Source of the DNA: a virus
Length of the DNA stretch: 47,756 nt
Reading direction: 5' to 3' (one strand)
IMG/VR virus record: IMGVR_UViG_3300019360_000018
Span: 1 to 47,756 of that record
Of this stretch, positions 1 through 47,756 are shown piece after piece; within the stretch, counting starts at the first letter, position 1; the number at the start of each line of letters is the position of its first letter. The position numbers were made by a program, and so were the translations under genes. The notes under the pieces are model-generated. The model ran no database searches. It saw only the letters and a list, made by a program, of their open reading frames with translations, and was not told the origin of the DNA.

Positions 1-83
1 AATGGGTCCCCTCCTACCGCTTTTCGCGAATGGGTCCCCTCCTACCGCTTTTCGCGAATGGGTCCCCTCCTACCGCTTTTCGC
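1..83. repeat. 28-base tandem repeat array (left end), identical to right end
   Basis: Three head-to-tail copies of a 28-base unit that begins AATGGGTCCCC and ends CTTTTCGCG; the third copy lacks its last base. The unit holds a GGGTCCC palindrome and a TCGCGA palindrome. The same 83 bases close the window at 47674-47756, so the two ends overlap exactly. Either the molecule is circular and was cut inside the array, or these are short direct terminal repeats. The true copy number cannot be read from the sequence, because assemblies often break inside such arrays. Confidence 0.9.
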
Positions 84-529
84 AAAAGGCGAATAGCCAT
101 GGTTCCTGTGAACTGTCGTCAGTCGCGAACATGGGACCCGTTGAGGGGGGAGGTAGCGCGGGTCCCTTTTAGGGAGGCCTACCCCCCTCCCACTCGCCCC
201 GCGCGCCGCGCCGGCCGCCACGAGCCCGGCTGCCGGGATCGCACGGCCTTGCGCGCATGGCGCACGGAGAAGGCCTACAACAGGCGCGCGGAGGGGGAGG
301 GGTGGGGTACCCCAGGCCTACCTGACTAAGGAGGGCGTATGCCCTCCCGCGCAGGGCGCATGGCTCGCATGCCAGCTCCATACATGACGAAGGGCAACGG
401 TCGCCGCACGGAGGGCGCAAGGCGAAGGGCAACAGGGTTTCGGTTGCCCGTAGCCCTTGTTGCCCGAAAAAAACGCTACAACTTACTAGGACAATTTATG
501 ATGATTTATGATGATTTATACAGTATTTA

Positions 530-549
530 TACTGTATATATATACAGTA
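530..549. promoter_or_regulatory. Perfect LexA-type (SOS) box in AT-rich core
   Basis: The 20 bases read TACTGT, eight alternating A/T bases, then ACAGTA. This fits CTGT-N8-ACAG (532-547) and equals the E. coli LexA consensus at every position. It is flanked by two further palindromes built from the same half sites: TACAGTAT-TT-ATACTGTA at 518-535 and an 18-base perfect palindrome around ACAGTACTGT (about 541-558). Host LexA, or a phage protein with a similar site, could bind here. The AT-rich setting raises the chance of coincidence somewhat. Confidence 0.6.
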
Positions 550-770
550 CTGTATATTCTAGTATTTACTATAAGATAATAAGAGATACAAGGTAACAAT
601 TTCGCCTTTCGCCTTGCGCCACAGGCAGTTAGCCGCGTAGCCCTTACCGTTGCCCTAGGCCATCGCCAAGGGCAACACTGCCCACAAGGGCTACAGTTTT
701 GGAAAATAGCGTTTCCAACCCATGAGTAGGGCAACACCAAGGGCAACACCAATGGACAGTGACGCAATTC

Positions 771-798
771 TTGACATGGGCAACAGAAAGCCTAAACT
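771..798 (+). promoter_or_regulatory. Candidate sigma-70 early promoter
   Basis: A perfect -35 hexamer TTGACA (771-776) is followed after 16 bases by TAAACT (793-798). The first early gene starts 39 bases downstream. A GGGCAAC repeat lies in the spacer and two GGGCTAC repeats lie near the expected start point, so a protein bound to these repeats would control this promoter. The same TTGACA-N16-TAAACT pattern occurs on the minus strand at 30864-30891. Confidence 0.55.
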
Positions 799-836
799 CA
801 GGCTACACAGTCGGGCTACAACAGAAGGGCTACATC

Positions 837-1046
837 ATGAATAACAGTAACGGCGACGCGCTACTCGCACGGCTCAGGACGGGCGCTCTTGTCACGCTGC
901 GCGGCGAGTCGGGCGCGACGTACACAGGGCGCGCTGAGCGCTCGCACGGGCCGCACGAGCGCACGCTCGGCGACTGGCAGATGCGACAGGCCGGCGGCAT
1001 CCTGTGGCCGGTCACGGCAGCCAACCTCATCCGGGTGCAATCATGA
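837..1046 (+). CDS. Small early protein with SH3-like beta module (69 aa)
   Basis: First gene of the early run. The ATG at 837 was chosen because the protein from this point aligns with both halves of the product at 2027-2389: all share the pattern L..G..V.....G....GRA...G.W.......V....L.RV. I read this as one copy of a small beta-rich, SH3-like module of about 50-60 residues. Only a weak ribosome site (AAGGG) precedes it. The stop overlaps the next start as ATGA, so translation is coupled. Function unknown. Confidence 0.7.
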   Translation: MNNSNGDALLARLRTGALVTLRGESGATYTGRAERSHGPHERTLGDWQMRQAGGILWPVTAANLIRVQS

Positions 1047-1297
1047 GCGCCATGCATCGCAAGTCCTACAACTACTGCTACCCTACATCCCGGCGCGCGG
1101 TCGAGTTGGGCCACGGCGAGACGGGTTGCTTTTACATTGGGCGCGAGACCCGACGGGAAGACGGGGGTTGGAATCCGCCCACAGTGTGGCCCGGGACAGA
1201 GGGCGAAGCCGCAGATACGCTACAGAAATGCGGATCGCTGCGGGACCTATACGCGGAAATTGACGCGCCCGTCAGCCCGTGGGGGATACAGCTATGA
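1043..1297 (+). CDS. Hypothetical early protein (84 aa)
   Basis: Starts with the ATG at 1043 inside an ATGA overlap with the previous gene and ends in another ATGA overlap with the next small gene. This chained coupling is the main evidence that it is real. It is a small soluble protein with tyrosines near the N terminus and a tryptophan-rich middle (WNPPTVWPG). I do not recognise a family or function. Confidence 0.65.
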   Translation: MSAMHRKSYNYCYPTSRRAVELGHGETGCFYIGRETRREDGGWNPPTVWPGTEGEAADTLQKCGSLRDLYAEIDAPVSPWGIQL

Positions 1298-1413
1298 TTG
1301 TCTTGGTTTGGATCGGACTCTGCCTGTTGGCTGGCGCTCTTTGGACTCCGCTACTGCCGATCGGCCTTGTCTATGGGCTCATAGTCGCATGGGCCAATTG
1401 GCTGAATCGCTAG
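1294..1413 (+). CDS. Single-pass membrane micro-protein (39 aa)
   Basis: A 39-codon frame whose ATG at 1294 overlaps the previous stop (ATGA). The product starts MIVLVWIGLCLLAGALW and is hydrophobic almost throughout, with a positively charged last residue; it would form one or two membrane segments. The coupled start and the membrane-like composition support it. Early phage membrane micro-proteins often act on host envelope functions, but nothing here shows a specific role. Confidence 0.6.
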   Translation: MIVLVWIGLCLLAGALWTPLLPIGLVYGLIVAWANWLNR

Positions 1414-1442
1414 CAAACACTCATCGCTCAGGAGATTGGAAC

Positions 1443-1670
1443 ATGGCACATTTCTATGGGTTACTGAAAGGCCGTCGTGGCGAGGCGACACGTTGCGGCA
1501 CCAAAGCCTCCGGCATGTCCGTTACTGCGGCATCCTGGGAGGGCGCCGTAAAAACAACTTTGTTTATCCGTGATGGGGTCGATTATGCGGAGGTAGCGCT
1601 TGTCCCGTGGCAAGGCACAGGCACTGATCGGGTACTGTATTGCGGCCCGGTATCTGGAAAGGAGGGTTAG
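1443..1670 (+). CDS. Conserved phage protein, MAHFYG family (75 aa)
   Basis: ATG at 1443 follows an AGGAG site. The product opens MAHFYGLLKGRRGEATRCGTK and ends VLYCGPVSGKEG. I recall very similar small proteins in many phages and prophages of proteobacteria, with the same opening, an A-S-W motif and a GPVSG end, all without known function. It lies in the early run and is followed after 3 bases by the next gene, so it is part of the same operon. Confidence 0.8.
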   Translation: MAHFYGLLKGRRGEATRCGTKASGMSVTAASWEGAVKTTLFIRDGVDYAEVALVPWQGTGTDRVLYCGPVSGKEG

Positions 1671-1673
1671 AAA

Positions 1674-2024
1674 ATGTCTGACTTCATGCAGCTATTCATA
1701 TATGAAAAAGCGCCGCTCTATTCAGCCAATTGCGACAACTGCGGCGCTACCATCTTTGCGCATCCGCATACAGGCACATTCGAAGCCGAGCTTCGCGCTG
1801 GCAAAGCGCCATGCTCGGAGTGCACCATAGGGCATGCGAGCCCCGAGACCGTCAGCTATGAGGGCCGGCAGTACGCGGGCCGCTACAGTGCTCCAGGCTA
1901 CCTGGACTGTACGGATTGGTATTACGGCACTGATGCGGACGCACTGGAAGCTGAACTGCGCGAGCTGTATGGCGACGACGAGGATGAGGAGGAGGAGGAG
2001 GAGGAGAAGGAGGAGGATTACTAG
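1674..2024 (+). CDS. Zinc-ribbon-like protein with acidic tail (116 aa)
   Basis: A strong ribosome site (AAAGGAGG) lies before the ATG at 1674. Residues about 20-23 (CDNC) and about 47-50 (CSEC) form two CxxC pairs, enough for one zinc site. The C terminus is a run of aspartate and glutamate coded by repeated GAG/GAC triplets (1975-2018). Highly acidic tails are seen in DNA-mimic and histone-like inhibitor proteins, but that is only a possibility. The triplet run is prone to slippage. Confidence 0.7.
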   Translation: MSDFMQLFIYEKAPLYSANCDNCGATIFAHPHTGTFEAELRAGKAPCSECTIGHASPETVSYEGRQYAGRYSAPGYLDCTDWYYGTDADALEAELRELYGDDEDEEEEEEEKEEDY

Positions 2025-2026
2025 TC

Positions 2027-2389
2027 ATGGACCTGTTTAAAGACTTGCGCGTTGGTTCCCGCGTCACGCTACGCGACTGGCAACGCAACATGATCACGGG
2101 CCGCGCGTTCCTGGCCCCTTCCGGCGCCTGGCTGATGCGCACGGGCGCCAGCGAGGTGTTCCCGATCGTACCGCGCGAAGTGGTGCGCGTCGAAGACGGG
2201 GCTTGCGCTACCTTCGCGCGCCTCACGCCAGGCGCCCGCGTAGTCATGATCGACTACGCAGGGCGCGAGGCCCGTGGCATCGCGCGGCCCATGCAGAACG
2301 GGCTATGGGAATGCGTCGCGACCGATGGCGCGCGATGGTTGTTGGAACCTTGCCGACTGGCCAACATCGATTTACAGGAGGATACCTGA
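2027..2389 (+). CDS. Protein with two tandem SH3-like beta modules (120 aa)
   Basis: The ATG at 2027 follows a GGAGGAGG site placed in the acidic tail of the previous gene. Residues about 5-55 and about 62-115 are two related halves: each has a G.RV start, a G....GRA or GIA.PM turn, a G.W/L.E strand and a final hydrophobic pair. The first half is clearly related to the protein at 837-1046. The phage thus carries at least three copies of this module. Binding to nucleic acid or a host protein is plausible but unproven. Confidence 0.7.
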   Translation: MDLFKDLRVGSRVTLRDWQRNMITGRAFLAPSGAWLMRTGASEVFPIVPREVVRVEDGACATFARLTPGARVVMIDYAGREARGIARPMQNGLWECVATDGARWLLEPCRLANIDLQEDT

Positions 2390-2791
2390 ATGTTCAAGAC
2401 TATACCGCTTCACATCACACCAAGCCCCGAAGACATCGAAGCGCACGCGCGTGCGCAGTTGCAACTGCGCGAACGCCTCGAAGCGCACGCGGCCCTGACG
2501 CGCCGCATGGTCGCGGGCCGCGCCAGCAATGCTACGGCCGACGAAGTGTTGCGCAACCAGCATTTGTCGCGCGTGCTGGCCGGGCCGGTACCCCTGTACC
2601 GGACGCAACGGGGCCGGGCGCGCGTCGCCATGCTGCTGGCGGTCGCGTTGCTTGCGGGTTGCAGCGTGACCCTGTACTCCCGCGAATGGATCAGCCGGGC
2701 CGCGTGCGATGCGATGCCCGAAGTCGAGGCGCGAGCGCTCACGGGATGCCGCGCGCACGACTACGCGGAAAGTTGCACGGACGCGCAGTAG
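2390..2791 (+). CDS. Membrane-anchored early protein (133 aa)
   Basis: ATG at 2390 directly follows the previous stop, with GGAGGATACCTGA upstream. The first 70 residues are charged and helical; residues about 79-96 form one hydrophobic segment after an Arg-rich stretch, so the C terminus, with three cysteines, should face the periplasm. The hydrophobic segment ends LLAGC, which resembles a lipobox, and an internal Met at residue 81 could give a short lipoprotein, but no ribosome site supports that. Function unknown. Confidence 0.65.
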   Translation: MFKTIPLHITPSPEDIEAHARAQLQLRERLEAHAALTRRMVAGRASNATADEVLRNQHLSRVLAGPVPLYRTQRGRARVAMLLAVALLAGCSVTLYSREWISRAACDAMPEVEARALTGCRAHDYAESCTDAQ

Positions 2792-2796
2792 TTCAA

Positions 2797-2945
2797 ACGG
2801 GGCGCGGCGCCCGATGATGCGGCAACCGTCTCGAATAGCCCCGAGACTGTCGCGGAGGGCGCCGGGCTCCACCATTTGACAATATCGACCGCGCAGAAGG
2901 CTCAAGGCGCGGTGATCGACGAGGCGGCAATGCCGCACAGGAGGG
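2797..2945 (+). promoter_or_regulatory. Hairpin-rich intergenic leader
   Basis: The longest gap in the early run. It can fold into an outer stem CGGCGCCC (2805-2812) with GGGCGCCG (2857-2864). This encloses GCGGC/GTCGC (2819-2823 with 2849-2853, one G-T pair) and GTCTCG/CGAGAC (2828-2833 with 2842-2847). A second hairpin pairs CCGCGC (2889-2894) with GCGCGG (2907-2912). A third, GCGGC-AAT-GCCGC, sits just before the ribosome site of the next gene. A lone TTGACA (2876-2881) has no matching -10 box. This could be a regulatory or transcription-polarity element. Confidence 0.4.
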
Positions 2946-2952
2946 TAGGAAA

Positions 2953-3267
2953 ATGGACAAGTACACAATTGAGGCAGGTCGCGAGATACGTCGCAATGGA
3001 CGCTCTTTCGTTTCCGTCGTGGGCTGCGCGCGGTTCCTGGCTGGCTACGCGCCGGCCGACTTTGACACATTCGCGCGGTTCATCCCGGCGGCCATTGACG
3101 CGCTTCGACTGTTGAGCACGTCTCACACTCAGGGCACAGATGCCTGGCCTGCGATTGTAGCGGCCGATGCGGCGCTTGCACTACTTCCAGAATCAGAGGA
3201 GAACTTGCCGGTGCCGCGCGTTAAGGTCCGCGTCGCGAAGCTGCGACCGTCGCGGAAGCACTCATGA
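2953..3267 (+). CDS. Hypothetical early protein (104 aa)
   Basis: The ATG at 2953 has a strong AGGAGGGT site. It follows the hairpin-rich leader and ends in an ATGA overlap with the next small gene. The product resembles small phage proteins that start MDKYTIEAGREIRRNGRSFVS and continue with a helical region counting residues 'PAAIDALRLL', a type I have seen without assigned function near phage replication genes. I can say no more. Confidence 0.7.
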   Translation: MDKYTIEAGREIRRNGRSFVSVVGCARFLAGYAPADFDTFARFIPAAIDALRLLSTSHTQGTDAWPAIVAADAALALLPESEENLPVPRVKVRVAKLRPSRKHS

Positions 3268-3398
3268 ACTGCACCCTGGCAGCGCTAGCAAGCGCGTCGT
3301 GCTCACTGCGCTATTGCGTCGCGGACGATACGACGGTTTGGTGGCTCTTTGCAGCGACCATCATGCTCGTGTACGCTTGGCATCATCGCGACTCGTAG
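3264..3398 (+). CDS. Single-pass membrane micro-protein (44 aa)
   Basis: A 44-codon frame starting in an ATGA overlap at 3264. The product has an N-terminal Cys-rich stretch (three Cys in the first 18 residues), an aspartate pair and then one hydrophobic segment (about residues 26-39, WWLFAATIMLVYAW) with a basic end. The coupled start supports it. It is the second membrane micro-protein of the early run. Confidence 0.5.
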   Translation: MNCTLAALASASCSLRYCVADDTTVWWLFAATIMLVYAWHHRDS

Positions 3399-3405
3399 GA
3401 GCATT

Positions 3406-3711
3406 ATGCAAACTGCCTTGCAGATGTGCCGCAACTGCGGCATAACCCCGCGCATTCGGAAATCGCTGTATTGCGAGGACTGCACGGCCGATATGGAATC
3501 CTTCACGCACACCGCGCAGGCACGCGAACATGCTCCGAAGGGGACGGGGACGCTATGTTGGTGTCCGGACTGCACGACCACCGCGCAACGCGAATTCCGA
3601 CATCGCGAAGCCCAAGTCGCGGAGGCCAGGCGCCGGGCGCATAAAGCCGCCGCGTCGCGGCCTCCATTCCTGGACCCCGATCCTGACAGCCCCGGGCCGC
3701 GAGCCGCGTGA
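3406..3711 (+). CDS. Small zinc-ribbon protein (101 aa)
   Basis: ATG at 3406 follows GTAGGAGC. Two zinc-type Cys groups are visible: C8-x2-C11 with C23-x2-C26, and C51-x-C53-x2-C56. A helical, Arg/Ala-rich part and a Pro/Asp-rich tail follow. Its position just ahead of the primase suggests a nucleic-acid-related role, but no family is recognised. Confidence 0.65.
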   Translation: MQTALQMCRNCGITPRIRKSLYCEDCTADMESFTHTAQAREHAPKGTGTLCWCPDCTTTAQREFRHREAQVAEARRRAHKAAASRPPFLDPDPDSPGPRAA

Positions 3712-3737
3712 TATAGTTCGCGCCCGACAGGAGGGTC

Positions 3738-5864
3738 ATGAGTCGTAAAATACTAGCAGATTACGCTAGATTAGGCTGGAGCCTCATACAAATACCGCTC
3801 GGCCAGAAAGGTCCCACGACCTCCGGCTGGAATAAGCGGGATATGTGCATCGCGGACCCTGAAATCGCGGAATGGCTCGACGGCAACATCGGGCTGGCTC
3901 ATGCGTATTCGGGCACCTGTGCCATCGACATCGACGACCTGCCGAAGGCGTCAGCGTGGCTCGCCGAGCGCAAAGTGGACCTGCACGCGCTCCTGTCGGC
4001 TCCGGATGCCGTGCGCATCGAGTCGCGGCCGGGGCGGGCCAAGCTGCTCTACAAACTTTCCAAGCCGCTGCCATCATTCAAAATTACGCACGAGAACGTC
4101 ACGCTGCTTGAGTTCCGCTGCGCATCCGAATCGGGGCTCACGGTGCAGGACGTGCTGCCGCCGAGCATTCATCCCGACACAGGCAAGGAATACACCTGGC
4201 GCGGAGACTTCAATCTCCTGCCGCCGCTGCCGCCGCCGCTGGCTAAAATCTGGACCGACATGGCGCGGCCAGTGTCAAGAACGAAGCCGACGGTGCCAAA
4301 GAAAAAGCTGCCCGAGGCCGCGAAGCTGTTTGAGGTCCTCGCCAGTTGGAGCCCGGATGTCGCCTATGACGACTGGATCAAAGTCGGCATGGCACTGCAC
4401 CACGAGACGGACGGCCGCGAGTACGGGCTCGCCGTCTGGAACCAATGGAGCAGCGCCGGCAAGAAGTACAAAGGGCTCGGAGACATCGAGGCTCACTGGC
4501 GCTCGTTTAAACGGGATCATGCCAATCCCCGCACGCTCGCATCGCTGCGCGTGGAAACGGCCGCGAGCGCCGACGATTTTGCAGATGTCGGCAAAGTCAG
4601 GCAAGTGCCGACATCCGTGCCAAGCGCATCGAAGCGCGCCGTCGCGGCCGACATCATGCGCGGGCTCACGCGCAACAAGATGGGCAGGATCGAAGCGCGC
4701 ATCTCCAATATCACGAAGGTGCTCGGCATCGCTGAAATCGCTGGCTATGAGTTGGCGCTCGACACTTTCCTCGACGCGCTCGTCATCATGGAGACGGAGA
4801 CGCAGACCTGGCGCCCGCTCACGGACAACGATTACACGTCGCTGCGCGTGTGGCTCGAAACCATAGGCAACTGCGAGCCCATTTCCCGGGACATGATGCG
4901 CGATGCCGTGCATCTCGTCGCCGAGGAGCAAAAGATGGACAGCGCGGCGACGTGGCTCGGCACGCTCAAGTGGGACGGCATCGAGCGCATCGACTACTTC
5001 TGCCCGAGCTACTTCGGCACCGAGAACAACACCTACACGCAGCGCGTCGGCGCGTACCTCTGGACGGCGCTCGCAGGTCGCGTGCTGTCCCCGGGCTGTC
5101 AAGCCGATATGGTGCCCGTGCTGATTGGCAAGCAGGGAGTCGGGAAGTCGCGGGGCGTACAAGCCATGAGCCCTGGGCCAGACCATTTCGCCGAAATGCG
5201 CATCGATGACAGCGACGATAACATCGCGCGCAAGATGCGCGGCTGCCTCGTCGCGGAACTCGCCGAGATGCGCGGCATGCGCGGCGCCGAAATCGAACGG
5301 ATCAAAGCGTTCATCACGCGGACGCACGAGCACTGGGTCCCGAAGTACAAAGAGTTTGCAATCACCTACCCACGCCGGTTCATCATGATCGGCACAACGA
5401 ACGACGACGAGTTTCTACCGCCCGACATCGAGCACCGCCGCTGGCTTCCACTGCTCACGCAGGGAGTGGATGTCGAAGCGATCAGGGCGTGTCGCGATCA
5501 ACTGTGGGCCGAGGGCGCCGCGCGCTTCACGGCCGAGGGCATCGCATGGCAGGAACTCGACATGCTGGCGGCATCGGCCCGGGAGGGCGCAATGAACGAG
5601 GATGTCTGGACGAGTACAATCGACACATGGGCGCGCTCGCAGGGAGACAAGCCGTTCCTTCGCTTGGAGGATGTGCTAGAGCATGGGATGGGATTCGACC
5701 CGCGCACGGTCCAGCGCCCGCACGAGTTGCGCGTCGCGCGTATCCTGCGCAGCTTGGGCTATGTCAAAACGAGCCGCCGCGTTGGCGGCAAGGTGTTGAA
5801 GGTCTGGGTACTTGACCCGCTCGCAGGTTTGACCGATGATGACATCCGAAATTTGAATCTATAA
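3738..5864 (+). CDS. Prim-Pol / VirE-type primase-helicase (708 aa)
   Basis: Synthesises primers and unwinds DNA at the phage fork. Residues about 10-175 match the bifunctional primase/polymerase (Prim-Pol) fold with acidic metal ligands D64 and D66-D67. Residues about 190-265 match PriCT-2 (YDDWIKVGMALHH...W..WS). Residues about 380-650 are the VirE-type superfamily 3-like ATPase, with Walker A GKQGVGKS at about 464-471, a Walker B-like strand CLVAELAEM at about 502 and a sensor-like IGTTND. ATG at 3738 follows GGAGGGTC. The length is normal for this phage primase-helicase class. It opens the replication module. Confidence 0.9.
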   Translation: MSRKILADYARLGWSLIQIPLGQKGPTTSGWNKRDMCIADPEIAEWLDGNIGLAHAYSGTCAIDIDDLPKASAWLAERKVDLHALLSAPDAVRIESRPGRAKLLYKLSKPLPSFKITHENVTLLEFRCASESGLTVQDVLPPSIHPDTGKEYTWRGDFNLLPPLPPPLAKIWTDMARPVSRTKPTVPKKKLPEAAKLFEVLASWSPDVAYDDWIKVGMALHHETDGREYGLAVWNQWSSAGKKYKGLGDIEAHWRSFKRDHANPRTLASLRVETAASADDFADVGKVRQVPTSVPSASKRAVAADIMRGLTRNKMGRIEARISNITKVLGIAEIAGYELALDTFLDALVIMETETQTWRPLTDNDYTSLRVWLETIGNCEPISRDMMRDAVHLVAEEQKMDSAATWLGTLKWDGIERIDYFCPSYFGTENNTYTQRVGAYLWTALAGRVLSPGCQADMVPVLIGKQGVGKSRGVQAMSPGPDHFAEMRIDDSDDNIARKMRGCLVAELAEMRGMRGAEIERIKAFITRTHEHWVPKYKEFAITYPRRFIMIGTTNDDEFLPPDIEHRRWLPLLTQGVDVEAIRACRDQLWAEGAARFTAEGIAWQELDMLAASAREGAMNEDVWTSTIDTWARSQGDKPFLRLEDVLEHGMGFDPRTVQRPHELRVARILRSLGYVKTSRRVGGKVLKVWVLDPLAGLTDDDIRNLNL

Positions 5865-5883
5865 CGCTGAATAGGAGGACCGA

Positions 5884-6318
5884 ATGCCCCCCGTCTCAAT
5901 TACTTTCTCTGGTGACACACTCGCGGCCGCCCTGGCTGCGGCAGCCCTTGCCTGCGGTGCGCGAGACTCGACCGGCGCCGTAGCCGACGAGGCCGCCTCG
6001 GCCCCCAAGCCGGCACCCCGCACCCGCAAGGCCCCCGAGGCCGCTCCTGCCCCTGCCTCCGCTCCTGCGGCTGCTCAGGCGCCCGTCGCGGCCCCTGCGG
6101 CCGATGGCGAGGCCCTGAAAAAGCAGGCGATTGCCAAGCTGGTGACTCTGATCAACGCAAACGACGCGCTCGGCCGCAACGGCAGGCAGGTCTGCACGGA
6201 CCTCTGCAACACGTTCGGCGGCAAGAATATCTCAGCCATTCCCCCGACCAAATACCAGGCGGTCATCGCGGCGGTGGACAAAGCGCTCGCGGCGCTAGAA
6301 TCGGACCCGGCGGCCTGA
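5884..6318 (+). CDS. Hypothetical protein with Ala/Pro linker (144 aa)
   Basis: ATG at 5884 has an AGGAGG site. The N terminus is a short Ala-rich helix. Residues about 38-75 form a flexible Ala/Pro/Lys linker. Residues about 76-140 form a compact helical domain with two Cys (QVCTDLCNTFGGK). The shape, a short N-terminal peptide, a linker and a small domain, is seen in phage accessory replication proteins, but I do not recognise it. It sits between primase and the DUF2800 gene in one operon. Confidence 0.7.
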   Translation: MPPVSITFSGDTLAAALAAAALACGARDSTGAVADEAASAPKPAPRTRKAPEAAPAPASAPAAAQAPVAAPAADGEALKKQAIAKLVTLINANDALGRNGRQVCTDLCNTFGGKNISAIPPTKYQAVIAAVDKALAALESDPAA

Positions 6319-6322
6319 TCAA

Positions 6323-6390
6323 GCATCCCCGCGCGCCGGTGAGGTTTATCATCTTCCCTCACGGCCTTTCGGCGACGGCGCGCGGGATGC
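6323..6390 (+). ncRNA. Structured leader RNA candidate (three-way junction) upstream of DUF2800
   Basis: An outer stem pairs 6323-6338 with 6376-6390: 15 base pairs with a single bulged C. Inside are two hairpins, GTGAGG/CCTCAC (6339-6344 with 6357-6362, 12-base loop) and GCC-TTTC-GGC (6364-6373). Together they make a closed three-way junction that ends about 15 bases before the AGGAG site of the DUF2800 gene. Conserved RNA motifs named for DUF2800 and DUF2815 genes have been described in phage-like loci of Firmicutes. Whether this one is related is unknown. A cis-regulatory role is inferred. Confidence 0.55.
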
Positions 6391-6414
6391 CCTAAACTCG
6401 AAAGCAGGAGACTC

Positions 6415-7713
6415 ATGACAGCACACGCAAAATTCGGGCCGAGCAAGGCCCATCGGTGGATTCCCTGCCCGGGCTCCATCGCACTAGAACCCGAGAGCAA
6501 GAGCGGAAATTCCAGATTCGCAGACGAAGGCACCGCCGCCCACTTTTGGGGCGCCGGCGCGTTGCAGAACGGCAAGCAGGCCGCGTTCTACCACGGCGCG
6601 CAGGTGCAGCCGTCCGCCGATGGCGACACATTCACTTGCGATGACAAGTTCGTGATCAACGTGCAGGTGTACCTCGACGACGTGCGTTCGCGCATCGCCG
6701 GCGGCACGCTGCTCGTGGAGCAGCGTTTGAACTTCTCCGAGTCGATCGACGTGCCCGACCAGTTCGGCACCGGCGACGCCGTGATCATCTCGGCCGACGC
6801 CGTGGAGCTAGTCGTCGAGGATCTCAAGTACGGCGTCGGCGAGCAGGTGTACGCCAAGGACAACTACCAGTGCATGCTGTACGCCGTCGCCACGCTCGAA
6901 ACCTATGAGCCGATCCTTGGCGATAGTGTCGAGCGCGTGCGGGGCGTCATCTGTCAGCCGCGCCTTGATCACATCGACGAGGAAGTCTGGACGCGCGAAC
7001 AGTTGCGCGAGTTCGCGGAGAAGGCCAAGCTGGCCGCGCGCTACGCCTTGGAGGGCGTACAGACCGCCGACGTATATGGCACCGATTTTCTCGAGGAGAA
7101 TAACCCCGAGCTATTCAAGCCGGGCGAAAAGCAATGCCGCTGGTGCCCGGCCAAGGCGACCTGCAAGGCGCTGGCGAAGCAGGTCAGCGCGGACATTTAC
7201 GACGACTTTTCGATGCTGCTCGACCCGGACAAACTGAAAGTCGCGCCGGAGCCGCAGATGCCGCCGCTGGCGCGACTCGCGGCCATCTACCAGAACCTCG
7301 ACCTGATCGAGGGATGGGCCCGCGCGGTGCGCGGTCGCGTCGAAAGCGAAGTCATGGGCGGCATGACGATCGAGGGACCCGACGGGCTCCCGCTCAAGAT
7401 CGTCGAGGGCAAGAAAGGCAACCGCGCCTGGATAGAAGGCAAAGAGGATCAGGTGGCAGGCCTGCTCGCAGGCATGGGCCGCATCGGACCCGACAAGGCG
7501 TTTAAACCTCGCGAGGTCATTACGCCGTCGGTGGCCGACAAGATGCTCGGCAAGAAAGGCAAAAAGTCGTCCACAGAGTACGAGCAGATTTTGAAGCCGT
7601 TCGTAATTCAGCCTGACGGTAAGGCGAAAATTGCGCTCGGCTCTGACCCACGCCCGCCGTTCGAGGGCGCAGCAAGCGAAAGCGATTTTTCAACCGTTGA
7701 AACCGGAGACTAG
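6415..7713 (+). CDS. DUF2800 protein, PD-(D/E)XK nuclease-like (432 aa)
   Basis: Matches the DUF2800 family found beside phage polymerases and DUF2815 proteins. It opens HAKFGPSKAHRWIPCPGSIAL and has FADEGTAAH near residue 40. A nuclease-type core follows: GTGDA at about 118-122, then ED-x-KYG at about 135-140, equivalent to the D...ExK triad of PD-(D/E)XK and Cas4-like nucleases. A Cys group, CRWCPAKATC (about 241-250), could bind a metal or FeS cluster, as in Cas4. It probably processes DNA ends in replication or recombination. ATG at 6415 has AGGAG. Confidence 0.85.
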   Translation: MTAHAKFGPSKAHRWIPCPGSIALEPESKSGNSRFADEGTAAHFWGAGALQNGKQAAFYHGAQVQPSADGDTFTCDDKFVINVQVYLDDVRSRIAGGTLLVEQRLNFSESIDVPDQFGTGDAVIISADAVELVVEDLKYGVGEQVYAKDNYQCMLYAVATLETYEPILGDSVERVRGVICQPRLDHIDEEVWTREQLREFAEKAKLAARYALEGVQTADVYGTDFLEENNPELFKPGEKQCRWCPAKATCKALAKQVSADIYDDFSMLLDPDKLKVAPEPQMPPLARLAAIYQNLDLIEGWARAVRGRVESEVMGGMTIEGPDGLPLKIVEGKKGNRAWIEGKEDQVAGLLAGMGRIGPDKAFKPREVITPSVADKMLGKKGKKSSTEYEQILKPFVIQPDGKAKIALGSDPRPPFEGAASESDFSTVETGD

Positions 7714-7717
7714 AACC

Positions 7718-8284
7718 ATGTCAGCGACCCGATTGACAGTAACCGACGGGCGCCTCGCGTTCCCCGACTTGTTCGTGGCGCGCCGTGGCGGCGAAGGTGG
7801 TACCGGCAAGCCGAAGTTCGGAGCCGCCTGCATCATCCCGCCCGATCATCCGCAGATCGGCGAAATCAACGCCAAGATCGACGAGGCCGCGCGTGCCAAG
7901 TGGGGCGACAAGGCCCCGGGCATCCTCAAGGCTCTGCGTGCGACCGACAAGGTTTGCCTCCACAACGGCGACCTCAAGGCGCAGTACGCTGGCTATGAGG
8001 GCAACCTCTACATCTCGGCGCGTTCTGATACACGCCCGACGGTGTTCGGCAACGACCGCATTCCGGTCGATGCTGAATCCGGCGTCGTGTACGCGGGCTG
8101 CTATGGCGCCTTCAATCTCGAGTTTTGGGCCCAGGATCACAAGCAGTTCGGCAAGCGCGTCAATGCGCAGCTTCGTGGCTTCATGAAGCAACGCGACGGC
8201 GATGCCTTCGCCGCAGGCTCCGCAGCCGGCGAGGAGGACTTCGCGGGCGTGGCCGACACCGGCGATGACAACCCGGCGGCCTGA
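7718..8284 (+). CDS. DUF2815 single-stranded DNA-binding protein (188 aa)
   Basis: Matches DUF2815, an OB-fold single-stranded DNA-binding family that takes the place of SSB in phages with this replication module. Typical parts are the opening LTVTDGRLAFPDLF, KFGAACIIPPDHP, the central YAGYEGNLYISARSDTRP and the late GCYGAFNLEFWAQD strand. The C-terminal tail is acidic, as in other phage SSBs that recruit partners. It starts 4 bases after the DUF2800 stop, so the two are made together. ATG at 7718. Confidence 0.88.
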   Translation: MSATRLTVTDGRLAFPDLFVARRGGEGGTGKPKFGAACIIPPDHPQIGEINAKIDEAARAKWGDKAPGILKALRATDKVCLHNGDLKAQYAGYEGNLYISARSDTRPTVFGNDRIPVDAESGVVYAGCYGAFNLEFWAQDHKQFGKRVNAQLRGFMKQRDGDAFAAGSAAGEEDFAGVADTGDDNPAA

Positions 8285-8313
8285 GCCAGGACAGGAGGCG
8301 AGCCGGCGGTTCA

Positions 8314-8376
8314 ATGGCAGCGAACAGCACAAGCAGAGAGATACTGCGCCAATTGAGCCGTCGGTCCGTCTTTTAA
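8314..8376 (+). CDS. Possible 20-residue leader peptide
   Basis: A 20-codon frame (MAANSTSREILRQLSRRSVF) follows an AGGAGG site about 16 bases upstream and ends in a TAATG overlap with the next gene, which has no ribosome site of its own. It could be a coupling leader that brings ribosomes to that gene. The long spacing is a weakness. Alternatively this is only untranslated leader. Confidence 0.25.
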   Translation: MAANSTSREILRQLSRRSVF

Positions 8377-8597
8377 TGAACACGCCAATTATCGACGAGC
8401 TTCGCCAAATGTCGGTAAACTTCGCGGACGCGATGCCCGGCTTCTACCTGTACCACTTGCGATTGCCGAGCGACGTGTTCGACAAGCTGCTCGTCGAGTT
8501 GCAATTGTCCATGATGCAGCGCGAGCCGGCGACCTTCCTGCCTTTCAGCATCGATGAAGTGCAGGTCGGCAACGTGCGCGTCACCAGGCAGAAATGA
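8376..8597 (+). CDS. Hypothetical protein (73 aa)
   Basis: ATG at 8376 is the first in-frame start after the DUF2815 gene, and the frame ends in an ATGA overlap with the HNH gene. The product is a small soluble alpha/beta protein with PGFYLYHLRLPSDVFDKLL and no recognised motif. No ribosome site precedes its start; coupling to the short frame at 8314-8376 could explain translation. Confidence 0.6.
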   Translation: MNTPIIDELRQMSVNFADAMPGFYLYHLRLPSDVFDKLLVELQLSMMQREPATFLPFSIDEVQVGNVRVTRQK

Positions 8598-8971
8598 AAA
8601 TCTGGCGTGAAGTTGCACGACACCCAGGCTATCAAGTTAGCAATTGTGGGCGTGTTCGCTCCGTTCCGCGCACGGTTAGTCGAAAGCACCCTAATAAGGT
8701 CGGGGTAGCAGGGCATGAAGTACTACATAAAAACGGACGTGGCGGGGATAACCGCGCTTGTAATCTGCGGTGGGGCACTAGGTCCGACAACAATTTTGAT
8801 ATCACTAGATTAGGTCGCCGGCAATTAAAGCCATATCAAGTGCGCGCGATTCGCCGTGAATTAAAAGACCGTACTTACGGAGTGTTTTCGCGCATCGCCC
8901 GCAAATATGACGTGCACGCTGGGACAATTTGGTCGATTGATGCTGGTAGACTTTATCGAAATGTCCGGTAA
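8594..8971 (+). CDS. Degenerate HNH homing-endonuclease-like protein (125 aa)
   Basis: Residues 1-24 match NUMOD4 (IW..V..HPGYQVSNCGRVRSV). Residues about 41-68 match the second half of an HNH fold (HEVLHKNG..GDN...NLRWGT). Residues about 78-120 match a C-terminal helix-turn-helix (L+P.QV.AIRRE...I.ARKYDVH.GTIW.I). Between NUMOD4 and HEVLH the usual stretch with the first HNH histidine (H+.V...F) is missing, so nuclease activity is doubtful. Base composition is lower in GC than its neighbours, and it sits just before a DNA polymerase gene, a favourite site of homing endonucleases. It is probably a decaying mobile gene. Confidence 0.75.
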   Translation: MKIWREVARHPGYQVSNCGRVRSVPRTVSRKHPNKVGVAGHEVLHKNGRGGDNRACNLRWGTRSDNNFDITRLGRRQLKPYQVRAIRRELKDRTYGVFSRIARKYDVHAGTIWSIDAGRLYRNVR

Positions 8972-11033
8972 TTTATTTCTAGATACTGAGTGCTTTTCTC
9001 CTGTGCCGCTGGCGCACGGCCTGGCGCGCTACTCCGCTGGCGGTGGCGAGGTCCAGATAGTGACGTGGGCGCTCGACGATGAGCCCGTCAACTGTTGGGA
9101 CGTGACGCACCGGCCGATGCCGCTCAAGTTCAAGGACGACCTCGCGCAGGCGAAGCGTTTAATCGCTCACAACGCCACGTTCGACCGCACCATGCTCGGC
9201 CTCATGGACTGGTGGCAGGCGCTCGACGTGCGCGCACCGTGGTTCTGCACGATGAACATGGCGCTGCGCCACGGGCTCCCCGGCGGGCTCGACAAGCTAT
9301 CGACGATTTTCAAGCTGCCCGACGAGTTCGCCAAGCTGTCGGGCCGCGACTTCATTCAACTGTTCTGCAAGCTGCAACAGGACGGCAAGCGCCGCACCCG
9401 GCAGACGCATCCGAAAGAGTGGAAGGATTTTCTCAAGTACGCGACGCAGGACATTCGCGCGATGCGCGAGATTTACTACAAGTGCCCGTCGTGGAATGAC
9501 ACGGCCGACGAGCTATGGCTCACGGAGCACGACTTCACGATCAACACCCGGGGCGTCTGCGTCGATGTGCCCTTCGCCACGGGCGCGGTGCGAGCGTGCG
9601 CAGCCGAGCAGGCGCGGCTCGGAGCCGACGCCAATCGCCTGACGAGCGACTACCTCGACCGCGCGACGCAGCGCGACCGGCTGCTAGAGTTCATATTCGT
9701 CGAGCACGGCGTCACGCTGCCCGACCTCAAGCAGGACACCGTAGAGCGCAGGCTCGAGGACCCCGAGCTACCGGAGACACTCAAGGAACTCCTGCGCGTG
9801 CGCATATCCGCGTCGAAATCCTCGACGAGCAAGTACAAGCGCGTGCTGCAACGCCAGATTGCGGGGCGACTCTACTACCTGTTGCAGATTTACGGCGCAA
9901 TCCGCACCGGCCGGTGGGCTGGTCGCGACTTTCAGCCGCAGAACCTCAAGCGGCCGAGCAAGCATTTCGAGAACTTCGACAACGTGCTCGAAGCGATTCA
10001 GGCGGTGCTCGACGGCACCGAGGCCGTCATGCTAGACGACATCATGGAGGCGATGTCGTCGGCACTGCGCAGCGTCATCATCGCCGCGCCCGGCCGCAAG
10101 CTGGTAGTCAGCGACCTGTCGAACATCGAGGGCCGGTTCCTCCCCTGGCTCGCCGGCGATCAGCCGATGCTCGACTACTTCAATGAGTTCGATGCTGGCC
10201 GCGCCGAGGACTACTATAAGATCGTGTACAGCCGCGCGTTCAACTGCGATCCGAGCGAAGCCGTCGGCCAGAAGCGTCAGATCGGCAAGGTGCTCGAGTT
10301 GGCGTTCGCGATCGGTGGCGGCGTCGGCGCGTGCGTGACGGCCGCCGCGACGTACAAGATCGACCTCGAGGAGTTGGCACAAGCCGTGCCTGCGTCGGCT
10401 CCTCGACAGATATTGCTGGATGCCCGGGAAATGTATCTTTGGGCCAAGAAAAAGCGCCTGCCCTACACGCAGCTTTTGCCAGAGCACCAGTACGTCGCCT
10501 TCGAGGCGCTCAAGGTCCTGTGGCGCCAGTCACGCGCGCCGACCGTGGAGTTTTGGGACGAGTGCCAGATGGCAGCGGTGCGCGCAATTCACGCGCCGGG
10601 CAAGGTGTTCAACGCCGGCCAGTTCCTACAGTTCGACCGCAAGGGTGTGTGGCTGCGCATGCGCCTGCCGTCGGGCCGCTATCTCGGCTACCCGAATGTG
10701 GCCTACAATGAGAACAGCAACGAAATTTCGTACATGGCCTGGAACGTCTATCGCAAGGCGTGGAGCCGCGAGCGCACCTACGGAGCCAAGTTTGCGAGCG
10801 ATGCGCGACAAGGCGGCAGCCGCGATGTGCTCGCAGCGGCCGTACGACCGGCCGAGGATGCCGGCTATCCGATCATCCTGACAGTTCATGATGAATTGAT
10901 AACAGAGCCGGTTGATGACCTGCGTTTAAACGCACCTGGCCTGTCGGCGATCCTGGCGGCTCCGAAAATGTGGGCTCCGGGTTTGCCGCTTGCGGCGTCT
11001 GGTTTTGAAGGAACGAGGTACAGGAAACAATGA
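8961..11033 (+). CDS. Family A DNA polymerase with 3'-5' exonuclease (690 aa)
   Basis: The phage replicative polymerase. The exonuclease motif is FLDTE (residues 6-10, D8 and E10). Polymerase motif A is SDLSNIEGR (D385), motif B is RQIGKVLELAFAIGGG (K near 443) and motif C is VHDE (643-645, D644 and E645). The ATG at 8961 lies in the end of the HNH gene and was preferred to upstream codons because the exonuclease motif begins seven residues in, as in related proteins. The length is usual for phage PolA-type enzymes that lack a 5' nuclease. It overlaps the deformylase gene by 4 bases. Confidence 0.92.
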   Translation: MSGNLFLDTECFSPVPLAHGLARYSAGGGEVQIVTWALDDEPVNCWDVTHRPMPLKFKDDLAQAKRLIAHNATFDRTMLGLMDWWQALDVRAPWFCTMNMALRHGLPGGLDKLSTIFKLPDEFAKLSGRDFIQLFCKLQQDGKRRTRQTHPKEWKDFLKYATQDIRAMREIYYKCPSWNDTADELWLTEHDFTINTRGVCVDVPFATGAVRACAAEQARLGADANRLTSDYLDRATQRDRLLEFIFVEHGVTLPDLKQDTVERRLEDPELPETLKELLRVRISASKSSTSKYKRVLQRQIAGRLYYLLQIYGAIRTGRWAGRDFQPQNLKRPSKHFENFDNVLEAIQAVLDGTEAVMLDDIMEAMSSALRSVIIAAPGRKLVVSDLSNIEGRFLPWLAGDQPMLDYFNEFDAGRAEDYYKIVYSRAFNCDPSEAVGQKRQIGKVLELAFAIGGGVGACVTAAATYKIDLEELAQAVPASAPRQILLDAREMYLWAKKKRLPYTQLLPEHQYVAFEALKVLWRQSRAPTVEFWDECQMAAVRAIHAPGKVFNAGQFLQFDRKGVWLRMRLPSGRYLGYPNVAYNENSNEISYMAWNVYRKAWSRERTYGAKFASDARQGGSRDVLAAAVRPAEDAGYPIILTVHDELITEPVDDLRLNAPGLSAILAAPKMWAPGLPLAASGFEGTRYRKQ

Positions 11034-11512
11034 GCGTTCTAGGACTGCGGATCAAAGGCGATCCGGTGCTTCGCCAAGTCGCGAGTCCGGTGGATGCGAA
11101 CGACGAGAATATCCAGCGCCTGGCGCACGACATGATGGACACGCTGCTCGAGCACGAAGGCATGGGCCTCGCGGCCCCGCAAGTCGGCCAGAGCGTGCGC
11201 CTGATCGTCATGCGCACCGGGCCGCAGGACTTCAACCCGCGCGCCTTCGTCAACCCGCGCTGCATACGCGGCAAGGGCGAGCAGCTTTCGCTCGGCGAGG
11301 GCTGCCTGTCGGTGCCCGGCAAGTACGGCCGCGTGAAGCGCTCGCAAGTCGTGTGGATGGAGTACGAATCGCCCGGGTTCGCCGGCGTGCGGGAAGTCGT
11401 GAAGCTGAAAGGCATCATGGCCGTGTGCGCGGAGCACGAGTGCGACCATCTCGACGGCATCCTGTTCGACGACAAGCTGTACAACCCGCTCGCTCCTAGG
11501 AACCGCTTGTGA
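11030..11512 (+). CDS. def: Peptide deformylase (160 aa)
   Basis: Removes the formyl group from nascent proteins. All three family motifs are present: GMGLAAPQVG (about 44-53), EGCLSVPG (about 96-103, Cys a metal ligand) and HECDHLDG (136-143, H136, E137, H140). The length is close to bacterial enzymes but with a short C terminus, as in other phage deformylases. It starts in an ATGA overlap with the polymerase. Phages may use it to keep deformylation going when host enzymes limit late protein synthesis; that role is inferred. Confidence 0.92.
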   Translation: MSVLGLRIKGDPVLRQVASPVDANDENIQRLAHDMMDTLLEHEGMGLAAPQVGQSVRLIVMRTGPQDFNPRAFVNPRCIRGKGEQLSLGEGCLSVPGKYGRVKRSQVVWMEYESPGFAGVREVVKLKGIMAVCAEHECDHLDGILFDDKLYNPLAPRNRL

Positions 11513-11676
11513 AAGACGAATTCCGCTGGCCGGCGCAGAATGCCGAGCCCACCGAGCCGCGCGATCCGTACAACGTCGGACGCTGGCCCGGCATGGACAA
11601 CTGTCCACTTGCCAAGGCGGGCGGGCGCCGAATTCCGCGACCGAAGCCGAAAGGGAGGAACCATGCGCGAAGCTAA
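11509..11676 (+). CDS. Hypothetical protein (55 aa), GTG start
   Basis: The GTG at 11509 overlaps the deformylase stop (GTGA), and the frame runs 13 bases into the VRR-NUC gene. The product is polar and Pro/Arg-rich with an FRWPAQNAEPTEPRDPYNVGRW start and a basic end. Coupled start and overlap with both neighbours support it. No family recognised. Confidence 0.5.
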   Translation: MKDEFRWPAQNAEPTEPRDPYNVGRWPGMDNCPLAKAGGRRIPRPKPKGRNHARS

Positions 11677-11959
11677 AATTGAAGCCTATGGCGTGCGGGA
11701 AGTAGAACGCGCCGGCGGGACGTGCGAAAAATTCGTGAGCCCGGGCCGCCGTGCCGTGCCGGATCGCATCTGCTCGCTGCGGCCTGGCGTCGTGTTTTTC
11801 ATCGAGTTCAAGGCGCCGGGCGAGAAGCCGACGCCGGCGCAGTTGCGCGATCATGCGCGGCGCCGGTCGCGCGGTTTCGCCGTTTATGTCGTCGATAAAA
11901 AGGACTTGATCCCTTACATCATGAACCGCGAAAAGCACAAGCCGTGGGGCACGGCATGA
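11663..11959 (+). CDS. VRR-NUC domain nuclease (98 aa)
   Basis: A stand-alone VRR-NUC protein, the small structure-specific nuclease found with phage SNF2 helicases. The fold signature is clear: E at about residue 6, KFVSPGRRAVPDRIC (about 23-37) with catalytic D34, and FIEFKAPG (about 46-53) with E48 and K50, then Q...H and the VYVVD strand. These stand-alone forms cut Holliday-like junctions as dimers. ATG at 11663 follows GGGAGGAACC. It ends in an ATGA overlap. Confidence 0.88.
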   Translation: MREAKIEAYGVREVERAGGTCEKFVSPGRRAVPDRICSLRPGVVFFIEFKAPGEKPTPAQLRDHARRRSRGFAVYVVDKKDLIPYIMNREKHKPWGTA

Positions 11960-12105
11960 TGTATCGAGTGCGCCGCTGCCGCGACGGCCTGTACTACTTG
12001 CAGGAGAAGCGCGCTCCCGGGCTCGCCGGCGGCATCTGGCGGCGGGTCGGGCTCGGATGCTATACGCGCGACGAGGCTCACGTCACTCTGCTCAATAATG
12101 CCTAA
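11956..12105 (+). CDS. Hypothetical basic protein (49 aa)
   Basis: A 49-codon frame whose ATG at 11956 overlaps the VRR-NUC stop (ATGA) and whose end overlaps the methyltransferase start by 8 bases. The product reads as a short beta-rich protein (YRVRRCRDGLYYLQEK...GIWRRVGLGCYTRDEA), the pattern of a strand-turn-strand module ending in a helix. The couplings on both sides support expression. Confidence 0.6.
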   Translation: MMYRVRRCRDGLYYLQEKRAPGLAGGIWRRVGLGCYTRDEAHVTLLNNA

Positions 12106-13096
12106 GGCCTACTACAACGAGATTGACCCCTTCTGCGCCGAGTGGCTGCGGAATCTCATTTTCCACGGCCTGATCGCCGACGGAGATGTGGACGAACGCT
12201 CGATCGAGGACGTACTACCAAGCGACTTGAGAGGATACACTCAATGCCACTTTTTCGCAGGAATTGGCGTGTGGAGTCTTGCGCTTCGCAACGCCGGATG
12301 GAGGGACGATGAGCCAGTCTGGACCGGAAGCTGCCCGTGCCAACCTTTCAGCGCGGCAGGCAAAAGAGGCGGGACTGCTGATGAGCGGCACCTATGGCCT
12401 GCATGGTTCCATCTCATCGAGCAGTGCCGCCCTCGCGTCGTCTTTGGCGAGCAGGTTGCAAGCAAGGCTGGCCTCGGTTGGCTCGATCTTGTACAAGCTG
12501 ACCTGGAAGGAGCGGGTTACGCCAGCGGGGCGGTCGATATCTGCGCTGCGGGCGTCGGCGCACCGCACATCCGGCAGCGGCTTTACTTCGTGGCCGACTC
12601 CCGACAAGAGCAGCGGGGACGGTGGTCGAGTGAGCAGCAACCCCCTCGCACGAACACGACCGAGCGGGTCGAAAAAGCAATTCACGATAAACGAGGCAGC
12701 GCAACTGGCGAGTTGGGCCACGCCGACAACGCGGGACCACAAGGACGGGGCGTGTCAGGAGCAGTTGGAGGCGGGAACGGTGCAGGTGAACTCTCTGCTC
12801 GGCCGACAAGCTCTCTTGACGGCTCCTTGGCCGACACCGATGGCCGGGACTCCGGCGCAGAACGGGAACAACGAGGCAGGGAATACCGACTCGTCGCGCC
12901 GGATGGTCGCGCTCGTACCTTCTGGTCCGACTGCGACTGGCTCCCCTGCATCGACGGAAAAGCGCGGCCAGTTGAGCCCGGCACATTGCCGCTGGCTCAT
13001 GGGATTGCCGGGAGAGTGGGACGTCTGCGTGCCTACGGCAACGCGCTCGTCGCGCCGTGCGCGGAAGAGTTCATAAGGGCATATCTGGAACGATGA
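12098..13096 (+). CDS. C5-cytosine DNA methyltransferase (332 aa)
   Basis: Methylates cytosine in DNA. It begins KAYYNEIDPFCAEWLRNLI, followed by motif I (FFAGIG, about 52-57), motif IV with the catalytic Cys81 (GSCPCQPF), motif VI-like GEQVAS, motif VIII (IRQRLYFVADS) and motif X-like YGNAL near the end. The central target-recognition part (about 175-270) is Gly/Arg-rich and poorly conserved, which fits the presence of a second gene in the other frame over the same DNA. It probably protects phage DNA from host restriction. No cognate restriction enzyme is seen. Confidence 0.88.
   Translation: MPKAYYNEIDPFCAEWLRNLIFHGLIADGDVDERSIEDVLPSDLRGYTQCHFFAGIGVWSLALRNAGWRDDEPVWTGSCPCQPFSAAGKRGGTADERHLWPAWFHLIEQCRPRVVFGEQVASKAGLGWLDLVQADLEGAGYASGAVDICAAGVGAPHIRQRLYFVADSRQEQRGRWSSEQQPPRTNTTERVEKAIHDKRGSATGELGHADNAGPQGRGVSGAVGGGNGAGELSARPTSSLDGSLADTDGRDSGAEREQRGREYRLVAPDGRARTFWSDCDWLPCIDGKARPVEPGTLPLAHGIAGRVGRLRAYGNALVAPCAEEFIRAYLER
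12309..13076 (+). CDS. Nested overlapping gene inside the methyltransferase (255 aa)
   Basis: A 256-codon frame lies wholly inside the methyltransferase gene in another frame. A GGAGGG site (12300-12305) stands 3 bases before its ATG at 12309. The product has repeated WPTP/WATP motifs (SWPTPDKSSGDGG, WATPTTRDHKDGA, WPTPMAGTPAQNGNN) and ends LSPAHCRWLMGLPGEWDxC then TATRSSRRARK. I recall this pattern from a widespread phage/prophage protein family, also encoded over methyltransferase genes, so this is not a random shadow. Its biochemical role is unknown to me. Confidence 0.7.
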   Translation: MSQSGPEAARANLSARQAKEAGLLMSGTYGLHGSISSSSAALASSLASRLQARLASVGSILYKLTWKERVTPAGRSISALRASAHRTSGSGFTSWPTPDKSSGDGGRVSSNPLARTRPSGSKKQFTINEAAQLASWATPTTRDHKDGACQEQLEAGTVQVNSLLGRQALLTAPWPTPMAGTPAQNGNNEAGNTDSSRRMVALVPSGPTATGSPASTEKRGQLSPAHCRWLMGLPGEWDVCVPTATRSSRRARKSS

Positions 13097-14469
13097 GCAA
13101 ACCATTCACACCCCACGAGTATCAAAAACTCGCGACGCAGTTCCTGCTCGCCACGCCCAAGGCCGCGCTCTACGCGGACATGGGGCTCGGAAAGACAGGC
13201 ACCGTGCTGTCGGTCGCCGACACGCTCCTGCACGCGGGCTATGACGAGCCGATCCTGGCGCTCGCGCCGCTGCGCGTTGCGCGGGAGACGTGGCGCAAAG
13301 AGGCGGCGAAGTGGGACGACTTCCAATACATGCGGATCGAGCCTATCGTCGGCGCGCCGATCCGGCGCCTCGAAGCGCTCAAGCGCAAGGCGCACATTCA
13401 CACCTGCAACTATGAGCAATTGGAGTGGCTCGTCGAGACGGTCGGCATCGCCAACTGGCCATGGAAAATGGTGATAGCCGACGAGTCCACGCGCCTCAAG
13501 GGCTACCGCCTCAAGAAGGGCGGCAACCGTGCGCGTGCGCTCGCGCTCGTGGCGCGGCAGGCCGAGCGCTGGATCAACCTGTCTGGCACGCCGGCGCCGA
13601 ACGGCCTCAAGGACCTGTGGGGCCAGTATTGGTTCATCGACCAGGGGCAGCGCCTCGGACGCACATATACCGGCTTCGAGCAGCGCTGGTTCCGCAAAAA
13701 GTACAGCGGCTACGGCCTCGAGCCGTTCGACCACTCCGAGCGCGAGATTCACGAGCGCATCGCCGACATCACCATGTCGCTGCGCGCGAAGGATTGGTTC
13801 GACCTCAATGAGCCGCGCGTCGTGCCGGTGCCGGTCACGCTGCCGCCGGCACTGCGCCAGAAGTACCGGCAACTCGAGAATGAGCTATTCACCATCCTGG
13901 CTTGCGGCACGCACGTCGAAGTGTTCAACTCCGGCGCGCTGACCGGGAAGTGCATGCAGTTCGCGAACGGCGCCGTGTACACGAAGCACCCGGAATGGGC
14001 CGCTGTCCACGACTTCAAACTGCAAGCGCTTGAGTCGATCGTGAACGAAACCGGCGGCCGGCAACTGCTTGTGAGCTACCAGTTCCAGAGCGACCGCGAG
14101 CGCATCTTGAAGCGCTTCCCGCAATCAGTTGACATATCGAAGCCGGCCGGCTTCAAGGCGTGGATGGCCGGGGACAAGCAGATGGGCGTTGCGCACCCGG
14201 CGTCCATGGGCCACGGGCTCGACGGCATGCAGGAGAATTGTTGGACGGCCGTCTATTTCGGCTATACTTGGAAGCTGGACGATCACCAGCAGATTCTCGA
14301 GCGCATCGGCCCCGTCCGGCAATTCCAGAGTGGGTTCAAGGATCGCGTCGTTGACATCTACCAAATCATCTGCGAGGACACGCTGGACGAGGACTGCCTG
14401 GCTCGGCACGAATCGAAGTGCTCGGTTCAGGACGCCCTGAAAGCGGCCATGACTAGGAGGAAATCATGA
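13093..14469 (+). CDS. SNF2-type DEAD-like helicase (458 aa)
   Basis: A superfamily 2 DNA translocase of the phage SNF2 type. Residues 5-35 hold the Q-like start and Walker A (MGLGKT, 30-35), ADES at 129-132 is the DEAH-type motif II, LSGTPAPN near 159 is motif III, and the C-terminal RecA domain includes LLVSYQF, SMGHGLDGMQ and the late Q..ERIGPVRQ, equivalent to motif VI. Shorter than cellular SNF2 proteins, as usual in phages. It probably acts with VRR-NUC in recombination or fork repair. It starts in an ATGA overlap with the methyltransferase. Confidence 0.9.
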   Translation: MSKPFTPHEYQKLATQFLLATPKAALYADMGLGKTGTVLSVADTLLHAGYDEPILALAPLRVARETWRKEAAKWDDFQYMRIEPIVGAPIRRLEALKRKAHIHTCNYEQLEWLVETVGIANWPWKMVIADESTRLKGYRLKKGGNRARALALVARQAERWINLSGTPAPNGLKDLWGQYWFIDQGQRLGRTYTGFEQRWFRKKYSGYGLEPFDHSEREIHERIADITMSLRAKDWFDLNEPRVVPVPVTLPPALRQKYRQLENELFTILACGTHVEVFNSGALTGKCMQFANGAVYTKHPEWAAVHDFKLQALESIVNETGGRQLLVSYQFQSDRERILKRFPQSVDISKPAGFKAWMAGDKQMGVAHPASMGHGLDGMQENCWTAVYFGYTWKLDDHQQILERIGPVRQFQSGFKDRVVDIYQIICEDTLDEDCLARHESKCSVQDALKAAMTRRKS

Positions 14470-15341
14470 ATTGGCTGTGCTGGCTTTTCGATCACGACTG
14501 GACTTTCCCTGCTGCGGCTTCGACGAAAGCGTGCTGCCGCCGCTGCGACGCCGAGCCATACGATGACGTGACGCTGCCCGAGGTGTTCCGCAACACGCGG
14601 ATCGTGCCGCGCGTCAAGTGGTTCGCCGCGAGCGTGCGCTTGTGGCTACGCAGCCGAAAGTGTTGGAAGCCGGGCCACGATTGGAGCCCGACCTCCTGCT
14701 ACTGCCAGCGGTGTGGCCTGACCGGCATACAGGTCAGCGAGTCGCCGGAATGGACGCTGCCCGAGTGGAAGAAACTCTGGCGCGGCTGGCTGCACGACCG
14801 ATTCCACGTCGTCAAGCCGTACCTCAACGATCAGGTGCTCTACGCCGTGCAGACGCTCGGCTGGCGGTGGGGCATCGAGAAAAGCAACCTCTACATTCGC
14901 GGCGATCACTACATGGTGCGCTACATCGCCTATCTCGGCCCCATCGGCCTGCGGCTGCACAAGTTCATGACCGGGGACGACGATAGCGCGCCGCACACGC
15001 ACCCGTGGGCCTTCATCACCTTCCCGCTGCATAGCTACGTCGAGGCGTTGTATGAGAAAGGGGCGTTTAAACGCTTCAACGTCGTCAAAAAGTTCCGGTT
15101 CCACTACCGGCCGGCGACGCACGAGCACATCGTCAAGGGTCCGATGTTTAGTTTCGGCGGGCCCGATGTGTACTACAGAGGTGCGCCGCTGTATTCCACG
15201 GCGCCCGGTTTCGAGCCGTTCTGGACAATCGTGATCATGGGTCACAAGTCGAACGATTGGGGTTTCTACCCAAAACCCGGCAAGTTCGTTCACTGGCGCG
15301 ACTACAAACCGGGCGAGCGCGTTCTCGGAGTCAAAGCATGA
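14466..15341 (+). CDS. Cupin-like protein with N-terminal zinc motifs (291 aa)
   Basis: Two C/H groups at the N terminus (HDW...C-C-x2-C around residues 10-27 and HDW...C-Y-C-x2-C around 71-83) look like duplicated zinc ribbons. The C-terminal part has a cupin signature: HTHPW (H177, H179), then RPATHEHIV (H219, H221) and a final FWTIVIMGHKSNDWGF strand. Similar cupin-fold proteins with HxHPW and RPAxxHR occur in other phages. Some cupins act on sugars or small ligands; the substrate here is unknown. It starts in an ATGA overlap and ends in another. Confidence 0.65.
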   Translation: MNWLCWLFDHDWTFPAAASTKACCRRCDAEPYDDVTLPEVFRNTRIVPRVKWFAASVRLWLRSRKCWKPGHDWSPTSCYCQRCGLTGIQVSESPEWTLPEWKKLWRGWLHDRFHVVKPYLNDQVLYAVQTLGWRWGIEKSNLYIRGDHYMVRYIAYLGPIGLRLHKFMTGDDDSAPHTHPWAFITFPLHSYVEALYEKGAFKRFNVVKKFRFHYRPATHEHIVKGPMFSFGGPDVYYRGAPLYSTAPGFEPFWTIVIMGHKSNDWGFYPKPGKFVHWRDYKPGERVLGVKA

Positions 15342-15589
15342 GCGACAATAAGCATAGTGCCGAGGAGATGCTCGAGATGTTCGCCGACGCGCCGGCCGAG
15401 GCCACACGCCTGCCGCCGCGCGCCGCCCGCTTCATGCGCGGCTTCTACCTGTGGGGGCTGTCGCTCCCGCTGCGCGAGGCGAAAACGCTCGTGCTGATCA
15501 TGATTCGGATATGTGTGCAGTACAAACTGCAAGGTCATCTACTAGAACAGACGAAGGAGGACGACGATGTTGAACAACCCAAGCACTAA
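15338..15589 (+). CDS. Hypothetical protein (83 aa)
   Basis: Starts in an ATGA overlap with the cupin gene (ATG 15338) and overlaps the next gene by 23 bases. It is helical, with an acidic start and end and an amphipathic or weakly hydrophobic centre (FYLWGLSLPLREAKTLVLIMIRICV). No family recognised. Confidence 0.6.
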   Translation: MSDNKHSAEEMLEMFADAPAEATRLPPRAARFMRGFYLWGLSLPLREAKTLVLIMIRICVQYKLQGHLLEQTKEDDDVEQPKH

Positions 15590-15851
15590 CGCCCCCGAGC
15601 AGGCCCCGCAAGGCCGTCGGCAGGAACTCAAGTACCTCGACCGTTTCCGCAATTGGGCGCGCAAACTGTCCGACGAGGACCTCACGATGGTCGTGGCCTT
15701 CTGTGCGAACGTGCAGATGGCTTGGAACGACGGCCAGGAGAAGGCCGCCACGGCGGCCGAGCAGGTCGAGCAGGGCACTGCGCAGATGCAGTTACCTGGG
15801 CTCGGCGGCCAGCCCGGCATCGGACAGGAGATGCCCAATGCTGCCGACTGA
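15567..15851 (+). CDS. Hypothetical helical protein (94 aa)
   Basis: ATG at 15567 follows AAGGAGG. It has a polar N terminus, a helical middle (LDRFRNWARKLSDEDLTMVVAFCANVQMAWNDGQE) and a Gln/Gly-rich tail. It overlaps both neighbours, showing tight packing of the operon. Function unknown. Confidence 0.6.
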   Translation: MLNNPSTNAPEQAPQGRRQELKYLDRFRNWARKLSDEDLTMVVAFCANVQMAWNDGQEKAATAAEQVEQGTAQMQLPGLGGQPGIGQEMPNAAD

Positions 15852-16563
15852 TAATGAGGAGCGCAAAGCGCTTCCGGTTTACACGTTCCTGACGAAATAT
15901 TTCCCGCTCGCCTTCCTGGAAGTCGTGCGGGTCGCCGTAGCCGGCGACAAGCAACACCTGAACAACAGCGAGCCGGGCGAGATCCGGTGGGCGCGGGAGA
16001 AGTCCACGGACCAGTTGAACACGGCGCTGCGGCATATCATGGACTACGGCATGGGCGAAGCGATCGACACCGACGGCCGTGCGCACCTGGCGAAAGCCAT
16101 CTGGCGGCTGAGTGCGCAGTTGCAGCTTGATGAGGAAGAACGACTTGGGATAACGCTCGGCGGCCTATTCACGGCCAAGTACACGTGGAAAACTGACGTG
16201 TTAACTTCCACGCTCAATACCGACCCTCGGTTTCAGGAGCCGACGTTCGAGCAACTCATGCGTGGCGGGTCCGGCAGCCAGTCTACGGCCACTGAAACCA
16301 GCATTCGGGCCGAATGCGCGCCCGATCCGCAGCCCGACGTGTGCGTGGTCTGCCCTCACCAGCGTGTCCTCCACGTTAAGTACCCGAAGCCGCCGCGCGA
16401 TCGCTTGAAGTGCGCAGACTGCCACGAGACGCTCGACCCGGCCACGGTGAAGATCAAGCCCGTATCTTGGCCGAAGCCCGCGCGCATCTGCACCGACTGC
16501 GGCGCGGATCTTGAGGAAGGTTTGCACGCGGCCCTTTGTATGTTAAATTCCCCTGCAATATGA
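15838..16563 (+). CDS. DUF5664 (dATP/dGTP pyrophosphohydrolase-like) plus zinc ribbon (241 aa)
   Basis: Residues about 12-98 match DUF5664, the MazG/MazZ-like all-helical nucleotide pyrophosphohydrolase family: LPVYTFLTKYFPLAFLEVVRVAVAGDK, W...STDQLNTALRHIMD, then DTDGRAHLAKAIWRLSAQLQ, where the E/D and H residues line the metal site. A C-terminal extension carries Cys pairs (CVVC, CADC, CTDC and a late C), probably one or two zinc ribbons. It may cleave specific dNTPs to shape the pool. No PurZ gene is present, so this is not a full diaminopurine pathway. ATG at 15838. Confidence 0.7.
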   Translation: MLPTDNEERKALPVYTFLTKYFPLAFLEVVRVAVAGDKQHLNNSEPGEIRWAREKSTDQLNTALRHIMDYGMGEAIDTDGRAHLAKAIWRLSAQLQLDEEERLGITLGGLFTAKYTWKTDVLTSTLNTDPRFQEPTFEQLMRGGSGSQSTATETSIRAECAPDPQPDVCVVCPHQRVLHVKYPKPPRDRLKCADCHETLDPATVKIKPVSWPKPARICTDCGADLEEGLHAALCMLNSPAI

Positions 16564-17885
16564 GTATTCTTCCGACTATTACTTATGGCTCTACAGCCGG
16601 TGGCGTTCAAGCCGCTCAAGCCGGCCCGGCAATTTATGTCGGGTTGAATAATCCTAATGGGGTGCTTGAAGGTCCTGTGGGCTCCTTGTATATCGACGTT
16701 TCGGGCTCTGCAATCTATATAAAAATAGCTCTCGGCATTGCTGGATGGGCAACAATTGTTGGGGCTGGCGGCCCTATTACCTGGGAACAAATTACCGGAG
16801 ACCCCGAGGCATCGGCAGCGCTAACTACGGCAATTGACGCACATACGGATACGGCGATTGTTGAGCACCGCGATGAACCAAACCCTCACGCTGTATACTT
16901 AACGGAGGCAGAAGCAAATGCCCTTTATGAAGCAATTGGTGCCGCTGCGGCGGCCGTGGCTGCACACAGCGCGGCAAGCAACCCGCATCCGGTTTATGTC
17001 ACTGAGGCAGAAGGTGCAGGCCTTTATGACTCGTTGGGTGCTGCGACCGCAGCGGTGGCTGCGCATGAAGCGGCTGGCGATCCGCATCCAGGCTATCTCA
17101 CTCCGGCAGAAGGTAATGCTGCATATCAGACCCTTGACGCGACTCTCACCGCGCTGGCTGCGCTTAATGCCACCGCTGGTCTGGTTGAACAGACCGGAGC
17201 GGATACGTTCACGAAACGGGCTCTCGGCGTCGGAGCGAGCACGAGCATTCCGACCCGAGCCGACGCTGATGCAAGATACGACGCAATAGGTGCTGCGACT
17301 GCTGCGGTGGCTACGCACGAAGCAGCCAGCGATCCTCATACAGGGTATCAAAAAGAGTCGGAAAAGGGCGTCGCCAACGGCTATGCCAGCTTAGACGGCA
17401 GTACCTTGGTGCCGGTCGCCCAACTTGGTACGGGCACTCCCACAGGAGCAAAGTTTTTACGCGATGATCGCGTATTTGCCTCTCCTACAGCGACAGTCAG
17501 TGCTGCAACGGTTGAAAAAGACCTCGGCAGTACGCCGGCGTTTCGGGGACAATTTACAATTACGGACGCGGCTATCGGCGCCTCAAGCAAAGTGCTATGC
17601 TGGCAGGCACCCGGTCCGTATACGGGTAAAGGTACGCGCGCCGATGAGGCTGAAATGCAGCCCGTACACATTATTGCAACCGAGCCGTCTGCGGGCTCGG
17701 CTATTGTGAAGTGGCAAACGCCACCAATTGCAGGAGCGCCACAAGAAAGCGGCTTAAGTAAGTTTCAGGCCGCGGGCGCAACTTTTGACCGACTGATTAA
17801 CCAGATAGGGCCGGGCGTATTTAAGTCTCGGCGAATCGGCAGAATCAGAGGAAATGTGAAATTTTCTTATGTGGTTTTCGTATAG
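16560..17885 (+). CDS. Fibre-like protein with AAHeAAsDPHpgY repeats (441 aa)
   Basis: The N terminus (TYGSTAGGVQAAQAGPAIYVGLNNPNG) resembles a virion-attachment head. Residues about 100-270 contain four copies of a repeat with core H-x2-A-x-x-PH-x2-Y-x-T-x-A-E...LY, separated by Ala-rich helices, a pattern of trimeric fibre shafts. The C-terminal third is beta-rich. It is a probable receptor-binding or surface protein, and it is coded at the end of the early strand, away from the other structural genes. GC content is visibly lower than in neighbours, which suggests recent acquisition. Starts in an ATGA overlap. Confidence 0.65.
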   Translation: MSILPTITYGSTAGGVQAAQAGPAIYVGLNNPNGVLEGPVGSLYIDVSGSAIYIKIALGIAGWATIVGAGGPITWEQITGDPEASAALTTAIDAHTDTAIVEHRDEPNPHAVYLTEAEANALYEAIGAAAAAVAAHSAASNPHPVYVTEAEGAGLYDSLGAATAAVAAHEAAGDPHPGYLTPAEGNAAYQTLDATLTALAALNATAGLVEQTGADTFTKRALGVGASTSIPTRADADARYDAIGAATAAVATHEAASDPHTGYQKESEKGVANGYASLDGSTLVPVAQLGTGTPTGAKFLRDDRVFASPTATVSAATVEKDLGSTPAFRGQFTITDAAIGASSKVLCWQAPGPYTGKGTRADEAEMQPVHIIATEPSAGSAIVKWQTPPIAGAPQESGLSKFQAAGATFDRLINQIGPGVFKSRRIGRIRGNVKFSYVVFV

Positions 17886-17894
17886 GAGATAGCA

Positions 17895-18584
17895 ATGGCA
17901 GTAATCGAAGGTGGCGCAAGCGGCAATTTAGTAGAAGTGGGACAGGTTGCATTTTCGCCGCAACACGTAACTTGCAAACCCGTCGCGCCTTCCTCTGTAC
18001 TGGGCAGCTATCGTCTTGCCGCGACAACGGGCACCCTTGCGGTAGCGCTCGCGGCCTCCGCACAACTATTTTACTTGCGGTGGACCGATGCAGCCCGTTT
18101 TTTGGTGCTTCATAAATTCGCTGCGCGCTTTCAAACACTGACCGCGTTCACGGCTGGTACGCTGACGGATTTTGGTTTTGATTTATTCAAGGCAACCGCG
18201 GTCTCCGCTGGCGGTGGCGGCACTGATTTAGGCGCTCTCGCAAAAACAAAAATGCGCTCCTCAATGGGCGTCTCGCTTTTGGATACGGCCGGCCTGATGC
18301 GCATTTCCACTACCGCCGCATTGACCGCGTTAACTACATTGGACGCTACCGCTATTGCACAATCTTTGGGCGACTCACAGTCCGCTAATCCCGCCGCAGG
18401 GACCGAAGAGCCGCGAGTTAACGATCCGTCACTTATTTGTGTTGCTGATCTGGCCGCGGGAGAATACCCGTTGGTGCTGGCGCAAAACGAGGGATTGGTT
18501 CTGAGAAATCGCACTGTATGGCCGGCAGCTGGCACCGGCATCGTTCAAGTTGAGCTGGCCTGGTCAGAAGTTAGTGCGTTCTGA
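17895..18584 (+). CDS. Conserved phage surface-associated protein (229 aa)
   Basis: ATG at 17895 follows TAGGAGATAGCA. I recognise a conserved phage family of unknown function: an L...SGTIA-like start, RWTDAARFLVLHKF, LTAFTAGTLTDFGFDLF, KMRSSMG, RISTTAALTALTTLDA, and the final EYPLVLAQNEGLVLR...VQVELAWSEV. Such proteins are often encoded beside tail fibre or minor virion genes. It has the same lowered GC as the gene before it, so the two probably moved in together. Confidence 0.65.
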   Translation: MAVIEGGASGNLVEVGQVAFSPQHVTCKPVAPSSVLGSYRLAATTGTLAVALAASAQLFYLRWTDAARFLVLHKFAARFQTLTAFTAGTLTDFGFDLFKATAVSAGGGGTDLGALAKTKMRSSMGVSLLDTAGLMRISTTAALTALTTLDATAIAQSLGDSQSANPAAGTEEPRVNDPSLICVADLAAGEYPLVLAQNEGLVLRNRTVWPAAGTGIVQVELAWSEVSAF

Positions 18585-18676
18585 ACAATTGTAGGGCCGA
18601 CGCGCCACCGTTTAGGGGGATGTCCAGGTATCGCATGACCTGAGATCGCCGCGCCCGGGGCCTCCTGGGAGCTTGA
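18585..18676. other. Convergent intergenic region
   Basis: This is where the plus-strand and minus-strand operons meet. It holds only a weak hairpin (CAGGT, 8-base loop, ACCTG near 18626-18643) and a GC-rich CCCGGGGCC stretch. I see no clear intrinsic terminator with a T-tract in either direction. Confidence 0.5.
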
Positions 18677-19111
18677 TTATGTCATCCGAGTCCACTTCAA
18701 CCGACGGGCCCTGGCGCTGGAGTCCAGCGCGGCGCGCGGTGCGACTTCGTGCTCGCGCAGGAGCCGCATGTAGACGGCCATGAATTCAGGCCCGTGGTCG
18801 AACACTGACTCGCCCCACTTGCGTGTCACGATGACGTGCGCGGCCTCGTGGCACGCTATCCAGTGATTGCACTGCGCGTAGTTCATGGCCAGAAGGTTTT
18901 CCTTCTCCTGGAAATAGCTCCACTCACGAGTCTCACGCGTCAGGAACCGAATAGCGGGGACGCGCACGCGATAGAGCCGGCAGCACCGGACGATGACCCT
19001 GCGGGTTTCCTTCTGCGTCAGCGTGCGCTCATTGGCGTGGCGAAAACTGCACTCCCACGCATAGACGCGGTGACGCTGCGGGTCCTCCGGGTCGGCCTTT
19101 ACGCGCGCCAC
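18677..19111 (-). CDS. SprT-like zinc metalloprotease (144 aa)
   Basis: A GTG at 19111 inside the end of the preceding gene gives a 144-residue product with a zincin signature: HEAAH (88-92) and, 14 residues on, HGPEF (106-110). This HExxH...HGxxF order is that of SprT/Spartan-like domains, which cleave proteins bound to DNA. A phage one could clear DNA-protein crosslinks or host proteins. It is the last gene of the long minus-strand run and overlaps its neighbour by 13 bases. The start is uncertain. Confidence 0.7.
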   Translation of the reverse strand: MARVKADPEDPQRHRVYAWECSFRHANERTLTQKETRRVIVRCCRLYRVRVPAIRFLTRETREWSYFQEKENLLAMNYAQCNHWIACHEAAHVIVTRKWGESVFDHGPEFMAVYMRLLREHEVAPRAALDSSARARRLKWTRMT

Positions 19112-20562
19112 TGGCCGTCCACGATGAACACAAGCTGCCGCTTGCCGTCCGCGTGCAGGATACAATGGCAGTTGAGCCACGATGACGGACCCTTGTTGTA
19201 GTCCAGTCGCAGGAGTGTGCTGGTGCCGGTCTGGTAACAGCCCTCGTCGATTGCCGGCGAGTGGCTGTGTCCGATGATGGACTTGACGCCGATGCGCCGC
19301 AGGTTCCGGGCCGAGCCCCGTGCGCCGTTCGGGCCGCGATTGCCGTGCATCCCAAGTTCGACGCCGCCGAGCATGAACGACTCGTCTTCGTCGAGCACGC
19401 GCGCGTTCGGCAGCTTGCGGTCGCGCACTAGCGTCGCAAACGGGTCGGGATAGTCGGCACCTTTGCGAAGTAGCACCGCTTCACTGGCCAATCTCAGCGC
19501 CGTGCGCAGGTAAAAGCGGGCATTCAACGGGTCCAGTTTCCAGTCGGCCCGCTTGAGCCAGCGGCCGAGCATATCGTTGTGGTTCGATCCTACGATGACC
19601 GAGATGCGGTCGCCCTTGGTGCGGTCTGCGATGAACTTGATCGCCTCATCGACTTCACTCTCCACGGTCTGCCCTGTCTTGGCGATGGCGACTCCCACAA
19701 ACGGGTCGGTGAGATGATGCGGCGACGACAGGTAGGAGTCGAGTACGTCATGAAAAATGACGTATTCAGGATTGAGCACTTCGATCATGCCCTCGGGACC
19801 GAAAGTTGCTTTCTCCACGGCCGGGTCGATTGCCCGCACATGTGTGTCGCCCATAGCTATCGCCAGCGGGCGGGGCGCGTCGGTCGCGCCTTTGAGTGTG
19901 TAGCGCACGTTCAGGTCGGTCGCGCTTTTCGTCTTTTTGTCGAAGTGAATGTGCCGCAGGCGGAACCGCTTGCGCCCTTCCAATTCGACAATGACGCACG
20001 ACAGCGAGTGGTGGAACGCCGCGATGCGCCCGGCCCGGCTGTCGGTGTAGTTCCCGACGGTGCAAGCGCCGGTCGTAGTCAGGATTTTCGCCATGCGCGA
20101 GGCCGGCGTGGCGACCGACTTCATCTGTAGCTTCGTGTGGCCAATGATGCCGGATGATGCCAAGGACAGCGCCTCTGCGCCGGTCAGTGGGTCGGAGGCA
20201 GTCGGCTGAATCTTGAAGTCGCCGAGCACCGTGACCTTTTTATTCAGTTCGATGCTTGCGCTCCACAGGTAGTCGCGCACTTCCTCAGGCCACCATTCGG
20301 CGCCCTTCTGGCTCGCGGACCACTGCGAGGTCGGATTCTTGTAGCGCACCGGCAGCACCAGAATTTCCGCTTGGCGATGCTCCGCGATCTTGCCTATTAC
20401 CTTCCACCAATCGGACTCTACCGGCGTGCCGTTCTGCGCGGCGACGATGAGGAAATTCTTGCAACTCTTGCGCAGCTTCCGGTCAAACACTTCCGGCTGC
20501 GCGACCAGGAACGTCGGATCGTGAGCCTGGCGGAACCGTTCGAGATTGTTAGGTTTGACCAT
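19099..20562 (-). CDS. Calcineurin-like metallophosphoesterase (487 aa)
   Basis: The metal-binding signature is complete in order: GDTH (238-241), HDVLDS, GSNHND (325-330, the GNHD/E motif), GMHGNRG, and GHSH (431-434). An N-terminal domain of about 230 residues precedes it. This layout recalls the T5 pre-early protein A1, a phage metallophosphoesterase needed for host DNA degradation and second-step DNA transfer, but the resemblance is from memory of motif order only. The ATG at 20562 was chosen because it lies just inside the preceding gene. A nuclease or phosphatase role is likely. Confidence 0.8.
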   Translation of the reverse strand: MVKPNNLERFRQAHDPTFLVAQPEVFDRKLRKSCKNFLIVAAQNGTPVESDWWKVIGKIAEHRQAEILVLPVRYKNPTSQWSASQKGAEWWPEEVRDYLWSASIELNKKVTVLGDFKIQPTASDPLTGAEALSLASSGIIGHTKLQMKSVATPASRMAKILTTTGACTVGNYTDSRAGRIAAFHHSLSCVIVELEGRKRFRLRHIHFDKKTKSATDLNVRYTLKGATDAPRPLAIAMGDTHVRAIDPAVEKATFGPEGMIEVLNPEYVIFHDVLDSYLSSPHHLTDPFVGVAIAKTGQTVESEVDEAIKFIADRTKGDRISVIVGSNHNDMLGRWLKRADWKLDPLNARFYLRTALRLASEAVLLRKGADYPDPFATLVRDRKLPNARVLDEDESFMLGGVELGMHGNRGPNGARGSARNLRRIGVKSIIGHSHSPAIDEGCYQTGTSTLLRLDYNKGPSSWLNCHCILHADGKRQLVFIVDGQWRA

Positions 20563-20842
20563 TGGCTGCTTTCCTGCATTTCGCGGCGAATTCTTTGGTG
20601 CCGCACCAGATACGTTGAGGCGACTTGCCGGTTTTCCTGACTTCAATCCAGTAGGCGGAGTACTGTTCGCGAAATGCCGAAAACTTGATCGGGGAGAGGC
20701 CGCACCGCTTACTAAATGCCAGTTCGCCCTGAAAGTCCTCGCCGAGTGCCTTGAGCCCGGCGTCGATCGCTCTCGGAATTACAACGGTGTCATCATACTC
20801 GTCGCGAAAGGCAGTGAAAGGGTCTCGTTTTGCAGTTGACAT
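20549..20842 (-). CDS. Small putative DNA-binding protein (97 aa)
   Basis: ATG at 20842 has an AGGAGG site that is embedded in the second of two LexA-like boxes. The product is helical and basic towards its C terminus, with a helix-turn-helix-like centre (GEDFQGELAFSKRCGLSPIKFSAFREQYSAYW). It overlaps the phosphoesterase gene, so the two are co-expressed. A small DNA-binding partner next to a phosphoesterase resembles the A2-A1 pair of T5; this is only an analogy. Confidence 0.55.
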   Translation of the reverse strand: MSTAKRDPFTAFRDEYDDTVVIPRAIDAGLKALGEDFQGELAFSKRCGLSPIKFSAFREQYSAYWIEVRKTGKSPQRIWCGTKEFAAKCRKAANGQT

Positions 20843-20849
20843 ATTACCT

Positions 20850-20883
20850 CCTGTATAAAATCACAGCCTGTATAAAATCACAG
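20850..20883 (-). promoter_or_regulatory. Tandem LexA-like boxes upstream of the phosphoesterase operon
   Basis: A 17-base sequence is repeated exactly (20850-20866 and 20867-20883). Each copy contains CTGT-ATAAAATC-ACAG, that is CTGT-N8-ACAG, the LexA box form. On the minus strand a TATACT hexamer (20884-20889), a possible -10 box, abuts the pair. The ribosome site of the next gene overlaps the nearer box. SOS-type or phage-repressor control of 18677-20842 is therefore suggested. Confidence 0.55.
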
Positions 20884-21171
20884 TATACGAAGTTGCTCTA
20901 GTTGAGCCCGGCAGGCCAGCAAGGCGTCCTCGACAGCCGCCAGGCGCGCCAGGACGACTGCTAAGGGCAAAACTCCCGCGGGAACTACCGCAGATGCCGC
21001 CGGGCAGTCGGCTGTCAGGTCAGCCGGCAGGGGGGCCCGTACCGGGGTCGGAACCTCTACTATTCGATCCCGATAGACGACCTGCGGCGCGCTTGCGCAC
21101 GCTGTCAGCGTGAGCAGGGCACAAGCGAGCAAGGTCAAGGTTGAGGAGTGCTTGGCATTCGGGTAGTGCAT
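20878..21171 (-). CDS. Rz1: Rz1-like outer-membrane spanin lipoprotein (97 aa)
   Basis: A signal peptide ends in the lipobox LTAC with lipidated C25. It is followed by a mature part rich in Pro and Val (VVYRDRIVEVPTPVRAPLPADL), as in o-spanins. The gene starts inside the Rz gene in another frame, the classical overlapping arrangement. Together with Rz it fuses inner and outer membranes in the last step of lysis. The C-terminal tail is longer than in the lambda protein. Confidence 0.85.
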   Translation of the reverse strand: MHYPNAKHSSTLTLLACALLTLTACASAPQVVYRDRIVEVPTPVRAPLPADLTADCPAASAVVPAGVLPLAVVLARLAAVEDALLACRAQLEQLRIL

Positions 21172-21490
21172 GGTCGGCGGCCTCCGCAGCCGCGAGGTCG
21201 GCAGATTGCTTTTCGATCATGGCGTCCCTGGCCTTCAAGGTGGCAACGGCGGCTACGAGGGCCTCGCCCTGCTGGCGGGCGGCCTCGAGAATGCCTGCGA
21301 TCGACTTGGCTTGGCGCTCGATGGTCTGCTCGGAGCCGATGGCGGCCTCCTGCAAGCGCATATTCTCCGTCAGGGTTGAATCCAGCTCGGCCTTGTAGCG
21401 GCCAACGCGCGAGGTCTGTATGGCGACTAAGGCGAGTGCGCCGAGAAGCGCGCCCGCGAGCACTCCCATTAGGTATTTCATGATCATCAT
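21020..21490 (-). CDS. Rz: Rz-like inner-membrane spanin (156 aa)
   Basis: ATG at 21490 follows AGGAGGACC. One membrane segment (about residues 4-24) is followed by a long periplasmic coiled coil (about 30-115; ELDSTLTENMRLQEAA, TIERQAKSIAGILEAARQQ, ARDAMIEKQSADLAAAEAA). This is the i-spanin topology. It is the partner of the overlapping Rz1 and lies directly after the endolysin. Confidence 0.85.
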   Translation of the reverse strand: MMIMKYLMGVLAGALLGALALVAIQTSRVGRYKAELDSTLTENMRLQEAAIGSEQTIERQAKSIAGILEAARQQGEALVAAVATLKARDAMIEKQSADLAAAEAADHALPECQALLNLDLARLCPAHADSVRKRAAGRLSGSNSRGSDPGTGPPAG

Positions 21491-21497
21491 GGTCCTC

Positions 21498-21977
21498 CTA
21501 GATCGGCAACAGGAACAGATTTTGCTCCGCTGCGCGCCGACGCACAAGACCGTTCAGAACCTTGCCCTTCTGCTTGATCCACTTGGGGAACTCGGCAGAC
21601 GCGCCGGCATAATCCACGGCATTTAACTTTTTCAGGAGCGTCGAATCCCCAAGGCCCTCGGCCACGAGGTCAGCGTCGATGTCCCCGCCGACGTTGAAGG
21701 CGAACGACACGAGCGCGTCGTACTGGTGCTGATTGATCGGCACCTTGACGAGATGATGGACGGCATGCTCAGCATCCGCGCAATCCTCCATGAGCCAGGC
21801 GTCGGCCTGCGCCTCGGTGCATATGTCACCGCGCTTCACGCCTTTCGTGTGGCCGTAGCCGATAGTCCAGAGGTTGCGCGCTTCCTCCTCTGCGGTCGCC
21901 GTGTAGGCGCGCAGTTGCAGCGTCTCGAATTGCTTTATTAGTTGGAGCCCCTTGGAGCCGAGGCGGTAGCCGTTCAC
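21498..21977 (-). CDS. GH24 lysozyme-type endolysin (159 aa)
   Basis: Cleaves peptidoglycan for lysis. The family pattern is E18 (QFETLQLRAY), TIGYGHT (38-44), and later YDALVSFAFNVG and a C-terminal RRAAEQNLFL. The canonical catalytic Asp/Cys nine residues after E18 is Ala27 here, and five extra residues lie between it and T38, so the active-site loop is unusual. There is no signal peptide, so export depends on a holin. The GTG start at 21977 overlaps the preceding gene (GTGA). Confidence 0.88.
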   Translation of the reverse strand: MNGYRLGSKGLQLIKQFETLQLRAYTATAEEEARNLWTIGYGHTKGVKRGDICTEAQADAWLMEDCADAEHAVHHLVKVPINQHQYDALVSFAFNVGGDIDADLVAEGLGDSTLLKKLNAVDYAGASAEFPKWIKQKGKVLNGLVRRRAAEQNLFLLPI

Positions 21978-22147
21978 CGACGGCGGCCTTGTTTGACGTA
22001 GTACGCCGTGGCCGCGATACCAGAGATGATGGCGACGAGGAAGGCTGCGGCTTGCAGGTAGTCGTTCACCGTGCCAATGGCGACGCCGAAAATAGCGCTA
22101 CAACCACTAACGCAAACTTCGGTTGCGGCCTTTGTTTCGGGAGTCAT
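21974..22147 (-). CDS. Holin candidate (57 aa)
   Basis: The ATG at 22147 lies in an ATGA overlap and the gene ends in a GTGA overlap with the endolysin. It has two hydrophobic segments (about residues 12-25 and 31-48) and a basic C terminus (YYVKQGRRR). Its size, topology and place next to the endolysin are typical of a class II holin. The protein at 22378-22614 is a second candidate. Confidence 0.65.
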   Translation of the reverse strand: MTPETKAATEVCVSGCSAIFGVAIGTVNDYLQAAAFLVAIISGIAATAYYVKQGRRR

Positions 22148-22374
22148 TTTTCGGCCCTTTTCTGCGAATCGATCGCTCCCTGCACGAACACTTGGAAGCG
22201 CTTGATAAACGCCGCCAAGTCTCGCGCCCCCGCCAATCCCTCCACGGTCTGGCGTTCGAGCACCTGAATGATCATATTCGCGTCTTGCACGCTGAATAGC
22301 CTCGGTGGCAGTTCCGGGAACGGCGTCGGTACGACCTTCGGCGGCTGGGGAGGGGCGTTTTTCACCTGTTTCAT
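22144..22374 (-). CDS. Hypothetical lysis-cassette protein (76 aa)
   Basis: ATG at 22374. It has a Pro-rich N terminus (APPQPPKVVPTPFPELPPR) followed by helices (ANMIIQVLERQTVEGLAGARDLAAFIKRFQVFVQG). It is soluble with no motif recognised. It is coupled to the holin candidate and is presumably an accessory or structural peptide of unknown role. Confidence 0.6.
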   Translation of the reverse strand: MKQVKNAPPQPPKVVPTPFPELPPRLFSVQDANMIIQVLERQTVEGLAGARDLAAFIKRFQVFVQGAIDSQKRAEK

Positions 22375-22377
22375 GAT

Positions 22378-22614
22378 TCACTCCTGGGAAATCTCAGTCT
22401 TGACGAACGCGAGAACCGCGCTTCCGACACCGAGGACTATCATGGTAACGGCGAAAGGGCGTGGGCCTAAAATCGTGGAGAGATGGGGGGCGACTGCAAC
22501 AAGCGAGCCGACAATGACTTGCAGCGCGCCAAGAGTCAAAAGCAGGCTTCGCTGACTGCGCTTGGCTGCCCTGACCGTCGCACCGGCGGCATTGGTAAAT
22601 GCCTGCGCAATCAT
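22378..22614 (-). CDS. Two-segment membrane protein, possible holin or antiholin (78 aa)
   Basis: It starts in an ATGA overlap with the gene before it. A positively charged N terminus (about residues 1-24) is followed by two hydrophobic segments (about 25-45 and 52-70) and an acidic end. Together with the 57-residue protein it may form a holin/antiholin pair; the sequence alone does not decide which is the holin. Confidence 0.6.
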   Translation of the reverse strand: MIAQAFTNAAGATVRAAKRSQRSLLLTLGALQVIVGSLVAVAPHLSTILGPRPFAVTMIVLGVGSAVLAFVKTEISQE

Positions 22615-23126
22615 TTATCGGCCCCGTTGAGTTGTATTGATGCGAAGGCTGTTGCCACCCATCGCGCAGACACGATCAGGTCCTCTTGCAAGAAGGCTAC
22701 CGTCACCGAGCCCGGCTTGCCCGGCTTGCGTAACGGCGGCGTGAGGTCACGCACGACCGCGCTGGTGAAATCGGAATACTGATCGCCGATGTTGGAATGA
22801 CGTGCTTGGAAGCAATATTTCGTCGCTGAAAGGCCCGAAAGAGGGATAGAAAAGGGCTGCCCGGCAGCCGCCGGAAGCAGCGCCAGTGTAACCGTGTTTT
22901 CCGTTGTCGCCACGGCCGTCCCGGCCGTGTTGCAGGTGCCGTATTTCACGCGCACATCGCGTAGCGAATTAAGCGAGCCGTCGGTCGGGATCACCGAGCC
23001 GTCGGTATTCTGGCTGGCATTTACTCCCGATACCGTAACGTCGGCCGCATTCGCCACGCTGACGAAACACACCAGGGCAAAGGCAGCCGCGAGGGCAGCA
23101 AGGAAGTGAGGGGTAGGCTTGTACAT
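22611..23126 (-). CDS. Secreted fibronectin-III-like protein (171 aa)
   Basis: A Sec signal peptide is clear: a basic start, a long hydrophobic core and the cleavage-like motif VANAA near residue 28. The mature part has the strand pattern of an Ig/fibronectin III domain (VRVKYGTCNTAGTAV, GLSATKYCFQARHSN) with two Cys that could form a disulfide, and a FTSAVVRDLTPP linker. An exported protein between tail fibre and lysis genes is unusual. It could act in the periplasm during infection or alter the host surface. Confidence 0.65.
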   Translation of the reverse strand: MYKPTPHFLAALAAAFALVCFVSVANAADVTVSGVNASQNTDGSVIPTDGSLNSLRDVRVKYGTCNTAGTAVATTENTVTLALLPAAAGQPFSIPLSGLSATKYCFQARHSNIGDQYSDFTSAVVRDLTPPLRKPGKPGSVTVAFLQEDLIVSARWVATAFASIQLNGADK

Positions 23127-23169
23127 GGCAAATTCCTCGGATTGAAGCAGTTTCGATTACGAAAATATA

Positions 23170-25644
23170 TCAAAAGTAGGTGATTACGACAACCACGCCG
23201 TTGCCGCCGTTGGCCCCGGCCCCGGACGATCCTGCACCGTTGGTTGCGGCCCCGCCTCCGCCTCCGCCGGCGCCTTTTCCGCCCGCCGCGCCGCCGCTGC
23301 CGCCATTGCCGCCTGCCGTAGAGTTGCCCCCGCCCCCGCCGCCCCCGGTGCCAGCCGCGCCGTTCCCGTGCGTGTTGCCTGCGCCTCCGTTCGTGCCGCC
23401 AGCCGCGCCGCCTGTGCCGCCCGTCAAGCCTCCAAATGTATGCGCCCCACCGGCTGCACCAGCGTTCTGCACGTTGCCCGACGTGACGCCACCGCCCCCG
23501 CCGCCCCCTGCGCCTGCGAGGCCCGACGCAGAGCCTGCGACACCCGCTGCGCCGCTCGCGCCGCCCGGGCCGCCGTTGGAGCCGTTGGAGGTGAGGCCCG
23601 TGCCGCCAAGGCCGTCGCTGCCGCCGAAAATTTTGCCCGTGCCGGGGTTGGCAGTAAGGTAGCTGCCGAAAGACGAGACCCCGCCATCAGTGCCATTCGC
23701 CCCGTTCGTGTTGTCATTAGTGATTGCCGGGCCGCCAGTGCCGCCAGTACCGACCGTCACAGACACCGACGAGGACAGGTCAGTAGCGCGAAAAATCATG
23801 CGCGACAAGCCGCCGCCACCGCCACCGCCGGAGCCGTTGCGCACACTTGCAGCCGCACCTTTGCGCGCGCTCGCGCCGCCGCCACCGGCACCGATGACGA
23901 TGACTTCGACTGCGGCTGCACCGCTCGGCTTGTTCCAGGTGCTCGCGCCGGTGGCCGTGAAAATCTGGATGTCTGCGGGCGCGCCGGGTGCGGTAGCCCA
24001 GGACGGAGCGACGCCCGCGCCCCCGGACGTGAGCACTTCACCGGCGCTGCCCGCGTCGCCCTGGATCATCAATTCCGTAATGAGCAGGTTGAGGTCCGGG
24101 TCGTTCGTGCCGTTACCGATGATAATATCTTCAATGGCCGACGAGCTGGCATTCCGCTGCGCAGCGAACGCGGGGCGGAACGTGGTGTTATCGTCCAGCG
24201 TCGCACCCACGGCCCATTCTCCGTTCACCACACGGGTAGTCCAGCGCTTGCCGTCGGCGGCCTGGTCCGTTTCGATCTGCGCGAGCACAGGGGCTGCCGT
24301 CGAAATCGTCAGCGGCGTGCCGGACGACGCCGCGAAAATGTGCGCGCCAGTCCACGTCGGCACGATGCCTTGATCCAGTGCCGGTGCGCCGTCGCTGCGC
24401 AGGAACGTCGTTGCCGAACCGTTGACCGCTGCCAACCCGACAGAAGCAGTCGGGTTGGCGCCGGTAGCGCCGCCCGAAGCTGCGGCCCACGCCGGCGCTC
24501 CAGAAACAACCGTCAACACTTGGCCGTTACTGCCAATGGCGATGCGAGCCGGGACGCCGCCGGCGCGCGTGAGCAGGTCGCCGTCCGTCGTCAGAACGCT
24601 CGACTGAATCGCGCCGTTGATCAGCGCCTGGTACGCGGCGCTGACCTGCACGTCGTCGGCGTTCACTGTGATGCCGGTTCCGGCGCCAACCGCTAGCGTG
24701 CGATCCGCCGAGAGGTCTCCGCCGCCCGTTAGGCCGGCGCCAGAGATGATCTGCCGCGAGGTCGGGACGTAGCCAGCGAGGTCGGCCGGCTGCACGGCCG
24801 TCTCGGCGAGGTCAATGCCGAGCAGGATGCCAGCGCCGAGCGACAGCACCGGATTGGCCGGGTCGCTCGAGTCCACGATGATTTCGCCGTAGGCGCCGAT
24901 GATCGTATCGACCGTCCCGCCGCCCCCGCCGCCCGAGGCGCTGATCGTCAGGATACCAGGCGTGGATGTGTTGAAGCTGATATTCGTGCCGGCGTTTAAA
25001 CGCCTCGAGTTGATCAGCGTGCCAGTCTCGTCGTTCGCGGTAATGAACGTCTCGCCAGAGATGTCGGGCGGCGTGTTGATCAAGTCGTCGTAATCGCCAG
25101 TGAAGGCGACTAGCGCGAGGTCCTCCGGCTGCACGGCCGTTTCTGCCAGGTCTATGCCGAGCAGAATTCCAGCACCGAGCGACAGCACCGGATTGGCAGG
25201 GTCGCTCGAGTCCACGACGATTTCACCGTAGGCGCCGATGATCGTGACGACAGCCTGTTCGTCGGTGCCCCACGCCGGCACACCGGCGATGACCTTGAGC
25301 ACTTGGCCCTCGGTGCCGATCGACAGGCGCTGTGGCACGAGCGCGCCGCGCACATAGATGTCGCCCTGCGTCGTCAGCGTGTCCTTGCGGAGATACTGCG
25401 GATGGTCGTCGCCGACCGGGAGGCCCTGCAACAGCTTATGGTGAATCGAGCCGCCCTGCGTCGGCGACACTTCGCTGGTAGTGCTGAGACTGAGCCATGC
25501 GCGCACTGTTGCCGGCGTGCCAACTGTGCCGTCAGGCGTGAAAAGATTCGTGCCGAGCGTTGCGCCCTCGGTCGCTGCCGGGTCGAGATGAATGACCCGG
25601 GCTGGCGTAGAGTCTTGCAGCTTGACCTTGATCCGGCGGCCCAC
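23170..25644 (-). CDS. Tail fibre with glycine-rich tip (824 aa)
   Basis: The host-binding fibre. The N-terminal part (about 1-230) includes a duplicated module (TIIGAYGEIVVDSSDPANPVLSL...) coded by 121-base repeats at 24786-24906 and 25125-25245. The middle holds fibre-shaft beta sequence (SVGLAAVNGSATTFLRSDGAPAL). The last 240 residues are very glycine-rich, with many GGGG runs, and end VVVVITYF, the form of Gly_rich/polyglycine-sandwich adhesin tips as in phage S16 gp38. The start is GTG at 25644. Confidence 0.8.
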   Translation of the reverse strand: MGRRIKVKLQDSTPARVIHLDPAATEGATLGTNLFTPDGTVGTPATVRAWLSLSTTSEVSPTQGGSIHHKLLQGLPVGDDHPQYLRKDTLTTQGDIYVRGALVPQRLSIGTEGQVLKVIAGVPAWGTDEQAVVTIIGAYGEIVVDSSDPANPVLSLGAGILLGIDLAETAVQPEDLALVAFTGDYDDLINTPPDISGETFITANDETGTLINSRRLNAGTNISFNTSTPGILTISASGGGGGGTVDTIIGAYGEIIVDSSDPANPVLSLGAGILLGIDLAETAVQPADLAGYVPTSRQIISGAGLTGGGDLSADRTLAVGAGTGITVNADDVQVSAAYQALINGAIQSSVLTTDGDLLTRAGGVPARIAIGSNGQVLTVVSGAPAWAAASGGATGANPTASVGLAAVNGSATTFLRSDGAPALDQGIVPTWTGAHIFAASSGTPLTISTAAPVLAQIETDQAADGKRWTTRVVNGEWAVGATLDDNTTFRPAFAAQRNASSSAIEDIIIGNGTNDPDLNLLITELMIQGDAGSAGEVLTSGGAGVAPSWATAPGAPADIQIFTATGASTWNKPSGAAAVEVIVIGAGGGGASARKGAAASVRNGSGGGGGGGLSRMIFRATDLSSSVSVTVGTGGTGGPAITNDNTNGANGTDGGVSSFGSYLTANPGTGKIFGGSDGLGGTGLTSNGSNGGPGGASGAAGVAGSASGLAGAGGGGGGGVTSGNVQNAGAAGGAHTFGGLTGGTGGAAGGTNGGAGNTHGNGAAGTGGGGGGGNSTAGGNGGSGGAAGGKGAGGGGGGAATNGAGSSGAGANGGNGVVVVITYF
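24786..25245. repeat. Pair of diverged 121-base direct repeats in the tail fibre gene
   Basis: Copies at 24786-24906 and 25125-25245 match at most positions and code for the same TIIGAYGEI..LAETAVQP module. They lie 218 bases apart. This is an internal duplication of a fibre domain that could support recombination. Confidence 0.8.
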
Positions 25645-25647
25645 GGC

Positions 25648-28128
25648 TTAACCCCCGCCGAGAAGCTGTGCGATTTCCTCGGGCGAATAGCCGAGTGCTT
25701 CGAGGTCCTCGACGCTGATATACACGGCGCCGTCCTCAGGGTCGATGCGCCCACGGCCGATTTCCTGGCCGATGCCGCCGCGCTGCATCTCCAAGTCGGC
25801 CGGCGCCAGTTGCAGGTCTAGCATCTCGCGATCCGACAACGGCGCCGGCATCCGGTCCTCGGGATACAACTCGAGCCGGCCGCGCGTCGTGTCGCCACGG
25901 ACGGCCGCCTGCATGCGCGGGTCGGCGAGCAATTCGTTCGGCAGCCCGGCGTTCGCCTGCGTGCCGATCGGACGGTCGAGCACCGCCTGACGCTCGGCGC
26001 TGCGATCCGGCACGCCGTTGATGCGGCGGTCGTCGCCGACGTAAGGCGTGCGCTCCGGGTTGCGCCGGCGGTTGATCGGCTGGTCCGTGAGGAACTCGGT
26101 CGTGGCAGCGGCCGGCGGCACTTCGACGCCCGGGAACACGCCCTGCTCCGGCGCGAGTTCGAGCCCGGCAGCCAGGCCGGTGTCAGGCGCGGAGGCGATA
26201 AAGTCGATGTCGCCCTGAATCCTCGGCGTCTCACTCGCCACGAGGTCGCCCACCTGCGCACCGGCGGGCGGCATTGAAGCGTCGCCGCTCATGTCACGCG
26301 CGAACTCCGGGGCTCCCGGTCGGTTCGGGTTGCGGAACGCGGCGCCCGGCGGCAGCCCGCCGGTCAACGTAAAGTCAATCGGTGGCGGCATCGGACGCGG
26401 GCCGAGGTTGCCGGGAGGCGGGTCCAACTCGAGCGCGGTCGCCATGCCGAGGTTGCCCTGCACGCCCGGCACGTCGAACATCTTTGGGTCGTAAGGCTTG
26501 AGCGTCTCCGGCCGACGCGGGCCGTGCATGAAGCGCTGACCGAACTCGGACGTGAGCACCGGGCCGAGGGCCGAGCGGGCGCCGGTCTGCAACGCCTGAA
26601 TCACGCCGCCCGGATTGGCATCGACGCGCGCCGCGTCCACAGACAGCTTGCCGGGGGGCAACTTGTCGCGGAAAACGTCGGCGGCTAGTTCCATCTCGCC
26701 CGACAGAAACTCGCCGGCTTGCTTCATGTCCATGAGCGCAACGCCCGGCCGCTTTTTGCCGCTGACTGCCTCGCGCGCCTGGTGCGTTTTCGCCATGCGC
26801 GTGCGCGCATTATTGAGCGACGGGATAAGATCGGGACGGCCGCTCGCCTGCAAGGATTCGTCTAGCGCCTGTTCCAGCACTTTGGCCATCTCGCGGAACG
26901 CGGCTGCCTTCTGCGTCTGAATCTCCGGCTTCTCGGCTTTCGAGATGCCCTCGCGGAGCAGGCGCGCGGTATCCCGGTAGTCCTGCGCGGCCTTGAGCAC
27001 GGCGCCAGTGTCTGCCTCGACGACGTTGCCAACCTGGGCGCGCAATTGGCTGACATCCGGCGCCTCATTGAGGAGCGGATTATTACGGCGCGCCTCGCCG
27101 ACCGCATCGACTGCCTTTTGCAGTTTGTCCGTCCACTTGAGTTTAGGCAGCGCGGCTTTCACGCCGTCGTAAATCTTGCCGGCGTCGTCCATGATGGCGT
27201 TGAACGCCGTGTTCGTCAGCGGAGTGTTCGCCGGCAGCCCCAGGTCCTTGCGAATACCCTCTTCCACGCGCGTGTCGTCCTTGAGGTTGTGGCGGCGCGC
27301 CATCGGGCCGCGACCGGCGGCGGCTTCGACGACGCTGCCGACGCGAGACGCAGGCTTGTTTTCGGGCGTGCGTGCAGAGCCAGGCACCTGATAGCCGGCA
27401 TCGCGCGCACGCGCGATGGGATCGGCGGTCGGACCCGATGTAACGGGAGCGCGCGGCTTCGGTCCCGGGTTGACGACGGGCATTTTCGGCGCGGCTCGCT
27501 TGACGGTCGCGAACTCCGCAGCGTCGATCAGCGGGTTGACGATGTTCTTGGCATACTGCTCTGGCACGCCGGCGGCCGTGAGCAACTGTTCGTTGCCGCT
27601 GCCGACGGTATTGACCAGGTCGCCGACCGGCTTGAGCACGGCGCCGAATTTTTCCTGCGCAGCCTTGGCGCCGGCCGGCAGCAAGTCGTTCATCGCGTTG
27701 AACGCCTTCTGTTGCTCGGTGCGGTAGTCGCCTGACGTGAACGGCGCCATCACGGCGCCGGCCGCCATCGACGCAGGGTATGCGAGGGTCGAGCCGCCGA
27801 GGCCCAGTAGCATGTCGCCCTGCGACACCGGCGAATCATCCTCTAACGCCGTGGCTATGCCCTTGCCGTAATCCTTGACATAATTGGCCGTCGCACCGAT
27901 CGGGTCGAGTTCCGATATACCTTCAATCGTGCCGTGAACGATGCCGCCGAGTGACGACTCGTTTTCCTCACGATCGGCCTGCATTGTGGCGTCGTGCTGA
28001 TCCTTCTGGAACTGCGCCCGCGTTTCCGTCGCCTGCGCTTTCGGGCTGCGCGACGGTTTGGCCGAGCGCAAGTCGAAACCAGCACTCGGCTTTTTGACAG
28101 GCTGCGCTTGCGACAGTTCGAACGGCAT
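25648..28128 (-). CDS. Large internal virion / ejection protein candidate (826 aa)
   Basis: It lies between the fibre and another internal protein. The N terminus is polar. Residues about 85-125 are Gly/Ala-rich and hydrophobic (GDMLLGLGGSTLAYPASMAAGAVMAPF). The centre is long and helical (about 270-470). The C-terminal half is Pro-rich and disordered-looking, ending in a short helix (VEDLEALGYSPEEIAQLLGGG). This shape and place fit the large ejection proteins of podoviruses. No lytic transglycosylase motif was seen. Confidence 0.55.
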   Translation of the reverse strand: MPFELSQAQPVKKPSAGFDLRSAKPSRSPKAQATETRAQFQKDQHDATMQADREENESSLGGIVHGTIEGISELDPIGATANYVKDYGKGIATALEDDSPVSQGDMLLGLGGSTLAYPASMAAGAVMAPFTSGDYRTEQQKAFNAMNDLLPAGAKAAQEKFGAVLKPVGDLVNTVGSGNEQLLTAAGVPEQYAKNIVNPLIDAAEFATVKRAAPKMPVVNPGPKPRAPVTSGPTADPIARARDAGYQVPGSARTPENKPASRVGSVVEAAAGRGPMARRHNLKDDTRVEEGIRKDLGLPANTPLTNTAFNAIMDDAGKIYDGVKAALPKLKWTDKLQKAVDAVGEARRNNPLLNEAPDVSQLRAQVGNVVEADTGAVLKAAQDYRDTARLLREGISKAEKPEIQTQKAAAFREMAKVLEQALDESLQASGRPDLIPSLNNARTRMAKTHQAREAVSGKKRPGVALMDMKQAGEFLSGEMELAADVFRDKLPPGKLSVDAARVDANPGGVIQALQTGARSALGPVLTSEFGQRFMHGPRRPETLKPYDPKMFDVPGVQGNLGMATALELDPPPGNLGPRPMPPPIDFTLTGGLPPGAAFRNPNRPGAPEFARDMSGDASMPPAGAQVGDLVASETPRIQGDIDFIASAPDTGLAAGLELAPEQGVFPGVEVPPAAATTEFLTDQPINRRRNPERTPYVGDDRRINGVPDRSAERQAVLDRPIGTQANAGLPNELLADPRMQAAVRGDTTRGRLELYPEDRMPAPLSDREMLDLQLAPADLEMQRGGIGQEIGRGRIDPEDGAVYISVEDLEALGYSPEEIAQLLGGG

Positions 28129-29567
28129 TACTGTGCAACCTCTTCATACTCTCCGCTGCCGTCGGGATTGACCCATGCGGCGCCGTCAGGGGATTTCATG
28201 AATACCCAACCGCGCGAGTCCACGAGGTTGCCGGTTTCATTATAGTCGCCGTCGCCTCGGTTGATGATTTCCTCCTCGATTGTCGCGCCCTCGACAGGGT
28301 CGCCATTACTGTACAACGTGTCCTCGCCACCATCGGTAGGAGACCGTGCGCCTTGCGTTGCCAAGCGCGGCTCGCCCTTCGCGTCGTAAGTCAGGTCGAA
28401 CGATTCGTTGATCAGCGCCTCGAGGTCAGCGTTGTAACCGATCAGGCGCTTGACCTCTTTGAACACTTGTCCTACCGAGATGTTCGGGTCCGACAGGTTC
28501 GCTAGCGCCGTCTCCATCTTGAGACCCTCGCGATCGGAGACGTTACCCACCGCGCCGCCAGTCTTGGACATGGCGCGCAGGTTGAGCAACGTGGTGATCA
28601 TCATTTTGCTCGTCAATGTCTGCACCATCGCGCGCAGATTCGCGCCCTCGGTGCCGGGAATCATCGCGATGGGCCGCGTCAGGCCGAAAGCCTGGTACAG
28701 CTTTTCATTCTTGGCGATTTCCATTGCCTGATCGTTCATGGCAGTAATGTCCTGCACCGTCCGATCGCGCGCAAACTTGGCGCGCGGGTACTCGGAGCGC
28801 ATTTTCGCCGTCTCCGTGCCGGTCCGACTCGCGTCGGCGAGCGCTGCCTTGTTACTTGCCGCATCCTCTGCCGAGACAACCGGCGTGGCCGGGCCGCCGC
28901 CGGTCGGGCCTACGCGCGCAACAGCGGGGACACCGCCGGAGGTCACAACGCGATCCTGCGTGCGCACCATGTCCATGAACGTCGAAGGGCCCGGCGGTCC
29001 GCCGAGTTCTACGAATTGTTCGTAGTTTTTGCCGGCGGTCGTGCCTCCCCCGGGCACACCCGTGAGTTCCGGGGTTTCGTCGAGCAGATTCTCGGTGCCG
29101 TATGTGCCAACCGGCGCAATGCGCGGCAACAGCTTGCCCTGGATCGCGCTGCCGACGGCATGCGCCTTGGCGCGCGGCGTCTCTGGGTCGGCAATGAGGT
29201 CACGGAAGCGGATTTCCTGACCCTGCGACTGACCCTGCATCGTCGCGTAAAAGTCCGAGCCCAAACCGCCGATGACGGTGTTGCCGATAAAATCGGCATC
29301 GAGCGCGACCTCTTTAGGGTCGCGGCCCTTGCCAGTCTCATTGGCGATGTACGAATCCTTCCACTTGTCAGCCGCGCGCTGCGCGTTCGCCTTGGCAGTC
29401 GCTTCCAACTGCGACTTGCGCGCATTGGCGAGCGCCTGCTCGGTTTTAATCGTGTTTAAACGGCCCTCCTCGAATGCTTCATTGCGCATGCGCTCGGCCC
29501 CGCCGAAAAGCAGGGAGCCAATTTTTTGTATGCCAGTGAACTGACGTTCAGCCACGCGGACCTCCAT
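28128..29567 (-). CDS. Internal virion / ejection protein candidate (about 479 aa)
   Basis: The long frame begins at 29582 with TTG. I prefer ATG at 29567; a GTG at 29555 with GGAGGT four bases upstream is also possible. The product is helical at the N terminus (residues about 15-75, Ala/Lys/Gln-rich), has a disordered centre and a second helical part (ITAMNDQAMEIAKNEKLYQAFG...). It overlaps the large protein in a TAATG. The place in the tail/ejection block suggests an internal virion protein. Confidence 0.55.
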   Translation of the reverse strand: MEVRVAERQFTGIQKIGSLLFGGAERMRNEAFEEGRLNTIKTEQALANARKSQLEATAKANAQRAADKWKDSYIANETGKGRDPKEVALDADFIGNTVIGGLGSDFYATMQGQSQGQEIRFRDLIADPETPRAKAHAVGSAIQGKLLPRIAPVGTYGTENLLDETPELTGVPGGGTTAGKNYEQFVELGGPPGPSTFMDMVRTQDRVVTSGGVPAVARVGPTGGGPATPVVSAEDAASNKAALADASRTGTETAKMRSEYPRAKFARDRTVQDITAMNDQAMEIAKNEKLYQAFGLTRPIAMIPGTEGANLRAMVQTLTSKMMITTLLNLRAMSKTGGAVGNVSDREGLKMETALANLSDPNISVGQVFKEVKRLIGYNADLEALINESFDLTYDAKGEPRLATQGARSPTDGGEDTLYSNGDPVEGATIEEEIINRGDGDYNETGNLVDSRGWVFMKSPDGAAWVNPDGSGEYEEVAQ

Positions 29568-29585
29568 ATTTTGATCTACCAAAGC

Positions 29586-30248
<663 letters not shown>

Positions 30249-30254
30249 TACTGC

Positions 30255-30827
30255 TTACCCATATAAATCCCTCCGGGCCTGTTCACCGCCCTGCGAATAT
30301 GCTTCGTCACGGACGCCGAACCCGTAGGCATCGGCCGCAGCCTCGCCAATCGAGTCGAGCGCGTAGGGGATGAAGTCACTCTGCGCCGAGGCCATGCTGG
30401 AGCGCATGGCACCGCCGGCTCGCTGCGCCGCCGTCGTGGCGTCCATCCCGCCGAAAATCATGTTGATCAAAGACTGCCGCGAAGACTCGTCGCGCGACCG
30501 CAGGTTCCCGACGGCCGCCTGTGCATTGCGCTCGTTGCCGATCACGCCTTTGATGTACGCCTTGCGATTGCGACGCAGCCGATCGGTTTCGCTCGAACCG
30601 CCGATGACGCCGCGCCGGGCAAGTTGGAACTTCGACTTGCGATCGACGAGCGCTGACTGGTCCTTGAGGTCAGCGTTGCCCCGGTCGCGTAGCGCCTGTA
30701 AGTAGTCGCCATACTGCGCCTCTCGGCCGGCGCCATAAATGGCGTTGACCTGCCCGATGCCCTCGTGGATGCGCCGGTTGCGGGTGTCCTCGGACTTGAT
30801 CGCGAGTTTGTCAGCGCTTGACGACAT
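30255..30827 (-). CDS. Helical virion protein candidate (190 aa)
   Basis: ATG at 30827. It is almost wholly helical with many Arg, Ala and Gln (RRIHEGIGQVNAIYGAGREAQYGDYLQALRDRGNADL), without Cys and with few hydrophobic stretches. It lies between the nozzle gene and the ejection-type proteins and probably belongs to the same internal-core group. It is preceded by a promoter-like sequence. Confidence 0.5.
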   Translation of the reverse strand: MSSSADKLAIKSEDTRNRRIHEGIGQVNAIYGAGREAQYGDYLQALRDRGNADLKDQSALVDRKSKFQLARRGVIGGSSETDRLRRNRKAYIKGVIGNERNAQAAVGNLRSRDESSRQSLINMIFGGMDATTAAQRAGGAMRSSMASAQSDFIPYALDSIGEAAADAYGFGVRDEAYSQGGEQARRDLYG

Positions 30828-30863
30828 GGGACCTCACTTGCGTGCTGCCCCTGTAGAGCCGGC

Positions 30864-30891
30864 AGTTTATCAGACCTTGCTTATCTGTCAA
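30864..30891 (-). promoter_or_regulatory. Candidate late promoter (minus strand)
   Basis: TTGACA (30886-30891 on the minus strand), 16 bases, then TAAACT (30864-30869). The spacing and both hexamers equal those of the early promoter at 771-798. It would drive the genes from 30827 leftward: internal proteins, fibre and lysis. Confidence 0.5.
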
Positions 30892-30893
30892 AA

Positions 30894-33452
30894 TCATGAG
30901 CCGGTCCTCCGATCTTGAACGTAAAGCACCGTGGCATTCCACTCCCACGCCTGGCCAGGCTCGAAAGTGAGGCGCATATCAAACGACGGACCGGTCAGGG
31001 GGATCGGCACCAGCTTGCCTGGGAGCGTATCGGCGTCCATGAGGTAGTCGATCGTGCGCGCGTCCAAATCGCGCTGATCGTAGCCGATGCTCACACTCAC
31101 GCCCTCGGGCGCTGTCGCCACGAGGTCGAAGCCGACGAACTGCTTCTCGACGCCGATCAGGCCGAAGTCGAGATGCGGCCATTGAATGATGCCGATGATG
31201 TCCTCGCCGGTGCAGGCTACGGCCACCGTGAATTGAATTCCAAGGTCGATGCCGGGCGTGACGAAATCAAAACCCTCGCGGTCCACGGTCAGGATCGAGT
31301 CGAGTTCCTCGGTGCCTATTACGACCTCGCCGACGACTGAGCCGATCGGTAGCGTGACCGACGCGCCAGTGCCAGTATCGCGATAGGTGAACGCTACGGT
31401 CGTCGGGTTGAAGTTCCTGCGTACCACCAGTACGGACGTTGTCGGCAGGTCCACCGGCGTCACGCCGTCGCCCGCGAACAGGCCTCTGTTCTGCACCGGG
31501 TCCGCCGAGTTCGAGACGGCCCAATACCCGTGAACCGTGACGAGCAGCGACTCCGCATCCTCGTCGGCTATATAGCGCTGGTAGCCGACGCTGAAAAACT
31601 GGTCCGCAGTGTTCCCGGTCTGGTCGATGCTGTCTATCTGGCTGAAAAGCTGCGTGCCGACGATGTACCTGTACACTGTGCTGCCGTCGAACGTGATCGT
31701 CTCCGACACGGGATCGCCGTTTTCGTCCAAGCCATTGATGACGCATTCCAGGTTGCCTGAGCCCGGGCTCAGTGCTTGCAATACCAGCGCGTACACCGGC
31801 GGGTCGAAGTCTGCCGGGTTGCCGCCGTAATTGTCCGGCGAGAAGGTGCCGCCGGAGCACGAGCGTCGGTCGAGGACCCAATTCGCGTCGATTTCCAGTG
31901 TGCCGGTGTCGAGGTCGTCGGGCATGTAAGGGAGGTCCACTTCCACAGGCGGGCAATAGTGATCGTCGTCGATTGTGTTGGGGGCCACGCGCCACACTTT
32001 GCTCGATACCGTGCGCAGAATCAGGTCGTCGCCGTCGAGCGTCCAATCGGTGATCGCTTCGGGGAAAACATACCGGCTCCAAGACATCTGCTTGTTGCCG
32101 TTGATCGTGAGGACGAACGCCTCGTCGCCAAAAAAGAGCCAATACTGGCCGAAAGCGGGGACGTAGAGCGAAAACGGTTCGTATTCGCCGGCGCGCAGCG
32201 CCTCAATCACAAGCGGATCAATCTGTTGGCCGAAGTTGCCGACTTGCAGGTTCGTGCTAGCACCAGCGACGCCGATGTTGCGCACGCCGACAGCCGACAG
32301 GAACACGAGGTCGTTCATGCACGCGAGCACCGTCTTGGGCCACACGCAGCCGATGGGGCCTGCGTCGAGCAGCGCGTGCGTATCCGGGTCCTCGCCAATC
32401 TGCCATATCTGGTAGCCCTGGCTGTTGAACGCGGCCAAGTTGCCCCGATACAAGCCGAGCGCCGTGACGGGCATAGCACCGAAGGTCTGCAAGCCGAACG
32501 GCAGGTAACCGGCGTCTTCCTCGGCGGTCCAATCAAGCGGATTGACCGTTGCCGAGAAGCCGATGATGTCGTCGTCTCCGCAGAACACTTTGCTCGACCC
32601 AATCGCGACGATCGGCGTGTTCGGGCATTTTTCGTCAGTCACGCGGCGCGAGACGGCGGTCCAGATGGCCGTGCCGTCGAGCACCGTGGCGCCAACTTCA
32701 TCGGGCCAGTCGGGCTCGAGGTAGTCGGACACGATGATCGGCGTGGCTTCCCACACGACGCGCGAGCCGTCCACCGCCTCCCATATCACTTCGTTGTCCA
32801 CGACCTGCAAGCCATTGACAGTAGGCCAGATGGGCTCGGTGCCGCCAGAGAAACCAGACGCAGGCTGCACGGCCGTGAACACGAGGCCAGCACCCTCGGC
32901 GGTGTATGAGTAGTCCCAGGTGAATGCGTCGAGGAACAGGTCGTGCGAACCCTGCGTGCGATACGCGAAGCCTGCGACGCGCACGAACGCGGCGCCAGCC
33001 GGAGCGAACGCTTCGACCTCGGACTTGCGCCAATTGCCGGTCGTCGAGCCGGTCGTCTCGACCGTGTTGCCTTGCGAGGAGAAAATCAGAACTTCGTTTT
33101 CGTCCAGCCAATCTAGTTCTACGCGCCCGCCGGTGTAGCTAGTGCGCTTGCGGCGCACCTGGCAGGACATCTTGATGCGCTGGCCGACGCGCACCGGCTG
33201 CACGGTCGTCGAAATGATGCGGCCTTCGGCGGCGCCGGAGCCGGAAAACCGCGCGTATTTCGTGCCCTCGAACGGCGGCTCGCCGCCCACTTCGGAAACG
33301 ATCGACCATCCGGCCTCGGTCGTCCACTGAGTCGCGCCGGATTCAAAGCCTGCGTTCGGGATAGCAGGCGCGAGAACAGCCGGCTGCGTGACCGGGCGCA
33401 CCGTGGAGCCTGGCGAGTAGAAGGTACTAGGCTGCCAAAAAGGGACAGTCAT
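30894..33452 (-). CDS. Tail nozzle-like protein with carbohydrate-binding module (852 aa)
   Basis: Residues about 30-185 resemble a CBM4/9-type jelly roll (NAGFESGATQWTTEAGW...GTKYARFSG...FVRVAGFAYR). Two W-P modules follow (EPIWPTVNGLQVVDNEVIWEAV and EPDWPDEVGATVLDGTAIWTAV in short form). From about 290 on, a beta-propeller-like body (VFCGDDDIIGFSATVNPLDWT, GLYRGNLAAFNSQGYQIWQIG, WPKTVLACMNDLVFLSAVGVRNIG) recalls podovirus nozzle proteins such as P22 gp10. It starts in an ATGA overlap with the 263-residue gene, and the two may form one structural unit. Confidence 0.6.
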   Translation of the reverse strand: MTVPFWQPSTFYSPGSTVRPVTQPAVLAPAIPNAGFESGATQWTTEAGWSIVSEVGGEPPFEGTKYARFSGSGAAEGRIISTTVQPVRVGQRIKMSCQVRRKRTSYTGGRVELDWLDENEVLIFSSQGNTVETTGSTTGNWRKSEVEAFAPAGAAFVRVAGFAYRTQGSHDLFLDAFTWDYSYTAEGAGLVFTAVQPASGFSGGTEPIWPTVNGLQVVDNEVIWEAVDGSRVVWEATPIIVSDYLEPDWPDEVGATVLDGTAIWTAVSRRVTDEKCPNTPIVAIGSSKVFCGDDDIIGFSATVNPLDWTAEEDAGYLPFGLQTFGAMPVTALGLYRGNLAAFNSQGYQIWQIGEDPDTHALLDAGPIGCVWPKTVLACMNDLVFLSAVGVRNIGVAGASTNLQVGNFGQQIDPLVIEALRAGEYEPFSLYVPAFGQYWLFFGDEAFVLTINGNKQMSWSRYVFPEAITDWTLDGDDLILRTVSSKVWRVAPNTIDDDHYCPPVEVDLPYMPDDLDTGTLEIDANWVLDRRSCSGGTFSPDNYGGNPADFDPPVYALVLQALSPGSGNLECVINGLDENGDPVSETITFDGSTVYRYIVGTQLFSQIDSIDQTGNTADQFFSVGYQRYIADEDAESLLVTVHGYWAVSNSADPVQNRGLFAGDGVTPVDLPTTSVLVVRRNFNPTTVAFTYRDTGTGASVTLPIGSVVGEVVIGTEELDSILTVDREGFDFVTPGIDLGIQFTVAVACTGEDIIGIIQWPHLDFGLIGVEKQFVGFDLVATAPEGVSVSIGYDQRDLDARTIDYLMDADTLPGKLVPIPLTGPSFDMRLTFEPGQAWEWNATVLYVQDRRTGS

Positions 33453-34240
33453 CGGAAGCCTCCGCGCTCGTAGCGTTCGCGCAGGCGTTCCTGCGGAATG
33501 TCAGTGCTCGGCGGCTCAGGCGGCGCAGGGTTTTCCGTGACATCGCCGCCGTCGGCGTACTCGATGACCTGCGCGCCTGCTTCGGTCGGCCAAGTCGGCT
33601 CGCTGTCCCCAGAGCGCGGATTCTCGCCGCCAGTCAGCACGCAGGAGTAATAAAAGTCGTTGTACACGGTCGGCTCGATGATGCTCTGCTGGTAGTCGCC
33701 GCCATCGTTGCCATCGTAGCGCGGCACTCCGGCGGCCCAAGCTGGATACGGGTCGCCAGCGCGCGACGCCTGAAACACCAGGCCGTTCGGGATGCTAGGG
33801 CGCACCATCGTGTTCGCGAAGTAGTGCGTGTCCTGCGCCCACACATCGACGACTTGCAGCCAGTAGTGATACGTCTCGCCGTCCTCGAACTCGGCGGCGA
33901 CGTAGAGCGCGCCCATCATTGGCACCGCGAAGTGAATGCGCTCGAGTTCGATCGTGTAGCCGTCCCGCGAGTCGGGATGATGCAGGACGTGCAGCGTGTA
34001 GCCGTCTGGAACATCGACCTGCGTGTGGCAGAAAACGTGCCGGCTGCCGTCGAACGCCACGAGTCCGCGCGTCAGTGGGTCTAGCGTGTCCTCGCGCAAG
34101 GTACCAGGGCGCGCGACGACGGTGCCTGCCACGGTGACGTATCCGTTGAGCAGGTCGTACAAACTGTCGGCCAGCGCACCACCCTTGATGCGCTGTCGGT
34201 TGATCCCTCCCCTCACGACCGTCAGCGGTAGGACTCGCAT
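33449..34240 (-). CDS. Nozzle-associated tail protein (263 aa)
   Basis: The opening LPLTVVRGGINRQRIKGGALADSLYDLLNGYVT resembles the N terminus of podovirus nozzle/stabilisation proteins. A beta-rich middle follows, and the end carries another W-P module (SEPTWPTEAGAQVIEYADGG) related to those in the next protein. It overlaps both neighbours (TAATG and ATGA). I read it as the first part of a nozzle that is one polypeptide in other phages. Confidence 0.6.
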   Translation of the reverse strand: MRVLPLTVVRGGINRQRIKGGALADSLYDLLNGYVTVAGTVVARPGTLREDTLDPLTRGLVAFDGSRHVFCHTQVDVPDGYTLHVLHHPDSRDGYTIELERIHFAVPMMGALYVAAEFEDGETYHYWLQVVDVWAQDTHYFANTMVRPSIPNGLVFQASRAGDPYPAWAAGVPRYDGNDGGDYQQSIIEPTVYNDFYYSCVLTGGENPRSGDSEPTWPTEAGAQVIEYADGGDVTENPAPPEPPSTDIPQERLRERYERGGFR

Positions 34241-34965
34241 TAGTTTTCCAAAGGCAGGAATACCGGCATCGTCTCCGGCGGCAAGTCAACGGTGCCCGGA
34301 ATGTACTGCGCGGTCGTGTGCGTGCCGCTCACGAGGTCACGCAGGTAGTCCGTCGCCTGTGCAGCGACATCCTTGGCATCGGGCTGGCCGTAATGGCCTT
34401 TGCCCTTGGCGAGGGCCCACAGGGTCACCAGTTCGCTGTCGATGGTCGAGATGTCCGTGGCCTGCTCGAAGCGCGCGAGCGCGTGCGCGAGCACCCAAAG
34501 CGTGTAGGCGCCGGCAGGTCCCGGGTAAACCTCGATGCACTGCCGGATGGCGTAGCGCGAGGGTATGCCGGTGTTGGCAACGCTCGTGTAGAAAAATCCG
34601 GGGATGCCGGCGGTCAGCGGCGTGAACGTGCCGTTGAGGTCCTCGACCCACACGCCGGAAATGCGCGACGGATCGAGCGCGATCATGCACGCCGTAGAGC
34701 GCGACGACACCAGGCCGTAGAATCGCTGTCCAGCGACCATCGGCCAGTTGTAGTAGCGCTTCGTGTGCAGCGCGCGGTACTTGTGATAGAGATACTTATG
34801 CGACGACTTGATCCAGTAGTCCACAAGCTGAGTCATGCCCGGCGGCGGGTTGTCCACCTGCGCGGCGTACCCGAGGCCGATGATCACGTCGTTGCGAATG
34901 TCAGCGAGCGTGACGTTACCGTAAGGTTCGCCGGCGCATTCGCAGTTCAGGTTCACATTCGCCAT
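34240..34965 (-). CDS. Head-tail connector / tail adaptor protein (241 aa)
   Basis: Its pattern fits podovirus head-tail adaptors (P22 gp4/T7 gp11 type): a helical N-terminal part with GNVTLADIRNDVIIGLGY and WIKSSHKYLYHKYRALHTKRYYNWPMVAGQRFYGL, beta strands (RISGVWVED), then a helical end with ALARFEQATDIST. It lies between portal-proximal genes and the nozzle. ATG at 34965. Confidence 0.7.
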   Translation of the reverse strand: MANVNLNCECAGEPYGNVTLADIRNDVIIGLGYAAQVDNPPPGMTQLVDYWIKSSHKYLYHKYRALHTKRYYNWPMVAGQRFYGLVSSRSTACMIALDPSRISGVWVEDLNGTFTPLTAGIPGFFYTSVANTGIPSRYAIRQCIEVYPGPAGAYTLWVLAHALARFEQATDISTIDSELVTLWALAKGKGHYGQPDAKDVAAQATDYLRDLVSGTHTTAQYIPGTVDLPPETMPVFLPLEN

Positions 34966-34982
34966 GACTGGCCTCCGCTCCT

Positions 34983-35011
34983 AAAAAGAGGCCGGCGGGT
35001 TTCCCCGCCAG
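34983..35011 (-). terminator. Intrinsic terminator (minus strand)
   Basis: On the minus strand, CTGGCGGG pairs with CCCGCCGG around a GAAA loop and is followed by a T-rich tract (CTCTTTTT). It lies between the 161-residue gene and the connector gene. Genes further on still need expression, so it is probably leaky and reduces their level relative to the capsid. Confidence 0.75.
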
Positions 35012-35062
35012 CCCCCGGCATGCCCGCGCGCCGCAGGAGGGACAGCGCGCCGGCGACCACCA

Positions 35063-35548
35063 TTACGACGCAGGGCTGACCGTGGGCTCGCCCTCCACCA
35101 GCTTGCGGAGGTCGGCCTGCGTCTCGATTCCGAGTTCCGAGTCTGGTATCGAATCGACATCGCCGAACGGCGACTCGAACTCAACGGACAGGACCGGGAC
35201 GACGGGTGGAGGTGCGAGCGCTTCGGCGGCGGCGACAACGGCCGTCTCCTTGACCGCTTCTGCCATCGCCTCTTGCAACTTTTTCAGCCCCATCGAGCCG
35301 TGCCCATACACCGCAGAGACATAGGTCATGTCGCTGCCCTCGGGACCCTTGTAGCGATTGGCGAGGCGGTCGTATTCGGTATCGGCACGAGGGCCGACCT
35401 TCTTGTTGAACACGCGCTTGCCTAGTTCCTGCACGCCGTTATTCCGGTGGGCTGCTGCGAAAACCGGCAGTTCCCACGGGTAAATCCAGACCGGCGTGCT
35501 CATGTGCTCGTCTTTTTCTAGCAGGACTTGGACGTAGAGTACCTTCAT
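35063..35548 (-). CDS. Hypothetical capsid-proximal protein (161 aa)
   Basis: ATG at 35548 follows AGGAGAATTTTC, so the longer start was chosen over an internal Met (35503). The product starts MKVLYVQVLLEKDEHM and has a basic centre (KRVFNKKVGPRADTEYDRLANRYKG) and an Ala/Pro-rich second half. It lies just after the capsid genes between two terminators. Head-completion is possible, but no family is recognised. Confidence 0.6.
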   Translation of the reverse strand: MKVLYVQVLLEKDEHMSTPVWIYPWELPVFAAAHRNNGVQELGKRVFNKKVGPRADTEYDRLANRYKGPEGSDMTYVSAVYGHGSMGLKKLQEAMAEAVKETAVVAAAEALAPPPVVPVLSVEFESPFGDVDSIPDSELGIETQADLRKLVEGEPTVSPAS

Positions 35549-35572
35549 GAAAATTCTCCTGTGTCAGACGTG

Positions 35573-35601
35573 AAAAATCCAGGCGCCTCGCGGCGCCGTG
35601 G
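35573..35601 (-). terminator. Intrinsic terminator after the capsid genes (minus strand)
   Basis: On the minus strand CCA-C-GGCGCC, a GCGA loop, then GGCGCC-TGG form a stem with one bulge, followed by ATTTTT. It stands right after the 79-residue gene, in the place where many podoviruses have a terminator behind the capsid gene. Confidence 0.75.
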
Positions 35602-35606
35602 TTTGA

Positions 35607-35846
35607 TCAGTTGCCGATCAACTGTGCCGAGCCAGCAGCTACCTTGATGTACTGCTTCGTCGGCGTGAGCTTCTGGAACACGTTGGCGACTAGTACGGCA
35701 AGGGTCGTGTAGCCGGAGCCCTCTGAGTCGGACTCCTGCACGGTGGCACCGGCTGCCGAGACGGCCAGGATGGTGTTGTTCGGCGGGAACGGGGCGACTG
35801 CGGCGTTGAGGTCCGTGGCGCTGGTGGAAAGGTTGAGCAGGTTCAT
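35607..35846 (-). CDS. Small capsid-associated protein, possible decoration protein (79 aa)
   Basis: ATG at 35846 follows GGAG. The product is small, polar and beta-rich (VAPFPPNNTILAVSAAGATVQESDSEGSGYTTLAVLVANVFQKLTPTKQYIKV) and lies between the major capsid gene and a terminator, so it is expected to be made in high amount. That setting suits a decoration or cement protein. Confidence 0.55.
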   Translation of the reverse strand: MNLLNLSTSATDLNAAVAPFPPNNTILAVSAAGATVQESDSEGSGYTTLAVLVANVFQKLTPTKQYIKVAAGSAQLIGN

Positions 35847-35878
35847 CGTGTTTCTCCGGGAGTTCGTTTCGGGTCAGG

Positions 35879-35902
35879 CCCCGCCGGCTCCCGCCGGCGG
35901 GG
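35879..35902 (-). other. Perfect 10-bp hairpin between capsid and decoration genes
   Basis: CCCCGCCGGC, a 4-base loop, then GCCGGCGGGG. No T-tract follows, so it is not a simple terminator. It could protect the capsid mRNA from 3' decay or act as a processing site. Confidence 0.7.
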
Positions 35903-35910
35903 TTGCTGGC

Positions 35911-36966
35911 TTAGTAGGCGATCGACAGTACTGCCTGCGCGCGGCGCTTCGAGACGGTCATGGCCGCCTTCGAGGTCAGCGCGAAGTAGTGAACATAGCG
36001 ATCGTACACGCGGGGCGGGCGGCGGCTGATCAGCCAGTGCCCGTTGATCGGCCGCAACTTGATGAACATCGTGTTCAGGAAGTAGCAGCGCGCAGCCCAC
36101 GGCACCGCCGGTGCGTCGAGTTCGTCGAGCACGTCGAATACCGGGTCCCACACGAGTTCGACGCCCTTGAAGTACACGGCAGTCGTGCCCGCGTCCACAG
36201 AGACGCCACCCTTCTCGAGGCCCTTGGCGCCGGTGATCTGACGGTTGATCGTCAGGCCAGAACTGCGCCGGTAGGCGTCGAGGAACAGCCCGCCGCAGAG
36301 CATGAAGTTCGGCTTCGTGCCGCCGTAGCGGGTCGTCTCACGGAAATCGACCTCCATGCGGTCTATCAGGTCGGCCTCGGGGATGTTCTGGTCCGAGACG
36401 TTCCTCCACCAAGTGTTAGTCGCCTGGTTGATCGTACCCACGTCCGAGGAGACGGTCGGGTCCAACTGCACGAGATGGTCGAGGCCAGCGATGTCCGTCG
36501 CCGACGCCGAGCCGTCACGATGCAGCATGATGTCGAAGTTTTCCTCGAAGCCTTCCTTGAGAGCCGCCATGTTCTCGGTGAACAGGTTGGTCAGCGCGAC
36601 CCTCTCCGAGGCGCTCGGCTCGGCAGTCTTTTCGTCGGTGACGACGATGCCGTTCTGCACCAACTCGTCCTCGTCGAGGCCGAAGCCGTCATGGAACGAG
36701 CCGTAGGCGAACTTCGCCTGGTCGATCGTCCGCTTGCGGTTGTAGGTGACCTGACTCGAGCCGAAGTAGCTCTGGAAGTTGCTCGAGTTGCTCTTGCGAA
36801 GCTGCTCGACGACATACTGCTTGCCGCCCGGGTAGCCCTGCTTGCCCTCGATCATCTTTTTCAAAAGCGGCCGATCAGTATTGATCTGGTCGATCGGTGT
36901 GTTTTTCTGGAAAAAGTCGATGGCAAGTTTGCCACCGTAGGAAATCTGTTCTGCGTTGAAAGGCAT
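35911..36966 (-). CDS. Major capsid protein (351 aa)
   Basis: Its size, position after scaffold/portal genes and sequence fit an HK97-fold capsid protein: MPFNAEQISYGGKLAIDFF, then MIEGKQGYPGGKQYVVEQLR, a central IDRMEVDFRETTRYGGTKPNFMLCGGLFLDAYRR (the pattern of a capsid P-domain helix and loop) and the late AAVPWAARCYFLNTMFIKLRPINGHW. It has its own promoter-like sequence and is followed by a hairpin and a terminator, which suits high expression. Confidence 0.8.
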   Translation of the reverse strand: MPFNAEQISYGGKLAIDFFQKNTPIDQINTDRPLLKKMIEGKQGYPGGKQYVVEQLRKSNSSNFQSYFGSSQVTYNRKRTIDQAKFAYGSFHDGFGLDEDELVQNGIVVTDEKTAEPSASERVALTNLFTENMAALKEGFEENFDIMLHRDGSASATDIAGLDHLVQLDPTVSSDVGTINQATNTWWRNVSDQNIPEADLIDRMEVDFRETTRYGGTKPNFMLCGGLFLDAYRRSSGLTINRQITGAKGLEKGGVSVDAGTTAVYFKGVELVWDPVFDVLDELDAPAVPWAARCYFLNTMFIKLRPINGHWLISRRPPRVYDRYVHYFALTSKAAMTVSKRRAQAVLSIAY

Positions 36967-37133
36967 TGGAAGGGTCCTCGCGAAAAAACGGTTTAAGGTC
37001 TTTTCGACTTGAGGGCCTGATTGCCTCTACAGGATATGCGCCCGGAATCGCCGGTCGGAGGGTCGTTTAAAGCACCCCGCGCACTTAGAAGTCGATCGTC
37101 AGGTGTCTTTGTAATCTAACGCTTGGGATATTG
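36967..37133 (-). other. Leader of the capsid gene
   Basis: A 167-base gap, the longest in the head-gene block, that separates the saccharide cassette from the capsid gene. It contains the -10 and spacer of a possible promoter (37109-37137), a TTTAAA stretch and a weak ribosome site (GAGGA). No terminator for the saccharide cassette is seen. Confidence 0.5.
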
Positions 37134-37137
37134 TCAA
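37109..37137 (-). promoter_or_regulatory. Possible capsid promoter (minus strand)
   Basis: TTGACA on the minus strand (37132-37137), overlapping the end of the last saccharide gene, then 17 bases and TTACAA, a poor -10 box. The 11-base TTGACAATATC is found again on the plus strand at 2876-2886. Confidence 0.35.
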
Positions 37138-37934
37138 GTCTTGACCAACTGAACGCGCTCGGCTATCTCAATTTTACATAGTCTGTCGGCCTCGGCCTTG
37201 TTACTCGGCATGACATAACCGGCAGGGATTATGGCAAATTTGTCTCTGGAGTCTTGAAACTCCCGACGCGCCGCGATCCAGTACGTCGGCATTTTTGCAT
37301 AACGTGCCAGGATGACCGGCAACGGACCAGGTGCGAGCGGCCTGTCCGGGTAGTACCGGCCGAAGTGCTCCATGACGAGCCCGGAAATTCCTCGGATCGG
37401 CGCTCCCGGGAGCGCCGCGCGCAACTTCTGTATGCGAGAGTTCCAGTAGCCCGACTTGCGGCCGAGGCTGACGTTCGGTGCCTCTTTGTCGTGCCAGTAG
37501 GTGCCGCCCTGGAAACAATCCATGCCGATCGGCACGATCGGCGAGCAGCCGAGCATGCACGCGAACGCGAGCGCTTGCTGGCCGCTGTTGAATTGCGTGA
37601 GCGGCCAGTCGATCGCGCGGTAGTCGCACCAGAAGTTCGGGCCGACGATCGGCACACCGTAGGGGCGTAGCTCGGACTCCATGTACTCGCGCACGCGGCC
37701 CTTGTCAAGGTAGCCTGGCTGAATACGCAGATGGTCCTTGCACCAGATGTATTCTGGTTTCAGGCGCAGTTTAAACGCATGCACATTCGCCGAGATGATC
37801 ACGGCCTGCGCGACGCCAGGAATTTTCTTGAGGTCAGATGGCGCGCTCGGGCCGCCGCCGACGATCACGGCCAGCTTTCCGTGGTGTCGGTCTATCAGCC
37901 GCGACACCAGCCACTTCAAGCCGCCGTCACTCAT
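37134..37934 (-). CDS. DUF115/Maf-like glycosyltransferase candidate (266 aa)
   Basis: The N terminus has a nucleotide-binding strand-loop (LAVIVGGGPSAPSDLKKIPG, about 21-40) followed by AVIISANVHAFKLRLKPEYIWCKD, the pattern of DUF115/MptE-like domains found in Maf flagellin glycosyltransferases and sialyltransferase-like enzymes. Later motifs are FNSGQQALAFACMLGCSPIVPIGMDC and YWNSRIQKLR. There is no membrane segment. It is the last gene of the saccharide cassette and overlaps the preceding one by 8 bases. It may transfer the finished sugar to protein; this is inferred. Confidence 0.55.
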   Translation of the reverse strand: MSDGGLKWLVSRLIDRHHGKLAVIVGGGPSAPSDLKKIPGVAQAVIISANVHAFKLRLKPEYIWCKDHLRIQPGYLDKGRVREYMESELRPYGVPIVGPNFWCDYRAIDWPLTQFNSGQQALAFACMLGCSPIVPIGMDCFQGGTYWHDKEAPNVSLGRKSGYWNSRIQKLRAALPGAPIRGISGLVMEHFGRYYPDRPLAPGPLPVILARYAKMPTYWIAARREFQDSRDKFAIIPAGYVMPSNKAEADRLCKIEIAERVQLVKT

Positions 37935-38751
37935 AGGCCAGCCACGGCGACATAATGCGCGTTGCCGCGCTAGTCTCGTGGAGTCCGTGCGAGAAAATCA
38001 CGAGGCGAGCATTGGCAGGCTTCGGCACGAGGTTCGGCGTGTCGTACCCGAGTTTGCGATGCCGGGGCGTGAGCATCTGCGCCTGAGTGCGGTGCGAGCG
38101 CGGACGGCGCATCGTCACAATCTGGTGCGCCTTCGGCACCAGCTTGCGGTAGTAATACACGCCGTCGGCCTCGGTCCAGTACGCCTCCCCGTCCTTGTCG
38201 AGGATGTAGGAAATGATCGCCTGATCGCTGCCGTGATACCCGGCGTTGAATGCCTCGGCAATGGCGGCCTCGGGATTCTTGGAGAAAAAGTCCCACACCT
38301 GCCGGCGGGCGCCGGCATTCATCATGAGCAGCGCGCCGCCGAACTGTTGCTGGCGCTTGCCGTTTTCCCGGCCGGAGCGCCAGCCGACGAAATCCTCGGT
38401 GCGATTGAACACCGGGCCGAGGTAGTCAACTGGCTTGAGGTCGATGTCAAGCACGGCGAAGCGCGGGCCCGCAATTTTCTCAAAGCCAGGCGCGAACGAC
38501 GCGAGTTTGCGGTGGCAACCGGGGCCGCGCCGCCATGTGGGATTCTTGAGCGTAGCGAACAGATTGCCGATCGGGACGGCCTTGATTTCGTTGTTGAGCC
38601 CTACTGCGTCGTCAGTTATGCAGACGAAGCGCTGCATCTCTGGGTAGTGCTTTTTCGTGCGTGCGTATAGGATGTTCACATCCTCGGACGTGAATCGCAA
38701 GGGGTAGCCCGCCATCGGGCGCCACTTGTACACGACGATCGTCGGGATCAT
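37927..38751 (-). CDS. GT-A-fold glycosyltransferase-like protein (274 aa)
   Basis: The start is the ATG at 38751, in an ATGA overlap with the previous gene. It has a GT-A type layout: TIVVYKWRP strand, FTSEDVNILYARTKKHYPEMQRFVCITDD, a DxD metal site (FAVLDIDLKPVDY, D102 and D104), and the late QFGGALLMMNAG and YHGSDQAIISYIL, as in GT8-like and capsule transferases. It is probably a nucleotide-sugar transferase; the acceptor is unknown. Confidence 0.65.
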   Translation of the reverse strand: MIPTIVVYKWRPMAGYPLRFTSEDVNILYARTKKHYPEMQRFVCITDDAVGLNNEIKAVPIGNLFATLKNPTWRRGPGCHRKLASFAPGFEKIAGPRFAVLDIDLKPVDYLGPVFNRTEDFVGWRSGRENGKRQQQFGGALLMMNAGARRQVWDFFSKNPEAAIAEAFNAGYHGSDQAIISYILDKDGEAYWTEADGVYYYRKLVPKAHQIVTMRRPRSHRTQAQMLTPRHRKLGYDTPNLVPKPANARLVIFSHGLHETSAATRIMSPWLAYE

Positions 38752-39401
38752 GTGTCCAGCAGCCGCGCGACGAAGGCTCCTCCACTGCCGAAGTCGATTG
38801 TCTGGACGCCGCGCCGCGCCATGCGGTTCGCGAGGCAGGTGGCCGTCGGTCCACACGCCAGGAATGCAATCTGCGGCTTCGCCTGCACGATCGCCTTCTC
38901 GAACAGGTCGATCAGTGCGTAGGCGTTTTCGGACGGGCATTCGATGTGCGTGACCTTGGCCGCACCGTAGGCGAGCATGCGGAGTAGCGACGACTTCGGC
39001 TCACACACGGCGACGACGTGCCGGTCCTTCCACAACTTTTGCAGCCTGCGCGCGAACTTGATCCGGTCGATCCACGGCGCGCTGTCGGGGCGCGAGATGA
39101 ATGCCGAGTAGTACGTCATGTCCTCGGTCAAGTAAGGCATGAAGCGGTCGATGCGTGCGAGCCAGTTGTCGTTTTTCGGCCCGGCGTTCGACAAGCGCGG
39201 TATGCCTACGATGCAGTCGGGATTCGGCCGTGCGACGGTGTTGCGCAGTTCCTTGCCGAGCCTCGCGTTCGCCGGCTCGCGCACATAGCCCTGGCCGACG
39301 ATCAGCTTGAACTCGCCATCGCCGAGGCGCGCGATCGACGAGCCTTTGAGCAAGACATCGACCGTTTCCATTTCCGAGACTACTGCGGGATAGTGGCTCA
39401 T
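38748..39401 (-). CDS. GT-D fold (DUF1792-type) glycosyltransferase (217 aa)
   Basis: The ATG at 39401 was chosen because it overlaps the preceding stop (ATGA). Residues 21-30 (SSIARLGDGE) form the R-x-GDGE signature of the GT-D/DUF1792 family, followed by PDCIVGIPRL, YYSAFISRPDSAPWIDRIKFARRLQKLWKDRHVVAVCE and FLACGPTATCLANRMARRGVQTIDFGSGG. Members of this fold add glucose to protein-linked glycans in streptococcal adhesins. This fits a cytoplasmic protein-glycosylation role. Confidence 0.72.
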   Translation of the reverse strand: MSHYPAVVSEMETVDVLLKGSSIARLGDGEFKLIVGQGYVREPANARLGKELRNTVARPNPDCIVGIPRLSNAGPKNDNWLARIDRFMPYLTEDMTYYSAFISRPDSAPWIDRIKFARRLQKLWKDRHVVAVCEPKSSLLRMLAYGAAKVTHIECPSENAYALIDLFEKAIVQAKPQIAFLACGPTATCLANRMARRGVQTIDFGSGGAFVARLLDT

Positions 39402-39907
39402 GCCGGCCTCCACAGAGCGAGGAATTCCGAACCTAGACGACTGTTGTATGGCGGTAATTCTTGGAAGTCGTTCAATTTTGCGCGCCACCAGAGAGGCTTG
39501 CGCACGAACGTATGCCAAGGCGTGCCGTCAGCTAGACTCTTAGTAGAAGATTCACAAGAGACAGCGATAAACAGCGCGCGTTTTGCAAGACTGCGCATGT
39601 GATCTAGTACAAGGTCGATCGCCTCAGGCTCAATGTGTTCTAGCATGTGCAGGCTGACTACGAGACATGCCGGTTTAGGCGGCGCTGAAAATTCTGGTAT
39701 TCCTGGGTCATAGTTTGCAACAGGCAAGCGGGAGAAATGGCGCGACAAACTGCGCGCGTCGCCACAACCGTAATCCAAGACAGACTGCGAATCCGTGTCT
39801 TTTGCCAACTGATCCACAAGCGGCTGCCACGCCGAAACGCGCGTGTCCGGCTTGTGTTTTGCGTAATACTGTTGGTAGCGCGCCCGGTGCTCGGCTGAAA
39901 TCGTCAC
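39398..39907 (-). CDS. SAM-dependent methyltransferase (169 aa)
   Basis: Start GTG at 39907 in a GTGA overlap. Motif I of class I methyltransferases is SVLDYGCGDARS (42-53), followed by VANYDPGIPEF (acidic loop) and SLHMLEHIEPEAIDLVLDHM (motif IV-like). It is short for the class and seems to lack the last strands. Base composition is lower in GC than its neighbours. In this cassette it most probably methylates a sugar. Confidence 0.72.
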   Translation of the reverse strand: MTISAEHRARYQQYYAKHKPDTRVSAWQPLVDQLAKDTDSQSVLDYGCGDARSLSRHFSRLPVANYDPGIPEFSAPPKPACLVVSLHMLEHIEPEAIDLVLDHMRSLAKRALFIAVSCESSTKSLADGTPWHTFVRKPLWWRAKLNDFQELPPYNSRLGSEFLALWRPA

Positions 39908-40668
39908 AGTAGTCGCTCCCACGGATAGCGGATCGGTTTCGTGACCTTCGTGTTGCCGACGCGCTCTTTGATTCGCCGGCGGCGGCCGTATTCGCTCGTG
40001 TCCCTGTCGAGCGTCTTTATCGAGGCGTCGGCAATCTCGCCCGAGCAGTACACATGCAGGCTCACGTTCGACGGCGCCAGGGCTTCGACGCCGGCGGCTT
40101 TCAGTTGCCGAAGGAACGCGCCGCCTCCCCCGAGGCAGCCAGCATAGTCGGGATCGTAACCGCCGACTTTCCAGTATAGTTCCCGGTAACACAGGAACGA
40201 ATCGACGTGCGGCTTGATTTCGCCGAACTTCACGCTGCGCGGGATCGCGTCTTTATTGCGCGTGAAGTCGGCCGCGCCGATGCGAAAGCGTCGGAACTTG
40301 TACCAATGATTGGGCCGATATGAAAAGAGATTCTCGACGAGCGCCTCTGCCGACTCAGGCGGCAGAATATGGTCGATATCCATGTGCAGGAGCCAGGGTG
40401 TCATCGCGATATGCGAGCCCAGGTTCCGCGCCATCGAGCGGTTCCAAGGGATGTCAACCTTCACGCGGTACAACTCAATCGGCAGTGAGTAGTGATCCGG
40501 CACGACATTGAGGGCCGGTTCCGGCGAGCAATCGTCCACGATGATCAGCTTCATGTGCTCTAGGACTTCGGCCGAGTACGTTGCCCAAGTATCGAGATGC
40601 TTGCGGAGCATGGCCGGTTGTCGGTAGTACGGCACGATGACCGAGATTTTGTAGTGGGGCGCGCTCAT
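39904..40668 (-). CDS. Family 2 glycosyltransferase (254 aa)
   Basis: The start is ATG at 40668, in an ATGA overlap with the dehydratase gene. GT2 features: KISVIVPYYRQP (7-18), LIIVDDCSPE (41-50), WNRSMARNLGSHIA, then the DxD metal site in HMDIDHIL (D97, D99), and a later LCYRELYWKVGGYDPDYAGCLGGGGAFLRQLK acceptor-side motif. There is no membrane helix. It transfers a sugar from a nucleotide donor; donor and acceptor are not evident. Confidence 0.85.
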   Translation of the reverse strand: MSAPHYKISVIVPYYRQPAMLRKHLDTWATYSAEVLEHMKLIIVDDCSPEPALNVVPDHYSLPIELYRVKVDIPWNRSMARNLGSHIAMTPWLLHMDIDHILPPESAEALVENLFSYRPNHWYKFRRFRIGAADFTRNKDAIPRSVKFGEIKPHVDSFLCYRELYWKVGGYDPDYAGCLGGGGAFLRQLKAAGVEALAPSNVSLHVYCSGEIADASIKTLDRDTSEYGRRRRIKERVGNTKVTKPIRYPWERLL

Positions 40669-41612
40669 TTCACGATGCTCCACAGACGACGAACCGCCTC
40701 CTCTTGCTTGCGCTCGCGCGTGGCCGAGAGCAGGTCTAGCAGCTGCTTGGCCGTCAGCGGCAACGTGAGGTCCTGCGCCACTCGTTTCACCTTCGGGTGA
40801 CGAGTAGGCGTGAGCGGGCCGCCATACGTCAGGGATTCGGTCAGCTTCTCGCCGGGGCGCAGGCCCGTCTCGACGATCTTGCCCTTGCCGCCATTCTCGC
40901 GGATCAGCCGCTTCGCCAGTTCGCCCATGCTGATGGGCTCGCCCATATCGAAAATGTACGGGCCGCCAGCCTCGAAGCCGGCGCACGTCAGTACCAACTC
41001 GGCCGCCTCGGGGATCGACATGAAGTACCGTGTGCAGGCCGCACTCGTCAGTGTGATCGGCTTGCCGGCGGCTAGTTGCTCGCGCCATAGCGGCAGGACG
41101 GAGCCAGCGCTGTCGAGCACGTTGCCGAAGCGGCAGATGACGAACTTCGTCGGCGACTGCTCGAGCACGTCCCGCAACATGAGTTCGGCGCAGCGCTTCG
41201 TGGCGCCCATGATCGACGCCGGGAACACGGCCTTGTCGGTCGAGATGTGGACGAATGTCGAGACGCCAGCAGTGCGCGCGGCCTGCGCCGCAATGTAGGT
41301 GCCTCGGACGTTCGTGTCTATCGCCGCGAGCGGCGACAGTTCGCAGAGCGGGACGTGCTTGTGCGCGGCGGCATGCAGCACGACATCCACGTCCTCGAAC
41401 GACTCCTGCATGAGGCGGTCGTCTGTGACGCTGCCAAGGATCGGCGTTACCTGGTCGGCCGTGAGTTCCTTGAGCAGGTTGTACAGCGCTCCCTCGGTCA
41501 GGCACACGAGCCGGAGGTTGCGCACACCCTGCGCGATCAACTGCCGGCAGATTTCCGAGCCGATCGAGCCGCCGGCGCCGGTGACGGCAACCGTCCTCCC
41601 TTTGAAGTTCAT
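40665..41612 (-). CDS. NDP-sugar 4,6-dehydratase, CapD/WbpM/PseB type (315 aa)
   Basis: An extended SDR enzyme of the polysaccharide-biosynthesis type: the NAD(P) site TGAGGSIGSE (11-20), HAAAHKHVPL (80-89), STDKAV with S124, MGATK with M135 and K139, then RYFMSIPEAAELV and GLRPGEKLTE. The tyrosine of the usual SYK triad is replaced by Met, as in WbpM/FlaA1-like 4,6-dehydratases. It corresponds to the soluble catalytic domain, without the membrane part of WbpM. It makes a keto-deoxy sugar nucleotide for the cassette; the host must complete the donor. Confidence 0.88.
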   Translation of the reverse strand: MNFKGRTVAVTGAGGSIGSEICRQLIAQGVRNLRLVCLTEGALYNLLKELTADQVTPILGSVTDDRLMQESFEDVDVVLHAAAHKHVPLCELSPLAAIDTNVRGTYIAAQAARTAGVSTFVHISTDKAVFPASIMGATKRCAELMLRDVLEQSPTKFVICRFGNVLDSAGSVLPLWREQLAAGKPITLTSAACTRYFMSIPEAAELVLTCAGFEAGGPYIFDMGEPISMGELAKRLIRENGGKGKIVETGLRPGEKLTESLTYGGPLTPTRHPKVKRVAQDLTLPLTAKQLLDLLSATRERKQEEAVRRLWSIVK

Positions 41613-41621
41613 CCGAGTCTC

Positions 41622-41831
41622 CTACTTCAAGTTGTAGTCGGTGAAGCGAATCTCTCCGGTGTTCGGATCGACGGCATAGCAACGGACGGCCGGCGCTTCG
41701 TACTCACGAATGCACACTACCCACCGGAACGGCGCCGGAGGCTCAGGCAGGTTCACACCATTAGCCGTTGGCTTGCCGTCCAGATGGAAGTTCAGGACGA
41801 CGATGGCTCCGGCGAGGGCGAGCGGGTTCAC
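41622..41831 (-). CDS. Hypothetical protein (69 aa), GTG start
   Basis: GTG at 41831 overlaps the scaffold stop (GTGA). A short hydrophobic N terminus (LALAGAIVVLNF) is followed by a beta-rich part (FRWVVCIREYEAPAVRCYAVDPNTGEIRFTDYNL). It bridges the head genes and the saccharide cassette, so all are on one transcript. Function unknown. Confidence 0.55.
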   Translation of the reverse strand: MNPLALAGAIVVLNFHLDGKPTANGVNLPEPPAPFRWVVCIREYEAPAVRCYAVDPNTGEIRFTDYNLK

Positions 41832-43033
41832 GCGCCGCGCGCCATCTCAATCCCCTGCTCGATGGCCTCCTGTATCGATTTCGGCTCCGGCTTCTGCGCG
41901 CCAGCTGGCTGTTGCGTGCGCAGCGGTGTGTTCTGCGGAACCTTGCCGCCGGGCTGAACGTTGCCAGGACGCGGGACCCCCCACACGCCCGTATTGGGCA
42001 GCGTGGAATATATTTTCCGGTACATGGCGGGCCACTTCGACGGATGCAGCGGCGGGATGCCTGTTTTCCGGTCGCCGCGAATCTGCTCGTTGAGCATCTC
42101 CACGATGAGTGGTTTTTTCGCAGCGTAGAGCGGGTCCTTGGAGAACTCGGCCTCGATCGTGTTGAGTTCCGTGCGTGCGGCACTCTCCGCTTGCGCATAC
42201 TGCGCGCGGGCCTGCGACGCTTGTGCCTGCGCGGCGCCGACCTTGCCTTGGTGCGTGGTGGCCGCGCGGCTCGCCGCGAGTTCCTCCGCGATGTGGGGCT
42301 CTAGTTTGCCGTCGGCTACGGCCTTCTCGAGGTCGGCGTGGCCGGCGTAGCTCGTGACCCCCGGGATGCGGAAGCCGCCGACGCGCGACAGCGCCGACAG
42401 TTCGCGGATCATGAAGTTGGCGGCCTGCTTCAACTTGTTCTGGTCACCACTATTGACGAGTTCCAGATAGTCGAGCACGCCTGCGTACTGTTGCGGGGTC
42501 GCTCCGGTTTCCGTAACCGCATTGATCAGTTCGTCGCGCTCGCCGGTTACCGTCGCAAGCGAGGTTTCAGCGGACTTGGTTCGATCGACGAGCGTGCGAA
42601 TGCGCTCTTTCGTTTCGCGCTTGAGGGCATTCGGTATTGGGTCGGTGAGCGGGTCAGGCTTTTTTGCCCCCTGATTGTCCTTCTTTCCAGCTTCGAGCGC
42701 AGCCAGACGAGCCGCCTCGTCAGCGCCCGCATCGCCAGCGCCGCCAGCGCCGTCAGCGCCAGCCTCGCTGTCTTTCGGATCGGCGCCGTCGCCATCCTGT
42801 CCAGAATCGTCTCCTGGCGTAACTGACTGATCGCCAGAATCGTCGCCCGCAGGTGCGCCCTGCGCGCCATCTCCATCAGTGCCGGAATCCAGCGGCGAAG
42901 CGTCATCGGTGCCTCCATCGCCCGAGTCATCGTCAGCGACTCCCGGCGGCGGCACGCCGCCAGCATTCGCGGCGGCGATACCTGCATCGAGCGCTTCTGC
43001 CATTGACTTCGGGGCGGTTTTTTCGATCGTCAT
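41828..43033 (-). CDS. Scaffold protein candidate (401 aa)
   Basis: ATG at 43033 follows AGGAGTAACAC. The first third is very acidic and low-complexity (many DDSGDG and GADGAGGAG runs). The middle (about 130-300) is helical with basic and acidic heptads, and the end is basic and Gln/Pro-rich. This layout, and the place right after the portal gene and ahead of the capsid gene, is typical of podovirus scaffolds. It has no protease motif. Confidence 0.72.
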   Translation of the reverse strand: MTIEKTAPKSMAEALDAGIAAANAGGVPPPGVADDDSGDGGTDDASPLDSGTDGDGAQGAPAGDDSGDQSVTPGDDSGQDGDGADPKDSEAGADGAGGAGDAGADEAARLAALEAGKKDNQGAKKPDPLTDPIPNALKRETKERIRTLVDRTKSAETSLATVTGERDELINAVTETGATPQQYAGVLDYLELVNSGDQNKLKQAANFMIRELSALSRVGGFRIPGVTSYAGHADLEKAVADGKLEPHIAEELAASRAATTHQGKVGAAQAQASQARAQYAQAESAARTELNTIEAEFSKDPLYAAKKPLIVEMLNEQIRGDRKTGIPPLHPSKWPAMYRKIYSTLPNTGVWGVPRPGNVQPGGKVPQNTPLRTQQPAGAQKPEPKSIQEAIEQGIEMARGA

Positions 43034-43047
43034 GTGTTACTCCTGTG

Positions 43048-45207
43048 TCAAGCCGGGGGCTGTTCTAAAACTGGCGCCTCGAGCAGAGGCGGTTCAATCT
43101 GCGGGCCGATCGCATCGCCGATCGGGCCTTCGGGGGCGCCGCCGGGGCCGGGCAGCAGTTCGCCGCCGACACCTGCGCCGCCCATCGGAGCGCCCTCGGC
43201 GCCGGGCATGGCCGGCAATTCAGGCACTTGAGGGATGAACTGCTCGGGGTCGATTTCGTCGTCCATGCGGGTCATCGACTCGCGGAGCAGGTTCGACAGC
43301 GACTCGGCCAGCGGCAGGTTGCCGAGGATCGTCGCCTCCTGAATCTCGCGCATGAGTTGCTGCATGATCGGGAGGATGACGCCCCAAGAATCGCGATCGG
43401 CGGCCTTGGACGGCTTGCCCGTCGTGCCCGCCTTGATTTCGATTTCGACCATCGTCAGCAAGTCATCGACGGCCATGCCCTCAGGCCAGAGCGCGGCGGG
43501 TCCGCAAATGCGTTGTGCATCCTTGAGGGTCAGCGCGCCGAGCGCCTGCTCGCCGGTGTACACGGCAAGGTCCGTGAGCATGCTTTCCAACTGGTCGCGG
43601 TCGGAGGTCGTGCGCGAGGCGAAGCCGGTCTGTTGAATCTCGGCCTCGGTCGCCGTTTTCTCGACGGACACGCTCGCCTGCAACGCCTCTTGCACGCCGC
43701 TGACGCGCTCCATGTCCATGACGATTTCTGCCGTCTCGAACATACGCATGTCGATGCTCGCGGTCGGCTTCGGCGCGAACAGGTCGCCGATCTTGGCGTC
43801 CGGGCGCACCGGCTTGATGCCGATGAACGCTGAGTTCGCGCCGCTCTTGACATTCTTCATGTCCTCTGAATCAACCTCGCCGTCGAGGAACAGCACGCCA
43901 GGGATCGAGCGCTCGCGCGTGAGGCGCTTCGTCGAGCGCGCCGCGTCATATTCGTCCATGAGTTTGCGCAGCCGCCACGGCAGCGACTGCGGGTGCCGCG
44001 CGCCGTCCACCGGGTAGAACACGAGCAGGAAATACGGGTAGAAGCGCGTCGTCGGATAATCCGGCTGATAGGACGGCTTCGCAAACTTTTTGCAACCCTC
44101 CACGAGCGTCTCGACGTGATTCGTGATCCGGTTCCAGCGCTCGATGATGCGATAGAAGCACGGCGAGTTCGTGTTCGGTGCGCTGATCCCGGTCGGCATC
44201 GCGCTCGACGTGAACTGCTCGGCCTCGGCGGCGAAAATGTCGGCCTCGGCCTCCGCAGGCGCGAGCCCGGTGACGGCCGTGTAGGTGTTCTCCTCGATCG
44301 CGGCCAGGTCCTTCGTAGCGCGCTGGTAGTATTTGACCGCGCTCTGCAAATCCGACTTTTTCAGCGCCGGGAACTGCGCCAAGAGCGCACCTTCCATGCG
44401 GTAGATCGAGTTCGCGATCCAGCCGGCGCTCTTGTAATCGCCGAGGTCACGGATGTCGATGCTGCACTGAATGTCCTCGCCGCTCACGAAGTCGAACACC
44501 ATCGCTTTGCGCAGCGCGACCTCTAGTTTGACGGCGACCGACTGCTCCAACTCCTGCAACTCGAGCATCTTCGCGTCTATTTCCTCCGGCGTCTGGTACT
44601 CGCCACCATAGCTCGGATCATCGGACATCAGCTGCGCGCGGCACGACTCCAGGGTCGCGATGTTCTGGCGCGTGTCGTTCAATTCCGTCTGCATCTGCGG
44701 GATGTTCGTGCCCTTGCAGATGATCGTGGCCTTCACCCATCCGGGTCCGGTTGACAGCGCGGAGCGCACCTGCTTCTGGCAGGACTGCTTGAGCGTGGAC
44801 GTGGGCGCACGCCACAGGCTCGAGATGACGGACTGCAACGTCTTGGCGAAATCGTCCTGTTGCTTCGTGCCGCGATTGTCAACCTGCTTCGGCTTTTTCA
44901 CCGACACGTCCGGGTTGCGCGCGTACAGGAACGACACGAGGATGTCGATGAACGAGCCGATCAGGTTCGCTGACACCGCCCAATTCAGGTGCGCAGTGCC
45001 GGCCGCGTAGCGGCGGTCGATGGCGTACTGCGCGCGGGATACCTTGTCGAAGTCCCGCGCCTGCTTCCACTCCTTGAGGATGGCCTCGACCTGATTGGCC
45101 TCCTCCATCTGCTTTTCCTTGTTCGCCGGGTCCTCGTCAGCCGCAACGACGCCCTTGGTCACAGCGTCGAGCATGCCTGGGTCGGGAGTGAAGCCGGTAA
45201 CGTCCAT
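43048..45207 (-). CDS. Portal protein (719 aa)
   Basis: Its length and order (terminase, portal, scaffold, capsid) fit a P22-type portal. The N terminus is helical (KQMEEANQVEAILKEWKQARDFDKVSRAQYAIDRRYA), then NLIGSFIDILVSFLYARNPDVSV, a typical portal stem start. Long crown helices follow (LNDTRQNIATLESCRAQL; MLELQELEQSVAVKLEVALRK), and a Pro/Gly-rich tail (MPGAEGAPMGGAGVGG). It starts in a TAATG overlap with the 91-residue gene. Confidence 0.82.
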   Translation of the reverse strand: MDVTGFTPDPGMLDAVTKGVVAADEDPANKEKQMEEANQVEAILKEWKQARDFDKVSRAQYAIDRRYAAGTAHLNWAVSANLIGSFIDILVSFLYARNPDVSVKKPKQVDNRGTKQQDDFAKTLQSVISSLWRAPTSTLKQSCQKQVRSALSTGPGWVKATIICKGTNIPQMQTELNDTRQNIATLESCRAQLMSDDPSYGGEYQTPEEIDAKMLELQELEQSVAVKLEVALRKAMVFDFVSGEDIQCSIDIRDLGDYKSAGWIANSIYRMEGALLAQFPALKKSDLQSAVKYYQRATKDLAAIEENTYTAVTGLAPAEAEADIFAAEAEQFTSSAMPTGISAPNTNSPCFYRIIERWNRITNHVETLVEGCKKFAKPSYQPDYPTTRFYPYFLLVFYPVDGARHPQSLPWRLRKLMDEYDAARSTKRLTRERSIPGVLFLDGEVDSEDMKNVKSGANSAFIGIKPVRPDAKIGDLFAPKPTASIDMRMFETAEIVMDMERVSGVQEALQASVSVEKTATEAEIQQTGFASRTTSDRDQLESMLTDLAVYTGEQALGALTLKDAQRICGPAALWPEGMAVDDLLTMVEIEIKAGTTGKPSKAADRDSWGVILPIMQQLMREIQEATILGNLPLAESLSNLLRESMTRMDDEIDPEQFIPQVPELPAMPGAEGAPMGGAGVGGELLPGPGGAPEGPIGDAIGPQIEPPLLEAPVLEQPPA

Positions 45208-45482
45208 TACTGTTCGTCCTCGCGAAGCTGCTCCTCGCGGGCCTTGCGGCCCTGCTTGATCGCGCCTGCGCCTGGCACTTCCTGCAACAAATCGCCGATG
45301 GCGGCCTTCGCCTGGGTGGCGAGCTTCTCAGCGCCGCGCTTGCCCTGACGCAGGGCCTTTTTCGCGCGCTTGATCAGCACGAACTCGTGATCGGACATCT
45401 GGCCGTTCGCTTCCTTGATGCCTTTGTTCAGGCCCTCGAGCATCTCGGCGTGACGCTTTTCCTCGGCTTTTTGGTCGGCCAT
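45207..45482 (-). CDS. Hypothetical helical protein between terminase and portal (91 aa)
   Basis: ATG at 45482. It is entirely helical and basic (FVLIKRAKKALRQGKRGAEKLATQAKAAI), with acidic ends. It lies between terL and portal and overlaps the portal start. It could be a packaging accessory protein; no family recognised. Confidence 0.65.
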   Translation of the reverse strand: MADQKAEEKRHAEMLEGLNKGIKEANGQMSDHEFVLIKRAKKALRQGKRGAEKLATQAKAAIGDLLQEVPGAGAIKQGRKAREEQLREDEQ

Positions 45483-45483
45483 G

Positions 45484-47175
45484 TCAGTAAAACCTCGTTT
45501 CCATCGCTGGTGCGTTCGTGCTTTCCAGCCATTCGGTCGTGAATGGTAGCAACTTTTTTAGTGCCTGTGAAACCGGGTTGTGCGGATTTTTCATCTTGTC
45601 GAGCCCGCGCCCGAACAGCCCGCACACATCGCAGGCGTCATCATGGACGACGGCGGGGAATGCGCAAAGCTGGTCGAGCAGGCGCGTGGCCCAGGCCTTG
45701 CCGCGCGGCAGGTACACCTTTTTCTGCGCAGCTATCGCCTGGAACGAGGCCAGCTTGATCGCCTTGTTCTTGATCGATGGCAGATTGTCGATCATTACAT
45801 AGCGCCGGGGGCGCGCCTTCGTCATGCCAGCCTCTATCGCCGGGCGCACTGCGTTGTCGATCGGGCCGCCTTCGTTCCACCAGATGCGTGGGTGGTTGCG
45901 CAGCACCATTTCTAGGAAGGCGTCGATCGTCACGTCCGTGGTGCGCTGCCCGTACCACCAGTCGAGCAGGTACACGTCGTCGTTCTCCGCGAGGCCGAAC
46001 GCGCCGTGCTCGGTGAAGTCGCCGCGATCCTCGAGGGTCGCGTAGTCGCTTGCTCCGTACACGGTGAGGCGCTCCGGCCGCCCGCCCGGCTGACCGGGCT
46101 CCACGCTGTCGTCATACCACTGGAACCACTCGCGCTTGAAGTCCAGACCCTCACCGAGCACCGGTCGCTGCTGGTACAGCGCTGCCCAGGTGCGCGCGGC
46201 GCGCGGGTTGTTTTCCCACTGGCTCCACCACGTCGAGTCGAACGGGTCCTTGGTCTGCGAAAACCACTCCGGCCAGATGTACTCGCCTATCGCGCGGCCT
46301 AGCGGATCGTCGCCGCGCTCGCACTTCGCCGACAGGTTCAGGACATTCCAATACTGGCCGTCGCGACAGAGAATGCGACCCGACTCACCGTTGTACTTCT
46401 CAGGCAGGATGCGCCCCTCCAACCCGTCCGGGTGCCAGCGTGTCGTGATCAGGATGATCCAGCCGCCGGGCAGGAGGCGGGTCGTCACCGTGTCATTGTA
46501 CTCGTCGAAGGTCTTGTCGCGAATGGCGATGGAATCTGCGTCCTCGCGGCCACTGACCGGATCGTCGATGACGAATCCGTTCGCGCGGTTGCCTGTGATG
46601 CCGCCCTGAATACCCGCGCACATGAACTCAGAGCCGTTCGTCAGCGCCCACTCGTTCACGGCGCGCTGATCGGCGCGCAGCGCAGGCCGATCACGCCAGA
46701 TGCGAACCTCGCGCGGCTGACGCACGAGCGCGCGGGCCTTGCGGCTCTGCTTGCGCGCGATGGTGTCGGCGTAGCTCGCCAGGATGACGCGATACCCCGC
46801 CCATCGCTTCATCGCCCACACAGGCGCGAGCACACTGGCGTATGTGGACTTCGCCGAGCCCGGCGGCGCAAAGATCATGAGCCTCCCCATGAACGTGAGC
46901 ATCGTTTTCTCGATCGCTTCCAGGATGATCTTGTGGTGCAGCGCTACGGCGAGGTCAACCGGCTTGAATAGCTCGGCCTCCTCGTCGTCGGTCATCGGCG
47001 CACCCGGGATGTCGATGGACCGGGCGTACTCCACCAAGGAGATTCGGGCGCGCCGGCGGCGCAATAGCTCGAGCGCACAGGCCGCTTCGACCGTCATTTC
47101 GGGTCGTCCTGGGGTTTGAGCTGCGTGTGCGCGAGCCATGGCATAGGGCATGGTGTGCATATTGCGCTGAAACAT
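45484..47175 (-). CDS. terL: Large terminase subunit (563 aa)
   Basis: The packaging motor. The ATPase domain has Walker A APPGSAKST (103-111), Walker B GFVIDDP (200-206, D204-D205) and the coupling motif ITTRWHPDG (243-251). The nuclease domain starts at about 372 with GASDYAT (D377), and has DNAVRP and HDDACD further on as metal ligands. The length is normal. Met codons at 47160, 47151 and 47097 are other possible starts, since no strong ribosome site marks 47175. Confidence 0.92.
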   Translation of the reverse strand: MFQRNMHTMPYAMARAHAAQTPGRPEMTVEAACALELLRRRRARISLVEYARSIDIPGAPMTDDEEAELFKPVDLAVALHHKIILEAIEKTMLTFMGRLMIFAPPGSAKSTYASVLAPVWAMKRWAGYRVILASYADTIARKQSRKARALVRQPREVRIWRDRPALRADQRAVNEWALTNGSEFMCAGIQGGITGNRANGFVIDDPVSGREDADSIAIRDKTFDEYNDTVTTRLLPGGWIILITTRWHPDGLEGRILPEKYNGESGRILCRDGQYWNVLNLSAKCERGDDPLGRAIGEYIWPEWFSQTKDPFDSTWWSQWENNPRAARTWAALYQQRPVLGEGLDFKREWFQWYDDSVEPGQPGGRPERLTVYGASDYATLEDRGDFTEHGAFGLAENDDVYLLDWWYGQRTTDVTIDAFLEMVLRNHPRIWWNEGGPIDNAVRPAIEAGMTKARPRRYVMIDNLPSIKNKAIKLASFQAIAAQKKVYLPRGKAWATRLLDQLCAFPAVVHDDACDVCGLFGRGLDKMKNPHNPVSQALKKLLPFTTEWLESTNAPAMETRFY

Positions 47176-47207
47176 GGCCCTAACGCAATATCAAAATTCC
47201 ATTTGGC

Positions 47208-47435
47208 CTAGAGCGTGGGGTCATTTTGAGGTAAGGCATGGGTCCCCCGTGCCCTATTCATGAGTTCCTCGTCGGAAGCGTCCAGAACATCCGAAAGGCC
47301 CTTGTCCTTTTCCTCTTGCTCGAGCTTCATTATCCCCTCGGCGGCCCGAAGGCGGTCGGATGGCTTGACGCTCTGGTCGTCAAGGATGTCCTTGAATGTC
47401 TGTAGCGCCTTGCGCCGCGTCTCCTGATCAATCAC
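47208..47435 (-). CDS. Small terminase candidate (75 aa), GTG start
   Basis: GTG at 47435. It is fully helical (RKALQTFKDILDDQSVKPSDRLRAAEGIMKLEQEEKD) with an acidic end. It lies directly upstream of terL, the usual place of the small terminase, but is shorter than most and lacks a clear helix-turn-helix. It contains one GGGTCCC site (47240-47246). Confidence 0.5.
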   Translation of the reverse strand: MIDQETRRKALQTFKDILDDQSVKPSDRLRAAEGIMKLEQEEKDKGLSDVLDASDEELMNRARGTHALPQNDPTL

Positions 47436-47589
47436 AGGCTACAGGACGAAGGCGAGCACCGCCAGCGCGATGATCACAACCGCAGCCTTGCGCAGCCTTG
47501 CGCGGGTTGCGCTCTACCAGACCCGTCACGATGCCGAGCACCTTGTCGAAGCCGGCCTCGATCTTTTGGGAAATGGTCTTTTCAGCCAT
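47428..47589 (-). pseudogene. Small membrane protein gene broken by a 10-base duplication
   Basis: From the ATG at 47589 the frame codes MAEKTISQKIEAGFDKVLG then IVTGLVERNPRKAA and continues as a polar, unlikely tail to a stop at 47428. An exact tandem copy of CGCAGCCTTG (47481-47490 and 47491-47500) causes the shift. With one copy removed, the frame ends VVIIALAVLAFVL and stops at 47439, just before the next gene, giving a 46-residue protein with a C-terminal membrane helix. So the gene is either frameshifted or carries an assembly/sequencing error. Confidence 0.6.
47481..47500. repeat. Exact 10-base tandem duplication
   Basis: CGCAGCCTTG occurs twice in a row. Its length is not a multiple of three, so it shifts the frame of the small gene that contains it. 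Confidence 0.9.
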
Positions 47590-47756
47590 GTGTGTATACC
47601 TCTGCGCCGGATGCTACCGACGAAGGGCCGTGCGCGCAAGGGGTACAGGGTCCCCCGAGCAGGGACCCGTGAAAATGGGTCCCCTCCTACCGCTTTTCGC
47701 GAATGGGTCCCCTCCTACCGCTTTTCGCGAATGGGTCCCCTCCTACCGCTTTTCGC
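47590..47756. other. Right end: late leader and 28-base repeats
   Basis: No gene. It holds the late leader, two GGGWCCC sites (47648-47654 and 47662-47668) and from 47674 three copies of the 28-base repeat that are identical to bases 1-83. It continues the non-coding junction of the left end if the molecule is circular. Confidence 0.75.
47611..47639 (-). promoter_or_regulatory. Possible late promoter (minus strand)
   Basis: On the minus strand TTGCGC (47634-47639), 17 bases, then TAGCAT (47611-47616), 22 bases before the first gene of the late strand. Both hexamers are imperfect. It faces away from the early promoter across the repeat junction. Confidence 0.3.

Follow-up and report, generated by a model that had tools for sequence, protein, structure and literature searches.

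A sugar-enzyme cassette inside a phage capsid operon that probably decorates the phage's own particle

Layout of the cassette in the head operon

The window, that is, the whole stretch of 47,756 nucleotides that we analyzed (IMG/VR record IMGVR_UViG_3300019360_000018), carries six overlapping sugar-handling genes on the minus strand, running from 41612 to 37134 and flanked by genes for a putative scaffold protein and the major capsid protein (MCP). ATGA overlaps join the dehydratase to the GT2 gene (40668/40665), the methyltransferase to the GT-D gene (39401/39398), and the GT-D to the GT-A gene (38751/38748); the GT2 and methyltransferase genes overlap by GTGA (39907/39904), and the GT-A and DUF115 genes share the 8 bases ATGAGTGA (37934/37927). 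An earlier note on this DNA had described the same six genes, with the same coordinates and overlaps, and we confirmed all of these.

That note had also named the flanking genes. The MCP, a candidate acceptor that ends in SIAY (35911 to 36966, minus strand), is supported by its match to phrog_9953 (7.8e-28). The scaffold candidate (41828 to 43033, minus strand) had no match in family searches and is assigned by its position and by the portal-scaffold-MCP order, which is conserved in about 70 relatives. In the same searches TerL was strongly supported and the portal only weakly (0.005). Following the MCP gene is g79 (35607 to 35846, minus strand), which encodes a small Ser/Thr-rich protein of 79 aa, a candidate decoration protein; it had no family match in Pfam and PHROG searches, and its homologues likewise lie 3′ of the MCP gene in L008, L011, and other relatives. 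Between the scaffold and dehydratase genes there is a small ORF of 69 aa (41622 to 41831, minus strand), absent from the earlier note; L008 has a homologue in the corresponding position (44% over 45 aa, 3.2e-8). A promoter scan of the interval between the DUF115 and MCP genes gave nothing above chance, and that interval holds no convincing terminator.

The six proteins have no clear membrane helix (19-residue hydropathy peaks all ≤1.6), and by hydropathy none of them is a GtrA-type flippase or a membrane-bound transferase; the earlier note had likewise seen no membrane helix and no GtrA-like flippase. The GT2 protein matched the GtrB-like family phrog_841 at just 0.053.

The six predicted enzymes

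Pfam, PHROG, and solved-structure matches uphold the labels previously given to the first four genes. The NDP-sugar 4,6-dehydratase of the CapD/WbpM/PglF type (40665 to 41612; 315 aa, soluble catalytic domain only) matches PF02719 (Polysacc_synt_2) at 7.8e-86 and 288.3 bits, against a cut-off of 20.2, and its closest solved relative is WlaL/PglF (1.6e-58). Aligned to 5bju, it keeps GAGGSIGSE and STDKAVxPxxIMGxTKR; the GxxGxxG cofactor motif and the PglF-type TDK...M...K catalytic residues are both present. It is not a PseB, as it scores 149.7 bits with TIGR03589, for which the cut-off is 407.75. The GT2 glycosyltransferase (39904 to 40668; 254 aa) matches PF00535 at 3.3e-10. The SAM methyltransferase (39398 to 39907; 169 aa, GTG start) matches PF13489 (5.1e-7) and phrog_24759 (4.7e-22), and its gene has a GC3 of 0.565 versus 0.76 to 0.85 in its neighbors. 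The GT-D glycosyltransferase of the DUF1792 type (38748 to 39401; 217 aa) matches PF08759 at 7.3e-21 (75.4 bits, cut-off 27), and solved DUF1792/GalT1 enzymes match it at 1e-15 to 1e-12 (5v4a, 1.4e-15; GalT1, 2.5e-12).

The LgtC/GT8-like glycosyltransferase (37927 to 38751; 274 aa) found no glycosyltransferase family in a Pfam search, and because it lacks a GT8 match there we class it as a GT-A fold only, not as a member of GT8. Its label as GT-A-like nevertheless holds. The AlphaFold model (pLDDT 88.6) matches LgtC in Foldseek at 6.1e-8 with probability 1.00, and C44, D47, D102, D104, D176, and Q177, which include the DxD metal motif (D102, D104) and the DQ site (D176, Q177), are invariant in 68 sequences of the family. 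In addition, phrog_1962 (glycosyltransferase) matches at 1.1e-4. A PDB sequence search with the profile of this family gave no significant glycosyltransferase. Scans of viral contigs with the single GT-A protein or the single DUF115 protein found nothing; homologues of both emerged only when alignments were used.

The DUF115/MptE-like, GT42-like protein (37134 to 37934; 266 aa, with a small C-terminal domain) bears the weakest label of the six. The earlier DUF115/Maf-like assignment is weakly supported by a match to phrog_4603 (6.3e-7), but its match to PF01973 (3.9e-5, 23.9 bits) is under the 34.6-bit cut-off, and the top fold match of its model (pLDDT 90.2), CST-II, is not significant alone (E = 0.006, TM 0.35). 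Its homologues, gathered in a 22-row alignment, have GGGPS and G-x-D motifs. A PDB search with this profile also gave no significant glycosyltransferase, returning mainly Rossmann-type reductases that share GGGPS.

Recurrence among relatives

The earlier note had suggested a search for the same gene order in other phages, and we recovered it. Three distant relatives (L103, L105, and L180; 34 to 54% identity) have the dehydratase, GT2, GT-D, and GT-A genes in order, with GT2 identities of 39 to 54%. The methyltransferase was found in one of these three, placed between the dehydratase and GT2 genes; the L180 gene is 48.5% identical to that of the window. In all three the set sits between TerL and portal, and the DUF115 gene still adjoins the MCP gene. 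These gene orders indicate that the cassette is kept together as a set, within the run of genes from TerL to MCP, even after moving. Domain matches that are also conserved in relatives exclude chance.

The gap between the scaffold and MCP genes is a hotspot. Sugar-enzyme-like genes occupy it in 46 of 69 nonredundant relatives and are missing from the other 23; a strict count, admitting GT-A, GT2, or GT9 matches only, gives 28 of the 69 intervals. The sugar genes at this site are of several unrelated kinds, a GT9-like gene in L177 among them, and some intervals carry nonsugar genes. Genes of the GT-A family lie beside head, neck, or tail genes on the same strand at 61 of 74 loci (on both sides at 36), and the loci in head/neck modules include those of siphophages and of the isolate record Tetraselmis virus S20. 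In the L127 and L164 records glycosyltransferases are also found outside the head module. Glycosylation of phage virions is already known, and a cassette that can be exchanged within the capsid operon would be a new form of it; in the literature that we searched there was no description of head-module sugar cassettes.

Proposed function, alternatives, and known systems

Because the same set recurs in the shell-building block of distant relatives, it probably serves to give the virus particle a custom sugar coat. For the specific proposal, in which a virion protein receives from the cassette a glycan of methylated 6-deoxysugar, perhaps at the C terminus of the MCP, we put the chances at slightly better than even. 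Judging from its family, the dehydratase would convert a UDP-HexNAc to a 4-keto-6-deoxy sugar, which a host enzyme would probably finish. The GT2, GT-D, GT-A, and DUF115/GT42-like transferases would assemble a short glycan and attach it in the cytoplasm, and the methyltransferase may cap or alter it. Because the genes overlap one another and precede the MCP gene in the head operon, the cassette would be made together with the capsid, and a structural protein would be modified before or during assembly. The earlier note had likewise proposed virion glycosylation. The cassette is real, and from their sequences its enzymes look active and soluble, but the window has no aminotransferase or reductase for completing the sugar, and host enzymes would have to supply the rest of a full deoxysugar pathway. 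For a fibre protein, which had been among the suggested targets, this analysis gave no specific support.

The likeliest acceptor would be the MCP, with its C-terminal Tyr, Y351, as a weak candidate site, followed by g79. The MCP ends in Tyr in the eight phages whose GT-A/DUF115 pair lies immediately upstream of its gene and in no other relatives; the exception is L178, which has the pair, yet its MCP ends in HIA. These eight do not form one clean clade (AU p = 0.044). This association is post hoc, goes only marginally beyond shared ancestry, and may be mostly ancestry. As the glycan target, the MCP C terminus holds a weak statistical lead.

The main rival, which we consider possible but doubtful, is that late in infection the enzymes remodel the host's lipooligosaccharide or another surface glycan, blocking readsorption of progeny to debris or superinfection. 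In that case soluble or peripheral transferases would act on cytoplasmic precursors. The reference enzymes that the GT-A model and the DUF115 protein resemble, LgtC and CST-II, respectively, both make lipooligosaccharide, in keeping with modification of the host surface. The GT9-like gene of L177 and the glycosyltransferases outside the head module in L127 and L164 fit this rival too, and phage GT8 genes are usually taken as host-surface modifiers, for example in pelagimyophages (PMC7029224). Yet the cassette encodes nothing of the GtrA, GtrB, or GtrC membrane-protein type, none of its proteins has a clear membrane segment, and its repeated placement is between scaffold and MCP or between TerL and portal, rather than beside lysis or tail-fibre genes.

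Within virion glycosylation, an acceptor other than the MCP, such as g79, a tail fibre, or the collagen-like protein of siphophages, is unlikely. Many relatives that have the pair carry a gene like g79 3′ of the MCP gene, but co-variation of g79 with the cassette was dropped because it tracks lineage, and g79 is also present in L121, which has none of these genes. In siphophages, the gene immediately upstream of the cassette encodes a Gly-X-Y protein, whose last residue is Tyr or Trp in 21 of 36 cases with the cassette versus 2 of 17 without (Fisher p = 0.0024, uncorrected for ancestry); the association is not significant in independent, ancestry-paired comparisons, and in the window no collagen-like gene adjoins the cassette. 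That the genes are unrelated cargo (morons) at a permissive site, with no joint function, is very unlikely: the contents of the hotspot are very diverse, nonsugar genes included, and the GC3 of the methyltransferase gene is atypical, but three lineages share the same set, 34 to 54% identical, which occupies two different sites, and the active-site motifs of the GT-A family are invariant. Glycosylation of hypermodified bases in the phage DNA is highly improbable, even though phage glycosyltransferases can modify DNA (Pyle et al. 2024, as cited in PMC12619734) and a C5-cytosine methylase is encoded in the window at 12098 to 13096. A search for a gene of the thymidylate synthase/dCMP-hydroxymethylase type (PF00303) detected its positive control but found none in the window and 14 related records; a Tet/JBP family search gave no match, but its control gave no signal. 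The known base-modification sets are, to our knowledge, unlike one placed in a head operon with a 4,6-dehydratase.

Glycosylation of the virion is the reading that we prefer. A wider version of it, which we think quite unlikely, is that at least two tailed-phage morphotypes have an exchangeable "capsid serotype" locus in the head operon, made up of sugar-enzyme cassettes that can replace one another. Its target would be an aromatic residue, Tyr or perhaps Trp, at the C terminus of a protein on the capsid surface: the MCP of podophages and the collagen-like head protein of siphophages. If glycan coats of this kind exist, they would be swappable and common on environmental phage capsids, akin to bacterial serotypes, and would affect particle stability, surface adsorption, and immune recognition; their soluble enzymes would be available for cytoplasmic protein glycosylation. 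Through this recurrent position, sugar genes between scaffold and capsid offer a genomic predictor open to testing in isolates.

The dehydratase shares its catalytic domain and TDK...M...K site with Campylobacter PglF (WlaL) and with CapD/WbpM/FlaA1, but it is the soluble catalytic domain alone, without a partner aminotransferase or reductase. The GT-D protein belongs, over nearly its whole length, to the fold family of the GT-Ds of streptococcal serine-rich-repeat glycosylation (DUF1792, GalT1), but it is shorter (217 aa) and far under the cut-off of the SP_1767 subfamily. The GT-A enzyme has the fold (6e-8) and the DxD and DQ residues of LgtC and the GT8 galactosyltransferases, but is only 14% identical to LgtC and is recognized by no Pfam family. 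With the Maf/DUF115 flagellin glycosylation proteins and the GT42 sialyltransferases (CST-II), the DUF115 protein has in common GGGPS, G-x-D, and weak family and fold matches, but it falls under the Pfam cut-off and bears an extra C-terminal domain.

In mycobacteriophages, phage enzymes glycosylate proteins of the capsid and tail tube, and the glycans are reported to sit at the C termini (Freeman et al. 2023, as cited in PMC12363180 and PMC12619734). The system of Che8, Corndog, and Myrna resembles the one proposed here in its soluble phage glycosyltransferases, including GT2-like ones, its methyltransferase-like domain, and its virion-protein target; virion glycosylation is proven for Che8, whereas for the window cassette it is a proposal. 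Che8 genes 108 to 110 lie at the right genome end, in contrast to the head-module position of the cassette, and have no 4,6-dehydratase, GT-D, LgtC-like, or DUF115-like gene among them; against the Che8 transferases, the cassette showed no homology beyond a weak match of GT2 with gp109 (12 bits). The host-recognition clusters of pelagimyophages, like the window, group GT8-type genes with deoxysugar enzymes, but their glycosyltransferase genes adjoin tail-fibre genes and are read as modifiers of the host O-chain (PMC7029224), whereas those of the window lie between packaging and capsid genes.

Composition of the capsid-operon cassette

The window is the entire genome available for this virus record (47,756 bases); IMG/VR records are possibly fragments. 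On its minus strand the order is the large terminase gene (TerL; 45484-47175, in the right part of the window), portal (43048-45207; the family match is weak and the position conserved), putative scaffold (41828-43033, identified from position), a 69-aa ORF (41622-41831), the six cassette genes (37134-41612), the major capsid protein gene (MCP; 35911-36966; phrog_9953, 7.8e-28), and a gene for a 79-aa protein, followed by further tail and virion genes. The positions and overlaps of the cassette genes exactly matched those in the earlier note. The phage also encodes a peptide deformylase (11030-11512; PF01327, 6.5e-41) and a protein (15703-16563) whose N-terminal domain matches dATP/dGTP diphosphohydrolase (1.5e-9).

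The dehydratase scored 288 bits against Polysacc_synt_2, its best solved relative is WlaL (PglF), and the cofactor and catalytic motifs are present. The CapD/WbpM type originally proposed is upheld, and by sequence the protein belongs to the CapD/WbpM/PglF group as a soluble catalytic domain; its score fell far under the PseB equivalog cut-off. Pfam or PHROGs backed the GT2, methyltransferase, and GT-D labels, the last also supported by solved DUF1792 enzymes. The GC3 of the methyltransferase gene (39398-39907) is 0.565 versus 0.76 to 0.85 in its neighbors, which suggests that it was newly acquired.

A Pfam search gave no glycosyltransferase match for the fifth protein. In an alignment of 68 homologues, residues C44, D47, D102, D104, D176, and Q177 are invariant, and the structural model (pLDDT, 88.6; pTM, 0.87) resembles LgtC (6e-8) as well as many GT6 enzymes. 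From these residues and the LgtC match we take the protein to be an LgtC-type GT-A enzyme, in agreement with its earlier GT-A-like label. The sixth protein had been called DUF115/Maf-like; a motif and weak matches only point to a DUF115/GT42-like protein. About 55 residues of its model (37134-37290), probably its C-terminal domain, form an added small domain that matches small domains of GINS proteins (probability 1.00 over 56 aa). No hydropathy peak in the six proteins exceeded 1.6, in line with the absence of membrane helices noted earlier; the highest, 1.59 at residue 122 of the DUF115-like protein, falls in a helix of its model.

Sugar genes in related phages

Scanning with the MCP and removing redundancy left about 70 relatives whose scaffold and MCP genes share a contig. 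Sugar-enzyme-like genes lay between the two in 46 of 69 intervals, and 23 had none (e.g., L009 and L012); counting only GT-A, Pfam-supported GT2, or GT9 genes gave 28 of 69. Because ORFs were called mechanically, some genes were missed owing to GC-rich shadow frames; the DUF115 genes of L036, L096, and L097, for example, were recovered by direct comparison only.

The kinds of sugar gene in the interval vary among lineages. One lineage combines a GT2-like gene (Pfam, 8.6e-12) with a second GT-A-like gene, weakly labeled because its Pfam match is only 0.06, at times with a sugar C-methyltransferase or histidine phosphatase. Another variant has DUF115, a PIG-L-type deacetylase (L014:5683-6225, L186:6093-6773), and a methyltransferase; in yet another lineage the interval holds an ATP-grasp-like protein, a small membrane protein, GT-A, and DUF115. 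A family of about 305 aa (L008:6368-7294, L010:2011-2928, L011:5478-6377, and about 25 further loci) adjoins GT-A in podophages and siphophages, and also adjoins a protein of about 100 aa whose sequence contains a single hydrophobic stretch and the motif PRETISGLLGR. No Pfam family recognizes the 305-aa proteins; profile comparison links them weakly though consistently to ATP-grasp ligases (0.005 at best). At about 40 loci, including L135:6156-6524, a small Gp10-like protein (PF21628, phrog_825) lies between scaffold and MCP; relatives lacking the GT-A/DUF115 pair often carry it, and it is possibly an alternative capsid decoration.

The earlier note had proposed searching other phages for the same gene order, and the set was found in order, between TerL and portal, in three loci (L103, L105, and L180), with the methyltransferase (48.5%, L180 only) preceding GT2 in L180 and GT2 first in the window. 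Dehydratase identity to the window is 49% in L103 and L105, L180 having only a contig-end fragment; identities are 39 to 54% for GT2, 48 to 52% for GT-D, and 37 to 41% for GT-A. DUF115 (34 to 37%) remains between scaffold and MCP in all three. A dehydratase also occurs at the TerL-portal site in L153 and L164. This recurrence indicates that the set travels as one block, by descent or exchange, and is mobile yet kept within the packaging-to-capsid run; it is the strongest evidence of joint function with virion building.

Among the best 80 of 200 confirmed GT-A relatives from an alignment-based scan, 61 of 74 non-redundant loci are flanked, on one side or both, by a same-strand head, neck, or tail gene; 36 loci have such a gene on each side. 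The siphophage order is portal, collagen-like gene, DUF115-like gene, GT-A/GT2/methyltransferases, and head-tail connectors; in the isolate record of Tetraselmis virus S20 such a cluster has head genes on one side and the head-closure gene on the other. Bacterial copies of GT-A are distant only. The closest with a DUF115-like neighbor, an adjacent pair on an Alcaligenaceae strain CAII-56 contig (L194), may hint at betaproteobacterial hosts for one branch of this family.

Candidate acceptors and alternative targets

We infer the sugar identity, the acceptor, and the timing of expression; our preferred reading is a glycan on a virion protein, perhaps at the MCP C terminus. Where GT-A and DUF115 lie immediately upstream of the MCP gene, in eight phages after removal of redundancy, the MCP always ends in Tyr (SIAY, SLEY, SIY, SLTY); the last residues of the remaining MCPs include A, S, Q, and G. 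The exception, L178, has GT-A and DUF115 in the interval with other genes between, and its MCP ends in HIA. On the MCP tree L009 and L167 fall inside the group of eight, which requires two changes; constraining the eight to one clade was marginally rejected (P = 0.044), for a group picked after the pattern was seen. Gain or loss of the tyrosine along with the cassette would fit these data, which come down to about two events. The collagen-like (Gly-X-Y) proteins after portal, beside siphophage cassettes, often have Tyr or Trp as their very last residue (L057, L059, L060, L062, L073, L079, and others). Such endings occur in 21 of 36 siphophage cassette carriers versus 2 of 17 non-carriers (Fisher's P = 0.0024); by independent pairs the association was not significant, a comparison that had no power. 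Both patterns were noticed post hoc. A paper citing the mycobacteriophage work places its glycans at capsid and tail-tube C termini (PMC12619734), so this lead merits testing.

Modification of the host surface remains the main rival, because LgtC and CST-II both act on lipooligosaccharide, phage GT8 genes are commonly interpreted in this way (PMC7029224), and some relatives carry glycosyltransferases away from head genes; the cassette, however, has no membrane components, and its head-operon location recurs. A virion protein other than MCP could be the acceptor; since this is a sub-case of the preferred reading, the probabilities of the two overlap. DNA is an unlikely target: a C5-cytosine methylase is present (12098-13096), but a thymidylate-synthase-type gene was absent from the 15 records searched, and a Tet/JBP search, whose control was silent, was negative.

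Relation to known virion glycosylation

Phage-encoded virion glycosylation is already known in mycobacteriophages. The literature searched contained no account of a capsid operon with an exchangeable sugar cassette in it. Such a cassette, a candidate virion-glycosylation system whose target we infer, appears to be what is new here. Apart from a weak GT2 match, the proven genes of Che8 are not homologous to it; they lie elsewhere in the genome, unlike the head-operon cassette of the window.
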